DNA of 62,755 nucleotides from positions 1-62,755 of the forward strand of contig VGDP01000017.1 of the NCBI GenBank assembly GCA_016869675.1, in the 5' to 3' direction. The translations under genes and the position numbers were made by a program. The DNA is from Alphaproteobacteria bacterium. GTDB taxonomy: Bacteria; Pseudomonadota; Alphaproteobacteria; SP197. The number at the start of each line of letters is the position of its first letter. Position 1 is the stretch's first letter. The notes under the pieces were generated by a model. It did not search any database and was not told where the DNA came from. It saw nothing but the letters and a program-made list of their open reading frames with translations. This document shows, piece after piece, positions 1 through 62,755 of this stretch.

Positions 1-63
1 CAGCACATCGACCTGCCGCAACTTCGCGACAATCTCTTCGGCCCTGTGCTTCTTCCTCGCCAT
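1..63 (-). CDS. IS3-family transposase OrfA, first 21 residues (cut by window edge)
   Basis: The reverse strand starts at an ATG at 61-63 and runs off the left edge. The 21 visible residues begin MARKKHRAEEIVAKLRQ, the typical start of the helix-turn-helix OrfA protein of IS3-family elements, which binds the element ends and is normally joined to OrfB by programmed frameshifting. A strong Shine-Dalgarno (GAGGAGG) lies just upstream. The neighbours are further IS remnants, so this is probably an IS insertion that entered from the left. Family assignment is from sequence likeness; whether the element is intact cannot be seen. Confidence 0.75.
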   Translation of the reverse strand, partial: MARKKHRAEEIVAKLRQVDVL

Positions 64-107
64 CTCGGTCCTCCTCGATGTGAAAAACTTACATCACGGT
101 CGGACCA

Positions 108-326
108 CTACCAGGGGAGGGCGATCAAACCGCCCAGCGCAGTCGCCTGCAGTGACTCGAGGAACGCCTCGCGCGACTGGGTGTCGTAGAACGCCTCGGT
201 CGGGCTGGCAAACCCCGCCCGCACGAAACAGTCAATCGAAGCCGCCACCGCCGCCGACGGACGACCGAACGTGACGATCAGCGGAATGGCCGCAGCGCCA
301 CCTTGCAGGAAGCGGCGTCGGAGCAT
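108..326 (-). CDS. Small Tat-signal protein, probably 3'-truncated by an IS element
   Basis: This is a 72-residue frame starting at the ATG at 324-326. It opens with a twin-arginine-like signal (MLRRRFLQGGAAAIP), a hydrophobic stretch and an AVAAS cleavage-like site, which would direct it to the periplasm. The remaining ~40 residues (SIDCFVRAGFAS..., FYDTQSREAF) match no family I recognise. The TAG stop lies where the sequence reads TGGTAGTGGTCCGAC, close to the IS3 element, so the C-terminus was probably cut by that insertion. The same frame is open upstream into an IS5-type transposase N-terminus, making a 114-residue chimera if translated from 452 or 425. Confidence 0.4.
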   Translation of the reverse strand: MLRRRFLQGGAAAIPLIVTFGRPSAAVAASIDCFVRAGFASPTEAFYDTQSREAFLESLQATALGGLIALPW

Positions 327-510
327 GGCCTTGCCAGGCCGAGGCAGCAATGGCTCGATCCGCGACCACTCTTCGTCGGTCAGATCAGTAGGGTACCCCT
401 TGGTCTTGCGCTCGATCTCGGCCATTCGGCCACGGTTCGCTGGGGTCCACATACCCAGCTTGAATCACGCCGAAGTCCGAATGTGAACCCCTTTTCAAAC
501 GGGCTCTAAC
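327..510 (-). mobile_element. IS5-family remnant: one end plus transposase N-terminus
   Basis: From the ATG at 423-425 the reverse strand encodes MAEIERKTKGYPTDLTDEEW and continues SRIEPLLPRPGK, the characteristic N-terminus of IS5/IS427-group DDE transposases. After about 33 residues the similarity stops abruptly and the frame continues into an unrelated Tat-signal sequence, so the catalytic domain is missing. The bases upstream (426-510) end in a G-rich stretch, GAGCCCGTTTGAAAAGGGG on the reverse strand, which could be the element's terminal inverted repeat. No second end was found, so this is a dead fragment. The position of the terminal repeat is inferred. Confidence 0.65.
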
Positions 511-702
511 ATGGATCGCTCGCTGGACGACCAGCGTACCGTCCCGCGGCCAGGTGCACGCCCATCATTCCCCGTCGGCCCGAGAAGCATCGTAAATCCA
601 CGGGTCGAATGCAAGACGCCAACGTGAATTTTCCTTGATTCCAGGCATGATACGGTGCCGGGGATCAACGCTCGGCTGTGCAAGAAGCGGACCAAGACAT
701 GG
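511..702. other. Gene-free stretch between IS debris and znuA
   Basis: I see no convincing coding frame, RNA or terminator in these 192 bases. The only open frame here (reverse strand, 66 codons) has no recognisable motif. It is probably old flanking DNA left by the IS events. Confidence 0.4.
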
Positions 703-1725
703 TTAATCCGTCACGTTCTCAGATAGACAGCCGCTGAGCGACGCCGCCAACGCACGCATCATGATGCCGTAGGCCCCAGCGCCCGGCGGACCGCTGCCCA
801 ATGGATCCATTCGCCCCGTCCGTGCGTCGGTGTCCTCCACGACCACAGCGACCGCGCGGTCGGGGAACTGCGGTTCGGCCATGACGCACGGTCGATCCAA
901 AGCGCCGATACGCTCGCGGATCTCGATCAACCTCTGCGCGCTCGGCGGTTGCTCGGGATGCACCGTGATCGACCCAGCCACGTTCAGGCCATAGCGCGCC
1001 TCGACATATTGGTAGGCGTCGTGCATGACGAAAAAGGGCCGGTCCACGACGGCCGTAAGAGTCGCGGCGATCTCGGCGTCCAAGTCCTCCAGCGCGACGA
1101 TCGCCGCATCGGCATTGGCCCGATAGGTCCTGGCACGGTCCGGATCCATCGCGATCACTTCCGCCGCGATGGCCCGCACGATGGCCTGGGCGTTGTGCGG
1201 ATCGAGCCAGATGTGACCATCGATGGCACTTTCGTGATCGTCGTGGACATCGCTCTCCTCCGCATGGTCGTCCTCGGCGTGCTCGTCAGCGTGCTCCAAG
1301 TCGTGTTCGTCGTGCATGTGTTCATCCCACACGCCGCCCCGGCGAACCTGCAACTGCACGACACCCGGCGCATCCAGCAGCACCAGATGCCGCGCGTCGG
1401 GCGCGATCTCGTCCAAGACACCGTCCAGGAACACCTCGAACGTAGGCCCGATCCAGACCACTAGGTCGGCCCCGGCGAGCGCCGAGGCATCGCTCGGTCG
1501 GAGCGCGAACGCATGAGGCGATGCCAGTGGCGGTACAAGAAGCGCCGGCTGGCTCGCGTCGCCCAGCACCATCGCGGCCAGGGCATGGATGGGCAGGATG
1601 CTCGCGACCACGCGTGGCGGTTCGGACGCGGTCGCCAAGGGCGATCCCAGCATCGTCTGAACCACCGCGAGGGGCCCGAGCCATCGCAACACGTTCCGCC
1701 TTGCCTTAGGATCCTTCGGGGTCAT
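703..1725 (-). CDS. znuA: Zinc ABC transporter, periplasmic zinc-binding protein ZnuA
   Basis: This is the solute-binding lipocalin-free 'cluster 9' type protein that captures Zn(II) in the periplasm and hands it to ZnuB. The sequence has a Tat/Sec-like signal (MTPKDPKARRNVLRW, then a hydrophobic segment ending ATAS), the metal-ligand motifs ASPHAF, GHIWLDPHN and FFVMHDAYQYV, and a histidine/acid-rich loop (about residues 140-175) typical of zinc rather than manganese binders. I chose the ATG at 1723-1725 (340 aa) because AAGG sits just upstream; in-frame ATG 1737 and a farther start at 1800 are possible. It diverges from zur-znuCB across a Zur box. Confidence 0.9.
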   Translation of the reverse strand: MTPKDPKARRNVLRWLGPLAVVQTMLGSPLATASEPPRVVASILPIHALAAMVLGDASQPALLVPPLASPHAFALRPSDASALAGADLVVWIGPTFEVFLDGVLDEIAPDARHLVLLDAPGVVQLQVRRGGVWDEHMHDEHDLEHADEHAEDDHAEESDVHDDHESAIDGHIWLDPHNAQAIVRAIAAEVIAMDPDRARTYRANADAAIVALEDLDAEIAATLTAVVDRPFFVMHDAYQYVEARYGLNVAGSITVHPEQPPSAQRLIEIRERIGALDRPCVMAEPQFPDRAVAVVVEDTDARTGRMDPLGSGPPGAGAYGIMMRALAASLSGCLSENVTD

Positions 1726-1832
1726 GGGCACCTTCATTACCGTGAAGAGGTTGTCGTGCTCGGACGCCCATCCCGGCACTACCGCAACGCCGGATGGCAT
1801 CGGGCGGCGAGAGATATGGAGTCAAGTTTAGC

Positions 1833-1851
1833 AATGTTATATCATAACATT
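1833..1851. promoter_or_regulatory. Zur operator between znuA and zur
   Basis: AATGTTATATCATAACATT is a perfect 8-bp inverted repeat with a 3-bp centre in a GC-rich background. It matches the known alphaproteobacterial Zur motif (GTTATA-like half sites). It lies between the divergent znuA and zur-znuCB genes, so one site can repress both when zinc is plentiful. Confidence 0.88.
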
Positions 1852-1970
1852 CATGGAGAGCAAGGATGCCGCGTGCGGTGCCCTCACTCGAACGTACGCC
1901 AGGCCCCCCCGCCATGCGCATGCGATGCGGCGGGCGGCCACTGCACGCAGCCCGCGATAGGCCTCCTGTC

Positions 1971-2477
1971 ATGACCAGCACCCATCAGGCCTTTCACCCG
2001 GCCTTTGCGGGTTCGCGCCACGATCACGAGCGCTGCGCCCACGCGGCGCTCGACGAAGCGGCGCGGGTGTGCGCCAGCCAAGGTGCCCGGTTGACGGCGG
2101 TGCGCCGCCAGGTGCTCGAATTGATCTGGCGCAGCCACGCGCCGATCGGCGCCTACGACCTGCTGGCCGCGCTGAATGGCGCCGGCCGCAAGGCGGCGCC
2201 GCCGACCGTCTATCGCGCGCTCGAGTTCCTGCTGCGCCATGGCCTGATCCACCGCATCGAATCGCGCAACGCCTATGTCGGCTGCGCCCTGCCTTCACGG
2301 CACCATGTCGGCCAGTTTTTGATTTGCCGCGCGTGCGGCAACGCCGCCGAGATCGACGACAGCGCCATCGCGCGCGCCATCGCCCGCTCGACGGCGAGCC
2401 TGGGCTTCGCGCCGGAGCGCATCGCCGTCGAGATCAGCGGACGCTGCGAGCGTTGTGCCGCGGCGGACCGCGCATGA
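1971..2477 (+). CDS. zur: Zinc uptake regulator Zur (Fur family)
   Basis: Fur-family repressor that uses zinc as co-repressor. From the ATG at 1971 (168 aa) it has an N-terminal winged helix ([27 protein letters not shown]) followed by a dimerisation/metal domain with [19 protein letters not shown] and a C-terminal CERC motif; the two CxxC pairs form the structural zinc site. The frame is open upstream to an ATG at 1866 with a good Shine-Dalgarno, which would add 35 unconserved residues, so the start is uncertain. It overlaps znuC by ATGA and lies downstream of the Zur box, implying autoregulation together with the transporter. Confidence 0.88.
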
Positions 2478-3274
2478 CGACGCTGCCCGCCGCCGGCGGC
2501 CCGCTGCTGCGCCTGGACGGCATCGATCTGGATCTCGGGCGGCGTGCCGTCCTGCGCGACATCGATCTGAACGTATCCCCCGGCGAGATCGTCACGTTGA
2601 TCGGTCCCAACGGCGCCGGCAAGACTTCGCTGGTTCGCGTGGCGCTCAGCCTCGTCGTACCTACGCGCGGCACCGTCGTGCGCCGTGCCGGACTTCGCAT
2701 CGGGTACATGCCCCAGCGCCTCGCCATCGACCCCACCCTGCCCCTGACCGTGCGCCGTTTCATGGCGGTGGGCGGCGCGCATCCTCGCGCCGTCGCGGGG
2801 CCGCTGGCCGAGGTCGGCGCCGCAGGTCTCGAGGGCGCGCCGGTGCAGGGGCTGTCGGGCGGTGAGCTGCAGCGGGTGATGCTGGCGCGCGCGCTGAGCC
2901 GCGAGCCCGATCTGCTGGTGCTGGACGAACCGGCGCAAGGCGTGGACGTGCAGGGCCAGGTCGAGCTGTTCGACCTGATCGCGCGCGTCCGCCGCGAACG
3001 CGGCTGCGCCGTGCTGCTGGTGTCCCACGACCTGCACCTGGTCATGGCGGCGACCGACATGGTCGTCTGTCTGAACCATCATGTTTGCTGCACCGGCCAT
3101 CCCGAGGCGGTCAGTCGGCATCCAGCCTATCTGGCGCTGCTGGGCCCGACGGCGCGGGGCTTGGCGGTCTATGCTCACAGCCACGATCACCGGCACGACG
3201 TGGCCGGCGCGGTGGTCGATGGCTACGACCATGACGATCGTCACGGGTCTCATCGGCATCACGGGCCGGCGTGA
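2474..3274 (+). CDS. znuC: Zinc ABC transporter ATP-binding protein ZnuC
   Basis: The cytoplasmic ATPase that powers zinc import. The 266 residues contain Walker A GPNGAGKT (about 44-51), the signature LSGGE (127-131), Walker B LLVLDEP (147-153) and the switch histidine in LLVSHDLH. The C-terminal ~35 residues are very histidine- and aspartate-rich ([15 protein letters not shown]), as in several ZnuC proteins, and may bind zinc. Its ATG overlaps the zur stop codon (ATGA) and its TGA overlaps the znuB start, so the three genes are translationally coupled. Confidence 0.93.
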
Positions 3275-4059
3275 TGGACGACTTTCTGATCCGAGCCGGC
3301 CTGGCTGGCGTCGCGGCGGCCCTGGCCGCCGGCCCACTCGGCTCGGCCGTACTGTGGGGACGCATGGCGTTCTTCGGCGACGCGCTCGCCCACGCCGCGC
3401 TGCTCGGCATCGTCGTCGCGTTGATCGCGGATTGGCACCCTTGGCTCGGCGTCGCTGGTGTCGGGCTCGTGGTCGCGACCGTCCTGGCCTGGTCTCTCGC
3501 CGACCCGAAGCTCGCTCCAGATTCCCTCCTCGCCGCCTTGTCGCACGGTTCGCTCGCCGTCGGCTTGGTCGTGCTCGCGATCGTGGGCCGAGCCCAGGTC
3601 GACCTCTACGGCTACCTATTCGGCGACATCCTGGCGGTTGGTCCGGCGGATCTTGCCTGGGCGTTGGCCGGCATGGCCGTCGCCATCGCCGGCACCGTCG
3701 CGCTGTGGCGCCCCCTAATCGCGATCCTGATCCATGCCGATGTCGCTGCCGTGGAGGGCATCGCCGTGCGGCGCGTCCGCCTCGCCTTCCTGGTGCTGCT
3801 CGCCCTGACGGTGGCCGTGGCCATGAAGACCGTCGGCATCCTGCTGGTCACGGCGTTGCTGGTGCTGCCCGCGGCGGCGGCCCGCTCCTTCGCGCGTACG
3901 CCCGAGGCCATGGCCGTCTTGGCGTCGCTGTTGGGCGTCGCCGCCGTGGTACTCGGCTTGGCGTTCTCGGTCTTGGTCGACGCGCCGTCCGGTCCGGCCA
4001 TCGTGTGCGTCGCGACCGTCCTGTTCGCCATCGCACGCGTCATCCGCCGCGCGGCCTGA
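3274..4059 (+). CDS. znuB: Zinc ABC transporter permease ZnuB
   Basis: ABC-3 family integral membrane permease, 261 aa, with about eight hydrophobic segments and the family features GSAVLWGRMAFFGDALAHAA near the N-terminus and VGILLVTALLVLPAAAAR in the second half. The start ATG overlaps the znuC stop (TGATG); a GTG one codon upstream is also possible. It completes the ZnuABC importer. The 3' end faces a gene on the other strand whose open frame runs antisense through the last third of znuB. Confidence 0.93.
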   Translation: MDDFLIRAGLAGVAAALAAGPLGSAVLWGRMAFFGDALAHAALLGIVVALIADWHPWLGVAGVGLVVATVLAWSLADPKLAPDSLLAALSHGSLAVGLVVLAIVGRAQVDLYGYLFGDILAVGPADLAWALAGMAVAIAGTVALWRPLIAILIHADVAAVEGIAVRRVRLAFLVLLALTVAVAMKTVGILLVTALLVLPAAAARSFARTPEAMAVLASLLGVAAVVLGLAFSVLVDAPSGPAIVCVATVLFAIARVIRRAA

Positions 4060-4341
4060 GGAAGCTTCGTAGAGGCCGCGCAGATCGTGATGGAGCGATC
4101 GCGCGCCTGGATCCGGCCAGTGCGGGCGGACGTCGGCCGCGCGGGCGCCGCACACCGCGCAGCGGAATCGCCGCGCCGCCAAGGGCAGCAGAGCGGCGCC
4201 ACGCAGGCGGCCCTGCCATAGCGCGCGCGGCACCGCCGCGCGGCGCCCGCATCCGTCGCACCAGACCTCCAGGTCGAGGCCGGCTTCGACGACCTCGGCG
4301 ACGGTGATCGGCTTGACCTTGGCGGGACGGCCTTTGGGCAT
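3715..4341 (-). CDS. Small zinc-ribbon-like protein, putatively SOS-regulated
   Basis: The first ~94 residues (4060-4341) look real: a basic start (MPKGRPAKVKPITVAEVVEA), then a CDGC pair and a CAVC pair that could hold one zinc ion, as in small alphaproteobacterial proteins of unknown function. The ATG at 4339-4341 follows AAGGTG. The frame does not stop at the znuB boundary but continues to 3715, antisense to znuB; that part is low-complexity (many D, G, H, Q, R) and probably not functional. A LexA-type box lies 16 bp upstream, suggesting DNA-damage induction. Function unknown; the true C-terminus is uncertain. Confidence 0.5.
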   Translation of the reverse strand: MPKGRPAKVKPITVAEVVEAGLDLEVWCDGCGRRAAVPRALWQGRLRGAALLPLAARRFRCAVCGARAADVRPHWPDPGARSLHHDLRGLYEASSGRAADDACDGEQDGRDAHDGRTGRRVDQDRERQAEYHGGDAQQRRQDGHGLGRTREGAGRRRGQHQQRRDQQDADGLHGHGHRQGEQHQEGEADAPHGDALHGSDIGMDQDRD

Positions 4342-4356
4342 GGCACCTTGTATGAT

Positions 4357-4371
4357 GTTCTTCTTTTGTTC
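4357..4371. promoter_or_regulatory. LexA (SOS) box, alphaproteobacterial type
   Basis: GTTCTTCTTTTGTTC matches the direct-repeat GTTC-N7-GTTC recognised by LexA in alphaproteobacteria. It lies 16 bp before the start of the leftward zinc-ribbon gene and 71 bp before the rightward FAD oxidoreductase, so the leftward gene is the more likely target. Confidence 0.7.
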
Positions 4372-4442
4372 TCATATCGCGTTCACCAGACGCTGCCAAG
4401 GTCGTGGTCGCCGGGTAGGATGGGCGCCCGCGCGGAGTGCCC

Positions 4443-5723
4443 ATGACACAGGCCGACTACCCCGATACCTACTACGCGCGCACGCGCAACGACGGTCGGG
4501 GCCGCCCGTCGTTGCACGGGGACCTGACAGTCGACGCCTGCGTCATCGGCGGCGGCCTGGCCGGTGCCAACGCGGCCCTCGGCCTGACCGAGCGCGGCCG
4601 GTCGGTCGCGCTGATCGAGGCGAAGCGCATCGGCTTCGGCGCCTCGGGCCGCAACGGCGGCTTTCTCAACGCCGGCTTCTCTCTGCCGGGCTCGGCGTTG
4701 ATCAAGCGCGTCGGGCTCGATCGGGCGCGCGCGCTGCGCGCCCTTGCGGAGGACGCGGTCGCCCTGATCGCGCGCCGGGTCGAGGCCTACCAGATCGTCT
4801 GCGGCCTGGAGCAGACCGGTCACATGCTCGTCTCGTGGTTCGACGACCGCGCCGCCATCGAAGGCTATCGGGCGGAGCTCGCCCGGAATTTCGGCGTCGA
4901 GACCGAAATCTGGCCGCGCGAGCGGGTGCGCGAATCCTACCGCACCGCCCGCTACTTCGACGGGCTCTACAACCCCAAGGGCTACCAGTTCCATCCGCTC
5001 AACTACGTGCTGGGCGTCGTCGGCGCCGCCGAGGCGCGCGGCGTCAGGGTGCACGAGGACTCGCCGGCCATGGCCGTGGAGCCGCATGGGGGCGGCTGGC
5101 GCGTCGCCACGGCAAACGGCTCCGTCACCGCGCGCGACGTGGTGGTGGCGTGCGGCGGCTACATCGGCGGGCTGACCCCGCGCATCGGGCGCGCCATCCT
5201 GCCCATCGCGACGTATGTGATCGTGACCGAGCCGCTGGGTGCGCGCATCGACGAGGCGATCCGCGTGCGCTACGCCACGTACGACGACCGGTTCGCGCAG
5301 GATTACTACCGCCGCCTGCCCGACACGCGGCTTCTGTGGGGCGGGCGCATCAGCGTGCGCTACGCGCCACCCGCGGCGGTCCAGCGCTTCATGCTGCGCG
5401 ATCTGCTCAGAGTGTTCCCGCAGCTCGCCGGCGTGCGCGTCGAGGCCGCGTGGGGCGGCCTGATGAGCTACGCGCGGCACCGCATGCCCCAGGTCGGCCG
5501 GCTGGAAACGGGGCTGTGGTACGCCCAGGCGTTCGGCGGTCATGGCATGGACACAACCACCATGGCCGGCGAACTGATCGCCGCCGCCATTGCCGAGGGC
5601 GACGACACCTACCGCCGCATCGACGACACGTTCGGGCTCGACTGGGCCGGCGGGCCGGCGGGCCTCGCCTACGCCCAGATGACCTACTGGAGGTACCGCT
5701 TCCGCGACTGGCTTCGTTCCTGA
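4443..5723 (+). CDS. FAD-dependent oxidoreductase, DAO/PuuB-like
   Basis: Flavoprotein of the D-amino-acid-oxidase fold, 426 aa. The N-terminal Rossmann motif CVIGGGLAGANAAL is followed by FGASGRNGGF, typical of gamma-glutamylputrescine oxidase (PuuB) and related enzymes that oxidise secondary or gamma-glutamylated amines; the C-terminal part has FGGHGMDTTTMAGELIA, the FAD-contacting end. I prefer ATG 4443 over a GTG two codons upstream. It stands alone between divergent and convergent neighbours and overlaps the nagZ 3' end by 40 bp. The exact substrate cannot be read from the sequence. Confidence 0.8.
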   Translation: MTQADYPDTYYARTRNDGRGRPSLHGDLTVDACVIGGGLAGANAALGLTERGRSVALIEAKRIGFGASGRNGGFLNAGFSLPGSALIKRVGLDRARALRALAEDAVALIARRVEAYQIVCGLEQTGHMLVSWFDDRAAIEGYRAELARNFGVETEIWPRERVRESYRTARYFDGLYNPKGYQFHPLNYVLGVVGAAEARGVRVHEDSPAMAVEPHGGGWRVATANGSVTARDVVVACGGYIGGLTPRIGRAILPIATYVIVTEPLGARIDEAIRVRYATYDDRFAQDYYRRLPDTRLLWGGRISVRYAPPAAVQRFMLRDLLRVFPQLAGVRVEAAWGGLMSYARHRMPQVGRLETGLWYAQAFGGHGMDTTTMAGELIAAAIAEGDDTYRRIDDTFGLDWAGGPAGLAYAQMTYWRYRFRDWLRS

Positions 5724-6736
5724 CCGCCGCGTTCGATCAGCGTCGCCAAGGTTCGTGTGCCCCGTTCCGCGTCGAACGGCGCGGGGTCCTGGCGCCAGCG
5801 CAGTGCGCGCCCCAGCCGTCGCGCGCCCGCGGCGCCCAGCGGTCCCGCCGCCTTGGCCACCGTCTCCATCTCGGGAAGGCGGCCGTTGCAGTGCAGGACG
5901 ACGTCGCAGCCCGCCGCCCGGGATGCCGCGGCCCGTTCGGCCAAGGTGCCGGCCAGCGCGTTCATCGAAAGGTCGTCGCTCAGCAACACGCCATCGAAGC
6001 CGATCTCGCCACGAATGGCGCGCTTGATGACCGGCGCCGAAACCGTGGCGCACGCGTCGCGGTCGATCGCGTCGTAGACCACGTGCGCTGTCATCGCCCA
6101 CGGCAGGTCGGCCAGCGCCCGGAACGGCGCGAAGTCGCGCCGTTGCAACGCGCCCAACGTCGCCGCCACGCGCGGTAGGTGATGATGGCTGTCCGCCGTG
6201 GCGCGCCCGTGACCGGGAATGTGCTTAATGATCGGCACGACGCCACCGGCCAGCAGACCCTCGGCGCACGCGCGACCCAGCCGCGCGACGGCCACTGGCG
6301 TGGTCGCGAACGCGCGATCGCCGATCACATCGTGGGCTCCCGGGACCGGAATATCGAGCACCGGCGCGCAGTCCACATCGAACCCGAGCGGCCGCAGGTC
6401 GGCGGCCAGCAGGCGCCCCAGCAGGCGGGCGGCTCGCACGCCGCCCGACGCGACGACGGCAGCCGGCGGCAGACCGCGCCATTGGGGAGGCCGCAGACGC
6501 TGCACGCGACCGCCTTCCTGGTCGAGCATGACGGGAGCGTCGGCCCGGCCGACGCTGGCCCGCAGGTCCGCGATCAGCGTGCGCACCTGGTCGGGCGCCT
6601 CGATGTTGCGCGCGAATAGGATGAAGCCGACCGGGCGGATGCGCGCGAAGAACCGCCGCTCCGGCGCGGTCAGGCGCGGCCCGGCGCAGCCGAAGACCGC
6701 GGCCGTCAGGCGCGCGCGTTCAGCGACGGACGACAA
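5684..6736 (-). CDS. nagZ: Beta-N-acetylhexosaminidase NagZ
   Basis: Family GH3 enzyme that removes N-acetylglucosamine from 1,6-anhydro-muropeptides during cell-wall recycling in the cytoplasm. Diagnostic motifs are DQEGGRVQRL, KHIPGHGRATADSHHHLP (the His/Asp general acid-base loop) and LLSDDLSMNAL with the catalytic Asp nucleophile. No ATG lies at the expected position: I chose TTG at 6734-6736 (350 aa), overlapping the upstream SPOR gene; the frame stays open to an ATG at 6808. The argS-SPOR-nagZ order is common in Rhodospirillales. Confidence 0.9.
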   Translation of the reverse strand: MSSVAERARLTAAVFGCAGPRLTAPERRFFARIRPVGFILFARNIEAPDQVRTLIADLRASVGRADAPVMLDQEGGRVQRLRPPQWRGLPPAAVVASGGVRAARLLGRLLAADLRPLGFDVDCAPVLDIPVPGAHDVIGDRAFATTPVAVARLGRACAEGLLAGGVVPIIKHIPGHGRATADSHHHLPRVAATLGALQRRDFAPFRALADLPWAMTAHVVYDAIDRDACATVSAPVIKRAIRGEIGFDGVLLSDDLSMNALAGTLAERAAASRAAGCDVVLHCNGRLPEMETVAKAAGPLGAAGARRLGRALRWRQDPAPFDAERGTRTLATLIERGGQERSQSRKRYLQ

Positions 6737-7574
6737 GGCAATCCACGCCGTGCGCCTTGAACTCGGTGCACAGGCCTTCCGCGCCATTGCGATCGGCGAA
6801 GGCGCCAACCTGCAGCCGATGGTAAAGCCCCTGCCCCGAGCCGAGGTCCGCCGTCTCGACCTTCAACGCCAGGCCGGCGACCAGCGCCCCGAGCTTACCC
6901 TTAAGGCGCTGCCATTCCGGCTCGACCTGGGCTTCGTCCTTGACCGCGCCGATCTGCACGCGCCACGTGCGGCTCGATGTCGTGTCCGCCTCGTCCTCTT
7001 TGAGGGCGGCGACCGTCTGATCGACCTTCTCATCGATGGACGATGCCTCGGCGTCCTCGGACGCCACCGCCGTCGCGTCTGTGCCCGCGGCCGGCGCGGC
7101 GGCCGCTTCGAGTTCCTCGAGGGCCTCGCCGATGACGTCCACCGTGGCGGCCGGTTCGATCGGCTCCGATTCCGGCTGGGCGGGCAACAGCGCGACGGCC
7201 ACCGGCTCCTCCGGTGGCGGCAACAGACGCTCGACTACCTCGCCGTCCTGCCGTGTTGGCTCGATCAGGTCGTAGACATGCATGCCCTGGTTGGGGATGG
7301 TGATGCCTCCAGGATCGGCCGGGCGTTCCTTGGTCGGCGTGTCCTCGGCCAGGATCAAGGGGACGTCCTCGGGCGATCCCGGCACGTCGTCGCCCGGCAC
7401 GAGGCTCCATCCCAGCACCGCCAGAACCACCGCCGCCAAGCCGAGAAGGGCCGGCCGGCGGTACCGGGTCCACGCCCTTCGGGGCGATACAGGGCTTGCC
7501 GCGCCATCCGGCTCGAGCATTGGATCAGCGCCCCGGTCGGGCGCTACGCCGCCCTCAAACTCGGGTTTGTTCAT
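6720..7574 (-). CDS. SPOR-domain membrane protein
   Basis: A 284-residue protein with a short cytoplasmic tail, one membrane segment (about residues 41-60, [16 protein letters not shown]), a long Pro/Glu/Ala-rich periplasmic linker and a C-terminal SPOR domain ([13 protein letters not shown] to the end, with YHRLQVGAF). SPOR domains bind denuded septal peptidoglycan, so it probably acts at the division site or in wall remodelling, fitting its place next to nagZ. Its start overlaps the argS stop by 4 bp. Confidence 0.85.
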
Positions 7575-9316
7575 CGCAGCTGCTCCACGGGCGCCACGCC
7601 GAAGATGCCGAGACCGGCCGCGATCACGGCACGGACGCCCGCCACCAGGGCGAGACGGGCCTGCGTCAGGCCCCGGTCCTCGGCGACCAGGAAGCGGAGG
7701 CTAGGAATGTCCCCGCCCCGGTTCCAATGACCGTGGAAGGCCGCGGCCAACTCACCCAGGAAGTAGGCCAGACGATGCGGTTCATGGCTTTCGGCCGCGC
7801 CCTCCAGGGTCCTTGGCCAGGACGCGAGCATCCGGATCAACGCGATCTCGCCGGCATCGACTAGCCGGTCGAGCGGCGCGGCACCGTGGTCGATCACCAG
7901 GTCGGGCATGGTTTCGACAGCGTTGCGCAGGACCGAGCAGCAGCGCGCGTGGGCGTACTGCACGTAGAACACCGGGTTGTCCTTCGATTGCTCACGTACC
8001 TTGGTAAGATCGAAGTCCAAGTGCATGTCATTGCGTCGTGTCAGCATGACGAAGCGCACGACATCCTTGCCCACTGCGTCGACCACGTCGCGCAGGGTCA
8101 CGAACGTCCCGGCGCGTTTGGACATACGCACGGGCTGGCCATTGTCCAGCAGGTTGACCAGCTGGCAGAGCTTGATGTCGAGCGGCACCCGCCCGTCCGA
8201 CAGGGCCTTGACCGCCGCCTGCATGCGCTTGACGTAGCCGCCGTGATCCGCGCCCCAGACGTCGATCAGCACGTCGAAGCCGCGGTTGAGCTTGTCCAGG
8301 TGATAGACGATGTCGCCGGCGAAGTAGGTCCACGACCCGTCGGACTTGCGGATCGGCCGGTCGACATCGTCGCCGAAGCCGGTCGAGCGGAAAAGCGTCT
8401 GTTCGCGTGGTTCCCAATCGTCCGGTTTGGAGCCCTTGGGCGGCTCCAGGACGCCCTGATAGATCAACCCCTTGGCATCGAGCGCGACGAGCGCGGCATC
8501 GACCCCGCCGCGCGCCACCCCGGCGCGTTCGGACGAGAAAACGTCCTGGTGGATGCCCAGGACCGCCAAGTCGTCGCGGATCAAATCCATCATGGCGGCG
8601 ATGGCGTAGTCGCCAAGCGGGCCGAGCCAATCGGCCTCAGGCCGGCCAAGCCATGCACCGCCGTCCCGCGCGTGCAGCGAATGCGCGACCGGCACCATGT
8701 ACTCACCCGGGTAGAGTCCCTCCGGCATAGGCCCCGGCGTCTCCCCCGCAGCCTCCCGGTAGCGCCAGTGTAGCGCACGCGCCAACTGGTCGATCTGAGC
8801 GCCAGCATCGTTAATATAGTACTCGCGGGTCACAGCATTACCTACGGCAGCGAGCATGTTTGCCAGGACATCGCCAACCACGGCACCACGCGCATGACCG
8901 ACATGAAGCGGACCCGTAGGGTTGGCCGAGACGTACTCGACGTTGACCTTGGTACCGGCGCCCACATCGGCCGTGCCGTAGCCCGCGCCGGCGGCTACCG
9001 CCTCGTGCAGGCGTTCGTGCCAGAACCTATCGTCGAAGCGCAGGTTAATGAAGCCAGGCCCGGCGACTTCGGCGGCGACGACGCCATCGAGGCTTCGCAG
9101 CGCCTGAGCAATGATGCCGGCCAGCTCACGCGGCGGCTTGCGCGCGCCCTTGGCCAGCACGAGCGCCGCGTTGGTCGCCACATCGCCATGGCTGGGATCG
9201 CGTGGCATGTCGATGGCCACGGCATCGAGCACGAGATCCGGAGGCAGCGCGCCCGAGGCCATGAGGCCTTCGATCGCCTTGACCGTGGCGGCGCGCAGGC
9301 TGCGGACGTAGTTCAT
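7571..9316 (-). CDS. argS: Arginyl-tRNA synthetase
   Basis: Class I synthetase that charges tRNA-Arg, 581 aa, a usual length. It shows the HIGH-type motif [17 protein letters not shown] (about residues 130-146), the KMSKR-like [12 protein letters not shown], an N-terminal Add1 domain and a C-terminal anticodon-binding helical domain ending [19 protein letters not shown]. It overlaps dgt upstream and the SPOR gene downstream by 4 bp each, forming a dgt-argS-SPOR-nagZ operon. Confidence 0.97.
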
Positions 9317-10485
9317 GCGGCCTTTCTGCCGGGCGACAACCGAGCGTGTTCGCCGTGCGCGAAATTGTCCGTCATCCCCGCCACGTAGTCGGCGACCGAT
9401 CGAGCCCGGCCGAAGCGATCATCGGTCTCGAGTCGCGAACGCCACGCGGCGGGCAGGAGCGACGGTTCGGCCAGATACCACGCGAACAGATCCCTGACCA
9501 CGGCCTTCGCCTCGTCCTGCATGACCAGGATGCTCTGGTGACGGTACATGGTGGTGTAGAGGAACGTCTTGAGCGCCCCGTTGGCCACGGCCATGTCCGG
9601 TGAGAAGGCGACCAGGGGTCGACCAAAGGCGCGCACGTCGTCCGCCGTCTCGGGACGCATCTCGACAATGCGGTTCTCGGTGGTCGCGAGCACGTCAGCG
9701 ACCATGCGGTCGATCATGCGACGCACGGCCTCGTGGATGAGTCGGGCCGGTTCGAGCCCTGGCCAGCGATCGAGCACCTCGGCGAACGCTGGCCCCGCGA
9801 GCGGCACCCCCGCCAGATCGCTCATGGCGAACAACCCGGCGCGCAGACCGTCATCAACATCGTGGCAGTGATAGGCAATATCGTCAGACAAAGCCGATAC
9901 TTGCGCCTCGGCGCTCGCGTACGAGTTCAGTTTAAGATCCAAACCGAAGCGTGCGATGGACGCCGGTGGCGAGGTCATCGGGCCGTTGTGCTTGACCAGG
10001 CCCTCCAGGGTCTCCCAGGTCAGATTCAGCCCGTCGAACTCGGCGTAGCGCGCCTCGAGCCGGGTCACGATGCGGAACGCCTGCTCGTTGTGGTCGAAGC
10101 CACCGAAGGCCGCCATGGCGGCATCGAGCGAGTCTTCCCCAGCATGGCCGAACGGCGGATGACCCAGGTCGTGGGCGAGCGCCAGTGCTTCGACCAGGTC
10201 CTCGTCGAGCCCCAGCGCACGGCCGATCGAACGGGCGATCTGGGCCACCTCCAGACTGTGGGTCAGACGCGTGCGGAAATGGTCGCCGTCGGGCTGCACG
10301 AACACTTGGGTCTTGTGCTTCAGCCGCCGGAACGCCGTGGAATGAACAATGCGGTCACGGTCGCGCTGGAACGCCGTGCGGTTCGGGCTGTCCGATTCCA
10401 CCTGCTGGCGGCCGCGGCTGAGTTCGGGGCGGCACGCGAACGGCGCCCAGCGCCCAGGGCCAAAGGCCGAATCACGGCTCGTCAT
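9313..10485 (-). CDS. dgt: dGTP triphosphohydrolase-like protein (Dgt family)
   Basis: HD-domain enzyme of 390 aa that hydrolyses dGTP (or dNTPs) to deoxynucleoside and triphosphate. Motifs: [26 protein letters not shown] (metal-binding His), [14 protein letters not shown] (the HD pair) and [14 protein letters not shown]. It is the type-2 dGTPase-like group common in alphaproteobacteria. It is the first gene of the leftward operon and diverges from erpA. Confidence 0.93.
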
Positions 10486-10546
10486 GGCTCAAGCTACTCT
10501 CGGCGCTAGCCATGGTGCAACGCGAAGAGACCCGGAAGACCCCGAT

Positions 10547-10574
10547 TTGACTTTGCGCCGCCCCACCCTACATT
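10547..10574 (+). promoter_or_regulatory. Sigma-70-like promoter for erpA
   Basis: TTGACT at 10547-10552 and TACATT at 10569-10574 are separated by 16 bp, a close match to the housekeeping promoter consensus, 40 bp upstream of the erpA start codon. Confidence 0.55.
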
Positions 10575-10613
10575 GAAAGAGCGTGCCCCGAGCCCCTGGA
10601 GGCCCCGCGAACC

Positions 10614-10958
10614 ATGACGAACACCGTTCCTGCCCCGATCACCATCACTGCGAGCGCGGCCAAGCGAATTGTTCACCTGGTGGGGTCCGAGGGGAACCCG
10701 GACACCAAGCTGCGCATCGCAGTCGAAGGTGGTGGCTGTTCCGGTTTCCAGTACATCTTCAAGCTGGACCCCGAGCGTGATCCCACCGACATGCTGATCG
10801 AACGCGACGGCGCATCCGTTGTGGTGGACGCCATGTCGCTGCCCCTGGTGTTCGGTCTGGAACTCGATTGGGTCGAATCGCTCGAAGGCTCCCGCTTCGC
10901 GGTCAAGAACCCCAATGCGACCGCTTCGTGCAGTTGCGGCAGTTCTTTCGCGATCTAG
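10614..10958 (+). CDS. erpA: Iron-sulfur cluster insertion protein ErpA
   Basis: A-type carrier of 114 aa that passes Fe-S clusters to apo-proteins. The three conserved cysteines are present: one in EGGGCSGFQY and two in the C-terminal ASCSCGSSF. The erpA-(small ORF)-DUF1499-xth order is a frequent alphaproteobacterial arrangement. Confidence 0.93.
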   Translation: MTNTVPAPITITASAAKRIVHLVGSEGNPDTKLRIAVEGGGCSGFQYIFKLDPERDPTDMLIERDGASVVVDAMSLPLVFGLELDWVESLEGSRFAVKNPNATASCSCGSSFAI

Positions 10959-10962
10959 GTCC

Positions 10963-11145
10963 GTGCGCAGCTTCGATCCAGAGATCGCCTCGCGCTGGGC
11001 GACGCGGCGTGACCCTCAGCCGGCAAAGGGATCGTCGGCCCTTCCCGGCTGGGCCGAGCGGTTTGCCTTAGAGCAGGTCGTTTCCGCGGTGGTCTACGGC
11101 GCCGGAGCCGCCGACCTCTACACCCTGTCGCTCCCGCTCGACTGA
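10963..11145 (+). CDS. Possible 60-residue protein of unknown function
   Basis: A GTG-started frame 4 bp after erpA encodes 60 residues (VRSFDPEIASRWATRR at the start, YTLSLPLD at the end). No domain is recognised and no strong Shine-Dalgarno is visible. It fills the gap between erpA and the DUF1499 gene in the same direction, which is the main reason to list it. Confidence 0.25.
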   Translation: MRSFDPEIASRWATRRDPQPAKGSSALPGWAERFALEQVVSAVVYGAGAADLYTLSLPLD

Positions 11146-11190
11146 CCGTCGCGGTCTTGCGCCGAGTAAGGCCCGATTGAGACCATAAAG

Positions 11191-11703
11191 ATGATAGCCT
11201 TTATCGTGCGTGCCGCGGTGGCGGTCGTCGCGCTCATCGTCGTCGCCTTCTTCGCCATTGGTCACGACCGGTTCTGGCGCCTTTTCGGCGATCCGGACAT
11301 TGGACCCGTGGCGTTCGAGACCCTGCTGCGCTCCGCGACCCCGAACGATGCCCTCGCCTGCCCGCCGGACCTCTGCGTCGCGCCAGCCGATATCGCGACG
11401 CTCGTCTATCCGGTCAGCGCCGGGGTCCTGCGCGCCGCCTTCGTGGGCGTCATCGCCGCCGAGCCGCGCGTGACCCAGGTCGCGTCGGACGACGCGACCC
11501 TGGCCGATCGCTACGTGCAGCGCAGCGCACGCCTGGGCTTCCCCGACACCATCATCGTCCGGTTCATCGACCGCCCGGGCGGCCAATCCACCATCGCGCT
11601 CTACTCGCGCTCGCAGATCGGCCACAGCGACCTGGGCGTCAACCGCGCCCGCCTGGAGCGCTGGCTCGCGACCCTGGACCGGGTGCTGCCGGCCGTCGAA
11701 TAG
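11191..11703 (+). CDS. DUF1499 family membrane-anchored protein
   Basis: 170 aa with a single N-terminal membrane segment (FIVRAAVAVVALIVVAFFAI) and a DUF1499 domain recognised by TIIVRFIDRPG and the strongly conserved YSRSQIGHSDLGVNRAR near the C-terminus. The family's function is unknown. The protein is probably anchored in the inner membrane with the domain outside. It sits between erpA and xth in the same direction. Confidence 0.8.
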   Translation: MIAFIVRAAVAVVALIVVAFFAIGHDRFWRLFGDPDIGPVAFETLLRSATPNDALACPPDLCVAPADIATLVYPVSAGVLRAAFVGVIAAEPRVTQVASDDATLADRYVQRSARLGFPDTIIVRFIDRPGGQSTIALYSRSQIGHSDLGVNRARLERWLATLDRVLPAVE

Positions 11704-11751
11704 CCGCGTTCGCCTTGAGGTGCCATCCGGCCACCGCTACGGTGCGGGGTC

Positions 11752-12525
11752 ATGAAGATTGTCACCTGGAACGTCAACTCGATCCGCGCGCGCCTGGCGC
11801 GCGTGGTCGAATGGCTGGCGTCGGAGCGGCCCCACGTGGCGCTGCTGCAGGAACTCAAGTGCGTGGGCGAAGCGTTCCCTCACGACGCCATTGGCGAGCT
11901 CGGCTACAACGCGCTGGTGTGCGGCCAGAAGACGTACAACGGCGTCGCGATCCTGAGCCTGAGCCCGATCGACGAGCTAGCACGTGCCTTGCCGGGCGAA
12001 GACACCGACGAGGAGGCGCGCTACCTGGAAGCGTTCACGGCGGGCGTGCGCGTCGCGTCCGTCTATGTGCCCCAGGGTCAAGCGGTCGGCACGGAACGCT
12101 TCGCCTACAAGCTGCGGTTCCTTGATCGGCTCGCCGCGCAGGCGCGCGCCATGCTGGCCAGCGAGGAGGCCTTCGTCATCGGCGGCGATCTGAACGTGGC
12201 GCCCAACGCCGGCGACGTCTTCGATGCCGAGGCGCTCGACGGCGAGGTCTGCTTCCACCCCGACGAGCGCGCCCGGTTTTGCCGCCTGATGAACCTGGGG
12301 CTGATCGATGCGCTGGCCGCCCTGCACCCCGAGGCTGGCCACTTCTCCTACTGGGACTATCGCGCCGGCGCCTGGACCAAGGATCAGGGCCTGCGCATCG
12401 ACCATCTGCTGCTGTCGCCCCAGGCGGCCGACCGGCTTGGCGCATCCGGGGTGGACCGCCGGCCGCGCGGGCTCGAAGGTTGCTCCGATCACGCGCCGGT
12501 CTGGTGCGAACTCGACATCGGCTGA
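11752..12525 (+). CDS. xth: Exodeoxyribonuclease III
   Basis: AP endonuclease / 3'-5' exonuclease of base excision repair, 257 aa. Motifs: IVTWNVNSIRARL, LLQELKC (catalytic Glu), VIGGDLNVAPN, QGLRIDHLLLSP and GCSDHAPVWCEL (catalytic Asp-His). Length and order match the ExoA/XthA family. Confidence 0.95.
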   Translation: MKIVTWNVNSIRARLARVVEWLASERPHVALLQELKCVGEAFPHDAIGELGYNALVCGQKTYNGVAILSLSPIDELARALPGEDTDEEARYLEAFTAGVRVASVYVPQGQAVGTERFAYKLRFLDRLAAQARAMLASEEAFVIGGDLNVAPNAGDVFDAEALDGEVCFHPDERARFCRLMNLGLIDALAALHPEAGHFSYWDYRAGAWTKDQGLRIDHLLLSPQAADRLGASGVDRRPRGLEGCSDHAPVWCELDIG

Positions 12526-12706
12526 CCCCGAGCAGGGCCCCAAGAAATCCGCTTGCGCGACGTGGGGGCCGTGCTCATGATCGAAGGGTTCCGGCAGGTG
12601 CCGGTTGGTTCACGCCCAAGGCTCTTCCATGGCCCCAGCCCGCGCAAAGGTCTTGCCCGCGCCGTAGGTGTGAAGGTTTCCACGCAGACAAAGGTCTTCC
12701 TCGAAC

Positions 12707-13156
12707 ATGGCTTATCACGATCAACCCCCAAGTGACAGCGAGGGCACCGTCGTCAATGGCAAGGTCAAGTGGTTCCGCGCCGACAAGGGTTACGGCTTCG
12801 TCACTCCCGACGACGGCTCGCCGGACGTGTTCCTGCACGTCTCGGTGTTGAAGCGGCTGAACGTCCAGGACGCGCCCCAGGGCTCGACCATCAGTTGCGA
12901 GGTCGTGCAGGGCCAGAAGGGGCGCCAGGTCAGCCGGGTCGTCAACCTCGACACCTCGACCGCCACGCCCATGCCGCCCCGCCTTCCGCGCGAGGGCGGG
13001 TTGGAGCGAGATTTCCGCTCGGGCCCCGGGCGCGACGGCCCGCCACGCTGGGGCGATCGTCCCGATCGTGGTGGTGATCGTCCCCGTTTCGGTGACCGCG
13101 GTGGCGACCGTGACGGGCCGCGTTGGGGCGACCGGCCGCGCCGCGACCCGCGTTGA
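12707..13156 (+). CDS. Cold-shock-domain protein with Arg/Gly/Asp-rich tail
   Basis: 149 aa. Residues ~14-85 form a cold-shock domain: GKVKWFRADKGYGFV (RNP1) and DVFLHVS (RNP2), binding single-stranded nucleic acids. The last ~50 residues are a disordered tail built of imperfect GDRP / RWGDRP / RFGDRGGDR repeats, unlike the short classical CspA. The 181 bp upstream hold no gene and may be a long 5' leader, as is common for cold-shock mRNAs. A strong hairpin follows the stop. Confidence 0.9.
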   Translation: MAYHDQPPSDSEGTVVNGKVKWFRADKGYGFVTPDDGSPDVFLHVSVLKRLNVQDAPQGSTISCEVVQGQKGRQVSRVVNLDTSTATPMPPRLPREGGLERDFRSGPGRDGPPRWGDRPDRGGDRPRFGDRGGDRDGPRWGDRPRRDPR

Positions 13157-13170
13157 CGTGACAACCCGAT

Positions 13171-13202
13171 ACCCGCCCGGTCCCTAAGGGATCCGGGCGG
13201 GT
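13171..13202. terminator. Strong hairpin between convergent genes
   Basis: A perfect 10-bp stem (ACCCGCCCGG with CCGGGCGGGT) carries an inner TCCC/GGGA stem round a TAA loop. There is no T-tract, but the site lies 15 bp after the cold-shock gene and 15 bp after the end of the converging M81 peptidase gene, so it probably terminates both. Confidence 0.8.
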
Positions 13203-13216
13203 GTCGTATGAATGGT

Positions 13217-14716
13217 TCACGCGTGCGCTGGCCCGCCTGGCTCCAGCCGCACGCCCTTTCTGAGATTCCGGTACCCGAGACCGACGAGACGGCACGGGTG
13301 CGCGCCCGGCGCCTCGACCACGATGGTGCGCGCCGCGATCGGATCGAAGTCCGCGCGGAAGTGGACGGTACTTTTCACCGCCACGATGCGCTGTTCGTCA
13401 AGCGCGACGCCCAAGTGCGTGAACACCGCCCGGTCGAGGCATTGGAACCGGTTGCTGCCGACGACCACGCGTACGTCCGACCCGCCACTCTCGATGGCCA
13501 GCAGCGCGGTCGGCCCCAGGTCGGTCCGCGTGCCGCTGAACACCGGTCCGTTGCATAGGAATCGGCCATCGCTGAGCCGCTCGACGCGGAAGCGCGCGCG
13601 CAACGGCCGATGGCCGTGCAGCCCCGACTTGGCTCCAAGCGCCGCCTCGAACGCCGCGCCGACGCCCACCTCGTGGGCGCGTGCCGCTACCTCGGGATCG
13701 TTCAACATGCCCAGCACGGCACGCCGCGCGCCACCCGCCACCAGCGCCTCAAGGAGACCGGTGGTGTCCGCCGTGCCGCCGGCGCCCGGGTTGTCTTGGG
13801 CATCCGCCAGCACCACTGGGCGACCCTCGTCGATCGCCATGGCCGCGCGCACCGCTTGGTCCGGGCACAGCATGTCGTTGGCGAACCGTGGTTCGGCCGC
13901 GAGCACCGCGCGCATCAGCTCATCGGCGACGCCATCAGCCTCGGCCTGGGTCGCCGCGAACGCAACCAGACCCGGACCGCAGTCGGCGATGTCAGCCGGC
14001 GGGAAGGCGAGCGCGAGGTCGGAGCTGAACACCGTACCGCGCACCGCGTCGGCGACGTCGGCGTAGAGCGCGCGGTTGGGTTCGGCGTCGGTCCATTGGG
14101 CGGTCAACGGCACGAGGAACGGCAGCTTGCGGAACGCCTTGGCCATGGCCTGGCCAGCCAGGATACGCGCCAGCGCGTGGTAGGCGCGCGCGCCGGTGAA
14201 GGCCATGTCAAGGTGGGGATACGTGCGGTAGATGGTCAACGCGTCGGCATGGCGCGCGATGGCGTCGGTCACGTTGGCGTGGAAGTCGAGGCTGGCGACC
14301 ACCGGGATGCGCGGGCCAACGACATCGCGCACGCGGCGCAGCGCCTCGCCCTCGCCGTCCTCGTGATGGGCCGCGACCATGGCGCCGTGCAGGTCCAGAT
14401 AGACCGCGTCGACCGGCAGCGCCGCGCGGAGGTCCTCGACGATCGCGCCGACGATGCGCTCGAAAGCGTCCTCGGTCACGTAGGACGACGGCTCGGCCGA
14501 GGCCCACAGCAGCGGCACCAGGTCGTGCCCATCCTCGCGCGCCGCCTCGACGAAGCCAGCGACCGGCAGGTTGATGCCGGCGACCGTCTCGAACAGCGCC
14601 GGCCCGCGCACCAGGCCGGGCCAGGCATCGTGCTTGACGAAGTCCGCGTAGCTCGCGCCCATGGGCGCGAAGGTGTTGGTCTCGTGCTGGAACCCGCCGA
14701 CCGCGATGCATGCCAT
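13217..14716 (-). CDS. M81 family metallopeptidase (MlrC-like)
   Basis: 499 aa. An N-terminal M81 domain (CIAVGGFQHETNTFAP, VDAVYLDLHGAMVA, SLDFHANVTD with likely metal-binding Asp/His) is followed by an MlrC C-terminal domain (VVLADAQDNPGAGGTADTTG). MlrC of sphingomonads cleaves linearised microcystin, but most family members occur in amino-acid or amide catabolic regions and their substrates are unknown. Start ATG 14714-14716 is preceded by AGGGGG; an upstream in-frame start at 14761 is less likely. It diverges from the Rieske gene. Confidence 0.88.
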   Translation of the reverse strand: MACIAVGGFQHETNTFAPMGASYADFVKHDAWPGLVRGPALFETVAGINLPVAGFVEAAREDGHDLVPLLWASAEPSSYVTEDAFERIVGAIVEDLRAALPVDAVYLDLHGAMVAAHHEDGEGEALRRVRDVVGPRIPVVASLDFHANVTDAIARHADALTIYRTYPHLDMAFTGARAYHALARILAGQAMAKAFRKLPFLVPLTAQWTDAEPNRALYADVADAVRGTVFSSDLALAFPPADIADCGPGLVAFAATQAEADGVADELMRAVLAAEPRFANDMLCPDQAVRAAMAIDEGRPVVLADAQDNPGAGGTADTTGLLEALVAGGARRAVLGMLNDPEVAARAHEVGVGAAFEAALGAKSGLHGHRPLRARFRVERLSDGRFLCNGPVFSGTRTDLGPTALLAIESGGSDVRVVVGSNRFQCLDRAVFTHLGVALDEQRIVAVKSTVHFRADFDPIAARTIVVEAPGAHPCRLVGLGYRNLRKGVRLEPGGPAHA

Positions 14717-14830
14717 GGTGCCCCCTGGTTCGAGCCGCCACGAGACCAGAGTGCGGCGCAAGGTTCAAGCCGGCACCCGGCCCGGCGATGTGCTATCTAC
14801 CCGACTGCCACGAGCGAGGAGACCCGAGCG

Positions 14831-16006
14831 GTGTCGACGATCCTGACCCCGGACGCCCTGCGTGCCCTGGAACGCCCGACCGGCTTCGCGTCCGGGCTGC
14901 CACGCCAAGCGTTCACGAGCCAAGCCTTCCTCGACGACGAGATCGCGCGCGTGTTCGCGCCGACTTGGATCTACGCCGGCGCGGAAAGCGCGGTCCCCGA
15001 GGTGGGCGATACCTTGCCCGCCACGATCGGCAACGCGCCGGTCGTACTTGTGCGCGGCCGCGATCGTACCGTGCGCGCGTTCCACAATATCTGCCGGCAC
15101 CGCGCGGCGCTGGTGGTTACGGAACCCGGCACCAAGCGGTCCAGTCTCGTCTGCCCCTACCACGGCTGGACCTACGATCTGGACGGCGGCCTCCTGCGCA
15201 CACCGCACATCGGTGGCACGGGCAAGCACACCTGTGAAGGCATCGAGCGGGCCGAACTGGGTTTGAAGCCCGTGCGCTGCGAATCGTGGGGCGGCTTGCT
15301 GTTCGTCAACCTGTCCGGCGACGCGCCGCCGTTGGCCGACCACCTGCGTCCGCTGACCGAGCGCTGGAGCGCCTACGACGTCGGCCGGTTCCGCTACGCC
15401 GGTTCCATCGACTACACGCTCACGTGCAACTGGAAGCTGGCGGTCGAGAACTACCTGGAGAGCTATCACCTGCCCTGGGTGCACCCCAGCTTGAACAGCT
15501 ACTCGCGGCTCGACGATCACTACATGTTCGAGGCCGGCACGGTCGCCTATGGCCAGGGGACGACCGTCTACGCACCCGACCTCGCGTGCGGCCAGACGCT
15601 GCCGCCTCTCGACGGACTCAACGACGCCGCGCGGGCGCGCGCCGAATATCCGGTGATCTTCCCGAGCCTGATGGTCGGGCTACAGTGCGACCACTTCTAC
15701 GTGATCAACGTCGTGCCGCTGGCGCCGGATCACACGTTAGAGCATTTCGACCTGTTCTTCGTGGACGGCGCCACGACCGACGATCGCCTGGCGCCGGCGC
15801 GCAAGGAGACGCGTGATCGCTGGAACGCCGTGTTCGTCGAGGACGTGGCCATCGTCGAAAGCGCCCAGCGCGGTCGTGCCTCGCCCGCCATGGATGGTGG
15901 CCGCTTCTCGGCGCACCAGGATGCCCTGGTCCACCTGTTCGAGAAGTCGGTCGCGCGGCTCATGGCCGCGCAATCGCCGTCGCGCGTCGCTCAGATGTCC
16001 GCGTAA
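14831..16006 (+). CDS. Rieske non-heme iron oxygenase, large subunit
   Basis: 391 aa from a GTG start with GAGGAG upstream. The Rieske [2Fe-2S] ligands are in ICRHRAA and [12 protein letters not shown] (about residues 85-110); the catalytic domain has [14 protein letters not shown], where two His bind the mononuclear iron. It resembles the group that demethylates or hydroxylates quaternary amines (GbcA- and CntA-like) and aromatic acids. No reductase gene is adjacent, so electrons must come from elsewhere. Its 3' end overlaps ilvD by 16 bp. Confidence 0.88.
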
Positions 16007-17727
16007 GTGTGGGTCTCGGCGGTGCCGCCGGGGTGGGTGACCGCTCCGTTGACGGCATCGCCCACGGTCTGCGCGTATTTCCAGAGCGTGCCCGAGGCGT
16101 AGTCGGTCGCGCGCGGCTTCCACGCCTTGCGCCGCTTGGCGAACTCGGCCGCGCTGACGTCCACGTCCAACCGCCCCCTGATAGCGTCGATGGTGATGAT
16201 GTCGCCGTCGCGCAGGAGCCCGATCGGGCCGCCGACCTGCGCTTCGGGTCCGACATGGCCGATGCAGAAGCCGCGCGTCGCGCCCGAGAACCGGCCGTCG
16301 GTGATCAGCGCCACCTTCTCGCCCATGCCCTGGCCGTAGATCGCCGCGGTCGTCGCCAGCATCTCGCGCATGCCGGGGCCGCCGCGCGGACCCTCGTAGC
16401 GGATCACGAGGATGTCGCCGGCCTTGTAACGCTTCTTCTGCACGGCCGCGAACGCGGCTTCCTCGCTGTCGAAGCAGCGCGCCGGGCCTTGGAAGCGAAG
16501 CGTCTTCATGCCGGCGACCTTTACGATGGCGCCTTGGGGCGCCAAGTTGCCCTTTAGCCCGACGACGCCGCCCGTCGGCGACAGCGGGGCCGAGCAGCGC
16601 CGGATCACCTCCTGGTCCTTGCGCAGCACGACACCCCTTAGGTTCTCGGCCATGGTCTTGCCCGTCACCGTCATGGCGCTGCCGTCGATATAGCCACCGT
16701 CAAGGAGCGCCTTGAGCAGCGCCGGCACGCCGCCCGCCTCGAACATGTCCTTGGCGACAAAGCGGCCGCCCGGCTTCAGGTCGGCGATGTAGGGGGTACG
16801 GCGGAACACCTTGGCCACGTCGTGCAGGTCGTACTTGATGCCGCACTCGTGGGCGATCGCCGGCAGGTGCAGAGCCGCGTTGGTCGACCCGCCGGAGGCC
16901 GCGACCACGGCCGCCGCGTTGTCGAGCGCCACGCGCGTCACGATGTCGCGTGGCCGGATGTTCTTTCGCAGCAGGTTCATCACCGCCTTGCCCGAGGCCT
17001 CGGCGTAGATGTCACGGTACTCGTAAGGCGCTGGCGCACCGGCCGAGTACGGCAGCGCGAGGCCGATCGCCTCGGACACGCACGCCATGGTGTTGGCGGT
17101 GAACTGGCCGCCGCACGACCCGGCCGACGGGCACGCGACCTGCTCCATGGCGTGCAGCTCGCGGTCGCTCAGCGTGCCGCCCTGGTGGCGCCCGACCGCC
17201 TCGAACATGTCCTGCACCGTGATGTCGCGGCCCTGGTAGCGGCCGGGCAGGATCGAGCCGCCGTACAGAAACACGGAGGGCACGTTCAGCCGCACCATCG
17301 CCATCATCAGGCCGGGCAGCGACTTGTCGCAGCCGGCCAGCCCGACCAGCGCGTCGTAGCAATGGCCGCGCATGGTCAGTTCGACCGAATCCGCGATCAC
17401 CTCGCGGCTGACCAGCGACGACTTCATGCCCTGGTGGCCCATGGCGATGCCGTCGGTCACGGTGATGGTGGTGAACTCGCGCGGCGTGCCGCTGGCGGCC
17501 GCGACGCCCTTCTTGACCACCTGGGCCTGACGGCCAAGCGCGATGTTGCACGGCGCTGCCTCGTTCCACGTGGTCGCCACGCCGACGAACGGCTGGGCGA
17601 TGTCGTCGGCCGAAAGCCCCATGGCGTAGTAGTAGGACCGGTGCGGCGCCTTGGATGGCCCGATGGTGACGTGACGGCTCGGCAGCTTCGCGCGGTCGAA
17701 CGTCCGTTTCGCCTTGGTCCTGGCCAT
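15991..17727 (-). CDS. ilvD: Dihydroxy-acid dehydratase
   Basis: Fe-S enzyme of valine, leucine and isoleucine biosynthesis converting 2,3-dihydroxy-acids to 2-keto acids; 578 aa. IlvD/Edd signatures are clear: [24 protein letters not shown] and, near the C-terminus, [20 protein letters not shown]. Start ATG 17725-17727 has AGGAGA upstream; a longer frame to 17784 lacks this. A related dehydratase (Edd or sugar-acid type) is possible but the length and motifs favour IlvD. Confidence 0.93.
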
Positions 17728-17796
17728 GGTCGCTTCTCCTGGTTCCCGTTGCGCGGAGCATAGATGCGGCCGGCGGGCGGCCACAAGGCAAGGACC

Positions 17797-17979
17797 CTAG
17801 CGGCGGAACACGCTGTCGGCGGTCGAACGGGCCGACTGCTTGCGCCCGATGGTCTCACGCGCGCGGGCGATTTCGGCCTCGAGCTCGGCGATGTAGTCGC
17901 CGAGCGCCTCGATGGACATGGCCTCGAGGTCCTTGGGCTTGGATTTGGCCGGCCGGGGGTCGAGCTCGTCGGGGTTCAT
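17797..17979 (-). CDS. DUF1192 family small protein
   Basis: A 60-residue protein with the DUF1192 pattern: DELDPRPAKSKPKDLEAMSI, then a short amphipathic helix IEALGDYIAELEAEIARARE. It is a conserved alphaproteobacterial family of unknown function, often next to a quinone oxidoreductase gene and DUF1013 as here. Start ATG at 17977-17979. Confidence 0.85.
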   Translation of the reverse strand: MNPDELDPRPAKSKPKDLEAMSIEALGDYIAELEAEIARARETIGRKQSARSTADSVFRR

Positions 17980-18054
17980 GAGCCGATGATAGCGCGCGCC
18001 GACTACGCGACAAGCGCGCCGACGTGGTAAGAGGCCGGGACCAGGAGGCCCACG

Positions 18055-19056
18055 ATGACCGCGCTGCCCACGACCATGACCTCCATCGAGATCGCGGCGC
18101 CCGGCGGGCCCGAGGTGCTGCGCCCGGCCGCGCGCCCCGTCCCCACCCCCGAAGTGGGCGAAATTCTCGTTCGGGTCGCGGCGGCGGGCGTGAACCGGCC
18201 CGACGTGCTGCAGCGCCAGGGTGGCTACAACCCTCCGCCCGGCACGACCGACATCCCGGGCCTGGAGATCGCCGGCACGGTGGTCGCGCTGGGGCCGGAC
18301 GTGGATGGAGTTCGCTTGGGTGATGCGGTGTGCGCCCTGGTGGCGGGTGGCGGCTACGCCGACTACTGCGTTGTCCCGGCGCCCCAGGCGCTGCCGGTGC
18401 CATCTGGCCTCTCCATGGTCGAGGCGGCCGGCGTGCCCGAGACGTTCTTCACGGTGTGGACCAACGTCTTCGAGCGTGGCCGGCTGCGTCCCGGCGAGTC
18501 GGTGCTGATCCACGGCGGGTCCTCGGGCATCGGCACCACGGCGATCCAGCTCGCCGCCGCGTGGGGCGCGCGCGTCTTCGCCACCGCCGGCAGCGACGCC
18601 AAATGTCGGGCGTGCGAGGCGCTCGGGGCGGAACGCGGCATCAACTACCGCACCGAGGGCTTCGCCGAGGTGGTCCTGTCGCTGACCGACAAGCGTGGCG
18701 TGGACGTCATCCTCGACATGGTCGGCGGCGACTATGTGGCGCGCAACATCCGCTGCGCGGCGCTCGAGGGCCGCATCGTGGTGATCGCTTTCCTGGGCGG
18801 CAGCAAGGTCAACCTGGACCTCGGCCCGCTGATGATGAAGCGGCTGACCTTGACCGGCTCGACGCTGCGGCCGCGCACGGTCGAACAGAAGGGCGCAATA
18901 GCGGCCGAACTCGCGCGTGAGGTCTGGCCTCTGCTCGCCTCGGGTCGCGTCAAGCCCTTGATCCACAAGACCTTTCCGCTCGCCCAGGCGGCCGAGGCCC
19001 ATCGGCTGATGGAATCGAGCACCCACGTGGGCAAGATCGTGCTGACGATCGCGTGA
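18055..19056 (+). CDS. Zinc-free NAD(P)H quinone oxidoreductase (PIG3/QOR type)
   Basis: 333 aa of the medium-chain reductase superfamily without zinc ligands. It shows the N-terminal GroES-like fold (VNRPDVLQRQGGYNPPPG, the PIG3 signature) and the nucleotide-binding loop VLIHGGSSGIGTTAIQLA. It probably reduces quinones or enals with NADPH. The start has AGGAGG upstream. It diverges from the DUF1192 gene. Confidence 0.9.
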   Translation: MTALPTTMTSIEIAAPGGPEVLRPAARPVPTPEVGEILVRVAAAGVNRPDVLQRQGGYNPPPGTTDIPGLEIAGTVVALGPDVDGVRLGDAVCALVAGGGYADYCVVPAPQALPVPSGLSMVEAAGVPETFFTVWTNVFERGRLRPGESVLIHGGSSGIGTTAIQLAAAWGARVFATAGSDAKCRACEALGAERGINYRTEGFAEVVLSLTDKRGVDVILDMVGGDYVARNIRCAALEGRIVVIAFLGGSKVNLDLGPLMMKRLTLTGSTLRPRTVEQKGAIAAELAREVWPLLASGRVKPLIHKTFPLAQAAEAHRLMESSTHVGKIVLTIA

Positions 19057-19158
19057 CGGTGCCTTTCATGCTGGAATCGGCGGCGGGAATGTCCTAGGTG
19101 TGAGCCGCGGGCGGTGCACGGGGCACCGCGCCGCCGGGTATCCACGCACGAGGCGGGA

Positions 19159-19740
19159 ATGGCGCATCCTTTGATGCCGATGGCGACGGCCGTATGGCTG
19201 GTCGAGAACACCGGTCTGACGTTCGAGCAGATTTCCGAGTTTTGCGGGTTGCATCCGCTCGAGGTCCAGGCGATCGCGGACGGCGAGGTCGCGGTCGGCA
19301 TCAAGGCGCTCGATCCGGTTCAGAGCGGCCAGATTGAGCCCGGCGAGGTCGAACGCTGTCTCGCCGACCCCAAGGCGCGCCTGACCATGCGCAGGCAGAT
19401 CGAGGCACCGGGGCTGAAGACCCGGCGTGGCGGCCGCTACACGCCGGTGACCAAGCGCCAGGACAAGCCCGACGCGATCCTGTTCCTGACCAAGCGTCAC
19501 CCTGACCTGACGGATGCCCAGATCTCGCGCCTGCTGGGCACCACCAAGGCGACCATCAAGGCGGTGCGCGAGGGCACTCACAAGGACGCGGCACGGCTGA
19601 CCGCGCGCGATCCCGTGGCGCTGGGCCTGTGCAGCGCCGCCGATATGGCGGCCGAACTCGCGCGCCTGAAGCCCAAGGTCGTCCAGGCTTCCAAGCCCGA
19701 AGCCGCCGAGACCCCCGCCGCCGGCGAAGCCGCGGGCTAA
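19159..19740 (+). CDS. trcR: DUF1013 family cell-cycle regulator (TrcR-like)
   Basis: 193 aa from ATG 19159. The N-terminus MAHPLMPMATAVWLVENTGL and FEQISEFCGLHPLEVQAIAD form the conserved DUF1013 core, with a second helix-turn-helix-like unit DAQISRLLGTTKATIKAVR; the last ~30 residues are Ala/Pro-rich. The family is restricted to alphaproteobacteria, and the Caulobacter member is called TrcR, a DNA-binding cell-cycle regulator. The in-frame ATG at 19114 would add 15 residues without conservation. Its stop overlaps the end of the convergent prpE-like gene. Confidence 0.85.
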   Translation: MAHPLMPMATAVWLVENTGLTFEQISEFCGLHPLEVQAIADGEVAVGIKALDPVQSGQIEPGEVERCLADPKARLTMRRQIEAPGLKTRRGGRYTPVTKRQDKPDAILFLTKRHPDLTDAQISRLLGTTKATIKAVREGTHKDAARLTARDPVALGLCSAADMAAELARLKPKVVQASKPEAAETPAAGEAAG

Positions 19741-21638
19741 CCCTTCTCCGGGTACCCGATCCCCTTCAGCGCCACCGTGATCTCGTCGAGGATGACGGGA
19801 TCGTCGATGGTCGCCGGGGTGGTGTAGCTCTGGCCGTCGGCGATCTTGACCATGGTGCCGCGCAGAATCTTGCCCGAGCGGGTCTTGGGCAGGCGCTGCA
19901 CCACCGTCGCCGTGCAGAACGACGCCACGGGCCCGATGCGTTCGCGCACCAGGCGAACCACCTCGGCCACGATCTCGGCGTGGGGCCGGTTGACCCCGGC
20001 CTTGAGCACCAGGAAGCCCACCGGCACCTGGCCCTTGAGCGCATCCGCAGCGCCGATTACCGCGCATTCCGCCACGTCGGGGTGGGACGCCAGCACCTCC
20101 TCCATGCCACCGGTCGACAAGCGGTGACCGGCGACGTTGATGATGTCGTCGGTGCGCGCCATGATGAACAGGTAGCCGTCCTCGTCGATGAAGCCGGCGT
20201 CCCCCGTCTTGTAGTAGCCGGGGAAGTCGCTCAGGTATGACTTCGAGAATCCGTCGTCGTTGTGCCACAGCGTCGGCAGGCAGCCGGGCGGCAACGGCAG
20301 CTTGACCGCGATGGCGCCGATCTGACCCGCGGCCACAGGGCGCGCCTTTTCGTCCAGCACCTCGATGCGGTAGCCTGGCACCGGTTTGGTCGGTGAGCCG
20401 TGTTTGATTGGCAGCGCGCCGAGCCCGACGCAGTTGGCGCCCATGGGCCAGCCGGTCTCGGTCTGCCACCAGTGGTCGATCACCGGCCGGCGCAACCGAT
20501 CCTCGGCCCACTTGACGGTGTCCGGGTCGGCGCGCTCGCCGGCCAGGAACAGGGTGCGGAAGCGGCCCAGGTCGTAACGACCGATGTGCTCGCCCTTGGG
20601 GTCCTCGCGCTTGATCGCGCGGAACGCCGTGGGCGCCGTGAACAAGGCGGCGACGCCGTGCTGGGCGATCAGTCGCCAGTAGGCCCCGGCGTCGGGCGTG
20701 CCCACCGGCTTGCCCTCGTAGAGGATGCTCGTGCAGCCGTGCAGCAGCGGCGCATAGACGATGTAGGAATGGCCGACCACCCAGCCCACGTCGGACGCGG
20801 CCCAGAACACCTCGCCCGGCGCGACGCCGTAGACGTTGGCCATGCTCCAGGCGAGCGCTACGGCGTGGCCGCCGTTGTCGCGCACCACGCCCTTGGGCAC
20901 CCCGGTCGTGCCCGAGGTGTAGAGGATGTAGAGCGGATCGGTCGCCGCGACGGGAACGCAGTCGGCTGGCGCGGCTCGCGCCACGGCGTCGTCCCAGTCG
21001 AGGTCCCGCCCCGGCTCCAGCGCTGCAGCGACCTGCGGGCGCTGCTTGATCAGACAATGGTCCGGCTTGATGGCCGCGAGCCGGATCGCCTCGTCGAGCA
21101 GCGGCTTGTAGGGGATCGCCCGGGCGCCTTCCAGGCCGCAGCTCGCACTGACGATCAGCTTGGGCTTCGCGTCGTCGATGCGCTTGACCAGTTCGTTGGG
21201 CGCAAACCCGCCGAACACCACGGAATGGACGGCGCCGAGCCGGGCGCACGCCAGCATGGCGACGACGGCCTCGGGGATCATGGGCATGTAGACCAGCACG
21301 CGATCGCTCTGCCCCACGCCCAGCGCGCGGAAGGCACCGGCCGCGCGCGCCACCGTATCGGTCAACTCGCGGTAGCTGAACGCGCGTGCCGCGCCGGTGA
21401 CCGGGCTGTCGTGGATCAGCGCGGCCTGGTCGCCGCGCCCGGCGGCGACATGGCGGTCGAGCGCGTTGAAGCACGTGTTGAGCCGGGCACCGACGAACCA
21501 GCGGGCGAACGGCGGGCGCGACGTATCGAGCACCGTGTCCCAGCGCCGATCCCAGGCGATCGCACCCGCGGCGTCGGCCCAGAACCCTTCCGGATCCGCC
21601 ATCGAGCGGCGGTAGGTCTCGTCGTAGCGGCTGGCCAT
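19737..21638 (-). CDS. prpE: Propionyl-CoA synthetase-type acyl-CoA ligase
   Basis: 633 aa AMP-forming ligase of the acetyl/propionyl-CoA synthetase group. Motifs: LYILYTSGTTGVPKGVVRDN (ATP loop; VVRDNGGHA is typical of PrpE), WWQTETGWPMG and the acetyl-regulated lysine in KTRSGKILRG. It has the N-terminal ACS extension (YDETYRRSMADPEGFWADAA). It activates propionate or acetate with CoA. No methylcitrate genes are nearby. An upstream in-frame start at 21650 adds only four residues. Confidence 0.9.
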   Translation of the reverse strand: MASRYDETYRRSMADPEGFWADAAGAIAWDRRWDTVLDTSRPPFARWFVGARLNTCFNALDRHVAAGRGDQAALIHDSPVTGAARAFSYRELTDTVARAAGAFRALGVGQSDRVLVYMPMIPEAVVAMLACARLGAVHSVVFGGFAPNELVKRIDDAKPKLIVSASCGLEGARAIPYKPLLDEAIRLAAIKPDHCLIKQRPQVAAALEPGRDLDWDDAVARAAPADCVPVAATDPLYILYTSGTTGVPKGVVRDNGGHAVALAWSMANVYGVAPGEVFWAASDVGWVVGHSYIVYAPLLHGCTSILYEGKPVGTPDAGAYWRLIAQHGVAALFTAPTAFRAIKREDPKGEHIGRYDLGRFRTLFLAGERADPDTVKWAEDRLRRPVIDHWWQTETGWPMGANCVGLGALPIKHGSPTKPVPGYRIEVLDEKARPVAAGQIGAIAVKLPLPPGCLPTLWHNDDGFSKSYLSDFPGYYKTGDAGFIDEDGYLFIMARTDDIINVAGHRLSTGGMEEVLASHPDVAECAVIGAADALKGQVPVGFLVLKAGVNRPHAEIVAEVVRLVRERIGPVASFCTATVVQRLPKTRSGKILRGTMVKIADGQSYTTPATIDDPVILDEITVALKGIGYPEKG

Positions 21639-21769
21639 GCCCCATCCCACGGCTGTTGCGGGCGCACCTTAGCGCGCTGCCCTACCGGAGCAAGGTGCCA
21701 CGCAACACCCCGATTGTCTTGGCGCGCGCGCTCGGAAATGATCGGCCCCGTGCAACCGGCGAGGCGTCC

Positions 21770-23395
21770 ATGACCAACCCCTACGAAACCGGGCTCGACC
21801 GCAACGCGGCGAACCACGTGCCCCTGACGCCGCTGTCGCTGCTGGCACGCGCCGCCGCGGTCTATTCCGATCGGGTCGCGGTGATCCACGGTGCCGTCCG
21901 CTTCACCTACCGCGAGCTCTACGCGCGCTGCCGGCGGCTCGCCTCAGCGCTCGCGGCCCGTGGCGTCGGGATCGGCGATACCGTCGCGGTCATGGCGCCC
22001 AACGTGCCTGCCTTGCTCGAGGCGCACTATGGCGTCGCCATGACCGGCGCCGTGCTGAACGCGCTCAACGTCCGCCAGGATGCCGCCAACCTCGCCTTCA
22101 TCCTCGACCACGCCGACACCAAGGTGCTGATCACCGACCGGGTGTTCTCGGCCACCATCAAGGCGGCGCTGGCCCAGGCCAAGGCGCGGCCCCTGATCGT
22201 CGACATCGACGATCCCCTGGGGCCCGAGGGCGAGCGCCTGGGCGCCCTGGACTACGAGGCCTTTCTGGCCAACGGCGATCCCGACCACCCGTGGCTGCAC
22301 CCGGACGACGAGTGGCGCGCCTACAGCCTGAATTACACGTCGGGCACCACCGGCAACCCCAAGGGCGTTGTCTACCACCACCGTGGCGCGTACCTGGAGG
22401 CGCTGGGCAACGTGCTGTCGTGGGGCGTCGGCCGTCACCCGGTGTTCCTGTGGACGCTGCCGATGTTCCACTGCAACGGCTGGACGATGCCGTGGGCCAT
22501 AAGCGCCGTCGCCGGCACCCACGTGTGCCTGCGCAAGGTCGAGCCAGCGGCGGTGTTCGAGGCGATCGTCGAGCACCGCGTCACCCATTTGGCCGGCGCG
22601 CCCATCGTGCTGGGCGTGCTGGCCAATGCCCCGGTCTCGGTGAAGCGCCGCTTCGACTGGACTGTCGAGGTGGCGACCGGCGGCGCGGCGCCACCGGCCG
22701 CGATTATCGCCGCCATGGAGGCGATGGGGTTCCGCATCACCCATCTCTACGGGCTGACCGAGACCTACGGCCCCGCGGTGGTATGCGCCTGGCAGGACGC
22801 GTGGGACTCGCTCGGCTTGGCGGACCGTGCCGGACGCATCGCGCGCCAGGGCGTCGCCTACCCCACGCAGACCGAGGTCGCGGTGATGGACCCGTCGACC
22901 ATGACGCGGGTGGCCGCCGACGGCGCGACCATGGGCGAGGTCATGATTCGTGGCAACACGATCATGAAGGGCTATCTGAAGAACCCCAAGGCCACGGCCG
23001 ACGCCTTCGCCGGCGGCTGGTTCCATTCGGGCGACTTGGCGGTCCTCCACCCCGACGGCTATCTCGAGGTCAAGGACCGGCTGAAGGACATCATCATCAC
23101 CGGCGGCGAGAACGTCTCGACCATCGAGGTCGAGAGCACGCTCTACCACCACCCGGCCATCGCCGAGGCGGCGGTCGTGGCGCGTCCCGATGACAAGTGG
23201 GGCGAAACGCCGTGCGCCTTCGTGACCCTGAAGGATGGCGCCAGGGCGTCCGAGGCCGACATCATCGCGTTCTGCCGCGGCCGGCTGGCCCACTTCAAGG
23301 CGCCGAAGACCGTGGTGTTCGGGCCGCTGCCCAAGACCTCGACCGGCAAGATCCAGAAGTTCGTCCTGCGCGAACAGGCGAAGGCCTTGGGCTGA
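21770..23395 (+). CDS. AMP-dependent acyl-CoA ligase (DmdB / medium-chain type)
   Basis: 541 aa. ATP-binding loop YTSGTTGNPKGVVYHHRGAY, TLPMFHCNGWT, LYGLTETYGP, and C-terminal DRLKDIIITGGENVSTIEVE with KTSTGKIQKF (catalytic lysine). The profile fits the group that includes methylmercaptopropionate-CoA ligase DmdB and medium-chain fatty acid ligases; the real substrate is not identifiable. Start ATG 21770 with GGCGAGG upstream. It diverges from the prpE-like gene. Confidence 0.87.
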   Translation: MTNPYETGLDRNAANHVPLTPLSLLARAAAVYSDRVAVIHGAVRFTYRELYARCRRLASALAARGVGIGDTVAVMAPNVPALLEAHYGVAMTGAVLNALNVRQDAANLAFILDHADTKVLITDRVFSATIKAALAQAKARPLIVDIDDPLGPEGERLGALDYEAFLANGDPDHPWLHPDDEWRAYSLNYTSGTTGNPKGVVYHHRGAYLEALGNVLSWGVGRHPVFLWTLPMFHCNGWTMPWAISAVAGTHVCLRKVEPAAVFEAIVEHRVTHLAGAPIVLGVLANAPVSVKRRFDWTVEVATGGAAPPAAIIAAMEAMGFRITHLYGLTETYGPAVVCAWQDAWDSLGLADRAGRIARQGVAYPTQTEVAVMDPSTMTRVAADGATMGEVMIRGNTIMKGYLKNPKATADAFAGGWFHSGDLAVLHPDGYLEVKDRLKDIIITGGENVSTIEVESTLYHHPAIAEAAVVARPDDKWGETPCAFVTLKDGARASEADIIAFCRGRLAHFKAPKTVVFGPLPKTSTGKIQKFVLREQAKALG

Positions 23396-23402
23396 TCCCG
23401 CG

Positions 23403-24254
23403 CTAGCCGATCAGATCGGCCACGTAGCGCGGCAGGGCAAACGCCGCCGCGTGGACCTCGGGCGTGTAGTAGCGGGTGTCCAGCGCTGCCGCCCTGAACC
23501 GCTCGGCGAGCGTCGTGGGCGCGATCCGCCGCAACGTTGGATCGTCGCTGGCCCAGCCGAACGCCATGGGTCCGCCCGTATAGGTCGGAATCGTCGCCAT
23601 GTAGCACGAGCCGTCGCGGAAGAGGCGCCGGAACGAGGCCACGGACGCGACCAGTTCGTCGCCTTGCAGGAACGGCACGCCATTCTGCGTCACCAGGACG
23701 CCGCCGGGTGTAAGCACGCGGTGACAGCCCCGGTAGAAGGCCTCGGTGAACAGCACGGCGCCCGGCCCGACGGGATCGGTCGAATCGACGATCACCACGT
23801 CGAAGCGTTCGGGTGTCTCCGCCACGAAGCGCGCGCCATCGGCGATGACGATTTGAGCGCGCGGGTCGTCGAAAGCGTCGCGGCAGATCGACGCCAGGTG
23901 GCGCTTGCTGAACGCGATGACGCTCGGGTCGATCTCAACCATGACGACGCGCTCGACGGCGCGGTGCTTGAGCGCCTCCTCGAGCATGCCGCCGTCGCCA
24001 CCGCCGATGATCAGGACGCGGCGCGCGGCGCCGTGGGCCAGGATCGGCACGTGGGTCAGCATCTCGTGGTAGATGAACTCGTCCTTCTCGGTCGTCTGGA
24101 TGGCGCCGTCGAGCACCAACATGCGGCCGAAGATCTCGTTCTCGAACAGCACCAGGTGCTGGTTCTCGAAGCGCTCCTCGTGCAACACGCGGGCCGCGTG
24201 AAACGACGTGCGGAAGTTCGGGTGCAGGGTCTCGTCGATCCAGCGATCCGTCAC
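23403..24254 (-). CDS. speE: Spermidine synthase
   Basis: Aminopropyltransferase that makes spermidine from putrescine and decarboxylated SAM, 283 aa. Motifs: DGAIQTTEKDEFIYHEML, LIIGGGDGGMLEEALKH, MVEIDPSVI and DSTDPVGPGAVLF (substrate Asp). The GTG start overlaps the speD stop as GTGA, so the two genes are coupled. The frame is open far upstream but antisense to other genes, so only this part is real. Confidence 0.95.
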   Translation of the reverse strand: MTDRWIDETLHPNFRTSFHAARVLHEERFENQHLVLFENEIFGRMLVLDGAIQTTEKDEFIYHEMLTHVPILAHGAARRVLIIGGGDGGMLEEALKHRAVERVVMVEIDPSVIAFSKRHLASICRDAFDDPRAQIVIADGARFVAETPERFDVVIVDSTDPVGPGAVLFTEAFYRGCHRVLTPGGVLVTQNGVPFLQGDELVASVASFRRLFRDGSCYMATIPTYTGGPMAFGWASDDPTLRRIAPTTLAERFRAAALDTRYYTPEVHAAAFALPRYVADLIG

Positions 24255-24736
24255 GCCACGATCCCCCGCAGGTGGGTGGTCACGACGGCACGGCACGGGC
24301 CGAACGCCGATTCGAGCACCGGCACCGCCCGCGCCGGCTCGGCCTCGCCGCACATGAAGATGTCGAGTGCGGCGTACCCGCGCTCGGGCCAGCTGTGGAT
24401 GCTGATGTGCGATTCCGCCAGCACCGCCACGCCCGAGATGCCACCGTTGGGCGTGAAGTGGTGCAGATGGATGTGCAGCAGCGTCGCGCCCGCCGCCGCG
24501 ACGCACGCCTCGAGAGTCGAGCGCACATGATCTAGGTCGTCGACGCGCTTCGCATCCCAGATGTCCACGATCACGTGCGAGCCGGCGTAGGTCTTGCCGT
24601 CGCGCTCGACGAAGAAGTCCTTGCACGCCTCGGGCTCGGCCGAAGCGTGCGTGGACGAAGGGCTCTCCTCTTGGGCGGTGCTTGAACGCGGGTCCAAGTC
24701 CATCCCCAATTGGAAGAGGGCGTTCTGCCTCAACAT
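24251..24736 (-). CDS. speD: S-adenosylmethionine decarboxylase proenzyme
   Basis: 161 aa from ATG 24734-24736, preceded by GGGGAGG. The self-cleavage site is Glu108-Ser109 in LAESHISIHSWPE; Ser109 becomes the pyruvoyl cofactor. LHIHLHHFTPNGGISG and LDIFMCGEA are also conserved. The protein supplies the aminopropyl donor for SpeE in the same operon. It carries an N-terminal extension of about 40 residues, poorly conserved in appearance, compared with the usual ~120-aa prokaryotic form. Confidence 0.93.
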   Translation of the reverse strand: MLRQNALFQLGMDLDPRSSTAQEESPSSTHASAEPEACKDFFVERDGKTYAGSHVIVDIWDAKRVDDLDHVRSTLEACVAAAGATLLHIHLHHFTPNGGISGVAVLAESHISIHSWPERGYAALDIFMCGEAEPARAVPVLESAFGPCRAVVTTHLRGIVA

Positions 24737-24932
24737 AGGCGTCCTCCCCAACCAGCAGATGACCGGAAAATCCGGAGCGCGTGCGTCTGCCGTATTGGAA
24801 CCCGGATTTCAAGTGATTGTTCCTCGCGACTGCATGTCGGTCGTGGCTGACCTTCGATGCACCCTCGACGACGGCGCGTCTTCGACCTAAGGTCGCGTCA
24901 AGGCGCGTGGCTTGCCAGAAGGAGGAGTGGAC

Positions 24933-26345
24933 GTGAGCGACGTGAAGATGTGGGGCGCGGAACCCTACTACGGGCTGGGCTACGACTTCGACCCGCAGTG
25001 GCTGTTCGCCGACGAGCAGAAGAAGATCCAGAAGAAGTTGATCGAGCTCTGCCATTCGACGTTGCGCCCGAACGCGATCCAGTCCGACAAGTCGCTCGAG
25101 TATCCGCGCAAGAACATGGAGGCGCTGGCCTCGGCCGGGCTGCTCGCGCTGCACGTGCCGAAGAGCCTGGGCGGGCTCGGCCAGAACCACCTGTGCTGCG
25201 CCATGGTGCTGGAAGCGATCGGCCGCTACGGCTGTCCCTCGACCGCGCTCGTCTACAGCATGCACCTCTTGGCGGTCACCGCGCTCCTGTTCCGCGCCAA
25301 GGGCAACAAGGAGATCGAGAAGGTCCTGCGCCGCCTGAACAAGGACGTGTTCATCGGCACCGCGTCGTACTCCGACCCCGAGACCGGCTCCCATTTCTGG
25401 TACCCGGTGGCGTCCAAGGCCGAGAAGACGGCGAACGGCTGGCGCGTCAACAAGCGGTCGTCATGGACCACGTCGGGCGGCTTCGCCGACTTCTACGTGG
25501 TGCAGACCACGAGCCCGGACTTCAAGGGCAACTATGCCGATCTTTCGGTGTTCCTGATCTACGCCGACGAGGTGAAGGCGCAGGTCTCGACCTGGGATGC
25601 CATGGGCATGCGCGGCAACCAGTCGGGCCCGATCACCATCGACAGCGTCGAGATTCCGGCCGACCGGATGATCGGCCCGCCGGGCGACGGCGCCAAATCG
25701 AACGACGAGGCCGTGGACCCCATCACCCTGGTCAACTTCGGCGCCAGCTACAACGGCATGGCTCTCGGCATGATCGACATCGCCCGCAAGCAGGCGCTCG
25801 GCAAGACCCACGCCGACGTCGGCATGCGCGTCGCCGACTACCCGACGATCCAGGACTACGTCGGCGAAGCCATCATGGATACCCAGGCCTCGCGGTTCTA
25901 CACCTATGGTTGCGCCCAGGCGCTGGACCAGGTGACCAACAACTGCGACTGGTCGATCCACGAGAAGGACCCGGATGCCATGCCCCGGGCCGGCCTGCTA
26001 ACCTGGACATGGATGACCAAGTTCATCGCGTGCAAGAACGTCTACAACGTGGGCGACAAGATGCTGCACGCGTGCGGCGGCACGGGCTACAAGCGGGCGC
26101 TGGAGATCGAGCGCCTCTTCCGCGACAGCCGCGCCGGTTGGATGATGGGCCCGACCAACGAGGTGCTGCGCCAGTTCGTCGGCAAGTGGGCGCTGCTGGG
26201 CCTCGAATCCCTCGACTACTGGAACCAGAGCGTCAACGACCGGGTGCTCAACAACGAGCTGAAGAAGCTCGACGCCGCCGGCAAGCAGAAGCTGATCGAC
26301 AAGCTGTCCGCCGAGATCAAGTCGGCGGGTAAGGCCGCGCGATGA
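24933..26345 (+). CDS. Acyl-CoA dehydrogenase family protein
   Basis: 470 aa from a GTG with AGGAGG upstream. The acyl-CoA dehydrogenase fold is visible: N-terminal helical part (AGLLALHVPKSLGGLGQNHL), the FAD/beta domain (GTASYSDPETGSHF, WTTSGGFADFYVVQTT) and the C-terminal helical domain (LHACGGTGYKRALEIERLFRDSRAG, then GPTNEVLRQFVG). The usual catalytic Glu region is not obvious, so it may be a flavin monooxygenase-like or desaturase-like member. It overlaps the following cupin gene (ATGA), so the two probably act together. Confidence 0.83.
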   Translation: MSDVKMWGAEPYYGLGYDFDPQWLFADEQKKIQKKLIELCHSTLRPNAIQSDKSLEYPRKNMEALASAGLLALHVPKSLGGLGQNHLCCAMVLEAIGRYGCPSTALVYSMHLLAVTALLFRAKGNKEIEKVLRRLNKDVFIGTASYSDPETGSHFWYPVASKAEKTANGWRVNKRSSWTTSGGFADFYVVQTTSPDFKGNYADLSVFLIYADEVKAQVSTWDAMGMRGNQSGPITIDSVEIPADRMIGPPGDGAKSNDEAVDPITLVNFGASYNGMALGMIDIARKQALGKTHADVGMRVADYPTIQDYVGEAIMDTQASRFYTYGCAQALDQVTNNCDWSIHEKDPDAMPRAGLLTWTWMTKFIACKNVYNVGDKMLHACGGTGYKRALEIERLFRDSRAGWMMGPTNEVLRQFVGKWALLGLESLDYWNQSVNDRVLNNELKKLDAAGKQKLIDKLSAEIKSAGKAAR

Positions 26346-26773
26346 ACCGCTGCAAGGCGGCCGCGCCGCGGCCGACGACAAGGGGCTCCCGGCGGAAGCC
26401 CCTCGCGTCCTATCGCACGCTCGTCAATTACAAGACGGCGAAGTTCCAGCCCTACTACCTGCAGGGCGAGACCCAGAGCGACATATCCTGGGTCAACCTG
26501 AGCTACGACGAGAAGACCGGCGACGGCTTCTTCCTGGTCAAGTTCAGGCCGGGAGGGTGTTCCATCCCTCACGAGCATCTGAAGTGGGAAGAATTCGTTG
26601 TGCTGGAAGGCTCAATAGAGGACTGCGACGGCACCGTCTACAAGGCGGGCGACTGCGTGTCGCTCAAGGCGGGGTCGCGCCACGTCTCGTCCTCGAAGTC
26701 CGGTGCGACGACCGCCGTGTTCATCCGGGGCGGATTCCGTAACCTGACCGCCCGCGAGAAGGTGGACTCATGA
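26342..26773 (+). CDS. Cupin-domain protein (ChrR-like cupin)
   Basis: 143 aa with a single cupin barrel: [20 protein letters not shown] (motif 1, metal-binding His/His/Glu) and [16 protein letters not shown] (motif 2, last His). The N-terminal ~25 residues are basic and not part of the fold. It is translationally coupled to the upstream acyl-CoA dehydrogenase and may be a small dioxygenase, isomerase or sensor; the activity is unknown. Confidence 0.75.
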
Positions 26774-26841
26774 GCACCAACCGGGTGCTCACGATTCCGG
26801 CCGACACGGAGATGTCGACCCGGATCGCCCTGCCGTGGTGA
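26770..26841 (+). CDS. 23-residue ORF coupling cupin gene to hldE
   Basis: The cupin stop overlaps an ATG (ATGA at 26770) that opens a 23-codon frame, [15 protein letters not shown] then STRIALPW, whose TGA overlaps the GTG of hldE. It could be a leader that couples translation, or the remnant of a longer lost gene. No homology is evident. Confidence 0.3.
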
Positions 26842-28298
26842 CGAAACCCTCCGGCGCGGCGTCGCCTGCAGCGCGCGCGCTGGCCGCGTTCGCGTCGGAG
26901 CGCGTCCTCGTCGTCGGCGACATCATGCTCGATCGCTTCGTCCACGGTGACGTGCGGCGTATCTCGCCCGAGGCTCCGGTGCCAGTGTTGCGTATCGCGC
27001 AGCAGGCCGACGCGCCGGGCGGCGCCGGCAACGTGGCGCGCAACGTGGCCTCGCTCGGCGCCACGGCCGCCCTGGTGGCAGTTGTCGGCGACGACGCCGA
27101 GGGAGCGGCGTTGATCGACCGCGCGGGCTCCACGCGCGGCATCGAGCCGCATCTGGTCGTGGCACCGGGGCGGCCGACCAGCCTCAAGACGCGCTACATG
27201 GCCGGCGGTCAGCAGATGCTGCGGGCCGACCGCGAGACAACGGCGCCCATCGATGCGGACTTGGCCGCCGCCGTGCTGGACCGGGTGGATGGGCTGCTTG
27301 GCGCGTGCGATGTGGTGGTTCTGTCGGATTATGCCAAGGGAGTGCTCGGCACCGATCTTACGCGTCGCATTCTCGCCGCGGCGGCACGGTCCGGCCGGCC
27401 CGTCGTGGTGGACCCCAAGGCGAAGGATGTGAGCCGCTACAGAGGTGCCGCGGTGCTGACGCCCAACCGCTCCGAGCTGGCAGAGGCGGTGGGCCGCGCG
27501 TTGGAGAGCGATGCCGCCATCGTCGACGCGGCACGCGCGGTTCTGGGCCAGATCGGCGGCCGTGGCGTGCTGGTGACGCGCGGCGCCGAAGGCATGACGC
27601 TGGTCACGGCCGAGGACGCGACCCACCTGCCCGCGCGTGCCCGCGAGGTGTTCGACGTGGCGGGCGCGGGCGACACGGCGATCGCCACGTTCGCCGCGGC
27701 AATGGGCGGCGGGGCGGAACTGCTCACCGCCGCCCAGCTCGCCAACGTGGCCGCCGGAATCGTCGTGGGCAAGGTCGGAACCGCGTTGGTCCATCCAGAC
27801 GAGCTGCGCCATGCCCTTGACGCCGCCGACGCCGCGAAGGTCATCGGGCTGGAGGCGGCGCGCGACCGTGTCGCCCTGTGGCGCCGTCGCGATGAAAGGA
27901 TCGTGTTCACCAACGGCTGCTTCGACCTGCTGCACCCGGGGCACGTGAGCCTGCTCGACCAGGCGCGCGCCGCGGGCGACAGGCTCATTGTCGGGCTCAA
28001 CGCGGATGCGAGCGTCGCCCGGCTGAAAGGCGCCGGGCGCCCCGTGCAGGGTGAGCAGGCGCGCGCGCGCGTCCTCGCCTCGCTCGCCGCCGTCGATCTG
28101 GTCGTGATCTTCGCCGAGGACACGCCGCTCGCGCTGATCGACGCGCTGCGACCCGACGTGCTGGTCAAGGGCGCCGATTACCAGCACGATCAGGTGGTCG
28201 GTGCCGACCTGGTCGAGAGCTGGGGCGGCCGGGTCGTACTCGCGGACATCATGCCCGGCCACAGCACCACGGCGACCATCGCGCGTCTGGTGCGTTAG
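26838..28298 (+). CDS. hldE: Bifunctional heptose-7-phosphate kinase / heptose-1-phosphate adenylyltransferase HldE
   Basis: 486 aa. The N-terminal ~320 residues are a ribokinase-type kinase ([20 protein letters not shown], catalytic loop [17 protein letters not shown]); the C-terminal ~155 residues are a nucleotidyltransferase ([20 protein letters not shown]). Together they form ADP-heptose precursor for LPS inner core, showing the organism is Gram-negative with heptose LPS. Start: GTG 26838 overlaps the preceding TGA (GTGA); GTG 26835 is equally possible. Confidence 0.94.
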
Positions 28299-28318
28299 CC
28301 CGCCCCTCGGCCGCCACC

Positions 28319-29929
28319 TCAGACCAGCAGGGCCATGCCGCCGCCGTAGGCTGGGTCCCCCGCTCCGGTCAGCCGATCACCGTCGATCTTGATGGGATGG
28401 ACGCCGGCGATGGCGAAGCTGAGCGGGTTGCGGTCGATCGCATAGCCCTCGACCGCGAGCTGATCCGAAACGAAGCGCGGGATGCGCGCCGTCACCTCGA
28501 TGGCGTCGCTCAGCGCCGAGAAGCGGGGCGCGATCACCGCCTCGGTGATCGACATGCCGAAATCGATGACGTTGAGGATGACCTGCAGGACCCCCATGGC
28601 GATGTGGGTCCCGCCCGGCGCCCCGATCACCAGCATCGGCTTGTCGTCCTTGAACACGATGGTCGGGCAGATGGAGGAGAAGCGCGCCTTGCCCGGCGCG
28701 ATCGATCCGGCCCGGCCCGGGCGCGGGTCGAACACGCCCATGCAGCCGTTGTACATGAACCCGAGGCCATCGGTGATCACGCCCGACATCATGCCGAGCG
28801 AGTGCGTCATCGAGACGATGTTGCCGCCCTTGTCGATCACCGAGATGTGCGTGGTGCCGGGAGACTCGGACGAGGGCAGGCGCGTGACCCGAACGCGGCG
28901 GCCGGCGCGGATCTCGTCGGTGCGCGCCCTGGCGTAGGCTTTGTCCGTCAGGCGTGCCACGGGAACGTCGACGAAGGCCGGGTCGCCCACATGGGCATCC
29001 TTGTCGGCGGTGGCTGACTTCATGGCCTCGGCGACCAGCTTGATCATCGCGGGCGTGTTGTGGCCCAGCGCGGTGACGTCGAAATTCTCGAGGATGTTGA
29101 GCATTTCGATGAGCTGGATGCCGCCGCCGGGTGGCCGGTTCGTCGTCAGCCGATGCCCGCGATACGTGCCGACGAGAGGTTCCGTCTCGACGGTCCGGTA
29201 CGCCGCCAGGTCCTGGGCATCGAGCAGCGCGTCGTGCGCCGCCATGTCGGCGGCGATCGTGCGCGACAGGGCCCCGGTGTAGAACGTCTCGGCGCCCTCC
29301 TCCGCGATCTGCGTGAGGGTCCGGGCATAATCCGTGTTGCGGATGATCGTGCCGATCCGCTTCGGGTTGCCCTCGGCATCGAGGTAGAGAGCACGCGAAC
29401 CGGCGCTGTGGCGCAGGCGGTCGAGGATCGGCACGCGCGGGTCGGGGTCGACAGACATCCAGTAGTGGTAGACATCGGGCGACACGGCGAAGCCATCGGC
29501 CGCCTGGGCGATCGCGGGCGCGACGACGTCGCACCACGGCAGGACGCCGAAGCGTCGGTGGACCTCGTGGTAGGCCTTGAGCGAGCCGGGCGTCGTGATC
29601 GATCGGTAGCCGACGTCGTTGACGCGTCCCTTGAGCACGAAGCCGAAGCCGTCGCGCGTCTCGCCCTCGATCAGATGCTGCCACATCTCGGGCCGGGCAC
29701 GCCGCGGCACGCGGCCGTGGAAGTCGACGATCGCGTGAGCGCCGCGGCCGGGCATGTAGACTTGGCAGCTGCCGAAGCCGGCGATGCCGCACATCAAGGG
29801 GTCGACCACGCCCTGGACGAAGGCGCAGGCGATCGCCGCGTCGACGGCGTTGCCGCCCTTCATCAGGGCCAGCGCGCCGGCCTCCACCGCCTCGGGCTGC
29901 GGCGCGCAGATCATTCCGTGGGCAACCAT
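28319..29929 (-). CDS. ggt: Gamma-glutamyltransferase family enzyme
   Basis: 536 aa N-terminal nucleophile hydrolase. The proenzyme is expected to cleave before the Thr in PGTTHISVIDKGGNIVSMTH; other GGT features are GGNAVDAAIACAF near the N-terminus and a conserved glycine loop in MLVIGAPGGTHIAMGV. There is no signal peptide, so it is probably cytoplasmic, as expected for a catabolic enzyme that hydrolyses gamma-glutamyl amides. It is the last gene of the six-gene leftward operon, 36 bp after the LivH-type permease, which fits a role in removing a gamma-glutamyl tag. Confidence 0.88.
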   Translation of the reverse strand: MVAHGMICAPQPEAVEAGALALMKGGNAVDAAIACAFVQGVVDPLMCGIAGFGSCQVYMPGRGAHAIVDFHGRVPRRARPEMWQHLIEGETRDGFGFVLKGRVNDVGYRSITTPGSLKAYHEVHRRFGVLPWCDVVAPAIAQAADGFAVSPDVYHYWMSVDPDPRVPILDRLRHSAGSRALYLDAEGNPKRIGTIIRNTDYARTLTQIAEEGAETFYTGALSRTIAADMAAHDALLDAQDLAAYRTVETEPLVGTYRGHRLTTNRPPGGGIQLIEMLNILENFDVTALGHNTPAMIKLVAEAMKSATADKDAHVGDPAFVDVPVARLTDKAYARARTDEIRAGRRVRVTRLPSSESPGTTHISVIDKGGNIVSMTHSLGMMSGVITDGLGFMYNGCMGVFDPRPGRAGSIAPGKARFSSICPTIVFKDDKPMLVIGAPGGTHIAMGVLQVILNVIDFGMSITEAVIAPRFSALSDAIEVTARIPRFVSDQLAVEGYAIDRNPLSFAIAGVHPIKIDGDRLTGAGDPAYGGGMALLV

Positions 29930-29965
29930 GGCGCACCTTCCTTCCGTGGACGGGGAGACGCGACC

Positions 29966-30859
29966 CTAGCGCACGCTCTCCCGCGCGCGGCCCATCAACC
30001 CGCGCGGCCGCAGCACCAGGATCAGGATGACCAGGGCCAGCGTCAACGCCTCGCGGTAGGCTACCAGGTCGTCGGGCAGGAAGGCGCGCAAGCCGATCTC
30101 GATGAAGCCAAGCAGAAAGCCGCCGGCTACCGCCCCCTCCAGACGGCCCAGGCCGCCGACGATGACCGCGATGAAGGCCTTGAGCACCGGCAGGAAACCC
30201 ATGAGCGGATCGACCGAGCCACGCTGCGCCACCCAGAACGTCGCCGCAGCGCCGGCCAGCACGCCGGAGACGCCGAACGCCGCCGCGATCACGGCGTTCG
30301 CCCGAATGCCCATCAGCCGTGCCACGTCGAAGTCACTGGCGGCCGCGCGCATGGCGATGCCCATGCGCGTACGCCGGAAGAACACGGTCAGCCCGGCCAG
30401 CAGCGCCAGGGTGACGATGATCGACAACGCCTGGATCGTGCCGACATGCAGCGTGCCCAGGGTCCACGATCCGGTCAGCACATCGGGCACCGCGACCGGC
30501 CGCCCCTTGGGCGAGATCAGGTTCTGGAACAGCACCTGCATGATGCCGCTCACCGCGAAGCTCGTCAGCAGCAGTGCCGCCGGGCTGGCGCTGCGTACGG
30601 GGCGGAAGGCGATCTTCTCCATGGCGACCGCGATTGCCAAGCCCGTGACGACCGCCGCCACGATGCCCAGCCCGAACGGCAGGCCCACCAGAATCACGAA
30701 CCACAGGCCGTAGCCCGCGCCCGACATGATCTCGCCATGGGCGAAGTTGATCAGGCCCATCATGCTGAACACGATGGCGAGCCCGAGTGCCAGCAGCGCG
30801 TAGGTACCGCCCAGGCTAAGCGCGTTGAGCACCTGCTGCAGCAACAGCTCGATCGTCAC
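29966..30859 (-). CDS. livH: Branched-chain amino acid-type ABC transporter permease (LivH)
   Basis: 297 aa inner-membrane permease with about eight membrane segments. The N-terminus LLLQQVLNALSLGGTYALLA and GLINFAHGEIMSGAGYG are LivH hallmarks; the EAA-like loop is ARLMGIRANAVIAAAFG. It forms the membrane channel with the LivM part of the fused protein upstream. Transporters of this family also carry amides, urea and aromatic acids, so the substrate need not be leucine. Confidence 0.92.
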   Translation of the reverse strand: MTIELLLQQVLNALSLGGTYALLALGLAIVFSMMGLINFAHGEIMSGAGYGLWFVILVGLPFGLGIVAAVVTGLAIAVAMEKIAFRPVRSASPAALLLTSFAVSGIMQVLFQNLISPKGRPVAVPDVLTGSWTLGTLHVGTIQALSIIVTLALLAGLTVFFRRTRMGIAMRAAASDFDVARLMGIRANAVIAAAFGVSGVLAGAAATFWVAQRGSVDPLMGFLPVLKAFIAVIVGGLGRLEGAVAGGFLLGFIEIGLRAFLPDDLVAYREALTLALVILILVLRPRGLMGRARESVR

Positions 30860-30911
30860 GAGTCGTGGTCCCCCGCGGTCCGGCCAGGCCCACGCGGTCG
30901 CCAGGACGTCG

Positions 30912-31640
30912 TCATGCCGCCGATTCCCGTTCGAGGCCCAGATAGGCCTGGGCCAGGCCAGCGGAGCGCCTGAGCTCGGCCGCCGGTCCAGACATGACGA
31001 TCGCGCCGTTGGCCAGCACGTAGGCGTGGTCGGCGATGTCGAGCGCGCGGTCGACGTTCTGTTCGACCAGCAACAGCGTCAGGCCGCGCCGCTTCAGGTC
31101 GACAATCCGTTCGAAGATCGTGTCCACCACCTTTGGCGCCAGGCCTAGCGAGGGCTCGTCCAGCAACAGCAGGCGGGCGGCCGAGAGCAGCGCGCGGGCG
31201 AGCGCGAGCTGCTGCTGTTCGCCGCCCGACAGGCTGCCGGCCTTCTGGCCTCGCCGCTCGTAGAGCACGGGGAACAACGCGAACACCTGGTCGCGGTCGG
31301 CGGCGATGGTCGCGCGGTCGCGCCGGCCGACCGTGGCGACCACCAGGTTCTCGTCCACCGTCAGGTCGGCGAACACCCGGCGGCCTTCGGGCACCATGGT
31401 CATGCCGCGCCGCACGATGCGTTCGGGCGGCCAGCCCAGGATGTCCTCGCCGTCGAACGCGACGCGCCCCGACGCACCACGCGCCCAGCCCATCAGCGCG
31501 CGGAGCGTCGACGACTTGCCCGCCCCGTTGGGCCCGAGCAGCGCGACCAGGCCGCCGCGTTCGACCGAGATGTCGATGCCACGGACGGCCTGGACTGACC
31601 CGTAGGCGACGCCCAGGTCCTGGACGACCAGGGCGCTCAC
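30912..31640 (-). CDS. livF: Branched-chain-type ABC transporter ATPase (LivF)
   Basis: 242 aa from GTG 31638-31640. Walker A GPNGAGKS, Q-loop region MVPEGRRVFADLTVDENL (typical LivF), signature SLSGGEQQQLALARAL, Walker B LLLLDEPSLGL and EQNVDRAL. An upstream ATG at 31742 would overlap the binding-protein gene and is rejected. It partners the LivG domain of the fused permease-ATPase. Confidence 0.93.
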   Translation of the reverse strand: MSALVVQDLGVAYGSVQAVRGIDISVERGGLVALLGPNGAGKSSTLRALMGWARGASGRVAFDGEDILGWPPERIVRRGMTMVPEGRRVFADLTVDENLVVATVGRRDRATIAADRDQVFALFPVLYERRGQKAGSLSGGEQQQLALARALLSAARLLLLDEPSLGLAPKVVDTIFERIVDLKRRGLTLLLVEQNVDRALDIADHAYVLANGAIVMSGPAAELRRSAGLAQAYLGLERESAA

Positions 31641-31656
31641 GCTACGTGCGTCCGTG

Positions 31657-32829
31657 TCACGGCGCCGGGACGTCGGCCGCGGCCGGCTGCATGTTGCCCA
31701 GGTGCTCCTTGGCGCCGCCGGTGACACGCACCAGGGCGACATCGCGCAGCGCCACGTTGTTGGGCGTGTTGAGCGCGACCGTGCTGCCCGTCACGCCCTT
31801 GAAGTCGGTCATGGCGGCCAGTGCGTCGCGGATAGCCGCACCCTCGGTCGAACCGGCGGCCTCGATCGCCTTGGCGAGCGTCATGACGGCCTCGTGCGCC
31901 ACGGCCGCGAACGGCGCCACGTCGGTCTCGATGGCGCCGCCGTAGCGCGCCACATAGGCCTTGTAGAACGCCTCGAGGTCGCTGCCCGGGGCGGGGAAGC
32001 CGCCGGTGGTGAACACGACGCCCTCGGCGATCTCGCCCAGCGCCAGCGTGGTGCCGGAATCGATGCCGTCGCTGCCGATCACCGGCGTGGTGATGCCGGC
32101 CGCGCGGAGCTGCTTGATGAACGCCGGGAAGTCGGGCTCGTAGGCCGAGGTCATGATGACGTCGGGCTGCGGGTCGAGCGCCTTGATGTTGGTGACCTCG
32201 GCGCTGAAATCCTGCTGGCCGAACGCGTACGTGCCCTGGCCGACCAGCGCCCCGCCCATCTTCTGGAACGCGTCGGCGAAGTAGAGCGGCAACTTCTCGG
32301 TGTAGGGCGTGTCCGGCGAGATCAGGATGTAGGCGTTGGCGTAGCCCCGTTCGCGCGCGTACTTGGCCGAGACCGCCGCCTGCAGGTTGTCCGCCGTGTA
32401 AGTCTGGAACGTGTAGTCGCCGACCGCGGCGAAGAGCACCGGGGTCGACGCGCAGGGCGCGATGACCGGGATCTGCGCCGCCTGCGCCGGCTGGGCGAAG
32501 GCGATGGCCGGGTCCGCGTCGCACGGCGAGATCAGCGCCACCGCCCCGGCGGCGACCAATTCATTGCCGGCGACGGCGGCGGCGGCCGCCTCGGAGCGCA
32601 CGTCCTTCACCTGGAAGTCGATCATGTACTTGCCGGCGATGCCGCCGGCCGCGTTGATCTCGTCCACCGCCATCTGCGCGCCGTTGAGCACGAGCCCGTC
32701 GTAATACGCCAGGTAGCCGGTCAGGCCGCCGCCGAAGCCGATGACGATGGTCTCCTGCGCCTGGGCCAGCGGGGCCTGGCTCAGGGCCGCCGCCGCTGCC
32801 AGCGTGCCTAGGACGTGTCTGCGCTTCAT
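31657..32829 (-). CDS. ABC transporter substrate-binding protein (LivJ/LivK-like)
   Basis: 390 aa periplasmic type I binding protein. Signal peptide MKRRHVLGTLAAAAALSQ ends at AQA|Q; the mature part begins ETIVIGFGGGLTGYLAYYD and contains LNGAQMAVDEINAAGGIAGK, the family's usual opening, with two Rossmann-like lobes. The ligand pocket cannot be assigned; its place beside an FAD amine oxidase and gamma-glutamyl enzymes suggests an amine or amino acid. Confidence 0.9.
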   Translation of the reverse strand: MKRRHVLGTLAAAAALSQAPLAQAQETIVIGFGGGLTGYLAYYDGLVLNGAQMAVDEINAAGGIAGKYMIDFQVKDVRSEAAAAAVAGNELVAAGAVALISPCDADPAIAFAQPAQAAQIPVIAPCASTPVLFAAVGDYTFQTYTADNLQAAVSAKYARERGYANAYILISPDTPYTEKLPLYFADAFQKMGGALVGQGTYAFGQQDFSAEVTNIKALDPQPDVIMTSAYEPDFPAFIKQLRAAGITTPVIGSDGIDSGTTLALGEIAEGVVFTTGGFPAPGSDLEAFYKAYVARYGGAIETDVAPFAAVAHEAVMTLAKAIEAAGSTEGAAIRDALAAMTDFKGVTGSTVALNTPNNVALRDVALVRVTGGAKEHLGNMQPAAADVPAP

Positions 32830-32851
32830 GGATACCTCCTCTGTCGTTGGT

Positions 32852-34651
32852 TCAACCCTCGGAATTCGGTTCGGTCGGCCGATGCGCGCGGCCCAGATAG
32901 GCCTCGATCACCGCCGGGTCCTTCTGCACCACGGCGGGCGGACCCTCCGCGATGACCTGTCCGCGATCGAGCACGACGACCCGATCGCACAAGCGCATGA
33001 TCAGCCTGAGGTCGTGGTCGATGACCAGGAGACCGATCCCCGTCTCGTCGCGCAAGCGCCGCAGATCGTCAAGCAGCGCGTCTGACTCCGTCTCGTTCAT
33101 GCCGGCCGCCGGCTCGTCCAGCAACAGGAATCGGGGCGCCAGCGCAACCGCCCGCGCGATCTCGAGCCGGCGCTGCGGACCGTACGCCAGCGTCCCCGCC
33201 GGCCGGTGGGCCAAGGCGTCCAGGCCGAACTGCGCGAGCAGGGGCCCAGCGTCGAGGCCCGAGCGTCGCGCCGCCACCTCCACGTTCTCGTGCACGCTCA
33301 GGTTGCGGAACAGTCGGATGTTCTGGAACGTGCGGCCCAGGCCCCGGCGCGCCATGCGCCACGCCGGCCAGTCGGTGGCGTCCACGCCATCCAGGGTCAC
33401 GCGACCGGCATCGGGCCGCAGCACACCCGAGATCAGGCCGAGCAGGGTCGATTTGCCCGCGCCGTTCGGCCCAATCAATCCGACGATCTCGCCGGTCGCG
33501 AGGCGCAGGTCCACGCCGTCCACGGCGCGCAGACCGCCAAAGCTGCGGCCGATGCCTTCGGCGACCAGCGCGCCGGCGGCCTCGACGCGCGGCAGAGGGC
33601 CCGGCGCGACATGCGGTGAAGCGGCGGGCGCGACGAGTTCCTCGATCTCGGCGAAGCCGAGGAGGCCTTGGGGTCGTCGATACATGACCAGCAGGATCGC
33701 CAAACCGAGCCCCACCACGGTCAGGCCGAACACCGGCGGTACCGCCAGGCTGCCGATCGCGAAGCCTTCCTCCAGCCGGCGCAGGGCTTCGATCAGCACG
33801 GTGACGAGCACCGCCCCCGCCACGGCGCCCGAGACGCTGGCCATGCCGCCGACGATCAGCATGGCGAGCAGCGCGAACGTCAGATGGAAGTAGAAGGCCT
33901 TCGGCGTGATGACGCCGAGGAAATGGGCGTAGAGCGCCCCGGCGACGGCCGCGACCATGGCGCTCAGCAGCCACGACGACCAGCGGCGCGGCACGGCGCG
34001 CACACCGACCGCACCGGCCGCCGGCTCGTCCTCGCGCGTCGCGCGCAGCTCCAGCCCAATACTGCTGCCGCGAAAGACACGCGCGAGCACGATCGCCACG
34101 GCGGCCGCGGCAAACGCTGTCCACACGCCGACGGTGATCGGGATGCCGTAGAACGCTTGGCTGCCGCGCGTGATCTCGCGCGCGCCGATCAGCACGTTGT
34201 AGACGATAACCAGCAAGCCAAGCGTCGCGATCGACGCGGCAGCACCGTCCAGCCGAGCGATGACCATGCCCGTCAGCCCGGCTACCAACCCGACTCCCAG
34301 GACAACGAAGGCGAGCGACAGCGGCAGCGGCAGTTCGACCACCGCGAGGAACGCGGGCAACCCCGGCAGGTTTCCGGCCTTGAAGTTCGGCGCCACGGTC
34401 AGGATGGCGGACAGGTAGCCGCCCAGCGCCATGAAGCACGTGTGCCCGAAGCTGACGATACCGGCGTTGCCCACGTAGATGCCGATGCCAACCACGGCGG
34501 TCAGTGCCACGAAGAAGTTGACCACCGTCTGCGTCCACGCCGGATCGCCGGCGGCCGCCGTCGCGATCGCGACCAACGCCAGCGGCGCCACCAGGAACGC
34601 GGCGCCCCGGAGATCCCGCGCGGCGCGCGCGGCGTGCGTCGAAGCCGCCAT
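32852..34651 (-). CDS. Fused LivM permease - LivG ATPase
   Basis: 599 aa. Residues ~1-320 are a LivM-type permease (YVGNAGIVSFGHTCFMALGG, EIEL-like loop RATREDEPAAGAVGVRA, several membrane segments); residues ~355-590 are a LivG ATPase (Walker A GPNGAGKST, signature-like LAYGPQRRLEIARAVAL, Walker B FLLLDEPAAGMNETE, LVIDHDLRLIMRLCDRVVVLD). Such fusions are known in alphaproteobacteria. The ATG overlaps the stop of the upstream FAD oxidase (TGATG), so oxidase and transporter are expressed together. Confidence 0.92.
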   Translation of the reverse strand: MAASTHAARAARDLRGAAFLVAPLALVAIATAAAGDPAWTQTVVNFFVALTAVVGIGIYVGNAGIVSFGHTCFMALGGYLSAILTVAPNFKAGNLPGLPAFLAVVELPLPLSLAFVVLGVGLVAGLTGMVIARLDGAAASIATLGLLVIVYNVLIGAREITRGSQAFYGIPITVGVWTAFAAAAVAIVLARVFRGSSIGLELRATREDEPAAGAVGVRAVPRRWSSWLLSAMVAAVAGALYAHFLGVITPKAFYFHLTFALLAMLIVGGMASVSGAVAGAVLVTVLIEALRRLEEGFAIGSLAVPPVFGLTVVGLGLAILLVMYRRPQGLLGFAEIEELVAPAASPHVAPGPLPRVEAAGALVAEGIGRSFGGLRAVDGVDLRLATGEIVGLIGPNGAGKSTLLGLISGVLRPDAGRVTLDGVDATDWPAWRMARRGLGRTFQNIRLFRNLSVHENVEVAARRSGLDAGPLLAQFGLDALAHRPAGTLAYGPQRRLEIARAVALAPRFLLLDEPAAGMNETESDALLDDLRRLRDETGIGLLVIDHDLRLIMRLCDRVVVLDRGQVIAEGPPAVVQKDPAVIEAYLGRAHRPTEPNSEG

Positions 34652-35826
34652 CACGCGGTGTCGCCGAAGCGGGCCAGCGCGAAGTCATCGAGCGCCGGCG
34701 CCTGGCCCGCCGCGACCAACCGCGCCACCTCCTCGCCCACCGCCGGACCCAACTTGAAGCCGTGCCCGCTGGATCCGCAGATCATGTGCGCTCCGTCCAC
34801 CCCCGGCAGTCGATCGATGATCGGCAGGTCGTCGGGGCTCATGTCGTAGAGCCCCGCGTAGCCGCGCCGTACGCCGAGGCTCTCGAACGCCGGCACGCGC
34901 CGCACGATGTGGGTCAGGATCTCGGTGGACCCCGCTTGATCCACCAACTCGTCATAGGCGTCCGGATCATCGGCCTGGTCTGGACGCTCCACATCGCCAT
35001 GGCGCACCCCCGTGCCGCCGCCGGCCCACGAACCGACCAAAATCGTCCCCTCGCCTTCGGGCCGCGCGTAGTTGCACAGGATGTCGTCGCACCAGGCGAA
35101 GGGCAGAATCGCGCGGGCGCGCGCCGGGGCGTCAAGCACCGCCATGCCGTGCCGCTCGACCGTGATCGGCAGTTCGACGCCGAGCCGAGCGGCGATGGGC
35201 CGCGTCCACACCCCGGTCGCGAGCACAACCGCGTCGGCACCGATGCGCTCCCCACCGGTCGTCTCGATCCCCGCCACACGGCCCCGTTCCACCACCAACC
35301 GCATCATGGCCGTGTCCAGCCGGATACGCGCACCCGCCCTCCGGGCACCTTCCGCCAGGGCGTTCGCTGCGCCGTACGGATCCGCGTAGCCGCACGTGGG
35401 CTCCCAGACGCCGAGCGCGGCATCGTCGGTGACGATGCCGGGCGCCATGCGCGCCACCTCGGCCGGCGCGATCGCCTCGATGGCCGCGCCCTCGCCCTTG
35501 ATGCGCTCGACCGCCGCGCGCCATGCCGGTGCCGCCTCGGCGCCCACCAGCCACATCATCCCGACCGGACGGAACACGACCGGCGCGCCGATCGTGGCCG
35601 GCAGATCGCGCAGGATGGCCGTGCCGCGCGCCGCCAGCCGCGACAGCGCGGGCGCCATGTAGAACGCATGGCAGATCGCCGAGGACCGCCACGTGGGGCC
35701 ATACGCAGGATGACGCTTTTCCAACAGCGTCGTCGCCACGCCGCGCGCTGCCAGATGATACGCCGTGCTGACCCCGGCGATACCCGCCCCGACGACGACG
35801 ACCTCGGTTCCTCGCGCGTTCGCCAT
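34651..35826 (-). CDS. FAD-dependent amine/amino-acid oxidase (DAO family)
   Basis: 391 aa from ATG 35824-35826 with AAGGGG upstream. N-terminal VVVVGAGIAGVSTAYHLA binds FAD; the C-terminus HMICGSSGHGFKLGPAVGEE is the conserved end of sarcosine/glycine-oxidase-like enzymes. First gene of a leftward operon with a Liv-type transporter and GGT, directly behind the shared control region with rpiR. It probably oxidises an amino acid or N-substituted glycine that is imported or made by the pathway. The exact substrate is unknown. Confidence 0.87.
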   Translation of the reverse strand: MANARGTEVVVVGAGIAGVSTAYHLAARGVATTLLEKRHPAYGPTWRSSAICHAFYMAPALSRLAARGTAILRDLPATIGAPVVFRPVGMMWLVGAEAAPAWRAAVERIKGEGAAIEAIAPAEVARMAPGIVTDDAALGVWEPTCGYADPYGAANALAEGARRAGARIRLDTAMMRLVVERGRVAGIETTGGERIGADAVVLATGVWTRPIAARLGVELPITVERHGMAVLDAPARARAILPFAWCDDILCNYARPEGEGTILVGSWAGGGTGVRHGDVERPDQADDPDAYDELVDQAGSTEILTHIVRRVPAFESLGVRRGYAGLYDMSPDDLPIIDRLPGVDGAHMICGSSGHGFKLGPAVGEEVARLVAAGQAPALDDFALARFGDTA

Positions 35827-35860
35827 GGCCCCTTCACGGCTGCGGAGAGATGTTGCACGG

Positions 35861-35889
35861 ACGTTATCAAGGCGCCAATCCACCGTCAA
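35861..35889 (-). promoter_or_regulatory. Possible promoter of the leftward oxidase-transporter operon
   Basis: On the reverse strand TTGACG (35884-35889) and TAACGT (35861-35866) are 17 bp apart. The -10 is weak, but the position, 34 bp before the oxidase start and 32 bp downstream of the palindromic operator, suits a regulated promoter. Confidence 0.4.
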
Positions 35890-35921
35890 ATTGGTTGCAA
35901 CGTCGACGACGCCGTATCAAT

Positions 35922-35939
35922 CTGTAATCGATATTACAG
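35922..35939. promoter_or_regulatory. RpiR-type palindromic operator
   Basis: CTGTAATCGATATTACAG consists of 7-bp arms CTGTAAT/ATTACAG around CGAT. The half sites resemble the TGTAAT...ATTACA operators known for HexR, an RpiR-family repressor. It lies 16 bp before the GTG of the RpiR gene and in front of the divergent oxidase operon, so it probably controls both. Confidence 0.75.
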
Positions 35940-35955
35940 GCTGCGCGGGTTCGCC

Positions 35956-36867
35956 GTGACCCAGGGCATCACCGTCCGGGACCTGTTGACCAGCGGGAAG
36001 GTCAGCCTGACGCGCGCCGAACGGCGTGTCGCCGGCGCCCTGCTCGCCAACTACCCGACGGCCGGTCTGGCCACCGTCGCCCAGCTCGCCGACGAGGCGA
36101 AGGTCAGCGACCCCACGGTGGTGCGCCTGGTGTCGAAGCTGGGGTTCGAGGGCTATGGCGCGTTTCAGCGCACACTGCTGCGCGAGGTCGAAAGCCGCAT
36201 GCGTTCGCCGCTGGCCATGCTGCCCGCCCGCCGGCGCCAGCTGCATCGCCGCGATCTCTACGGCCGGTTCATGCGCAACGCGGGCGACAGCATCGAGGCG
36301 GCCATGGGCCTGGTGCTGCCGGCGGACTTCGAGACCGCCGTCGAACTGCTGACCGATCCGCGTCGCCGCGTGCATTGCGTGGGCGGCCGGTTCAGCCGCT
36401 TCCTCGCCGCCATGCTGCGCGCGCACCTGTGCCAGATGCGCCGCCACACGGCCGTGATCGACGGCACGCACTCCGACATGATCGACGGGCTGGTCGAGAT
36501 CGACCGCCATGACGTCGTTGTCGTGTTCGACTACCGCCGCTACCAGGAGGACGTGGTCGCCTTCGCCGGCGAGGCGCACGAGGCCGGCGCCGCCATCGTC
36601 CTGATGACCGATCCCTGGAAATCGCCGATCGCGGCTTTCGCCGACGTGACCCTGATCGCCCCGGTCGAGGTGCTGTCGCCCTACGACACCATGGTGCCGG
36701 CCATGGCGCAGGTCGAGGCGCTGGTGGCAGCGTGCGTCGCGCGGCTCGCCGATCGCGCGCGCGGCCGTCTGCGCCGGCTCGAGGCGCTGCGCCGCCGCCA
36801 CCGCGTCACCGTGGACGCCCGTCACGATGCCCCGACGCGCCGGCGGGCGGCGGCGCCGACACCATGA
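35956..36867 (+). CDS. RpiR-family transcriptional regulator
   Basis: 303 aa from GTG 35956. The N-terminal RpiR helix-turn-helix domain covers ~1-80 (LTRAERRVAGALLANYPTAG, DEAKVSDPTVVRLVSKLGFE) and a SIS domain follows (~130-280; VHCVGGRFSRFLAAMLR, DVVVVFDYRRYQED). SIS domains of this family bind phosphosugars or other small effectors. The last ~35 residues are a basic, Arg-rich tail. It is the first gene of the rightward operon, overlapping the aminotransferase start, and faces its presumed operator. Confidence 0.9.
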   Translation: MTQGITVRDLLTSGKVSLTRAERRVAGALLANYPTAGLATVAQLADEAKVSDPTVVRLVSKLGFEGYGAFQRTLLREVESRMRSPLAMLPARRRQLHRRDLYGRFMRNAGDSIEAAMGLVLPADFETAVELLTDPRRRVHCVGGRFSRFLAAMLRAHLCQMRRHTAVIDGTHSDMIDGLVEIDRHDVVVVFDYRRYQEDVVAFAGEAHEAGAAIVLMTDPWKSPIAAFADVTLIAPVEVLSPYDTMVPAMAQVEALVAACVARLADRARGRLRRLEALRRRHRVTVDARHDAPTRRRAAAPTP

Positions 36868-38192
36868 CCGACGCCCGCGCCGATCTTCTGACCCGCGACG
36901 CGCGTGTCATGGCCGCGATCCAGAAGCTGCGCTTCTCGCCCGTGGCGGTGACCGGCGGCAAGGGTTGCTCGTTGATCGAGGCCGGCGGCCGGGAGCTCCT
37001 GGACCTGTCGGCGAGCTGGGGTTCGGCCAGCCTGGGCCACGGCCATCCGGCCTGGGTCGACGCGATCGCCCGCGCCGCGGCGAACCCCGCCGGGGCGAGC
37101 ACCTTGTCGGCAACCACCGCGCCGGCGGTGGCGCTGGTGGAACGCCTGCTTGCCCTGGTTCCCGGCGTGGGCGACCGGCGCGTCTGGCTCGGCCATTCGG
37201 GCTCGGACGCCAACGAGGCCGCGGCACGCGCCATCGCGGCCGCCACCGGCCGGCACCGCTTCATCGCCTTCACCGGCGCCTACCACGGCGGTAGCGCGGG
37301 ATCGATGGCGATCTCGGGCCACGCCGTGCAGGCGCACGCCGCGCGCGCACCCGGCCTGGTGCTGATCCCCTACCCCGACGTCTACCGCGAGGAGCCCGCC
37401 GCCGACCCCGGCGCGGCGGTGCTGGCCGAGCTCGATCGCCGCTTCGCCACCGACGTCGACCCGCGCGAAGTCGCCGCCCTGTTCATCGAACCGGTCCAGA
37501 GCGACGGCGGACTGCTGGTGCCGCCGCCGGGTTTCCTGCGCGCGCTGGCCGATCGCTGCCGGGCGCACGGCATCCTGATCGTGTGCGACGAGGTCAAGGT
37601 CGGGCTGGGGCGCAGCGGCCTGCTGCACGCCTTCGCCCACGACGGCCTGTCGCCCGACGTGGTCACGTTCGGCAAGGGCCTGGGCGGCGGCCTGCCGCTG
37701 TCCGCCGTGGTCGGGCCGGCGGCGATCCTGGACCACGCGACGGCCTTCGCCATGCAGACCTTGCACGGCAATCCGGTCACAGCGGCGGCGGGGCTCGCGG
37801 TGCTCGACACCATCGAGGCCGAGGGCCTGGTCGCCAACGCTGCCGCGATGGGTGCGCGTCTGCAGGCGGGCCTGCGCGACTTGGCGCAGCGTCATGCCTT
37901 GATCGGCGACGTGCGCGGGCGTGGCCTGGTGATCGGCGTCGAGCTGGTCACGGACCGCGCGTCCAGGACGGCCGCGCGCGATGCCGCCGCCAAGGTTGTG
38001 GTGCGCGCGCTCGAACACGGCGCGGTGGTCTACTACGTTGGCAAGCGCTCCAACGTGCTGGAGCTGACACCGCCCCTGGTGATCGACGCGGATGCCGTCG
38101 ACCGCGCGGTGGCGATCCTGGGGCGCGCCATAAGCGACGTGGAACGCGGCCTGGTTCCCGATTCGGCGATCGCCGGGTTCACGGGCTGGTAG
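36864..38192 (+). CDS. Class III PLP aminotransferase
   Basis: 442 aa. Family landmarks: GHGHPAWVDAI, WLGHSGSDANEAAARAI, AYHGGSAGSMAISGH, LIVCDEVKVGLGRSG (PLP-binding Asp) and FGKGLGGGLPLS with the Schiff-base lysine. The usual DEVQTG is DEVKVG here. It is related to 4-aminobutyrate and other omega-aminotransferases. Translational coupling (ATGA) to the RpiR gene suggests it acts on the pathway's amine or on glutamate/GABA products. Confidence 0.9.
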   Translation: MTDARADLLTRDARVMAAIQKLRFSPVAVTGGKGCSLIEAGGRELLDLSASWGSASLGHGHPAWVDAIARAAANPAGASTLSATTAPAVALVERLLALVPGVGDRRVWLGHSGSDANEAAARAIAAATGRHRFIAFTGAYHGGSAGSMAISGHAVQAHAARAPGLVLIPYPDVYREEPAADPGAAVLAELDRRFATDVDPREVAALFIEPVQSDGGLLVPPPGFLRALADRCRAHGILIVCDEVKVGLGRSGLLHAFAHDGLSPDVVTFGKGLGGGLPLSAVVGPAAILDHATAFAMQTLHGNPVTAAAGLAVLDTIEAEGLVANAAAMGARLQAGLRDLAQRHALIGDVRGRGLVIGVELVTDRASRTAARDAAAKVVVRALEHGAVVYYVGKRSNVLELTPPLVIDADAVDRAVAILGRAISDVERGLVPDSAIAGFTGW

Positions 38193-38206
38193 GGAGGCGG
38201 ACGATC

Positions 38207-39556
38207 ATGGCGCGTGCGCGGACACCGAAACGCCCTCGCGGCGGGCCTTCGGGCGACGAGCTGGTTCTGCTGGCATGGAACGATCTTGTCGCCATGACGC
38301 GCGGACGCGCCGTCCCTGTCTCGGAGTACGCCTCGCGCCGCGCCGTCGGGATCAACTGGGCGATGGCGGGCCACGCCCTGACCCCGTTCGAGGACATCGC
38401 CGACAACCCCTGGTGTTCGATGGACGAGGTCCACATGACCCCCGCCGAGGAGACCCATGTCCGCTTCGAGGTCGGCAACGGCCAGCCGGCGTTCAACATG
38501 GCGCTGTGCGACGCCATCACCACCGACGGCGGCACGTGGGATTCCTGCCCGCGCGGATTCCTCAAGGGGGCCATCGCCGACCTGCGCAGGCGCCACGGGC
38601 TCGAGCTCCTGGCCTCACCCGAGCTCGAGTTCCAATTGGTCGGTGGCACGCTGCCCGAGGCGACGCCCTTCTCGCTCGAAGCGTTCCGGCTCATGCCCGA
38701 CCTGGGCCAGCGGGTCGTCGAGGCGCTGCGCGCCACGGGTTGCCAGCCCGAGACCTACGAACCGGAGTACGGCGTCGGCCAGTACGAGTTCAGTTGTGCG
38801 CCGGCCTTCGGCGTCGCGGCGGCCGACCGCATCGTGCTCGCCAAGGAGGTGGTGCGCGAGGTAGCGCGCCGCGCCGGCCTGCGGGCGAGCTTCACGCCCA
38901 AGCCCTACCCGAACCGCCCGGGCAACGGCGCCCACATCCACCTCAGCCTGTGGTCCGGCGGCAAGCCCGCCACCCACGACCCGTCGCGTCCCGGTGGCAT
39001 GACCGAGAAGGCGGCGCGCTTCGCCGCCGGCATCGTGCGGCACATGCCGGCCCTGTGCGCCTTCGCCGCGCCCAGCGTGCCGTCGTACTACCGGCTCGGC
39101 CCACACCACTGGAGCGCCGGCTACGCGTGCATGGGCGTGACCAACCGCGAGGCCGCGCTGCGCGTCTGCCTGCCGTCCAAGGGCACGGCGGCGTCGGTGC
39201 ACCGACGCTTCAACCTGGAGTACCGCCCGGCCGACGGCACCTCCAGCCCGTACCTGGCGCTGGGCGCGCTGGTGCGGGCGGGCTTGGCCGGTCTCGACGA
39301 GAAACTGCCGCTGCCGCCGCTCGTCCAGGAGGACCCGCACGACATGGGTGAGGCCCGCCGCCGCGAGCTCGGCATCCGGCCCCTGCCCACCTCGCTCGGC
39401 GAGGCGTTGGATGCACTGCGCGCCGACCCGGTGGTCTGCGGCTGGTTCGCGCCCAACCTGCTCGACACGTTCATCGCGGTGAAGCGCAAGGAGATCGCGC
39501 TCTGCGAGGGCCTGAGCCCCAACGACATCTGCGAGAAGTACCGCAATGCCTATTGA
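38207..39556 (+). CDS. Glutamine-synthetase-like gamma-glutamyl-amine ligase
   Basis: 449 aa, GS-III/PuuA-like. Active-site features survive: SPELEFQL (Glu pair), GQYEFSC (Glu), NGAHIHLSLWS (ammonia/amine-site His) and a divergent RRFNLEYRPADGTSSPY (Arg-x-Glu-x-Arg-like). The N-terminal beta-grasp domain is reduced. Ligases of this type join glutamate to putrescine, isopropylamine, ethanolamine or other amines using ATP, not to ammonia. Downstream amidohydrolase overlaps by 11 bp. GAGG lies upstream of the ATG. Confidence 0.87.
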   Translation: MARARTPKRPRGGPSGDELVLLAWNDLVAMTRGRAVPVSEYASRRAVGINWAMAGHALTPFEDIADNPWCSMDEVHMTPAEETHVRFEVGNGQPAFNMALCDAITTDGGTWDSCPRGFLKGAIADLRRRHGLELLASPELEFQLVGGTLPEATPFSLEAFRLMPDLGQRVVEALRATGCQPETYEPEYGVGQYEFSCAPAFGVAAADRIVLAKEVVREVARRAGLRASFTPKPYPNRPGNGAHIHLSLWSGGKPATHDPSRPGGMTEKAARFAAGIVRHMPALCAFAAPSVPSYYRLGPHHWSAGYACMGVTNREAALRVCLPSKGTAASVHRRFNLEYRPADGTSSPYLALGALVRAGLAGLDEKLPLPPLVQEDPHDMGEARRRELGIRPLPTSLGEALDALRADPVVCGWFAPNLLDTFIAVKRKEIALCEGLSPNDICEKYRNAY

Positions 39557-40679
39557 TATCGATCGTCCGCTTGTCGACCACCACTGCCACGGGCTGGTGC
39601 CCAAGACCCTGGAACGGGCCGCGTTCGAGAGGCTGATCTCCGAGAGCTTCGTCGCCGCGCCCAAGGGCACCTCGCATTTCGACGCGCCGGTCGGCTTGGT
39701 GATCCGTGCGAAATGCGCGGCCTTGCTCGACCTCGACCCCTTCCCCGACCCCGATGCCTACCTGGCGCGGCGCGCCACGCTGGGCGCCGCCGAGGTCAAT
39801 CGCCGGTTCGTCCAGGCAGGCGGCTATGGGCAGCTCCTCGTTGACACCGGGTTCCGGGGTGGCGACATCCTGACACCGGAGGGCATGGCCGACGCGACCG
39901 GAATCCCGTGCTGCGAGGTCGTGCGCATTGAGGCCGTGGCCGAGCGCGTCGGCCGTTCAGGGGTCTCGGCCGCCGGCTTCGCGCGCGCCTTCGCCGACGC
40001 CCTTGCCGAGGCGGCGCGCGACGCGGTCGGCCTGAAGTCGATTGTCGCCTACCGTGGCGGCTTCGCCTTCGACCCGGCCGCGCCGACCACGGCCGAGGTC
40101 GAGGCCGCCGCCGGGCCGTGGCTCAAGCGCATGGCCTCGGGCCAGGGCCGCATGGACGACATGACCCTGATGCGCCACGGCCTTTGGGTCGCGGCCGAGC
40201 TCACCCGCGCGCGCGCCATGCCGATCCAGTTTCACGTCGGCTACGGCGACCGCGACGCCAAGATCCATCTCAACAACCCGTCGCTGCTGATGGATTTCCT
40301 GCAGCACCTTGACGACATGGGCGTCAACGCCACGCTGCTGCACTGCTACCCCTATCAGCGCGAGGCCGGCTACCTGGCCGAGGTCTTCCCCAACGTCTAC
40401 TTCGACGTCGGCGTGATCCTGAACTACACGGGCGCCATGTCGGCGACGATCCTGGGCGAGGCGCTGGAGCTCGCACCGTTCACCAAGCAACTCTACAGCT
40501 CGGACGCGTTCGGCGTGGCCGAGTTCTACTACCTGGGCGCCGTGCTGTTCCGCCGCGCGCTGCAGCAGCATCTGGACCGCTGGATCGCGGACGGCTTCTG
40601 TTCGGTGCGCGAAGCCGACCGCATCGTCGCGATGATCGCGCACGACAACGCCCGGCGCATCTACCCGCTCGACCACTGA
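39546..40679 (+). CDS. Amidohydrolase of the FluG N-terminal type
   Basis: 377 aa metal-dependent hydrolase (amidohydrolase_2). LVDHHCHGLVP near the N-terminus holds the HxH metal ligands; PIQFHVGYGDRD, LLHCYPYQREAGYLAEVFPNV and LYSSDAFGVAEFYYLGA carry the later His and Asp ligands. In fungal FluG this domain is fused to a GS-like ligase, and here the two genes overlap by 11 bp, so it probably hydrolyses the gamma-glutamyl product of the ligase or acts with it in one pathway. Confidence 0.88.
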   Translation: MPIDIDRPLVDHHCHGLVPKTLERAAFERLISESFVAAPKGTSHFDAPVGLVIRAKCAALLDLDPFPDPDAYLARRATLGAAEVNRRFVQAGGYGQLLVDTGFRGGDILTPEGMADATGIPCCEVVRIEAVAERVGRSGVSAAGFARAFADALAEAARDAVGLKSIVAYRGGFAFDPAAPTTAEVEAAAGPWLKRMASGQGRMDDMTLMRHGLWVAAELTRARAMPIQFHVGYGDRDAKIHLNNPSLLMDFLQHLDDMGVNATLLHCYPYQREAGYLAEVFPNVYFDVGVILNYTGAMSATILGEALELAPFTKQLYSSDAFGVAEFYYLGAVLFRRALQQHLDRWIADGFCSVREADRIVAMIAHDNARRIYPLDH

Positions 40680-40681
40680 CC

Positions 40682-41026
40682 ATGCTTGGCCCGGACGAGC
40701 CCGCGCCATACGAGGTGGTCAACGCCGGGGGCCGGGCGCCGGTGCTGCTGGTCTGCGATCACGCGAGCCCGCGCATTCCCACGGTGCTCGGCGATCTGGG
40801 GCTGGCGGGCGACGATCGGATACGCCACATCGCCTGGGACATCGGCGCCGACGCCTCGCACCTGTTTCGCGCGGGCATTTCCACCGCCATTTACGGGCCC
40901 GGCAAGGTGAACGATATCAACCCCCTCGACGAGAGCATGGCGGTCGCCGACGCGGTCGGCGCCGCGCGCACCTACGCCCTCGCCATCCTCGAAATCTGTG
41001 GCCGCGACGGCGGAGTCCGCGCATGA
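40682..41026 (+). pseudogene. Chimera: N-formylglutamate amidohydrolase start joined to M20 peptidase end
   Basis: The first ~60 residues (FEVVN-like YEVVNAGGRAPVLLVCDHAS, then DLGLAGDDRIRHIAWDIGA) match the N-terminus of N-formylglutamate amidohydrolases. From about residue 63 the sequence switches to GISTAIYGPGKVNDINPLDE, which looks like the C-terminus of M20 deacylases (acetylornithine deacetylase type). A full gene of either kind would be 260-430 aa; this is 114. It looks like an in-frame deletion that fused two neighbouring genes. It is still coupled to the GMC gene (ATGA), so it may be translated, but neither active site is complete. Confidence 0.65.
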
Positions 41027-42687
41027 GCACGTTCGACTACATCGTCGTCGGAGCCGGATCGGCCGGCTGCGCGCTGGCGGCGCGTCTGGCTGAGCAGCGC
41101 GACGCGCGTGTCCTGCTCATCGAGGCGGGTGGCGGCGGTCGGCACCTGTTCGTGCGCATGCCGGCGGCCAACGGCTTCGTCTTCGGCAAGCCGCAGTTCG
41201 ACTGGAGCTTCTACACCGAGCCGCAGCCCGAACTGAACGGCCGGCGCGTCTACTGGCCGCGCGGCCGTGGCCTCGGCGGATCCTCGACGATCAACGGCAT
41301 GATCTACATCCGCGGCAACGCGCGCGATTACGACGGCTGGCGCCAGCTCGGCCTGGAGGGCTGGGCCTACGCCGACGTGCTGCCCTACTTCCGCCGCTCC
41401 GAGGGCAACCCGCGCGGCGACGACGGCTACCACAGCGCCGACGGGCCCCTGAAGACCAGCCGCGCCGGCAACGTCCAGCCGATCGACGAGATCTTCGTCG
41501 CGGCCGCCCAGCAGGCGGGCTACCCGCTCAACCCGGACTTCAACGGCGCAAGCCAGTTCGGCTGCGGCATCTACGACATGACCGTGCGCCACGGCCGCCG
41601 CTCGACCACGGCGCTCTCCTACCTGAGCCAACAACCCAACCTGACAGTCATGACCGGAGCGCTCGCGCTCGGCTTGGCTGTCGAGAACGGCCGGGCCGTC
41701 GGCGTGCGGCTGGCGCGCGATGGCGCGACCGAAACCGTGCGCGCCTCGCGCGAGGTGATCGTCGCCATGGGCGCTATCGGCTCGCCCCAGTTGCTCCTGC
41801 TGTCGGGCATCGGTCCGGCCGACGACCTGCGCCGGCTCGGCATCCCCGTCGTCGCCGACGTACCGGGCGTCGGGGCGAACCTGCACGATCACCCGAACGT
41901 GCCGGTGCAGTACGTGTGCACCAAGCCCGAACTGAGCTTCACGCGCTACATGCGCGCCGATAAGGCGATCGGCATCGGCCTGCGCTACCTGCTGACGCGC
42001 GACGGGCCGGCGGCGGCACCGTTATGGAGCGCCGGCGCGTTCAAGGCGCTGTCGCCCGGCGCCGACGTGCCGGCGCTCCAGGTCTTCTTCACGCCCATGG
42101 TGATTGTCGAGGACCCCAAAGGCTCGACCAGCGTCAAGGCGCGCTCCACCTTCGGCGCTGGCATCTTCACGCGTGGCAAGTACGCGATTCCCGGATTCCA
42201 GTTCGACGTCAACCAGATGCACCCGCGCAGCCGCGGCACGCTCAGCCTGCGCTCGACCGATCCGCGCGACCACCCCCTGATGGACCCGCGCTATCTGACC
42301 GAGGAGATCGACCGGCGCGAGATGGTCGAGGCCGTGAAGGCAGGGCGCGAGATCGTGAGCCAGAAGGCGTTCGATCCGATCCGGGGCGAGGAGTTGCGGC
42401 CCGGGCCCGCCGTGCGCAGCGACGCCGATATCCTGGAGGCGGTACGCAACAGCCTGATCTCGGGATATCACCCCGTGGGCACATGCAAGATGGGCGTGGC
42501 GAGCGATCCCATGGCGGTGGTCGACGCCAGCCTGCGCGTGCGCGGCGTCGAGGGCCTGCGTGTGGTCGATGCCTCGATCATGCCGATCCTGGTCACCGGC
42601 AACACCAACGGCCCCACCGTGATGATCGCCGAGAAGGCGGCCGACATGATCCTGGGCCGGCCACCCCTGCCCCGCGCCGAGGTGTGA
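41023..42687 (+). CDS. GMC-family FAD alcohol dehydrogenase (choline-dehydrogenase-like)
   Basis: 554 aa. Signatures: [17 protein letters not shown] (FAD), [19 protein letters not shown] (GMC motif 1), [18 protein letters not shown] (motif 2), and the catalytic His-Asn pair in [11 protein letters not shown] and [17 protein letters not shown]. Enzymes of this group oxidise primary alcohols such as choline. In this operon, after a gamma-glutamyl ligase, it could oxidise the hydroxyl of a gamma-glutamylated amino alcohol (inference). Confidence 0.92.
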
Positions 42688-43193
42688 GCGCGACCGTCCG
42701 TCGCTTGCGCGGCCCGCGCCGGGTCGCGATCGCACGCGAAATCCTCGAATCGTTGCCGGCGTGGTTCGGCACCCGACGCGCGCGCGAGGCCCACATCCAG
42801 CAGGCCGGACGCGCGCCCATGTACGTGTGCGAGGACGGCGCGGGCATCGTCGGGTTCCTGGTGCTCGAGCGCCTCATGACGGCGGCGTGGGAGATCGCGG
42901 TCATGGCCGTGCGGCCCGATCGCCACCGGCGGGGCGCTGGCCGCGCCCTGGTCGCGGCGGCGGCGGCCCACGCGGCGGCGCGCGGTGCCACCCTCCTGAC
43001 CGTCAAGACGCTCGCGCCCTCCTCGCCGGATCGCGCCTACGCCCGCACGCGCGCCTTCTACCGCGCCATGGGGTTCGTGCCGCTGGAGGTGTTCCCGACG
43101 CTGTGGGGCCGCGACAACCCTTGCCTGCTGATGGCCCTGCCCCTGGTGCCGCCGCACCGGCGCCGGACAACGAGCGCGCTTAGCCGCCCTTGA
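42684..43193 (+). CDS. GNAT-family N-acetyltransferase
   Basis: 169 aa from GTG 42684, overlapping the GMC stop (GTGA). The acetyl-CoA loop is [18 protein letters not shown], followed by [13 protein letters not shown] and [14 protein letters not shown]. Substrate unknown. It closes the rightward operon; its stop lies 14 bp inside the end of the convergent MoaD-like gene. Confidence 0.82.
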
Positions 43194-43431
43194 GCGGTGG
43201 CATGATCGCCAGCTCGTCGCCCTCGGCCAGGCGCCGGTTCGGGCGTTCGGCGGTCGCCAGAACCGTGCCGTTCAGCGCCACCAGATAGCGGTCGGCCATG
43301 GGCAGGCCGAGCTGGCTCATGACATCGACGGCCGTGGCACCGTCGGCCACGTCGAGCGGCGCGCTGAGGCCCTTGGCCCCGGCCGGCAGGTATTTCTGCA
43401 GGATGCCGGCGGTCTTGAACGTGATCCTCAC
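43180..43431 (-). CDS. aorD: MoaD/ThiS-like ubiquitin-fold protein of the AOR module
   Basis: 83 aa from GTG 43429-43431, with the beta-grasp pattern and the functional C-terminal PPLKGG tail ending in Gly-Gly. MoaD-like proteins carry sulfur to the pterin of the tungsten/molybdenum cofactor. It overlaps the FAD subunit gene (GTGA). In known AOR operons of Aromatoleum a MoaD-like gene follows the structural genes, so this is probably a dedicated cofactor protein; the gene symbol follows that naming. Confidence 0.82.
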
Positions 43432-44675
43432 GGCACCGCCTTGGTGAGGTCGAGGTAGGCGTTCATCACCTGGTGCGGATCCCGTTGCAGGGCCTTCTTC
43501 CACGGCCCGAGCGGAAGCCCCGTCTGAACCAGGCCTCGGATGACGCCCACATGCTGGGTCAGGCCGAGCGCGAGCGCGCCGACGACACGGTCATCCTTGA
43601 AGCACAGGCGCAGGTAGCAGAAGTGGTCCGGGTCGCTCGCCTCGGCGATCTCGCCGCCGGGCAGGCCTTGCCAGTGGCCGAACGAGCTGGAAATCAGGCC
43701 CAGCGTGTTGAGCACGTTCATGGACAGGCTGCCGCGGTAGTGGCTGGGCACGCCGGCCATGTTCAGGGCGGCGACACGCCCGTGTTCGCTCGCGGTCGGC
43801 TGGATCGCGTGCACCTCGGGCTTGCCGGTGATCAGCTCGGGCCCCTGGGCCACGTCGCCGGCGGCGAAGATGTCGGGCACGCTGGTGCGCAGGCCGTGAT
43901 CCACCAGGATGCCGAACTCGGTCTCCACTCCGCTGCCCTTCAGGAACTCGACGTTGGGCGCCACGCCCGTGGCGCACACCACGAGGTCGGCCTCCAGGGC
44001 GGCGCGGCGCCCGATGGCCAGCCGGAACCCGGTCTTGGTCTTCTCGATCGCCTCGACGCGCGTCGAGGTCAGGACCTTGACGCCACGCCCCTCGCACCAA
44101 CGCTTGATCATGTCCCCGCCCTGGCGGTCCATCATGCGCGCAACCATGCGGTCGGCCATCTCGACCACGGTCAGGTCGACTTTGCGCGCGGCCAGCGCCT
44201 CCAGGATGATGCAGCCGATGAAGCCGGCGCCCATCAGAACCACGCGGCTCCTGGGCTTGGCCTTGCGCGCGATCGCCGCGGCGTCCGCCAGCGTCCAGCA
44301 CGACTCGATCCCCGGCAGGTCGATCCCCTTGATCGGCGGCCGCACGGGGCGCGAGCCGGTCGCGACCAGCAGCTTGTCGTACTTGACCTTGGCTCCGTCA
44401 TCGAGCGTGAGCACGCGCGACTTGGCCGCGACGCGGGTGACGCGCCGGCCCTTGACCACCTTGATGCCATGCGCGCGGTAGTGGCCCGTGCCATGGCGCA
44501 GGTGCGTGCCGGCCGGCTCGATGTCGCCGGCCAGCAGGTAGGGGATCGCCATCCGGGAATACGGCGCGGCCGGCTCGTCGCCGATCAGCGTCACCGCGCC
44601 CGACGGATCGGCGCGACGCAGTGTCTCGGCCGCGATCACGCCAGCTGGGCCGGCGCCGACGACCACATAGTCCAT
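43428..44675 (-). CDS. aorC: FAD/NAD(P)H oxidoreductase subunit of aldehyde oxidoreductase (AorC-type)
   Basis: 415 aa pyridine-nucleotide-disulphide-oxidoreductase-like protein. FAD site YVVVGAGPAGVIAAETL (residues ~3-19), NAD(P) site VVLMGAGFIGCIILEAL (~145-161), and the second FAD motif VPDIFAAGDVAQG. In AorABC enzymes this subunit exchanges electrons between the Fe-S subunit and NAD. The start ATG 44673-44675 has GGAGA upstream. Confidence 0.87.
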   Translation of the reverse strand: MDYVVVGAGPAGVIAAETLRRADPSGAVTLIGDEPAAPYSRMAIPYLLAGDIEPAGTHLRHGTGHYRAHGIKVVKGRRVTRVAAKSRVLTLDDGAKVKYDKLLVATGSRPVRPPIKGIDLPGIESCWTLADAAAIARKAKPRSRVVLMGAGFIGCIILEALAARKVDLTVVEMADRMVARMMDRQGGDMIKRWCEGRGVKVLTSTRVEAIEKTKTGFRLAIGRRAALEADLVVCATGVAPNVEFLKGSGVETEFGILVDHGLRTSVPDIFAAGDVAQGPELITGKPEVHAIQPTASEHGRVAALNMAGVPSHYRGSLSMNVLNTLGLISSSFGHWQGLPGGEIAEASDPDHFCYLRLCFKDDRVVGALALGLTQHVGVIRGLVQTGLPLGPWKKALQRDPHQVMNAYLDLTKAVP

Positions 44676-44749
44676 GCTCGTTCTCCGTGCCTTGAAACGA
44701 ACGCAGGGGCGGATCGCCGACCCACCCCTGCCCTCAACCGATCCGAACG

Positions 44750-46609
44750 CTACAACCCGAGCCGCGCGATGGTCTGGTTGGTCGGCTTGCCATCGGTCGT
44801 CCAGCCGCGCGCCTTGTAGTACTCGGGCAGCATCTTGCCGAGCTCGCTGACCTTGCCCTTCGCCGTCCCGCTGGGCGCCGGCGTCTCCAGCAGGCGCTTG
44901 GGCAGGGTGTCGTCCTTGGCAGTCAACCCGGCCTTCAGGTTGAACATGCGCTCCAGGTTCCACACCCGCTCGCCGGTCTCGTAGAGGCGCTTCTCATCCC
45001 ACGAACCCTCGCACGCGGCGTCGACCTGGGCGGCGAAGTCGGGGACACCCCAGGCCGCGGTGACGAACAGGCAGAGGCCCGTGGAATCGATCGCCGCTAC
45101 CTTGTCCTGGGACTTTTTGACCGGCACCGCCTTGCCGCTGCCGGTCTGGTCCTCCATGTCCTCGGCGAAGACGTCGTGCTTCAGGTGGCACGCGCCGCGG
45201 TTCGACGTGGCGTAGCCCAGCCCCATGCCCTGGAGCGCGCGGCTGTCGTAGCCGGCGAACTCCTGGCCCTTGACGCCCATGAACAGCTCAGGGTGCCCGT
45301 ACTTCTCGCACATACGCTTCGAGCCGAGCCCGAGAATCTTGCCGAAGCCTTCGCCCTTGCCGGTCTTCTCGGCCATCACGGTCAGGGCCTCGGCGTTGCC
45401 GAACTTCAGCTCGATGCCGTCGGTGTCCTTCTTGGTGATCGCGCCGATGTCGTAGAGTTCCATCGCCGCGGCCAGCGTCACGCCGAACGAGATCGGATCC
45501 ATGCCGTGCTCGTTCATCATGTAGCCGGCGAAGGTCAGCGCGTCGATGTCGTCGACGCCGACCACCGGGCCGAAGGCGTACGCGGTCTCGTACTCTAGCC
45601 CGCCCGAGGCGAGCCAGTACTCCTTGCGGTTGACGATCGAGAAGTGCTGCTTGTCGATGTGGGCGATGCGCCCGCAGGCGATCGTGCAGCCGAAGCACGC
45701 CTTGTTGGCTACCAGGTTGGTGTGGCCATGGGCGTTCGGCGTCTTCATCGCCTGCGCGTTGATGTGCTCGACGCCCTCGAACTGGACCTCGCGGAAGTTG
45801 CGCGTGGGCAGGCCGCCGAACTGCTGCATCACGTCAATCATGGCGTTGGTGCCGTACTCGGTCAGCTCCTTGCGCCCGGTCGATTCCGCCAGCTTCTGCT
45901 TGGCGTCGCCCACCACCTTCATGAAGCGCTTGGGGTCCTTGACCGTCACGCCCTTGGAACCGTGGCAGGCGACCGCCTTCAGGTTCTTCGAGCCCATGAC
46001 GGCGCCGACGCCCGAACGGCCCGCCGCGCGGTGCAGGTCGTTGACCACGCACGCGTACAGCACGCCCTTCTCACCCGCCTTGCCGATCGAGGCGATCTTC
46101 AGAAGCGGGTTCTGGTGCTTCGCCTTGATCAGCTCCTCGGTCTGCCAGACCGTCTTGCCCCACAGCCCGTCGGCCGGCAGGATCTCGACCTTGTCGTCGA
46201 TGATGTGCAGGTAGACGGGCTTCTTGGCCCGGCCCTTGACGATCAGCAGATCGTAGCCGGCGAACTTAAGTTCCGCGCCGAACTTGCCGCCCGAGTTCGA
46301 GCAGGCGATGGCGCCGGTCAGCGGTCCCTTGGTCACCACCGCGTAGCGGCCGCTGGTCGAGGCCATGGTGCCGGTCAGCGGCCCCGTCGCGAAGATCAGC
46401 ACGTTCTCCGGGCTCATCGCGTCGGCGCGCGGGTTCATCATCTCGTAGAGGTACTTGGTCGCCAGGCCGCGCTCGCCCAGGTACTGCTGGGCCCATTCCA
46501 TGTTCAGCGGCTCGGCCTTGGCCTCGCCCTTCGTCAGGTCGACCACCAGCACCTGGCCCTGCCAGCCGCCGGCGGCCTTGCTCTTCGCCTTGGTCTTGCC
46601 CTTTGCCAT
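44750..46609 (-). CDS. aorB: Tungsten-dependent aldehyde oxidoreductase, catalytic subunit (AorB-type)
   Basis: 619 aa of the AFOR family. The N-terminus GQVLVVDLTKGEAKAEPL and YLGERGLATKYLYEM are typical, followed by GPLTGTMASTSGRY, AGRSGVGAVMGSKNLKA and the [4Fe-4S] ligands Cys305, Cys308, Cys312 (CFGCTIAC) and Cys513 (STGLCLF). It binds W- (or Mo-) bis-pyranopterin and oxidises aldehydes to acids, possibly also the reverse. The first ~15 residues are a basic, Lys-rich extension. Flanked by its Fe-S and FAD partners. Confidence 0.94.
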   Translation of the reverse strand: MAKGKTKAKSKAAGGWQGQVLVVDLTKGEAKAEPLNMEWAQQYLGERGLATKYLYEMMNPRADAMSPENVLIFATGPLTGTMASTSGRYAVVTKGPLTGAIACSNSGGKFGAELKFAGYDLLIVKGRAKKPVYLHIIDDKVEILPADGLWGKTVWQTEELIKAKHQNPLLKIASIGKAGEKGVLYACVVNDLHRAAGRSGVGAVMGSKNLKAVACHGSKGVTVKDPKRFMKVVGDAKQKLAESTGRKELTEYGTNAMIDVMQQFGGLPTRNFREVQFEGVEHINAQAMKTPNAHGHTNLVANKACFGCTIACGRIAHIDKQHFSIVNRKEYWLASGGLEYETAYAFGPVVGVDDIDALTFAGYMMNEHGMDPISFGVTLAAAMELYDIGAITKKDTDGIELKFGNAEALTVMAEKTGKGEGFGKILGLGSKRMCEKYGHPELFMGVKGQEFAGYDSRALQGMGLGYATSNRGACHLKHDVFAEDMEDQTGSGKAVPVKKSQDKVAAIDSTGLCLFVTAAWGVPDFAAQVDAACEGSWDEKRLYETGERVWNLERMFNLKAGLTAKDDTLPKRLLETPAPSGTAKGKVSELGKMLPEYYKARGWTTDGKPTNQTIARLGL

Positions 46610-46658
46610 CGTTCTCGCTCCTCGGCGCCCGTGCGGCGCCCTTGTTGCGTCGGCGCGC

Positions 46659-47132
46659 TCAGGCGCGCGGCTGGTTGTCCGTCTTGGCGGCCCACGCCTT
46701 CATGCGCTCGTAGCCCGTCCAATCGCTGTCGACGAACGTGATCGCGCCAGTGGGGCATGCCGCCGCGCACTGCGGGTCGCCGCCGCACAGGTCGCACTTG
46801 GCGACCTTGCCGGAATCGCGGTTGTAGTTGATCGTCCCGAAGGGGCACGCGATGGTGCACACCTTGCAGCCGACGCAGACGTCCTCCTTCACCTCGACCG
46901 CGCCCGTGGTCGGGTTGCGCGCCAGCGCCTCGACCGGGCAGGCGTGCAGGCACCACGCCTCGGCGCACTGCGTGCAGGTGTAGGGAATCGCGCGGCGGCC
47001 GTGCTCGAACTCGAACACCTTGATGCGCGACTTGGCCGGGTTGAACGACCCTTCGTGCTCGAACGAGCAGGCCATCTCGCACTGCAGGCAGCTCGTGCAC
47101 TTCTCCGGTTCGATAAGCAGCGACTTCTGCAT
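46659..47132 (-). CDS. aorA: Polyferredoxin subunit of aldehyde oxidoreductase (AorA-type)
   Basis: 157 aa with sixteen cysteines in four clusters: 12/15/18/22, 53/56/61/65, 86/89/92/96 and 113/116/122/126, enough for four [4Fe-4S] clusters, as in HycB-type electron-transfer subunits. It wires AorB to AorC, 49 bp upstream of aorB. The start ATG 47130-47132 has GGGAGG upstream. There is no signal peptide, so the complex is cytoplasmic. Confidence 0.92.
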   Translation of the reverse strand: MQKSLLIEPEKCTSCLQCEMACSFEHEGSFNPAKSRIKVFEFEHGRRAIPYTCTQCAEAWCLHACPVEALARNPTTGAVEVKEDVCVGCKVCTIACPFGTINYNRDSGKVAKCDLCGGDPQCAAACPTGAITFVDSDWTGYERMKAWAAKTDNQPRA

Positions 47133-47328
47133 GGTCCCTCCCGTTGTCGTGAAGCGGCGGCGCCGACACCCCCCCGTACGCTTCCACCGGGCAAGTCTAT
47201 CCCATCGGGCCGGACTGTAGACAGTGGTACTTTCGCCTGGGATCGTCGCCCACCGCCACCAGACACCTCCGTTCATCGCCATTGATGCTAAGCTCAGCGA
47301 TGGCGCACCGATCGTTCCAGACAGCGCC

Positions 47329-47941
47329 GTGGGGGCCGTGGGGCTCTGCCTGTCCTTGATGTTCGTGGCTGGGTCGGCGACCGCGCCCATGGGCGATGCG
47401 TGGGCCGTCGCCAAGGACGGCGTCAACCTGCGCGAAGGCCCCGGGAAGGATCACCCCGTGCTGGCCACCCTGGCGCTCGGCCAGACGGCCAGCGAAGTGG
47501 GACGCGAGGGTGACTGGGTCCAGATCCACCTCGACGGCGCGGACGCCCCGTCGGGCCGGGTGCACCGTTCCCTGCTGACGCCGGCGCCCACCGCCGCCGC
47601 CGGCCAAACCGCGCCTTCGACCGGGCTGGGCCCGATCAAGGCCCTGGAATCGACGGTCGACCAGCTCAACACCTTAGGGCGCAACCAGGGCTACGCCTAC
47701 TTCGCGTCCGTGCGCGATCTGGGCAGCGGCGGGCGCCGCCGTGGTCGCTACCCTGGAGTGGCTCGCCCTGCCCGAGGACTTCCGCGCCAGCAATTTCGCC
47801 GCGCTCGAAAGCATCTGGCGTGGCGCGGCCGGCGCGCTCACGCCGGCGTGGCTGCGCATCCTCGGGCCCGATGGCGGCGTCGTGATGGAATCGGACTCAC
47901 AGGTCGCCGGCGCAGCCACCGAGCCGGAACCCGAAGCCTAG
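47329..47941 (+). pseudogene. SH3-domain periplasmic protein with a frameshift
   Basis: The first part has a hydrophobic, signal-like start (VGLCLSLMFVAGSATA) and a bacterial SH3 domain (WAVAKDGVNLREGPGKDH, ASEVGREGDWVQIHL). Around 47721-47723 (GGG run) reading must shift by one base to continue into AAAGAAVVATLEWLALPEDF and on to EPEPEA at 47941. Both halves look like parts of one protein of ~205 aa. It is either a true pseudogene or one extra base in the sequence. The start codon is uncertain (GTG 47329 or GTG 47224). Confidence 0.55.
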
Positions 47942-47984
47942 CCCGCATCGGACTCGGACGCCGAGAGCGTCGAGTAGCCGCGCG

Positions 47985-48188
47985 TCACGCGCCGGTGGCC
48001 CGTCTCAGGTCTTGGCGCGCCGCCGCGATTGCTTCGGCGACAGCCGCGTCATCGCCGAGCCGATCAGCCAGGATCAGGATGAGCCGTGCGCGGAACCGCT
48101 CGGCATCCTCCGGGCTGAGCCCCGACTGCGCCGCCATCAGGGCCTGATAGATGTCGTCGGGCCTGGCCAGCCCCCGCCGTGTCGTCAT
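47985..48188 (-). CDS. DUF2783 family small protein
   Basis: 67 aa (MTTRRGLARPDDIYQALMAA, then SPEDAERFRARLILILADRL). The family consists of small proteins found next to MhpA-like FAD hydroxylases; function unknown, possibly an accessory helix-forming partner. Its start overlaps the stop of the hydroxylase by 4 bp. Confidence 0.8.
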   Translation of the reverse strand: MTTRRGLARPDDIYQALMAAQSGLSPEDAERFRARLILILADRLGDDAAVAEAIAAARQDLRRATGA

Positions 48189-49792
48189 GCCGCCGCCCTC
48201 CCGTGCAACCGCGCCAGCGCCGCCGTGACCGCGCCGTGGGTCGGGTCGCGGAAGCGCGCCGCGACGTGCCCGTCGGGACGCACCAGATAGGCCACCGTCG
48301 AGTCGAGCCCGTAGCGCCGGGCGACCAGCCCCGTCGCGTCCTCGACATCGTCCCCTTCGCGGACGACGCGCACCGATAGGTGCCCGTCGCACGATTGCGC
48401 GCGCGATCCGCACAGGATCGTCGTTCCGTCGTGCATGAGGTCGTGCAGCCAACCCTGCCGCCCGTCGATCGTCACGGGGGAGTCCGGGGCCGGCGCGCCG
48501 GGCGCCGGACCCGCGTTCCACGGCTCGGTGTCGGCGGTGCTGAGCGGCGAGTCTGTGTACGCGGCGGCGACCGACAGGCGCCCGCTATTGACGAAGGCCC
48601 GTGCGAAGGCGTGCTCGGTGGCCAGGTCGAGCACGGCCTCGCGGAACAAGGCCATGGCCGGCATCTTGGGCGCGATGAAGTCGGTCGCGCGCTTCGAGTT
48701 GAGGATGTTCTCGTCGGCCGCCTGGCCGCGTTCGATGTCGTAGCTGCCGAGCAGCGCTTCGGGCGCCTCGCCCGCCAGGACCGCGGCCAGCTTCCAGCCC
48801 AGGTTGTCGGCGTCCTGCACGCCGCCGTTGCCCCCGCGCGCGCCGAACGGCGACACGGTGTGGGCGGCATCGCCCACGAAGATCACGCGGCCGTGGCGGA
48901 AGTGCTTCAGCCGCCGGCACTGGAACGTGTAAAGGCTCGACCACGCGATGCTGAACGCCACCTCGGGCCCCAGCATGGCGCGCAGGCGCGCCACGATCCG
49001 ATCCTCGCGCAGCTCCTCCTCGCGCCGGGCCTCGGGGCCAAGTTGGAGGTCGATGCGCCACACATCGTCGGGCTGCTTGTGCAGCAGCGCGCTGCGACCC
49101 GCATGGAACGGTGGGTCGAACCAGAACCAGCGTTCCGGTGGGAACGCGCTTTTCATGACGATGTCGGTGATGAGGAACCGGTCATCAAATGCCTCGCCGG
49201 GGAACGGCAGGCCCAGCGCGCCGCGTACGGTACTGCGCACGCCGTCCGCCGCGATCAGCCAGTCGCACGTGACGCGGTAGCCGCCTTCAGGTGTCACGAT
49301 GCCGATCTCCACATGGTCCTCGCGCGCGATGACGCCCTCGACGCGGTTGCGCCAGCGCAAGGCCGCCGGGTCAAGTTCGGCCAGCCGCTCGATCAGGTAG
49401 ATCTCGACGTAATACTGCTGCAGGTTGACGAACGCCGGGTTCCTCTGGCCGCCCTCGGGTTGCAGGTCGAACGCGTAGAGCAACCGGTCGCCACGGAACA
49501 CCTTGCCGGTGTTCCACGTGACGCCTTTGGCTCGGCAGCGCGCGCCGACGCCGAGCCGGTTGAAGATTTCGAGCGTGCGCTGGGCCACGCAGATCGAGCG
49601 CGAGCCGACGCTGACCTGGTCGCCGTCGTCGAGCACGACGACCTTCACGCCCCGCTGCACCAGGTCGACGGCCATGGTCAGGCCGACCAGGCCGCCGCCC
49701 GCGACGACGACCGGGTGATGGGCCGGTCGCGCACGATCCTGGTCGGCTGACCGCGCGTAGGCGTACGTCCGGTAGTGGAAGCCCTCGGTCAC
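48185..49792 (-). CDS. FAD-dependent aromatic hydroxylase (MhpA-like)
   Basis: 534 aa class A flavin monooxygenase from GTG 49790-49792. Motifs: VVVAGGGLVGLTMAVDL (FAD), DWLIAADGVRSTVRGALG (DG motif) and VIFVGDAAHTVSPFGARGGN (GD motif), plus a thioredoxin-like C-terminal domain. It would use NAD(P)H and O2 to hydroxylate an aromatic ring. Next to HmgA- and FAH-like genes, it may make homogentisate or a related hydroquinone, like 3- or 4-hydroxyphenylacetate hydroxylases (inference). Confidence 0.88.
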   Translation of the reverse strand: MTEGFHYRTYAYARSADQDRARPAHHPVVVAGGGLVGLTMAVDLVQRGVKVVVLDDGDQVSVGSRSICVAQRTLEIFNRLGVGARCRAKGVTWNTGKVFRGDRLLYAFDLQPEGGQRNPAFVNLQQYYVEIYLIERLAELDPAALRWRNRVEGVIAREDHVEIGIVTPEGGYRVTCDWLIAADGVRSTVRGALGLPFPGEAFDDRFLITDIVMKSAFPPERWFWFDPPFHAGRSALLHKQPDDVWRIDLQLGPEARREEELREDRIVARLRAMLGPEVAFSIAWSSLYTFQCRRLKHFRHGRVIFVGDAAHTVSPFGARGGNGGVQDADNLGWKLAAVLAGEAPEALLGSYDIERGQAADENILNSKRATDFIAPKMPAMALFREAVLDLATEHAFARAFVNSGRLSVAAAYTDSPLSTADTEPWNAGPAPGAPAPDSPVTIDGRQGWLHDLMHDGTTILCGSRAQSCDGHLSVRVVREGDDVEDATGLVARRYGLDSTVAYLVRPDGHVAARFRDPTHGAVTAALARLHGRAAA

Positions 49793-49797
49793 GGTGC

Positions 49798-50748
49798 TCA
49801 GCCCTGCAAGGCCGTCCACATCGCCTTATCGCGCTCCGCCGTCCAGATGCGCGGCGTGTCGATGCCGCGCGCCTCGTCATAGGCCCGCGCCACATTGAAC
49901 GGCAGACAGTGCTCGAAGATCGCGAAGTCGCCGTAGCGCGGCCGCATCGCCTCGGCGGCGCGGTCGAAGCACGCTTTCAAGCTGTCGCCCCGCGCGACTC
50001 CGCGCGCAACCGGCTCGTAGGTGTCGCAAAGGAAACGCCGTGTCAGATCGATCGCCTCGCGCACCGGACCGGCCCCGCGCAGCGCCTCGCCACGGCCCGG
50101 CATCAGGGCCAGCGGCTCGATCGCCGCGATCCGGTCCAGCGTGCCCGGCCAGTCGGCGAAATGGGCATCGCCGCAGTAGCAGGCCGAATGGTACTCGACC
50201 AGGTCGCCGGAATAGACGACTCGCTCGTCGGGCACGTGGACGACGATGTCGCCCGCCGTGTGCCCCCGCCCGAGCCGCAACAGATCCACCCGGCGCCGGC
50301 CCAGATGGATCGTCAGGCTGGTCGCGAAGGTCAGGTTGGGCCAGGTCAGGCCGGGAACCGATTCGGCCGCCTGGAACAGGCGCGGGAACCGCTCCAGTTC
50401 CGACTGCCAGTCTTCCTGGCCACGCTCGGCAATCATGGCCCGGCAGGCGTCGGACGCCACCACGGCCCGCGCGCCGTAGGCCGAGGCGCCCAGCACGCGC
50501 ACCGCGTGGTAATGGGTCAGCACCACGTGGGTAATGGGCTTGTCGGTCACGCACCGGACGTGCTCGACGATGCGCCGCGCCATCACGGGCGTGGCCTGGG
50601 TGTCGATCACGATGACGCCGTCGTCGCCGACGATCACCCCGGTGTTCGGGTCGCCCTCGGCGGTGAAGGCGTAGAGATCGCGACCGATCTCCTCGAAGCG
50701 GGTCGTCTTCTCGGCCGTGTCGGCCACCGACGCGAAGGCTCTAATCAC
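49798..50748 (-). CDS. MBL-fold metallo-hydrolase with altered metal motif
   Basis: 316 aa metallo-beta-lactamase fold: ITHVVLTHYHAVRVLGASAYG in place of the usual HxHxDH, then RLGRGHTAGDIVVHVP (third His) and VYSGDLVEYHSACYCGDAHF (bridging Asp). The DH pair of the first motif is missing, so a single-metal or changed site is likely. GTG start overlaps the FAH-like stop (GTGA). It could hydrolyse a thioester or ring product in the aromatic pathway. Confidence 0.83.
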   Translation of the reverse strand: MIRAFASVADTAEKTTRFEEIGRDLYAFTAEGDPNTGVIVGDDGVIVIDTQATPVMARRIVEHVRCVTDKPITHVVLTHYHAVRVLGASAYGARAVVASDACRAMIAERGQEDWQSELERFPRLFQAAESVPGLTWPNLTFATSLTIHLGRRRVDLLRLGRGHTAGDIVVHVPDERVVYSGDLVEYHSACYCGDAHFADWPGTLDRIAAIEPLALMPGRGEALRGAGPVREAIDLTRRFLCDTYEPVARGVARGDSLKACFDRAAEAMRPRYGDFAIFEHCLPFNVARAYDEARGIDTPRIWTAERDKAMWTALQG

Positions 50749-51770
50749 GATCCCCCTCCAACGTAGCGTTCGACAACCTGTTCGATCGCGCCGAACACCG
50801 AGGCGCCGGCGGCGTCGCGCATCTCGATGCGCACGCGGTCGCCGAAGCGCAGGAACGGCGTGTGCGCCGCACCGTCCTGGATCGTCTCGACCATGCGCTG
50901 CTCGGCGATACACGAATAGCCGAGTCCGCCCGCCGCGATCGACCACCCCGGGCCGCCGTCGGCCGCGCGGTTGGACACGGTGCCCGAGCCGATGATGGTC
51001 CCGGCGCCGAGTGGCCGGGTGCGCGCCGCGTGGGCGATCAGGGTGGCGAAGTCGAAGGTCATGTCGACACCGGCGTCGGGCCGGCCGAACGTCTGGTCGT
51101 TGACGAAGCTGAGCAGCGGCCCATGGACCTTGCCGTCGCGCCAGGCCGGGCCGAGCTCGTCGGGCGTGACGGCCACGGGCGTGAAGGCGCTCGACGGCTT
51201 GCCGTAGAAGAAGCCGAAACCCTTGGTCAGCTCGCCCGGGATCAAGTTGCGCAGGCTGACGTCGTTGACCAGCGCGATCAGCTTGATGTGATCGGCCACG
51301 CGTTCGCGCGCGATGCCCATGGGAACGTCGTCAGTGATTACCGCGACCTCGGTCTCGAAGTCGATGCCCCACACCTCGTCCGCCAGGCGGTTCGGCGCAC
51401 GCAGCACCAGAAACGTGTCCGACCCGCCCTGGTACATCAGCCGATCGGTCCAGAAGCTTTCCGGCAGGGTCGCGCCGCGTGCCGGGCGCACCAGGGCGAC
51501 GTGGTTGACGTAGGCCGCGCCGTCGGCCCATTGGAACGCGCGCGGCAGTGGCGCCAACGCGCGTGCCTCGTCGAACGGCTCGCCCTTCACCGCGCCGGCG
51601 TGCAGGCGGTCGGACAGATCCGCGAGCGCCGGCGCCACCGTGGCCCAGGCGTCGAGCGCGCTCTGCAACGTCGGCGTGATACCGTCGGCCGGGACGCGGC
51701 GCGTCAGGTCGCGCGTCACCACGATCAGGCGGCCGTCGCGCGTGCCGTCGTCGAGCGTCGCGAGCTTCAC
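50745..51770 (-). CDS. Fumarylacetoacetate hydrolase family protein
   Basis: 341 aa from GTG 51768-51770 with GGGGG upstream. FAH-fold motifs: GIDFETEVAVITDDVP (metal-binding acids), LVNDVSLRNLIPGELTKGFG and GTIIGSGTVSNR. It cleaves a beta-diketo acid such as fumarylacetoacetate. No maleylacetoacetate isomerase is nearby, so the pathway may use the maleyl isomer directly. Confidence 0.88.
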   Translation of the reverse strand: MKLATLDDGTRDGRLIVVTRDLTRRVPADGITPTLQSALDAWATVAPALADLSDRLHAGAVKGEPFDEARALAPLPRAFQWADGAAYVNHVALVRPARGATLPESFWTDRLMYQGGSDTFLVLRAPNRLADEVWGIDFETEVAVITDDVPMGIARERVADHIKLIALVNDVSLRNLIPGELTKGFGFFYGKPSSAFTPVAVTPDELGPAWRDGKVHGPLLSFVNDQTFGRPDAGVDMTFDFATLIAHAARTRPLGAGTIIGSGTVSNRAADGGPGWSIAAGGLGYSCIAEQRMVETIQDGAAHTPFLRFGDRVRIEMRDAAGASVFGAIEQVVERYVGGGS

Positions 51771-51847
51771 GGCACGGCCCCCTCGGCCCATGGACACGCC
51801 CGCCATGGTCTGGTCCACTGCCCCGTCCCGCGCTGAAAGGCTTGCTC

Positions 51848-52984
51848 ATGGAACCGCGTGAGGCCATCGACGTCCGCGACCCGCGCCGCTACGCCCGCGT
51901 CACGGGCGATCCGCTCGACACCGACAGCTTGCCGCCGTGGTGCTACACGTCGGACGCCTTCCACGCCGCCGAGCGCGAGCGCGTGCTGGCCCGGTCCTGG
52001 TTGTGCGTCGGCCGGGTTGACATGCTGGCCGGCGCTGGCGCTTACCGCGCGCTCGACGTGGCGGGCCATCGGGTCCTGCTGGTGCGGAGCGAGGACGGCA
52101 CGATCCGTGCGCTGGCCAACGTCTGCCGGCACCGTGGCACCAAGCTGCTGGAGGGGGCCGGAACCACACGCTGGATCCGCTGCCCGTTCCACAACTGGAC
52201 GTACGGCCTGGACGGGGCCTTGCGCGGCGCGCCCGACATGGATGCGACGCGCGGCTTCGACCCGACGGCGTCGGGCCTGCTGCCCTACGACACTGGCGTC
52301 TGGAACGGCTTTCTCTTCGTGCGCCTGACACCCGGAGGGCCGAGCCTCGAGGCCAGCTTCGGCGCCATGACCGATCTGTTCGCGCCGTTCCGCCTCGCCG
52401 ACATGGTGACAACCCGGACGCGGACCTACGATGTGCAGTGCAACTGGAAGCTGTTCCTCGACGTGTTCATGGAGGACTATCACCTGAAGGCGGTGCACGG
52501 CGCCTCGATCGCCGCGACCTACATCAAGCCCGCCCCACCCGAGACCGGCCCGGGCTACGCATCGATCTGGAACCCCCACGAAGGCACCAGCGGTCTGACG
52601 TCCGAGGACCGCGACCACGCCTTCCCGCCCATGACAGGCCTGCCGGCCAGCGGCACGCGCTACGGCTGGCTCTACCCTTCGTTCGCCTTCGCCGTCACGG
52701 TCGACAGCGTGTGGTTCTTCGAGGTCGAGCCCGACGGACCCGGCCGGTCGCGCGTCGCCATGCACATGGGTTTCCCGCGTGCCATCGCCGAGCGCAACGA
52801 CTTCGCCAAAAAGGCCGAGCGGTACTACGCACGCTGGCACTGTGTGCTCGACGAGGACAACCGTGTGCTCGCGCTGCAGCAGCAGGGCCTGGAATCGCCC
52901 GCCGCGCGGGCTGGACGGTACTCGTTCCTGGAACCAGTGCCCTCGCGCTTCGCCCAGTGGCTGGTGGCCGGCGTCACCGCGTAG
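51848..52984 (+). CDS. Rieske non-heme iron oxygenase alpha subunit (aromatic cluster)
   Basis: 378 aa. Rieske ligands in VCRHRGTKLLEG and RCPFHNWTYGLDGALRG; catalytic iron site in CNWKLFLDVFMEDYHLKAVHG. It diverges from the FAH-like operon and converges on the HmgA-like gene (2-bp gap), so it is part of the aromatic block and may carry out the first ring hydroxylation. No ferredoxin or reductase is adjacent. ATG 51848 has AAAGG upstream. Confidence 0.87.
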   Translation: MEPREAIDVRDPRRYARVTGDPLDTDSLPPWCYTSDAFHAAERERVLARSWLCVGRVDMLAGAGAYRALDVAGHRVLLVRSEDGTIRALANVCRHRGTKLLEGAGTTRWIRCPFHNWTYGLDGALRGAPDMDATRGFDPTASGLLPYDTGVWNGFLFVRLTPGGPSLEASFGAMTDLFAPFRLADMVTTRTRTYDVQCNWKLFLDVFMEDYHLKAVHGASIAATYIKPAPPETGPGYASIWNPHEGTSGLTSEDRDHAFPPMTGLPASGTRYGWLYPSFAFAVTVDSVWFFEVEPDGPGRSRVAMHMGFPRAIAERNDFAKKAERYYARWHCVLDEDNRVLALQQQGLESPAARAGRYSFLEPVPSRFAQWLVAGVTA

Positions 52985-52986
52985 GT

Positions 52987-54114
52987 TCACGGCTTCGGCT
53001 TCCAGCTGTCCACGTAGTCGGTCCGCTCCACGGCCGCCATGGCGGGGGCGACATCGAGCGCGTCGCGTGTGTCGATCATGACCGCGATCTCGTCCGTCGC
53101 GGGCTTCGCCTGGGCCAGCATATTGCGCAGCGCCTTGGGGTGCGGCCCGTGGGTGAAGCCGCACGGGTGCAGCGTCACCATGCCGGCCTCGATGTTGTCA
53201 CGGCTGAAAAAGTCGCCGGCGTGGTAGAAAATGACCTCGTCATAGTCGTCGTTGTTGTGGAAGAACGGCACCTTTAGCGCGTCCGGGTCGGTCTCGAACG
53301 GGCGCGGCACGAAGGTGCAGACGACGAAGCGGTTGGCCACGAACGTTGTGTGCGCCGAGGGCGGCACATGGAAGCGGTGGCTGGCCAGCGGCCGGATATC
53401 GCGCACGTTGAGCCGTACGGGCGCGAGTTCACCCTTCCAGCCCACGGCGTCCAGCGGGTTGTACGGGTAGGTCACGGTCGACAGCGCGCCGCGCCGCTTG
53501 ATGACGACCCGCCACGCGCGCTCGTCCTGCTGGGCCAGGAACGCGTCGTCGATCGACGGGGCCTCGAGCACCGCCGGGTCGAACACCGCGTGCTGGCCGA
53601 CCATGCCGCGGTCGGGCAAGGCGTAGGCGCCGTTGGTCGCCTCGATCAGCAGGATCGTCATAAGCGTGGTCGGCTCGATCCGCCACATGGTCGAGCGCGG
53701 CAGCAGCACATAGTCGCCCGTCTCGATCGCCAAATGCCCGTAGTCGCAGTAGAGCGCGCCACTCCCCTGGTGCACGAACAGCAGCTCGTCGCCGTCGCCG
53801 TTGCGCGCCAGGTGATCCATGGCGGCGTCCAGGCGCCACTGGCGCACGCGCACCGCGCCGTTGCCGACCACGTCGACGGCCTGCCACGGCGAGGCCTGGC
53901 TGTCGCCGAGCGCCGCCAGGTCGAAGGCGCGCGGCCGCAACGGCCCGTCCCATGCGATCCAGCCCGTCGGCGGGTGGCGGTGGTACATGTGGCTGGCCGG
54001 GCCGAAGAAGCCCTCGCGGCCCAACTCCCGCTCGTAGGTGCCCTCGGGCAGGTTGGCGTGGGCCTGGCGCGAGGCCCGGCCCTCGACCCGTGGAAAGCCG
54101 ATCGTACGACGCAT
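52987..54114 (-). CDS. hmgA: Homogentisate 1,2-dioxygenase-like protein
   Basis: 375 aa double-cupin dioxygenase that opens homogentisate. The C-terminal half has the Fe ligands in VPFFHNNDDYDEVIFYHAGD and HPCGFTHGPHP (two His and a Glu); the N-terminal half has YHRHPPTGWIAWDGPLRPR. It is somewhat shorter than classical HmgA (~430 aa), as in the short HmgA-like group, so it may use a related hydroquinone. It is the only gene on this side, next to the Rieske gene. Confidence 0.85.
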   Translation of the reverse strand: MRRTIGFPRVEGRASRQAHANLPEGTYERELGREGFFGPASHMYHRHPPTGWIAWDGPLRPRAFDLAALGDSQASPWQAVDVVGNGAVRVRQWRLDAAMDHLARNGDGDELLFVHQGSGALYCDYGHLAIETGDYVLLPRSTMWRIEPTTLMTILLIEATNGAYALPDRGMVGQHAVFDPAVLEAPSIDDAFLAQQDERAWRVVIKRRGALSTVTYPYNPLDAVGWKGELAPVRLNVRDIRPLASHRFHVPPSAHTTFVANRFVVCTFVPRPFETDPDALKVPFFHNNDDYDEVIFYHAGDFFSRDNIEAGMVTLHPCGFTHGPHPKALRNMLAQAKPATDEIAVMIDTRDALDVAPAMAAVERTDYVDSWKPKP

Positions 54115-54202
54115 GACCGCCTCCTCCGCTGGCCCTGGCGCTAAGTCTCGCAGGCGGCTTCCGTCGCGGCAAGATCGCGCCGCGACGCCGAGCGGCGAGG
54201 CG

Positions 54203-55309
54203 TCAGGCGCCGATGACGTGCACCGGCGGGCCTAGTGCGGCGGCGATTGGTTGGCAGCCGAGCCCGGGGATGTCCGAGGCGGCCATGCGACCCGCGACAC
54301 GGCGCGGCGCTCCGACCGCGATGTCCTTCGTGCCGTAGCTGTTGAAGTCGGTCGCCGACAGCACGAACTCCTCGGGCGTCGCCTGGGCCAGATGGGCGAT
54401 CGCGGCGGTCACGAAGTCGCCGCCCCAGGTGTCCTCGATGGTCATGGCGACGCCGGTCTCGACGCACACGTCGCGCAGGCGCCGCGCCTTGGACAGGCCG
54501 CCGACCTTGGAGACCTTCAGGTTGATGGCGTCGAAGGCGTCGAGTTCGATGCCGCGCAGCAGCGTGCGCATGCCGTCGATCACCTCGTCGAGCACGAAGG
54601 GCAGCGATGTGCGCCGCCGGACCGAGAGGCATTCCTCGAACGAGGGGCACGGCTGCTCGATGTAGACGTCCACGTCGCGCACCGCGCCGACGACGCGCGC
54701 GGCCTCGTGCATGGTCCAACCCGTGTTCGCGTCGGCGACCAGCAGGTCGCCCGGATCCAGGATCGCGCGGCATTCGCGGATGCGCCGGATATCCATGTCC
54801 GGATCGCCGCCCACCTTGAGCTGGAACTTGGTGTAGCCCTCGGCCTTGTAGCCCGCGATCTTCGCCGCCATGGCCGCGGGCTCCTCCTGCGAGATCGCGC
54901 GGTAGAGCCGCACGGCGTCCTGCTGCCGGCCGCCGAGCAGGCGCCACAGGGGCTGTCCCGCGGCCTGGCCCAGGATGTCCCAGCACGCCACGTCGATCGC
55001 GGCCTTGACGTAGGCGTGGCCGCGCAGCGCGGCATCCATGCGACGGTTCAGCACGTCCAGGTCACGCGGGTCCAGGCCGATCACCTTCGGCCCGATCTCG
55101 GTCAGGCCGGTTCGCACACCCTGGGCGTAGGCCGGCAGGTACGCCGAGCCGAGCGGCGTGCACTCGCCGTGACCGACGATCCCCTCATCGGTGCGCACGC
55201 TGACCACCGTGGCGTCGAACACCTCGATGAAGTTGTCGTTGGACCAACTGTAGCGGCCCTCCTTCAGCGGCATGCCGACCTGATGGACGCTGATGCCCGT
55301 GATCTTCAT
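54203..55309 (-). CDS. Enolase-superfamily enzyme, hydroxyproline-betaine epimerase / cis-3-hydroxyproline dehydratase type
   Basis: 368 aa. The MLE-like capping domain is followed by the barrel with Lys165 ([10 protein letters not shown]), metal ligands Asp194 (VADANTGW), Glu219 (YIEQPC) and Asp241 (VLDEV) and Lys265 or Lys268 ([10 protein letters not shown]). A single Lys on strand 2 (Q-L-K, not K-x-K) with a Lys on strand 6 is the pattern of HpbD, which epimerises 4R-hydroxyproline betaine. A cis-3-hydroxyproline dehydratase role is the alternative. Confidence 0.85.
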
Positions 55310-55354
55310 GGAGGCTCCTGGACGGATGTTGGGCCGGACGCGCTGCCGGTGAAC

Positions 55355-56362
55355 CTAGCCGAAGCGGACGAGATAGTCCTCGGCCAGCCGGCACGAGTCG
55401 GTCGTGAAGGCGGGGCCGAGCGACTGGGCGAAGGCCAGATGCCGCCGGGTGCCGAGCCAGGCGATCTCGGCCATGCGGCGCAACAGGACGATGGTCGGGA
55501 TCTCGGCCTCGAGCACGGGTGGCACGGCCTCGACGCGCCGGTAGCCGTCGAGCCACGCGGCGATCAGCGCGTCCGCGAAGGGCTTGTGCTGCAGGAACGA
55601 TACTGCCGTCGCCAGGTCGTAGAGGAACCACGAGAAGCCGCAGTCGTCGAAGTCGATGACCTTGGGGCTCGTGCCCTCGACCAGCAGGTTGGCCAGCCGC
55701 ATGTCGGCGTGGACCAGGCCGTAGATCTCGGGCGCGCGTCCCAGCTTTTCGAGCCGCCGCCCCAGCGTCGCGGCCAGGCGGTCGAGCACCGCGCGTTCCG
55801 CCGGGCCGACCCCCATGCCTTCCCGCCAGCGCCCCCACAACGGCGCGTCGCCGAGCACCGCCGCGCCATCCCAGTGGTGCCGCGTGAACGACGCCGGCCG
55901 TTGCCAGCGCCGCGCGTGCCGGTGCATGCGCGCGGTGACCGCGCCCAGCACCGGGAACATGCCGAGCAGATCGTCCTCCGAGGGCTCAGCCCCCGCGAGG
56001 AAGGTGAACATCACGGCGTGACGCGGACAATCCAGGTCGGGCGCCGTCATGGTCTGCACCAAGCTGCCGTCGCGCGCCGCCATCGGTACCGGAACGACCA
56101 CGTCGGAATCGCGCGCCAGCGCCCGCATCCATTGCAGCTCCGAGGCTATCGACGCGGCTGTGTGGTACGTTAGGCGCTGCGAATGGACGCGCAGCACGAG
56201 CTTGTGCCCGCGCGACGCATCATCCACCAGCAGCATCGTGTTCTCGGACTGGTGCAGCAGCGTCACCGCCGCGTCGGCCCCGACGTCGTAGCGGGCGACG
56301 ACGGCCGGTGCCGCCCGCAGCACGGCGGGGATGAACGGCGTGGCATTGTCGGTGAGTGTCAT
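55355..56362 (-). CDS. APH/ChoK-family small-molecule kinase
   Basis: 335 aa from ATG 56360-56362. Kinase motifs: YGLVHADMRLANLLVEG (catalytic loop with Asp) and PKVIDFDDCGFSW (DFD metal motif), with FLAGAEPSEDD before. The family phosphorylates homoserine, hydroxylysine, methylthioribose, choline and others, so the substrate is open; antibiotic resistance is unlikely in this setting. It lies behind the enolase gene in the same direction, 45 bp apart. Confidence 0.8.
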   Translation of the reverse strand: MTLTDNATPFIPAVLRAAPAVVARYDVGADAAVTLLHQSENTMLLVDDASRGHKLVLRVHSQRLTYHTAASIASELQWMRALARDSDVVVPVPMAARDGSLVQTMTAPDLDCPRHAVMFTFLAGAEPSEDDLLGMFPVLGAVTARMHRHARRWQRPASFTRHHWDGAAVLGDAPLWGRWREGMGVGPAERAVLDRLAATLGRRLEKLGRAPEIYGLVHADMRLANLLVEGTSPKVIDFDDCGFSWFLYDLATAVSFLQHKPFADALIAAWLDGYRRVEAVPPVLEAEIPTIVLLRRMAEIAWLGTRRHLAFAQSLGPAFTTDSCRLAEDYLVRFG

Positions 56363-56492
56363 CGGCTCGGGGTGGCGCTTCGGTCGCGGCACGGGCACAT
56401 GTAGCCGAAGGCGACCCGGCCGTCGACCACGGGGTGGCGCCCCACACGGCCGGTTGCCGGCGCGGCGGTGCCATGCCAAGGTCGCCCGCGTC

Positions 56493-58124
56493 ATGACGAC
56501 CCGCTGGAGACCCGCGCCCGAGGGCCCCGAGGATCGCGCGCTGCCCACGGTGCTCGCCCGGCGGGTGGCGCGTTTCGGCGATCGCCCGTTCCTGCTCACC
56601 GACCACGGGCCGCTGACCTATCGCATGGTCGACGAGCGCTCCAGCTGTCTGGCCCACGGCCTGGCGGCGCACGGCATCCGCGCGGGCGATCCGGTCCTGC
56701 TGCTGCTGCCGAACGTGCCGGCCATGATCCTGGCTTGGGTCGCCCTGGCCAAGCTCGGCGCCATCGAGGTGCCGGTGAACACGGCCTACCGCGGCGCGAT
56801 CCTAGCCCACGTGGTGAGCGATTCGGACGCGCGTACCATCATCGTCGACGCCCAGTACCTGGATCGCCTGGCCGAGATCGCCGACCGGATGGGCTCGGTG
56901 GCGACGGTCATCGTCCATGGTGGCGGCGCCACCCTGCCCCAGCCCCTGGCGGCCCAGGCCAAGCCGTTAGCATTCGCCGACGTCTTCGCCGAGCGGGCCG
57001 ACCCGCCGGCGCCGGCGCCGCGTCACCATGACCTGATGGCGGTGATGTACACCTCGGGCACGACGGGGCCGTCGAAGGGCGTGATGATCACCCACGCCCA
57101 TGCCTACGTCTACGCGCTGGCCGGCGTGGACCTGCTGGAGCTGACGCCCGAGGACGTCTACTACGCCCCGCTGCCGCTGTTCCATATCGCGGGCCAGTGG
57201 GCCACGGTCTACGCAGCCATGATCGCCGGAGCGTCCGCCGTCCTGACGGGGCGGTTCAGCGTCGAGACCTTCTGGGACGACGTGCGCCGGTCGCGCGCCA
57301 CGTCTACGTTCCTGCTGGGCGCCATGGCGAACTTCCTGCATCGCCAGCCGGCGCGCGCCGACGACGCCACGACGCCGCTGGCCAAGGCGATCGTCGTGCC
57401 GCTGTTCCCGGAGGCCGATGATTTCCGCCGGCGCTTCGACGTCGAGGTCGCCACGACCTACGGCTCGACCGAGGTCAGCGCGCCGCTGCGCATGTGCTTC
57501 GACGAGGCGGACTGGACCACGTGCGGCGTTGTCAAGGACGACGTGTTCGAGGTGCGCATCGTCGACGACGACGACAACGAGGTGCCGCCGGGCGTGCCGG
57601 GCGAACTGGTGATCCGCGCCAAGGAATCGTGGGTGCTGATGGCCGGTTACTGGCGCCACCCCGAGTGGACCGTCAAGGCGTGGCGCAACCTTTGGCTGCA
57701 CAGCGGCGACGTCATGAAGCGCGACGCGGCCGGTAAGCTCTATTTCGTCGACCGCGCCAAGGATGCCATCCGCCGGCGCGGTGAGAACATCTCGTCCATG
57801 GAGGTCGAGACCGAGGTCAACGCCCACCCCGACGTGCTTGAAAGCGCTGTGGTGCCAGTCGCCTCGGAGCACACGGAACAGGACGTCATGGCCATCGTGG
57901 TGCCGCGCCCGGGACGCGCGATCGACCCGGCCGCGCTCGTCGACTTCCTGGCGACCCGCATGGCGTCGTTCATGGTGCCGCGCTACGTGGACGTGGTCGA
58001 CGCCCTGCCCAAGACGCCCACGGGCAAGATCCAGAAGTTCGACCTGCGCGCCCGCGGCGTCACCGCCACCACGTGGGACCGGGACAAGACCCGGCCGCGC
58101 AACCCGAGGAGCAAGGACCGATGA
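56493..58124 (+). CDS. AMP-forming CoA ligase, crotonobetaine/carnitine-CoA ligase type
   Basis: 543 aa from ATG 56493. LMAVMYTSGTTGPSKGVMIT (ATP loop), PLPLFHIAGQWATVY, ATTYGSTEVSAPL, and C-terminal KDAIRRRGENISSMEVETEV with KTPTGKIQKFDLR. The arrangement YTSGTTGPSKGV...RRRGENISS is like CaiC. Translationally coupled to the enoyl-CoA hydratase gene (ATGA), giving a ligase-hydratase pair for an unsaturated or hydroxy acid. Confidence 0.87.
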   Translation: MTTRWRPAPEGPEDRALPTVLARRVARFGDRPFLLTDHGPLTYRMVDERSSCLAHGLAAHGIRAGDPVLLLLPNVPAMILAWVALAKLGAIEVPVNTAYRGAILAHVVSDSDARTIIVDAQYLDRLAEIADRMGSVATVIVHGGGATLPQPLAAQAKPLAFADVFAERADPPAPAPRHHDLMAVMYTSGTTGPSKGVMITHAHAYVYALAGVDLLELTPEDVYYAPLPLFHIAGQWATVYAAMIAGASAVLTGRFSVETFWDDVRRSRATSTFLLGAMANFLHRQPARADDATTPLAKAIVVPLFPEADDFRRRFDVEVATTYGSTEVSAPLRMCFDEADWTTCGVVKDDVFEVRIVDDDDNEVPPGVPGELVIRAKESWVLMAGYWRHPEWTVKAWRNLWLHSGDVMKRDAAGKLYFVDRAKDAIRRRGENISSMEVETEVNAHPDVLESAVVPVASEHTEQDVMAIVVPRPGRAIDPAALVDFLATRMASFMVPRYVDVVDALPKTPTGKIQKFDLRARGVTATTWDRDKTRPRNPRSKDR

Positions 58125-58936
58125 GTGCAGCCGCGCCTGGGCGCATCCACGCCCGCATCGACGGCCATGTTGCCTGGTTGATCCTGGATCGGCCCGACAA
58201 GCTGAACGCCATGACCATTGAGTCCTGGCGCCTGATGGGCCAGCGCCTGGAAGAGATCGAGAAGAACCCGGATGTCCGCGTGCTGATCCTGGCCGGCGAG
58301 GGCCGCGCGTTCCTGGCCGGGCACGACGTGGGCGAGATGAAGGAGCATGCCGAGGGCATCGACGCCGGCACGTTCCGCGCGGCCGAATTGCACGAAGGCC
58401 AGAAGTCGCTGCAGGAAACGACGCGGCGCATCCGCCGCGCGCGCTACCCGGTTATCGCCGCCGTGCACGGCTTCGCGGTCGGCGCCGGCTGCGAGGTGAC
58501 GCTGGCGTGCGACCTGGTCGTCGCGGGCGCCTCCACGCGGCTCGGCTTCCCCGAGGTCAACGTGGGCGTCACTATCACCAACGGCGGCACGTTCCTGCTG
58601 CCGCGCAAGGTGGGCTTGGCGCGCGCCCGCGAGCTGGCCTACACGGGCGAGTTCATCGACGCGCACCAGGCGCTCGCCATGGGCCTGATCAACCGGGTGG
58701 TGCCCGACGACCAGGTGCGCGCCGAGGCCGAGAAACTGGCGCGGCGCATTGCGTCACGCTCGCCGCTCGCGGTGCAGCTGCACAAGACCATGATCGACCG
58801 CGGCCAGGAATCCTCACTCGAGGCCATGCTGGCCTTCGAGACCGAGGCCTTGGTGGTGAGCGCCCTTTCCGACGATCACCGCGAAGGCGTCAAGGCGTTC
58901 TTCGGCCGGCGCGAGCCGCAGTTCAAGGGTACCTGA
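58121..58936 (+). CDS. Enoyl-CoA hydratase/isomerase (crotonase family)
   Basis: 271 aa. The oxyanion-hole motifs are AFLAGHDVGEM and VHGFAVGAGCEVTLACDLVVA; GFPEVNVGVTITNGGTFLLP replaces the common GxPExxxGxxP. The usual second catalytic Glu is probably that in FPEVNVG. Acts on the CoA ester made by the upstream ligase. Related to CaiD-like hydratases, but a thioesterase or lyase activity cannot be excluded. Confidence 0.87.
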   Translation: MSAAAPGRIHARIDGHVAWLILDRPDKLNAMTIESWRLMGQRLEEIEKNPDVRVLILAGEGRAFLAGHDVGEMKEHAEGIDAGTFRAAELHEGQKSLQETTRRIRRARYPVIAAVHGFAVGAGCEVTLACDLVVAGASTRLGFPEVNVGVTITNGGTFLLPRKVGLARARELAYTGEFIDAHQALAMGLINRVVPDDQVRAEAEKLARRIASRSPLAVQLHKTMIDRGQESSLEAMLAFETEALVVSALSDDHREGVKAFFGRREPQFKGT

Positions 58937-58949
58937 CGCAGGCGCCCCG

Positions 58950-59861
58950 TCAGGCGGCCTTGGCCAGCTTGGCCAGCTTGATCGTGTCGAACAGCGCGCG
59001 GAAGCGTGCCTTCTCCTCGACCGAGAGCGGCAGCAGCGGGCGGCGCGGCGCGCCAACGGGCACGCCGGCCAGCTCGCAGCCGTACTTGACGTACTGGATG
59101 TACTTGCCGCCGTTCTCGAGCGTGTAGAACAGCTCGAGCATGGCGCGCATCAGCTTCTGGCCGGCGACGAAATCGCGCCGGACGACACAGGTCTCGTACA
59201 ACGCGACATGCTCGGCCGGCAGCATGTTCGAGGCGCCGGCGATCCACGCCTTGGCGCCCCACAGAAAACCGTCCACCGCCTGATCGTCGGCGCCCACGAT
59301 GCGCTGGTAGCGGTCGTCGAAGCCGACGATGTGCTCCAGCATCCGCGCGAAGGAACCGCTCGATTCCTTGATGGCGCAGATCGACGGCACATCGGCGACG
59401 CCGCGCAGGAAGTCGGGCGACATGTCCACGCCGGTGCGCGCCGGGAAGTTGTAGAGGATGATCGGTAGCTTGGTGTTCGCCGCGACGTAGCGGAAGTGAT
59501 CGACCAGATCCTGGGTCGTTGGCAGCGAATAGTACGGCGCGGCCAGCATCAGCGCCTCGTAGCCGAGCGCGGTCGCGTGGGCCGAAAGATCGAGGATCTC
59601 GGCGACCCGCGCGCTGTTGGCGCCGGCCGCCAGGCGGGCGCGCTTGCCCACCCGATCGGCCACGAAGTCCATGACCCGCTTCCTCTCATCGATCGACTGG
59701 GCGTAGTACTCGCCCGTCGTGCCGCCGGGCACGATCCAGTGCACGCCGTTGGCCAGCAGGAAGTCGAGCTGGCGGCCCAGAGCGCCGAGGTCCACCTCGC
59801 CCTTGGTGTCGAACGGCGTGACGACCACGGACATGACGCCTTCAAAGGTCAAACTGACCAT
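58950..59861 (-). CDS. DapA-family lyase/deaminase (dihydrodipicolinate-synthase-like)
   Basis: 303 aa class I aldolase fold with the conserved Tyr137 (ILYNFPARTGVDMSP) and Schiff-base Lys165 (SICAIKESSGS). The first loop GGTTGEYYAQS differs from true DapA (GTTGE is kept, but lysine-pathway neighbours are absent). Members of this family include 1-pyrroline-4-hydroxy-2-carboxylate deaminase of hydroxyproline breakdown, which would match the nearby HpbD-like enolase; other sugar-acid lyase roles remain possible. Confidence 0.83.
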   Translation of the reverse strand: MVSLTFEGVMSVVVTPFDTKGEVDLGALGRQLDFLLANGVHWIVPGGTTGEYYAQSIDERKRVMDFVADRVGKRARLAAGANSARVAEILDLSAHATALGYEALMLAAPYYSLPTTQDLVDHFRYVAANTKLPIILYNFPARTGVDMSPDFLRGVADVPSICAIKESSGSFARMLEHIVGFDDRYQRIVGADDQAVDGFLWGAKAWIAGASNMLPAEHVALYETCVVRRDFVAGQKLMRAMLELFYTLENGGKYIQYVKYGCELAGVPVGAPRRPLLPLSVEEKARFRALFDTIKLAKLAKAA

Positions 59862-60105
59862 CGTGGGCTCCTGGCTGGCGGCGCCGGCCGGCGCCTGGGG
59901 TCATTCGATCGAAACCGTGGCGCGCCCCACGTCGGAGCCCGCCTGCTGGCCCTACTGAAACCAACGGAAGGCCGCGCGGTCAATCGAAACCATGCGTCGG
60001 CCGCGCCGGGGTCAGCCGCCGCCTTCGCCGCTCGCGATGGCGTCCAGCACCTCGCGCTGGACCAAGTGCACCGAGCCCGACGACTGAGTCGATGCCATCC
60101 TCGGC

Positions 60106-60366
60106 ATGCTGAGCGAGGAGCATCAGGCGGACGACGCGCTGCTCCAGCGCTTGATCGGCCCCTTGCGCGCCATCGTCGAAGGCAAGCCCTTGGCCGACGC
60201 GGTGGTGTTCGCGGCGGACGCGCGCGCCTTCTCGGTGCTGCAGCGCCGGCACCTGGCATGGGAAAACGGCACCGTCCTGCCGCTGGCACACCGGCGACTT
60301 TCGGCCAATGACCTGGCTGAACTCGGCCGGCGGATGGCGGCGGGGCGCGACAGCGCGCCCGGTTGA
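60106..60366 (+). pseudogene. Hemerythrin-domain protein, C-terminal half only
   Basis: 86 residues (MLSEEHQADDALLQRLIGPL ... FSVLQRRHLAWENGTVLPLA) match the second half of a hemerythrin-like (HHE) four-helix bundle, with His ligands in EEH, RRH and an E in WEN. In the same frame the preceding codons read P-D-D-stop-V-D-A-I-L-G, so a TGA at 60085-60087 and the lack of the first two helices show a broken gene. Upstream (59862-60105) no intact N-terminal part is visible. Confidence 0.6.
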
Positions 60367-60376
60367 CCAGCGCCGC

Positions 60377-61189
60377 TCAACGAACCTTCAGGGTCTTGGG
60401 GTCGATGCCCAGGTACTCGGCCTCGGTGCGCAGAAGCGCGGGATCGAGTGCCGGGGTCTTGAGGGAGACGCCGCGCGCGAGCGCCTCGGTCACCGTTTCC
60501 AGCACGCGCATCCGCGCGTACCACTTGCGGTTGGCCGGAATGACGTGCCACGGGGCCCGTTTGGTGTCGGTGCGCGCGAGCATGTCCTCGACCGCGCCCG
60601 TGTAGGCCGGCCAATGGTCGCGGGACTTCAAATCCGCCTCGGTCAGTTTCCAGCACTTATAGGGATTGGTCAGCCGCTCGATGAAGCGGCGCCGCTGTTC
60701 GTCCTTGCTGATGTTCATGAACAGCTTGACGATGCGTACGCCGTCGTCGTTGAGCAGACGCTCGAACTCGTTGATCTCGGAGTAGGCGCCGCGCCAGTCG
60801 GCCTTCGGCGTCAGACCCTCGACCCGTTCGACCAGGACCCGGCCTTACCACGAGCGGTTGAAGATCGCGATGGTGCCCTTGGTCGGCAGACGCGAACAGA
60901 ACCGCGCCAGGTAGTGCTGGGCCTTTTCCTCGGCGGTCGGGGTGCCGATTGGCCAGACCTTGACGCCGCGCGGGTCGAGCATGGCGGTCAGCCGGCAGAT
61001 GGCCCCGCCCTTGCCCGCCGCGTCCATGCCCTCGAACACCAGAACCGCGCGGCGGCCCTGATGGAAATACGCTCGCTGGATCCGCAGCATGCGAAGCTGC
61101 AGGGCATCGAGCGCGGCCTCGTACTCGGCCTTGCTGGCAAACGGTGCATCGACGTTGGCGAGCCTGAGCCGCTTGCGTTGCTTGGCCAT
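60377..61189 (-). pseudogene. ppk2: Polyphosphate kinase 2 interrupted by one stop codon
   Basis: Read through a single TAA (60845-60847) the reverse strand gives ~270 aa of PPK2: Walker A VFEGMDAAGKGGAI, PTKGTIAIFNRSW (the stop replaces the conserved Tyr of SWYGR), GRVLVERVEG, RRFIERLTNPYKCWKLTEAD and the C-terminal KTPALDPALLRTEAEYL. PPK2 makes or uses polyphosphate with nucleotides. The rest of the frame is intact, so the lesion is recent or a base error. A stop after 114 residues leaves the ATP loop only, so no activity is expected unless read through. Confidence 0.85.
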
Positions 61190-61294
61190 GGTGTCCTCCC
61201 ACCCTGATCGACGGCCTTGCGGTCCACCACGTTCGTGAGCATATCAGCACGGCCGGTATGAACTGGGCCGGAGCACAACGCCAAGGAGGCGTGT

Positions 61295-62275
61295 GTGAGC
61301 GAAGGACCAGGTCTCGACGACGGCACGGATGCGCCCCTTCGTCGTTTGCGCGGTGCGGTCACCAGGCGTCGCCTGGGCATCGGCGCGGTGGTCGTCCTGG
61401 CCCTGCTGGCGCTCTACTACCCCGTGGGCATGGCCCTGATGCACACGATCGACGACGACGTGGCGTTCTTCACTGATACGCCCGTCGCCGCGGGGCGCAG
61501 CCGGGCGGTGGCCGCCGCCGCGGCCCTGGTACGGCGCGAACTCGATGACAACGGTTGGACCGCCAACGACCCGTTCTTCCTGCCCTCGGCGACGCTCGAC
61601 AACATGCCGAACTTCCAGCAGGGCATCGTCGCGGCGCTGGCCCGCTTCGCCGTCGAGGCACGCGACCAACTCGGCCGTACGCGCGGCTCCAGCCAGGCCG
61701 ATCGCGACCTCGAACGCGCCGCCAGCCTGCTGCAGTACGCCGGTGACGTCTGGGTGTGGGACCCGTCGGTCTCGTGGCTGCCGACCGCCTCGTCCGAGGC
61801 GCAGTACGCGGCGGCGGTCACGGCGCTCGAGGACTACAACAAGCGCCTCGAACAGGGCGCGGCCGTGTTCGACCGTCGCGCCGACAATCTGATCGCGACG
61901 CTCGAGCGGATCGCCGCCGACCTCGGCTCGGCCTCGGCCAAGATCGACGACCGCATCGCCGAGGACGCGCCGATCCTGTTCGACTTCGTCAGCGACGATA
62001 TCTTCTATCGCAACAAGGGCCTGCTCTACGGGTACTATGGGGTGCTGCGCGAACTGGGCGCCGACTACCAATCCGTGCTGGCGGAGCGGCGCCTGGAGGT
62101 CGCCTGGCGCCAGATGCTGCACAGCTTCCAGGAGGCCGCGACGCTGCAGCCGATCGTCGTGATCAACGGCGCGCCGTCCGGCCAAGTGTTGCCGAGCCAC
62201 CTGGCGAGCCAGGGCTTCTTCCTGCTGCGCGCGCGCGTCCAGGTGCGCGAGGTCGAGAACATCTTGCAGAAGTAG
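61295..62275 (+). CDS. DUF2333 family inner-membrane protein
   Basis: 326 aa from GTG 61295 behind a strong AAGGAGG. One N-terminal membrane segment (GIGAVVVLALLALYYPVGMA) and then the DUF2333 domain: RRELDDNGWTANDPFFLPSA, LDNMPNFQQGIVAALARF, LQYAGDVWVWDP, FYRNKGLLYGYYGVLRELG. Function unknown; probably an anchored periplasmic protein. It diverges from the ppk2 remnant. Confidence 0.87.
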   Translation: MSEGPGLDDGTDAPLRRLRGAVTRRRLGIGAVVVLALLALYYPVGMALMHTIDDDVAFFTDTPVAAGRSRAVAAAAALVRRELDDNGWTANDPFFLPSATLDNMPNFQQGIVAALARFAVEARDQLGRTRGSSQADRDLERAASLLQYAGDVWVWDPSVSWLPTASSEAQYAAAVTALEDYNKRLEQGAAVFDRRADNLIATLERIAADLGSASAKIDDRIAEDAPILFDFVSDDIFYRNKGLLYGYYGVLRELGADYQSVLAERRLEVAWRQMLHSFQEAATLQPIVVINGAPSGQVLPSHLASQGFFLLRARVQVREVENILQK

Positions 62276-62543
62276 GGCTGGGGCGCGCGAGCTGCCCGCG
62301 GCGGTCGCGCGCCTGATCGGCTAAGCGCTCCATGACCCCGCGCCGGTGCAAGGCGGCGTGCTCGGCGACGTCGATACGGGCCGTGCCGGCGAGCGCGACC
62401 CGCTCGCCCTGGTCCACGACGCGGCGCACGCTTGAACGCCACGAGCCGCGCGCAAACGCCAGTCGGTTTGACACCGCCGAACGCGGTCCCGTAAGAAGGG
62501 TTCGACGCGGCTACGGTCCGACAGGGCTGGGGCACGCGCGGTT
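62276..62543. other. Gap before tRNA-Ser, no convincing gene
   Basis: 268 bases without a good coding frame. A reverse-strand frame (62163-62474) starts with MSNRLAFARGSWRSSVRR and runs into the antisense of the DUF2333 gene; it lacks support and is treated as non-coding. No terminator hairpin was obvious. Confidence 0.35.
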
Positions 62544-62636
<93 letters not shown>

Positions 62637-62694
62637 ACTTCTATCGAGACAACGTTCTCCGCCTCCGGCGGCACCGACGAAGACCCCAGTATCC

Positions 62695-62736
62695 GCGCGG
62701 TTCACCCACCAAAGCTGTTGACCGAGTGAACCGCGC
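62695..62736. repeat. 11-bp inverted repeat downstream of tRNA-Ser
   Basis: GCGCGGTTCAC (62695-62705) and GTGAACCGCGC (62726-62736) pair perfectly around a 20-nt loop, 59 bp after the tRNA. It has no T-tract, so it may be a terminator or a mobile-element or regulatory repeat. Confidence 0.5.
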
Positions 62737-62755
62737 CGGAGCCCGAATTCGTCTC

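Follow-up and report, generated by a model that had tools for sequence, protein, structure and literature searches.

Gene organization and the shared control region

The window, that is, the entire 62,755-nucleotide stretch analysed here from an alphaproteobacterial contig, contains two divergent operons flanking a short control region (Table 1). All the genes named in an earlier note on this DNA are present, and the divergent, apparently RpiR-controlled set that it described is real; its span of 35861-43193 takes in the rightward operon together with the control region but misses the leftward operon, which extends to 28319. Rightward neighbours overlap or are separated by at most 14 bp, and the seventh of these genes, unnamed in that note, is a chimeric remnant.

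Table 1. Features of the divergent regulon (positions in the window)
Feature	Position	Strand	Basis
GGT-family Ntn hydrolase	28319-29929	-	Pfam, NCBIfam models, alignment
LivH permease	29966-30859	-	Pfam
LivF ATPase	about 30912-31640	-	ORF opens at 31742; start inferred
LivJ-type binding protein, C-D-x-D signature	31657-32829	-	Pfam, alignments
LivM-LivG fusion (permease + ATPase)	32852-34654	-	Pfam
DAO-family FAD oxidase	34651-35826	-	Pfam
Control region	35827-35955		129-bp gap between divergent operons
Palindrome TGTAATCGATATTACA, probable RpiR operator	35923-35938		Sequence; recurrence beside RpiR/importer in some clusters
RpiR-family regulator (HTH_6 + SIS)	35956-36867	+	Pfam; GTG start assumed
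Class-III-fold PLP enzyme, ACL/amino acid amide racemase type	36864-38192	+	PDB matches, catalytic residues
GS-fold gamma-glutamyl ligase, PA5508 type	38207-39556	+	First ATG; PDB match, trees
FluG-like binuclear-metal amidohydrolase (PF04909)	39546-40679	+	2QPX match, metal ligands, model
114-aa FGase/M20 chimeric remnant	40682-41026	+	Seventh rightward gene
GMC oxidoreductase, choline-dehydrogenase-like	41023-42687	+	Pfam, NCBIfam models
GNAT acetyltransferase	42684-43193	+	Pfam; start uncertain

The palindrome TGTAATCGATATTACA ends 17 bp before the assumed start of the RpiR gene, whose product matches the RpiR of a Shinella cluster at 53%, and it is the sole site in the whole 3.49-Mb genome that fits TGTAATN4ATTACA with at most one mismatch. 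Across the fetched loci (2.51 Mb, counting overlaps) the relaxed form TGTAAYN4RTTACA turns up nine times, corresponding to seven distinct places, as two pairs come from the same contigs. In six of the seven the site is either no more than 170 bp from where the RpiR gene is estimated to begin or in the gap that precedes the importer, and the seventh lies 1.5 kb before the ligase; a motif search of the plasmid loci found no strict palindrome in their clusters. The earlier claim of an RpiR gene with a single operator-like palindrome in a shared control region holds as regards the site, which is probably the RpiR operator, with binding by RpiR as a prediction.

A racemase-type PLP enzyme and a PA5508-type ligase

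The PLP enzyme had been read as a class III aminotransferase, but its PDB matches point elsewhere: they are led by 5M49/5M46 (547 bits), 2ZUK (537) and 6GIO (499), with the next family at 266, and the match to the ACL racemase structures spans the full length. With the ACL racemases (Achromobacter obae 2ZUK; ACLR 5M46-5M4D) and the amide racemase 6GIO it has in common an Asp, a Lys and the PLP Lys (D214, K245 and K271), all three kept in 41/41 homologues. We take these Asp and Lys positions to be catalytic in the racemases; the D214/K245 columns carry Ala in chains 5M4B and 5M4D and Glu/Gln in PuuE, to which the window enzyme stands at 33%. We reject a transaminase identity, since D and K replace the transaminase residues in the window enzyme and its homologues alike. 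None of the 25 listed NCBIfam models reached its cut-off with this protein. Its sequence and catalytic residues are those of the ACL/amino acid amide racemase type, which leaves the previously suggested transamination step unsupported.

The ligase was searched with a query (38198-39556) three codons longer than the gene in Table 1. It matches PA5508 (4HPP), a hexameric GS homologue of Pseudomonas aeruginosa, with 365 bits and 43% identity over 438 aa. In a careful tree of 28 hand-chosen rows it joins the PA5508 clade, split from GlnA and PuuA at 100/100, and a quick tree of 63 rows, drawn from an unfinished search, agrees; when placed against ammonia-using glutamine synthetases, it does not group with them. 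Like PA5508, it carries Trp in place of Glu at the E327 position, presumably the flap residue of the ammonium site in glutamine synthetase. This Trp is present in all cluster ligases of three groups (12/12, 13/13 and 16/16) and in 56 of 63 aligned rows, among which Glu appears only in E. coli GlnA and the window genome's own GlnA. As a mark of the clade it was discarded, being found also in two GS-fold paralogues of the same genome outside it. The glutamate, ATP and metal residues and the HHW motif are intact, with E129/E131/E212/E220/H269/E357 and R321/R339/R344/R359 kept in both PA5508 and the window ligase, which stands at only 27% to PuuA and scores 285.4 bits against the PuuA model NF045547 (cut-off 650). 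These features identify it, at the level of sequence, as a PA5508-type gamma-glutamyl (amine) ligase and not an ammonia glutamine synthetase, in line with the amine-tagging type proposed earlier. PA5508 is said to favour bulky amines in the available part of its description (PMC6478659); unlike for the window ligase, neither a racemase nor a Liv importer is reported alongside it in the portions of the literature consulted.

Hydrolases and oxidoreductases

The amidohydrolase matches 2QPX (LSEI_0440) with 188 bits, and the metal ligands of the latter are conserved in it: H13, H15, K164, H230, H266 and D320 are invariant, and the bridging Lys is of the FluG/2QPX type. Its model (pLDDT 93) superposes on 2QPX with a TM of 0.80, and a fold search confirmed the fold and indicated no function. 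In the 114-aa ORF, the first 56 residues correspond to the N-terminus of an N-formylglutamate-amidohydrolase-like hydrolase (FGase, PF05013) and the remainder to the C-terminus of an M20 hydrolase. We reject the idea that this remnant marks a lost function, as the genome has three further FGase genes, one of them 43-49% identical to cluster FGase.

The GGT-family enzyme scores 360.3 against TIGR00066 (cut-off 357.85), and alignment to 2E0W reveals the autoprocessing Thr and the SS motif, with His in the Arg114 column and an Arg two residues on. Arg114 of gamma-glutamyltranspeptidase we take to be glutamate-binding; no signal peptide was evident by eye. The earlier proposal that GGT removes the glutamate is accordingly weak, given that His and the FGase-family hydrolase found in most relatives. 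GGT was dismissed as a recurring partner, or as one alternating with FGase, on its presence in only 4/93 neighbourhoods, and in these four the LivJ-like proteins are distant and without C-D-x-D.

The PDB family of the FAD oxidase is sarcosine oxidase, and a PuuB identity was rejected on its 22% to PuuB; DAO-family oxidases occur in 7/93 neighbourhoods, with versions at 52-54% in three Rhizobiaceae-type loci (L175, L178 and L179). The GMC enzyme falls below the BetA model TIGR01810 (550 bits, cut-off 732.1) and within the broader subfamily of PRK02106 (631.7 bits, cut-off 605). Neither GMC nor GNAT (E<=1e-8) was found in any of the 93 neighbourhoods, and both were set aside as conserved parts; one GMC C-terminus adjoins the ligase of L176 on the opposite strand. 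They are apparently lineage-specific additions, and the hydroxyl oxidation that had been assigned to GMC loses its footing with the lack of a conserved place for this enzyme in the set.

A dedicated importer with a distinctive binding protein

A dedicated importer, as claimed before, is borne out, and its LivM-LivG fusion also occurs in relatives. In all 34 close LivJ relatives aligned from clusters (28 + 2 + 4), C-D-x-D replaces the leucine-binding Ser; these include types whose identity to the window LivJ is only about one third, as well as one actinobacterial racemase locus (L118). The Ser79 column holds A/V/F/Y between two invariant Asp in 28/28 aligned LivJ, while the acid at E226, Y150 and Y202 are kept. 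Ser79 of the leucine-binding protein (LBP) presumably binds the ligand carboxylate. The signature is absent from the nine other Peripla_BP_6 proteins of the window genome, from six distant LivJ-like proteins of actinobacterial loci without racemase and from a Nitratireductor ligase/FGase/RpiR cluster; it is present at L062, L130 and L196, three loci in which the racemase was not found. The window-type LivJ has matches in 13 plasmid records, and 10 of these are also among the racemase records.

Recurrence of the gene set

The conservation expected in the earlier note was found in part: ligase, amidohydrolase, RpiR and importer recur, whereas GMC, GNAT and GGT do not do so appreciably. Racemase, ligase, FGase, an isochorismatase-family hydrolase, RpiR and Liv genes are together in 8/8 plasmid loci opened via the racemase, drawn from the 31 racemase records found. 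Among 16 sampled genome loci, where some contigs end nearby, ligase, FGase and Liv adjoin the racemase in eight; four racemase copies lack a clear partner within some 10 kb (in one case there is a weak ATPase match alone), one has the importer only and three have FGase without ligase. An order-level search added nothing, with only a single family of the order represented in it. Only 15/80 amidohydrolase-anchored loci contain the racemase, and hence the ligase-amidohydrolase pair is used in its absence as well. An evident oxidoreductase is missing from the rhizobial plasmid set, which counts against our reading below in that it supplies no reason for tagging an amine.

A proposed pathway and its alternatives

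The sequence itself establishes the gene identities, active-site residues, recurring set, operator-like site and shared binding-protein signature; RpiR binding, a substrate class, an order of steps and a role for each hydrolase we infer. In our preferred reading, to which we give a probability of roughly 45%, the regulon mediates substrate-specific import and breakdown via racemisation, gamma-glutamylation and hydrolysis, with a candidate substrate class. RpiR would bind the palindrome and switch the two operons, and the Liv-type ABC importer would take up a small alpha-amino compound whose alpha-carboxylate is not free, namely an amino acid amide, a lactam or an ester-like molecule, the binding protein having kept the leucine-family amine pocket and lost the carboxylate-binding Ser. 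The ACLR-type enzyme would then interconvert the enantiomers, and the ligase would add a gamma-glutamyl group to an amine. Amide bonds would be cut and glutamate returned by the FluG-like amidohydrolase here, and in relatives by FGase and the isochorismatase-family hydrolase; with the FGase broken here, the GGT-family enzyme may act as its substitute. The released product may be worked up by the DAO oxidase, joined in this lineage by GMC and GNAT. More specifically, and tentatively, the cluster may encode a catabolic route, not described in any paper that our searches covered, in which amides, lactams or (thio)lactones with an alpha-amino group pass through N-gamma-glutamyl intermediates: an ACLR-type racemase would equalise the enantiomers, the PA5508-type ligase would tag the alpha-amine, and interchangeable hydrolases would then cleave the amide or ring and set glutamate free. 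Such a route would be what ACL racemase naturally serves, and could be recognised by its importer signature and RpiR operator.

The same ligase clade would also suit the gamma-glutamylation of an aromatic amine or polyamine, in the manner of PA5508 and GlnA3/SCO6961; the racemase would then act on some side substrate. Loci with ligase and amidohydrolase are more often without a racemase than with one, and the SCO6961 amidohydrolase adjoins the polyamine ligase GlnA3 and is polyamine-induced in the available part of PMC5403932; we nevertheless regard this alternative as doubtful, as racemase and ligase travel together across several families and plasmids, the Liv-type binding protein bears a signature of its own, and the annotated locus tables showed no conspicuous aldehyde dehydrogenase in the recurring set. 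The scheme of the earlier note, in which an imported amino alcohol is gamma-glutamylated, oxidised at its hydroxyl by GMC, deglutamylated by GGT and then transaminated, appears unlikely. It draws on the choline-dehydrogenase-like GMC and on kinase-M23-class III fusions (PRK06148), a type of protein potentially active on amino alcohols. Among the relatives, such fusions are carried by L156, by Paracoccus L196 and, judging from length and match, by L157. A GlnA4 with an FGase-family protein is moreover proposed for ethanolamine in the part of PMC6529630 available. Against it stand the racemase residues of the PLP enzyme, the GMC and GNAT counts above and a GGT without the canonical Arg.

The amidohydrolase superfamily includes lactonases, and SsoPox variants appear at low ranks of our fold search, which could fit a role in salvaging or detoxifying alpha-amino (thio)lactones (such as homoserine lactone or homocysteine thiolactone) by racemisation, N-glutamylation and ring opening by the metal amidohydrolase. 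The available text of PMC11391342 has ACLR exchanging the alpha-hydrogen of homocysteine thiolactone; however, no cluster gene is specific for lactones, and the folds that come next to 2QPX in similarity belong to uronate isomerases and an uncharacterised amidohydrolase, making this quite improbable. The least probable is an ordinary amino acid importer that scavenges nitrogen and whose gene neighbours are only loosely linked to it: every single family is common, and the genome has 18 Gln-synt_C matches (about 14 genes), but the set recurs across families and plasmids, some clusters have the operator-like site in common and the binding protein bears C-D-x-D.

Relation to known systems and implications

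The favoured racemisation-glutamylation route has partial counterparts. The same two enzyme families adjoin in the fungal amidohydrolase-GS fusion FluG, LSEI_0440 and the SCO6961-GlnA3 pair; compared with FluG, the window has them as separate genes and adds a racemase and an importer. With the E. coli Puu pathway (PuuABCDE) it shares the logic of a glutamate tag on an amine, DAO-family oxidation and glutamate release, but the window genes of the set lack an aldehyde dehydrogenase and have a racemase type in place of the GABA transaminase. In the gamma-glutamyl ethanolamine pathway (GlnA4; Chromohalobacter salexigens, S. coelicolor), an FGase-family hydrolase is proposed for gamma-glutamyl-glycine in the portion of the source available, whereas the window FGase is a remnant and its set has neither a PF00465 alcohol dehydrogenase nor an aldehyde dehydrogenase. 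In our literature searches, ACL racemase and glutamine synthetase were not named together in any paper, and nothing useful emerged on PA5506-PA5510, gamma-glutamyl homoserine lactone or the RpiR/FGase/isochorismatase set.

ACL racemase has been used to deracemise amino acid amides. In the papers found, as far as their available text goes, ACL and amide racemases figure as biocatalysts, or ACL racemase as a point of comparison, with alpha-amino lactams, amino acid amides, esters and homocysteine thiolactone as ACLR substrates (PMC11391342, PMC7431475); the window enzyme, in contrast, is encoded in a regulated import/ligase cluster. The racemase identity corrects 'aspartate aminotransferase family protein', a common annotation on rhizobial plasmids. 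The conjunction of an importer, a glutamate-tagging ligase and a racemase relative suggests a natural job for the racemase in a breakdown pathway. This recurring, regulated cluster with its own importer makes the natural ACL racemase substrate testable and would bear on the role of FluG-type amidohydrolase-ligase pairs.

Active sites of the enzymes

The gene that the earlier note, like Pfam, read as a class III aminotransferase has racemases as its closest solved structures, and by sequence its active site is of the racemase type. It matches 5M46-5M4D at 543-547 bits, the alpha-amino-epsilon-caprolactam (ACL) racemase 2ZUK at 537 bits and the amino acid amide racemase 6GIO at 499 bits, with the next family, isoleucine 2-epimerase, at 266 bits. 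We take 5M46-5M4D, labelled 'Aminotransferase class-III' in the PDB, to be ACL racemases; in two chains of this set Ala replaces one Asp and one Lys, presumably Asp210 and Lys241 of the catalytic site. All 41/41 aligned homologues conserve this Asp and Lys as well as the PLP lysine; at the Asp and Lys positions E. coli PuuE has Glu and Gln, and in locus L134 an omega-type aminotransferase carries Gly and Ile. Substrates given for ACL racemases, in the accessible portions of the reports, are alpha-amino lactams, amino acid amides, esters and homocysteine thiolactone (PMC11391342, PMC7431475).

The proposal that the neighboring ligase is not an ammonia-using glutamine synthetase (GS) holds. It matches the Pseudomonas aeruginosa GS homologue PA5508 (4HPP) at 365 bits, with 43% identity over 438 aa, against at most 160 for other solved GS. 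A careful 28-row tree places it, with 100/100 support, in a group of 22 rows comprising PA5508, racemase-cluster ligases and amidohydrolase-adjacent ligases; E. coli GlnA and PuuA lie outside this group, as do four further GS-family proteins from the window genome. The position of GlnA E327 is Trp in the window ligase, PA5508 and 41/41 cluster ligases (three groups), with the glutamate-, ATP- and metal-site residues conserved; across a 63-row alignment Trp occupies it in 56 and Glu only in two GlnA proteins. As a clade mark this Trp was rejected because two window-genome paralogues outside the clade also have it, though it argues against an ammonia GS. By sequence the ligase active site is of the amine-ligase type; PA5508 itself prefers bulky amines, according to the part of its report available (PMC6478659). 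The window genome is unusually rich in GS-fold genes, with 18 Gln-synt_C matches in 3.49 Mb (~14 genes, three on contig C5).

The FluG-like amidohydrolase matches 2QPX at 188 bits. Its residues H13, H15, K164, H230, H266 and D320 align with the 2QPX metal ligands and bridging lysine and are invariant in two alignments (9 and 16 sequences). Its predicted model (pLDDT 93) is closest in fold to 2QPX, then to uronate isomerases and an uncharacterised amidohydrolase, matches that indicate no function. The 2QPX gene is reported to substitute for fungal FluG's N-terminal half (PMC6478659).

Conservation of the gene set

The taxonomic order of the window genome is represented by a single family of 16 genomes, 13 of which, the window's own among them, have the amidohydrolase at E≤1e-30, one only as a contig-end fragment. 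Relatives carry LivMG (a LivM-LivG fusion)-LivJ-LivF-LivH-(FAD oxidase, DAO)-racemase-FGase (an N-formylglutamate-amidohydrolase-like hydrolase) in one direction and (RpiR)-ligase-amidohydrolase in the other, where in some cases an isochorismatase-family hydrolase comes after the amidohydrolase. The best 80 of at least 500 loci from a species-genome scan with the amidohydrolase, together with 13 fetched loci, make 93 neighbourhoods, some overlapping, one without the amidohydrolase and many on contigs that end nearby. At E≤1e-8, where large families may match via distant paralogues, they hold the ligase in 64, RpiR 38, LivMG 38, LivF 36, the class III fold 34, FGase 32, LivH 25, LivJ 21, isochorismatase-like 8, DAO 7, BhcC-like 5 and GGT 4. 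The expectation of a gene set conserved together is borne out for ligase, RpiR, importer and amidohydrolase, and not for GGT (4/93), GMC or GNAT (0/93 each at this threshold). As neither of the latter was found in relatives' loci, the alcohol oxidation by GMC, inferred earlier as a step of the pathway, would be a local extension and no more.

A racemase at ≥42% identity occurs in 15/80 loci (9/31 proteobacterial or unplaced, 6/49 actinobacterial). A racemase-anchored plasmid search gave 31 records at E≤1e-100; in 8/8 opened loci, from Shinella, Ensifer, Sinorhizobium, Rhizobium, NT-25 and Maritalea (mostly Rhizobiaceae, not fully independent), racemase, ligase, FGase, isochorismatase-like hydrolase, RpiR and Liv importer occur together. 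Overlapping samples of 385 and 398 genomes yielded 16 copies besides the window's own: eight with ligase, FGase and Liv; three with FGase but no ligase, of which one also has Liv, another has the amidohydrolase and the third sits at a contig end; one with Liv only; and four without a clear partner, one of these beside a PF01425 amidase. A LivJ-anchored plasmid search gave 13 records, 10 shared with the racemase records. Sulfitobacter has a cluster with the racemase and Paracoccus one without; the Phyllobacterium LivJ locus shows no ligase within 9 kb. In Deinococcus and Allomeiothermus distant LivJ homologues adjoin ligase and amidohydrolase, with no racemase match; these plasmids (L198, L199), with a Liv importer and a cyclase-family protein besides, probably carry a sister system.

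An importer signature

In 28/28 aligned cluster LivJ proteins the C78-S79-S80 segment of the leucine-binding reference (LBP) is D-x-D after Cys and G100 is Cys, while Y150 and Y202 are conserved and the E226 position stays acidic. Counting Sulfitobacter, Paracoccus, L118, L151, L155 and L177, C-D-x-D is present in 34/34, including the actinobacterial racemase locus L118, where LivJ shares just 27-28% identity with the query proteins. It is found in 0/9 other Peripla_BP_6 proteins of the window genome and 0/6 distant LivJ-like proteins of actinobacterial ligase-amidohydrolase loci without racemase. Homologues outside the set have A-D-A-D (Phyllobacterium), T-D-S-D (Deinococcota) or A-D-P-D (R. 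etli); that of Nitratireductor has S-D-T-T, though ligase, FGase and RpiR are present there. L062, L130 and L196 have C-D-x-D with no racemase within the stretch seen. The carboxylate contact of LBP is presumably Ser79 and its amine contact E226, and the LivJ ligand would be amine-bearing, with no ordinary carboxylate. In the actinobacterial ligase-amidohydrolase loci L092, L097, L100 and L105, Liv-type genes occur with a distant binding protein that lacks C-D-x-D, and a GGT-family gene there shares 31-35% identity with that of the window.

Operon layout and control region

All genes named earlier are present with open reading frames; the span proposed for them, 35861-43193, omitted the leftward operon. 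The single palindrome reported, TGTAATCGATATTACA, does lie in the 129 bp between the divergent operons and is the only site at ≤1 mismatch in the 3.49-Mb genome. The 2.51 Mb of fetched loci contain the form TGTAAYN4RTTACA 9 times, at 7 distinct positions: ≤~65 bp from the estimated RpiR start in L022/L051, L024, L026/L047 and L043, in the importer/FAD gene gap of L054, ~160 bp upstream of RpiR in actinobacterial L098 and 1.5 kb ahead of the ligase in L111. This strict form was not found in the remaining clusters, including plasmid loci L148-L155 and L130-L132. The window palindrome is operator-like by sequence and resembles a HexR site.

The unnamed seventh rightward gene (114 aa) joins the N-terminal 56 residues of an FGase (59% to a relative's protein) to an M20-hydrolase C-terminus. 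The latter part has no Pfam match, but the best 10 of its 23 matches are all annotated M20 or ArgE/DapE (40-43% identity). Judged from these parts it is a remnant, an in-frame deletion chimera inside the operon, and probably not an enzyme. The GGT-family protein conserves the processing Thr and has His at the position of E. coli Arg114, which we take to bind glutamate.

Coordinates of features in the window and in homologous loci
Feature	Location	Positions	Remark
PfkB kinase + cytidylyltransferase-like fusion	window	26835-28298	directly left of GGT gene, opposite strand; presumably HldE-like by domain order
Leftward operon	window	28319-35826	
Palindrome	window	35923-35938	
Racemase-type PLP enzyme	window	36864-38192	
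Ligase	window	38207-39556	
Amidohydrolase	window	39546-40679	
Chimeric remnant	window	40682-41026	
BhcC-like 3-hydroxy-D-aspartate aldolase/D-serine dehydratase homologue	L033	1977-3125	directly after FGase, as in some other relatives
PRK06148-type kinase-M23-class III fusion	L156	6220-9264	adjoins ligase/importer cluster
PRK06148-type kinase-M23-class III fusion	L196	3079-6108	adjoins ligase/importer cluster
PRK06148-type kinase-M23-class III fusion	L157	10623-13667	adjoins ligase/importer cluster; identified by length and match only

A candidate pathway

Each part is already known separately: the Puu, GlnA3 and GlnA4/ethanolamine routes of gamma-glutamylation, the pairing of amidohydrolase with ligase, and ACL racemase. 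In literature that mostly excludes subscription papers, we found no paper on ACL racemase with glutamine synthetase, or with N-formylglutamate and gamma-glutamyl, nor on the RpiR/FGase/isochorismatase/GS, racemase/gamma-glutamylation or GMC sets. The sequences themselves show active sites of racemase and amine-ligase type, an importer signature common to the clusters, an operator-like site and a gene set that recurs. We put the gene identities as assigned at a probability of about 0.85. Racemase and ligase would act in one pathway, the racemase first, then the ligase, then the hydrolase. The PRK06148-type fusions might supply a kinase and phospho-lyase for amino alcohols, making an amino alcohol a possible substrate in some lineages. 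For the set as a whole we tentatively favor, at slightly less than even odds, an alpha-amino amide, lactam or ester-like compound as the substrate class.

Follow-up and report, generated by a model that had tools for sequence, protein, structure and literature searches.

N-formylglutamate amidohydrolases (FGases; PF05013), represented by Atu2144 (PDB 2ODF), and M20 deacylases of the ArgE/DapE type are the enzymes closest to the locus described here. In the window, by which we mean the whole stretch of 62,755 nucleotides that was analysed, a single open frame of 114 codons at 40682-41026 (+) runs without stops. Its first 56 residues are like those of an FGase, including the motifs CDHAS and HIAWDIGA, and its last ~52 residues are like the end of an ArgE/DapE-type deacylase. 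In contrast to the FGase, it misses the remaining ~205 residues with SRLV.DCNR, H(T/S)(M/F)TP and E.R.DL, as seen in the alignment with 2ODF; in contrast to the deacylase, it misses the first ~340 residues and thereby the catalytic head and the dimerisation domain, with domain limits taken from a relative.

The earlier note had proposed that two enzyme families are joined in frame within this ORF, which both the profiles and the intact relatives of the two halves bear out. The Pfam FGase match covers residues 20-58 of the ORF and positions 2-39 of the 219 in the profile (E=4e-4); the full ~220-residue domain is not present by this profile, and the match falls under the curated cut-off because the domain is truncated. 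NCBIfam models of M20 deacetylases/desuccinylases weakly match residues 41-107 (E=0.007-0.16), only with their C-terminal ends, and there is no match to Pfam M20 (PF01546/PF07687), the catalytic and dimerisation domains being absent. Residues 1-56 are 52-71% identical to intact FGase relatives, among them the 262-aa FGase of relative genome G005 (67-70%; E=1.7e-21 for one genome). Residues 57-108 are ~60-64% identical to M20 relatives, namely 61-63% to the protein of genome G004 (E=1.3e-17) and 63% to that of a Rhodospirillales MAG (L143), and share the motif TDASH..AGI.TAIYGPGK..DIN..ES. Both halves correspond to pieces of longer genes that are intact in other genomes, and among the loci examined this is the only ORF scoring with both family profiles. 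On these sequence comparisons, the predicted product is confirmed as a chimera of an FGase N-terminus and an M20 deacylase C-terminus.

By codon alignment the join falls at codon 56/57 (40847-40850); the site suggested before, near 40870, lies some 20 nt too far downstream and has to be given up. The FGase side reads GAC ATC GGC GC., the M20 side TTC GGC ACC GAC GCC TCG CAC, and the chimera across the join GAC ATC GGC GCC GAC GCC TCG CAC. To judge from the relatives, the parent genes seem to have shared an imperfect 9-bp repeat, TCGGC[G/A]CCG. Short near-repeats like this one serve RecA-independent deletions. A random join falls in frame one time in three, and the open frame is therefore by itself no sign of selection.

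The chimera is embedded in a row of genes on one strand (Table 1), in the order RpiR, aminotransferase, GS, Amidohydro_2 and FGase head. It starts 2 nt past the Amidohydro_2 stop; translational coupling with the GMC gene, as proposed in the earlier note, would act beside a GGAG motif at 41012-41015 that belongs to the GMC start itself. The FGase half begins right behind the amidohydrolase stop codon and the M20 half ends across the GMC start codon, as would be expected of two in-line members of an operon. The GS-like and Amidohydro_2 genes overlap (38210-40679), and the pair, kept in this order in 11 family genomes, looks like fungal FluG, an amidohydrolase plus a gamma-glutamyl ligase, divided over two genes; in FluG the GS-like and amidohydrolase activities are known to belong together (PMC6478659). 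Divergent from the RpiR gene lie genes for a gamma-glutamyltranspeptidase and an ABC transporter of the branched-chain type (28322-36867), a neighbourhood which suggests that an amine or an amino-acid-like compound is taken up and gamma-glutamylated. At 43180-47426 there follow genes for an aldehyde ferredoxin oxidoreductase (AOR), an NAD(P)/FAD reductase and a MoaD/ThiS-like protein, and a further gene at 46659-47426. This cluster is conserved in 5/5 family genomes examined (AOR 74-87% identical); the GNAT gene 3' of MoaD is on the same strand in G004 and on the opposite strand in the window.

Table 1. Features of the chimera and its operon in the window.
Feature	Position	Strand	Basis
RpiR-type regulator (HTH_6 + SIS), operon gene 1, start approximate	35932..36867	+	domains
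Class III aminotransferase; intact FGase directly 3' of it in relatives	36864..38192	+	profile, relatives
GS-like protein, gamma-glutamyl ligase type	38210..39556	+	Pfam, NCBIfam, relatives
Amidohydro_2 protein; paired with GS gene in 11 family genomes	39546..40679	+	Pfam, relatives
FGase-derived part: first 56 residues of a hydrolase of the FGase family (PF05013)	40682..40849	+	profile, relatives, codon alignment
Fusion junction within imperfect repeat TCGGC[G/A]CCG	40847..40850	+	codon alignment; placed from relatives
M20-derived part: last ~52 residues, with tail, of an M20 deacylase like ArgE/DapE	40850..41026	+	profile, relatives, codon alignment
ATGA overlap, chimera stop / GMC start	41023..41026	+	sequence
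GMC oxidoreductase (choline dehydrogenase-like)	41023..42687	+	Pfam, NCBIfam
GNAT acetyltransferase; adjoins AOR/MoaD cluster in G004 too	42684..43193	+	domain, G004 comparison

Two full hydrolase genes had been postulated for the ancestral operon, and for the FGase this stands. An intact FGase gene (about 260-300 aa) lies directly 3' of the class III aminotransferase gene in eight same-family genomes; on contigs spanning both pairs, aminotransferase-FGase and GS-Amidohydro_2 are on opposite strands, a few kb apart, with the branched-chain-type ABC transporter and the RpiR regulator around them. These intact copies, which occupy the same gene neighbourhood as the FGase half of the chimera, together with the order GS-FGase-aminotransferase in Ensifer and others, indicate that the FGase is an old member of a gamma-glutamyl-ligase/aminotransferase cluster. 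In some relatives (L027:1435-2577, L050-L052), a D-serine dehydratase/alanine racemase-like PLP enzyme follows the FGase and an isochorismatase-like hydrolase follows the amidohydrolase; neither follows at these places in the window. A literature search for this FGase/GS cluster type found no paper. The proposal that a deformylase was lost is doubtful, as the FGase travels with GS genes of the gamma-glutamyl-ligase type, and a hydrolase acting on gamma-glutamyl or related amides is, we infer, equally likely. At best, the lost chemistry may have been amide hydrolysis by an FGase-type enzyme that served a gamma-glutamylation pathway; a deacylase as its second part is a guess.

The other half of that postulate, a full M20 gene ahead of the GMC gene, found no counterpart. 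M20 genes of the chimera's type are absent from all family clusters fetched, and none of the GMC orthologues examined lies behind this M20; they are sited elsewhere, that of G004 behind an FtsY-like gene (named by eye). A close M20 relative occurs in one of 16 family genomes (G004, 62%), only G058 adds another (44%) among 385 genomes of the class, and genome_contigs adds that of L143 (63%), where two genes named by eye as hydantoinase/oxoprolinase-like precede it; these relatives occupy unrelated gene contexts. Neither an intact FGase-M20-GMC operon nor a genome with an FGase beside this M20 was found, and a phylum-wide search with the entire M20 (E<=1e-60) returned nothing, which is weak evidence as the search was run without a positive control. 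The best NCBIfam match of the L143 protein is TIGR01910, under its cut-off. The rare M20 subfamily (L143:6984-8195, L024:7114-8049) bears the C-terminal motif DIN...ES, presumably with Asn where M20 enzymes usually have the C-terminal His ligand. In the G004 copy the first part is out of frame, and we rejected this gene as donor context because it lies outside the cluster with its N-terminal part in a different frame. Likewise rejected was the AOR/MoaD neighbourhood as a link between the L143 M20 and the window: the AORs are only 36% identical, and M20 and GMC are absent near the orthologous AOR cluster in five relatives, which speaks against such a link.

Widespread homologues, which would make the chimera a genuine small family, were looked for in relatives, the plasmid matches listed and viral contigs, and none was found. 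No second chimera occurs in 96 relatives, among 385 class genomes (searched with the M20 half), in the best 80 of 540 genome_contigs relatives, in viral contigs or among the 15 plasmid matches listed, and no homologue of the whole 114 aa is present among the matches listed. Two seemingly spanning candidates, L103 (query 1-108) and L116 (query 1-82), were rejected as ordinary FGases aligned via gaps; the plasmid matches (~80% of the query; 36-42% identity) are mostly annotated as FGases and look like gapped ordinary FGases too. The case for uniqueness among the genomes, plasmid matches listed and viral contigs searched is strong, not exhaustive. The genome itself has a full-length FGase paralogue (46%, contig C8) and several M20 genes (at most 32%), none of which completes either half. 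The missing FGase C-part has no close match there (best 46%, another intact gene), nor has the missing M20 N-part (best 32%, another intact gene), which indicates that the pieces were lost and not misplaced.

The FGase half retains 19/19 columns invariant over 17 FGase rows (one genome being represented twice) and 23/26 columns invariant among eight family orthologues. The two relatives of the M20 half match each other at 67% identity and the chimera at 60-63%. The M20 half has lost 6/37 shared residues as compared with 3/34 and 4/35 in these two, and the proline of the AGIPT motif is gone. Without detectable decay, the fusion is either young or constrained, and a neutral remnant would keep all 19 FGase columns only if young. 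Since the fusion lacks the FGase motifs past residue 56 as well as all of the M20 head and dimerisation domain, enzyme activity is unlikely, and the predicted product, with no complete catalytic site, probably does nothing as an enzyme.

We consider it reasonably probable that the chimera is a lineage-specific deletion scar from an FGase-M20 tandem. The earlier operon would have run ...GS - amidohydrolase - FGase - M20 - GMC, and a deletion of ~1.6-1.7 kb between near-repeats at FGase codon 56 and about M20 codon 340 would have removed the bodies of both genes; the in-frame joint of 114 codons would remain as an open, translated bridge from the amidohydrolase gene to the GMC gene. We infer the position of an M20 gene next to the FGase here, as well as the deletion size, the repeat-mediated mechanism, translation and lack of activity. 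An ancestral FGase-M20-GMC operon is plausible, albeit undocumented among the clusters examined, and against a deletion speak the want of any genome with FGase-this M20 or this M20-GMC adjacency, the stop-free frame with all its invariant FGase columns, and the reliance on a single assembly. The main rival is a rearrangement joint, by which a segment with the M20 tail, GMC and perhaps GNAT came from elsewhere and broke the FGase at codon 56. The scattered locations of the GMC orthologues examined, the rarity of the M20 relatives and their placement elsewhere agree with it, and the GNAT gene by the AOR/MoaD cluster has its relative orientation flipped in G004, which implies that this boundary was rearranged. 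Yet the M20 tail and GMC must then have moved together, and the break must be in frame within a tight operon, for which a single deletion is simpler; we regard such a rearrangement as rather unlikely.

A wrong joining of two real loci in assembly or binning might be suspected in a draft of 97 contigs with one genome of the genus in the comparison. However, the two sides have in common ~9 bp with a mismatch, far under usual assembly k-mers; an assembler would not be misled by an imperfect repeat of just 9 bp. Moreover, the missing gene parts are absent from other contigs, the flanking genes form one consistent operon, and GC by codon position runs unbroken over the join, so that we hold an artefact to be improbable. 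Even less credence is due to the idea that the FGase and M20 pieces now form a novel small protein under selection, such as a fragment with a binding or regulatory role. Its open frame, conserved motifs, well-kept N-half (52-71% identity) and coding-like GC3 would suit that reading, but no homologous chimera turned up anywhere searched, the catalytic parts are absent, and the C-half has evolved slightly faster than its relatives, with its AGIPT proline lost; an AlphaFold model from the single sequence (pLDDT 35) is uninformative. Most far-fetched is a newborn selected protein, assembled from two Zn-hydrolase ends and active on or within the operon's gamma-glutamyl pathway.

The locus shows that one lineage has lost the FGase of this gamma-glutamyl-ligase cluster. 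Annotation pipelines should call the 114-aa ORF neither a formylglutamate hydrolase nor a deacylase. The nearest analogue is a run of RpiR, GS, FGase and M20 genes in Mesorhizobium sp. LHD-90 (L140); there, in contrast to the window, both hydrolases are intact, no GMC gene follows, and the M20 is ~35% identical to the chimera's tail. Literature on bacterial deletion-fusion genes offered nothing directly usable. In comparison with bacterial deletion-fusion pseudogenes, the parents of the chimera are deduced from other genomes and the parental M20 is not seen at the site, but the likeness extends to two truncated genes being fused in frame across a short near-repeat, and in a single lineage. The locus is not a new system; it illustrates neatly how an ordinary scar of two genes, most likely from a deletion, can leave an operon open.
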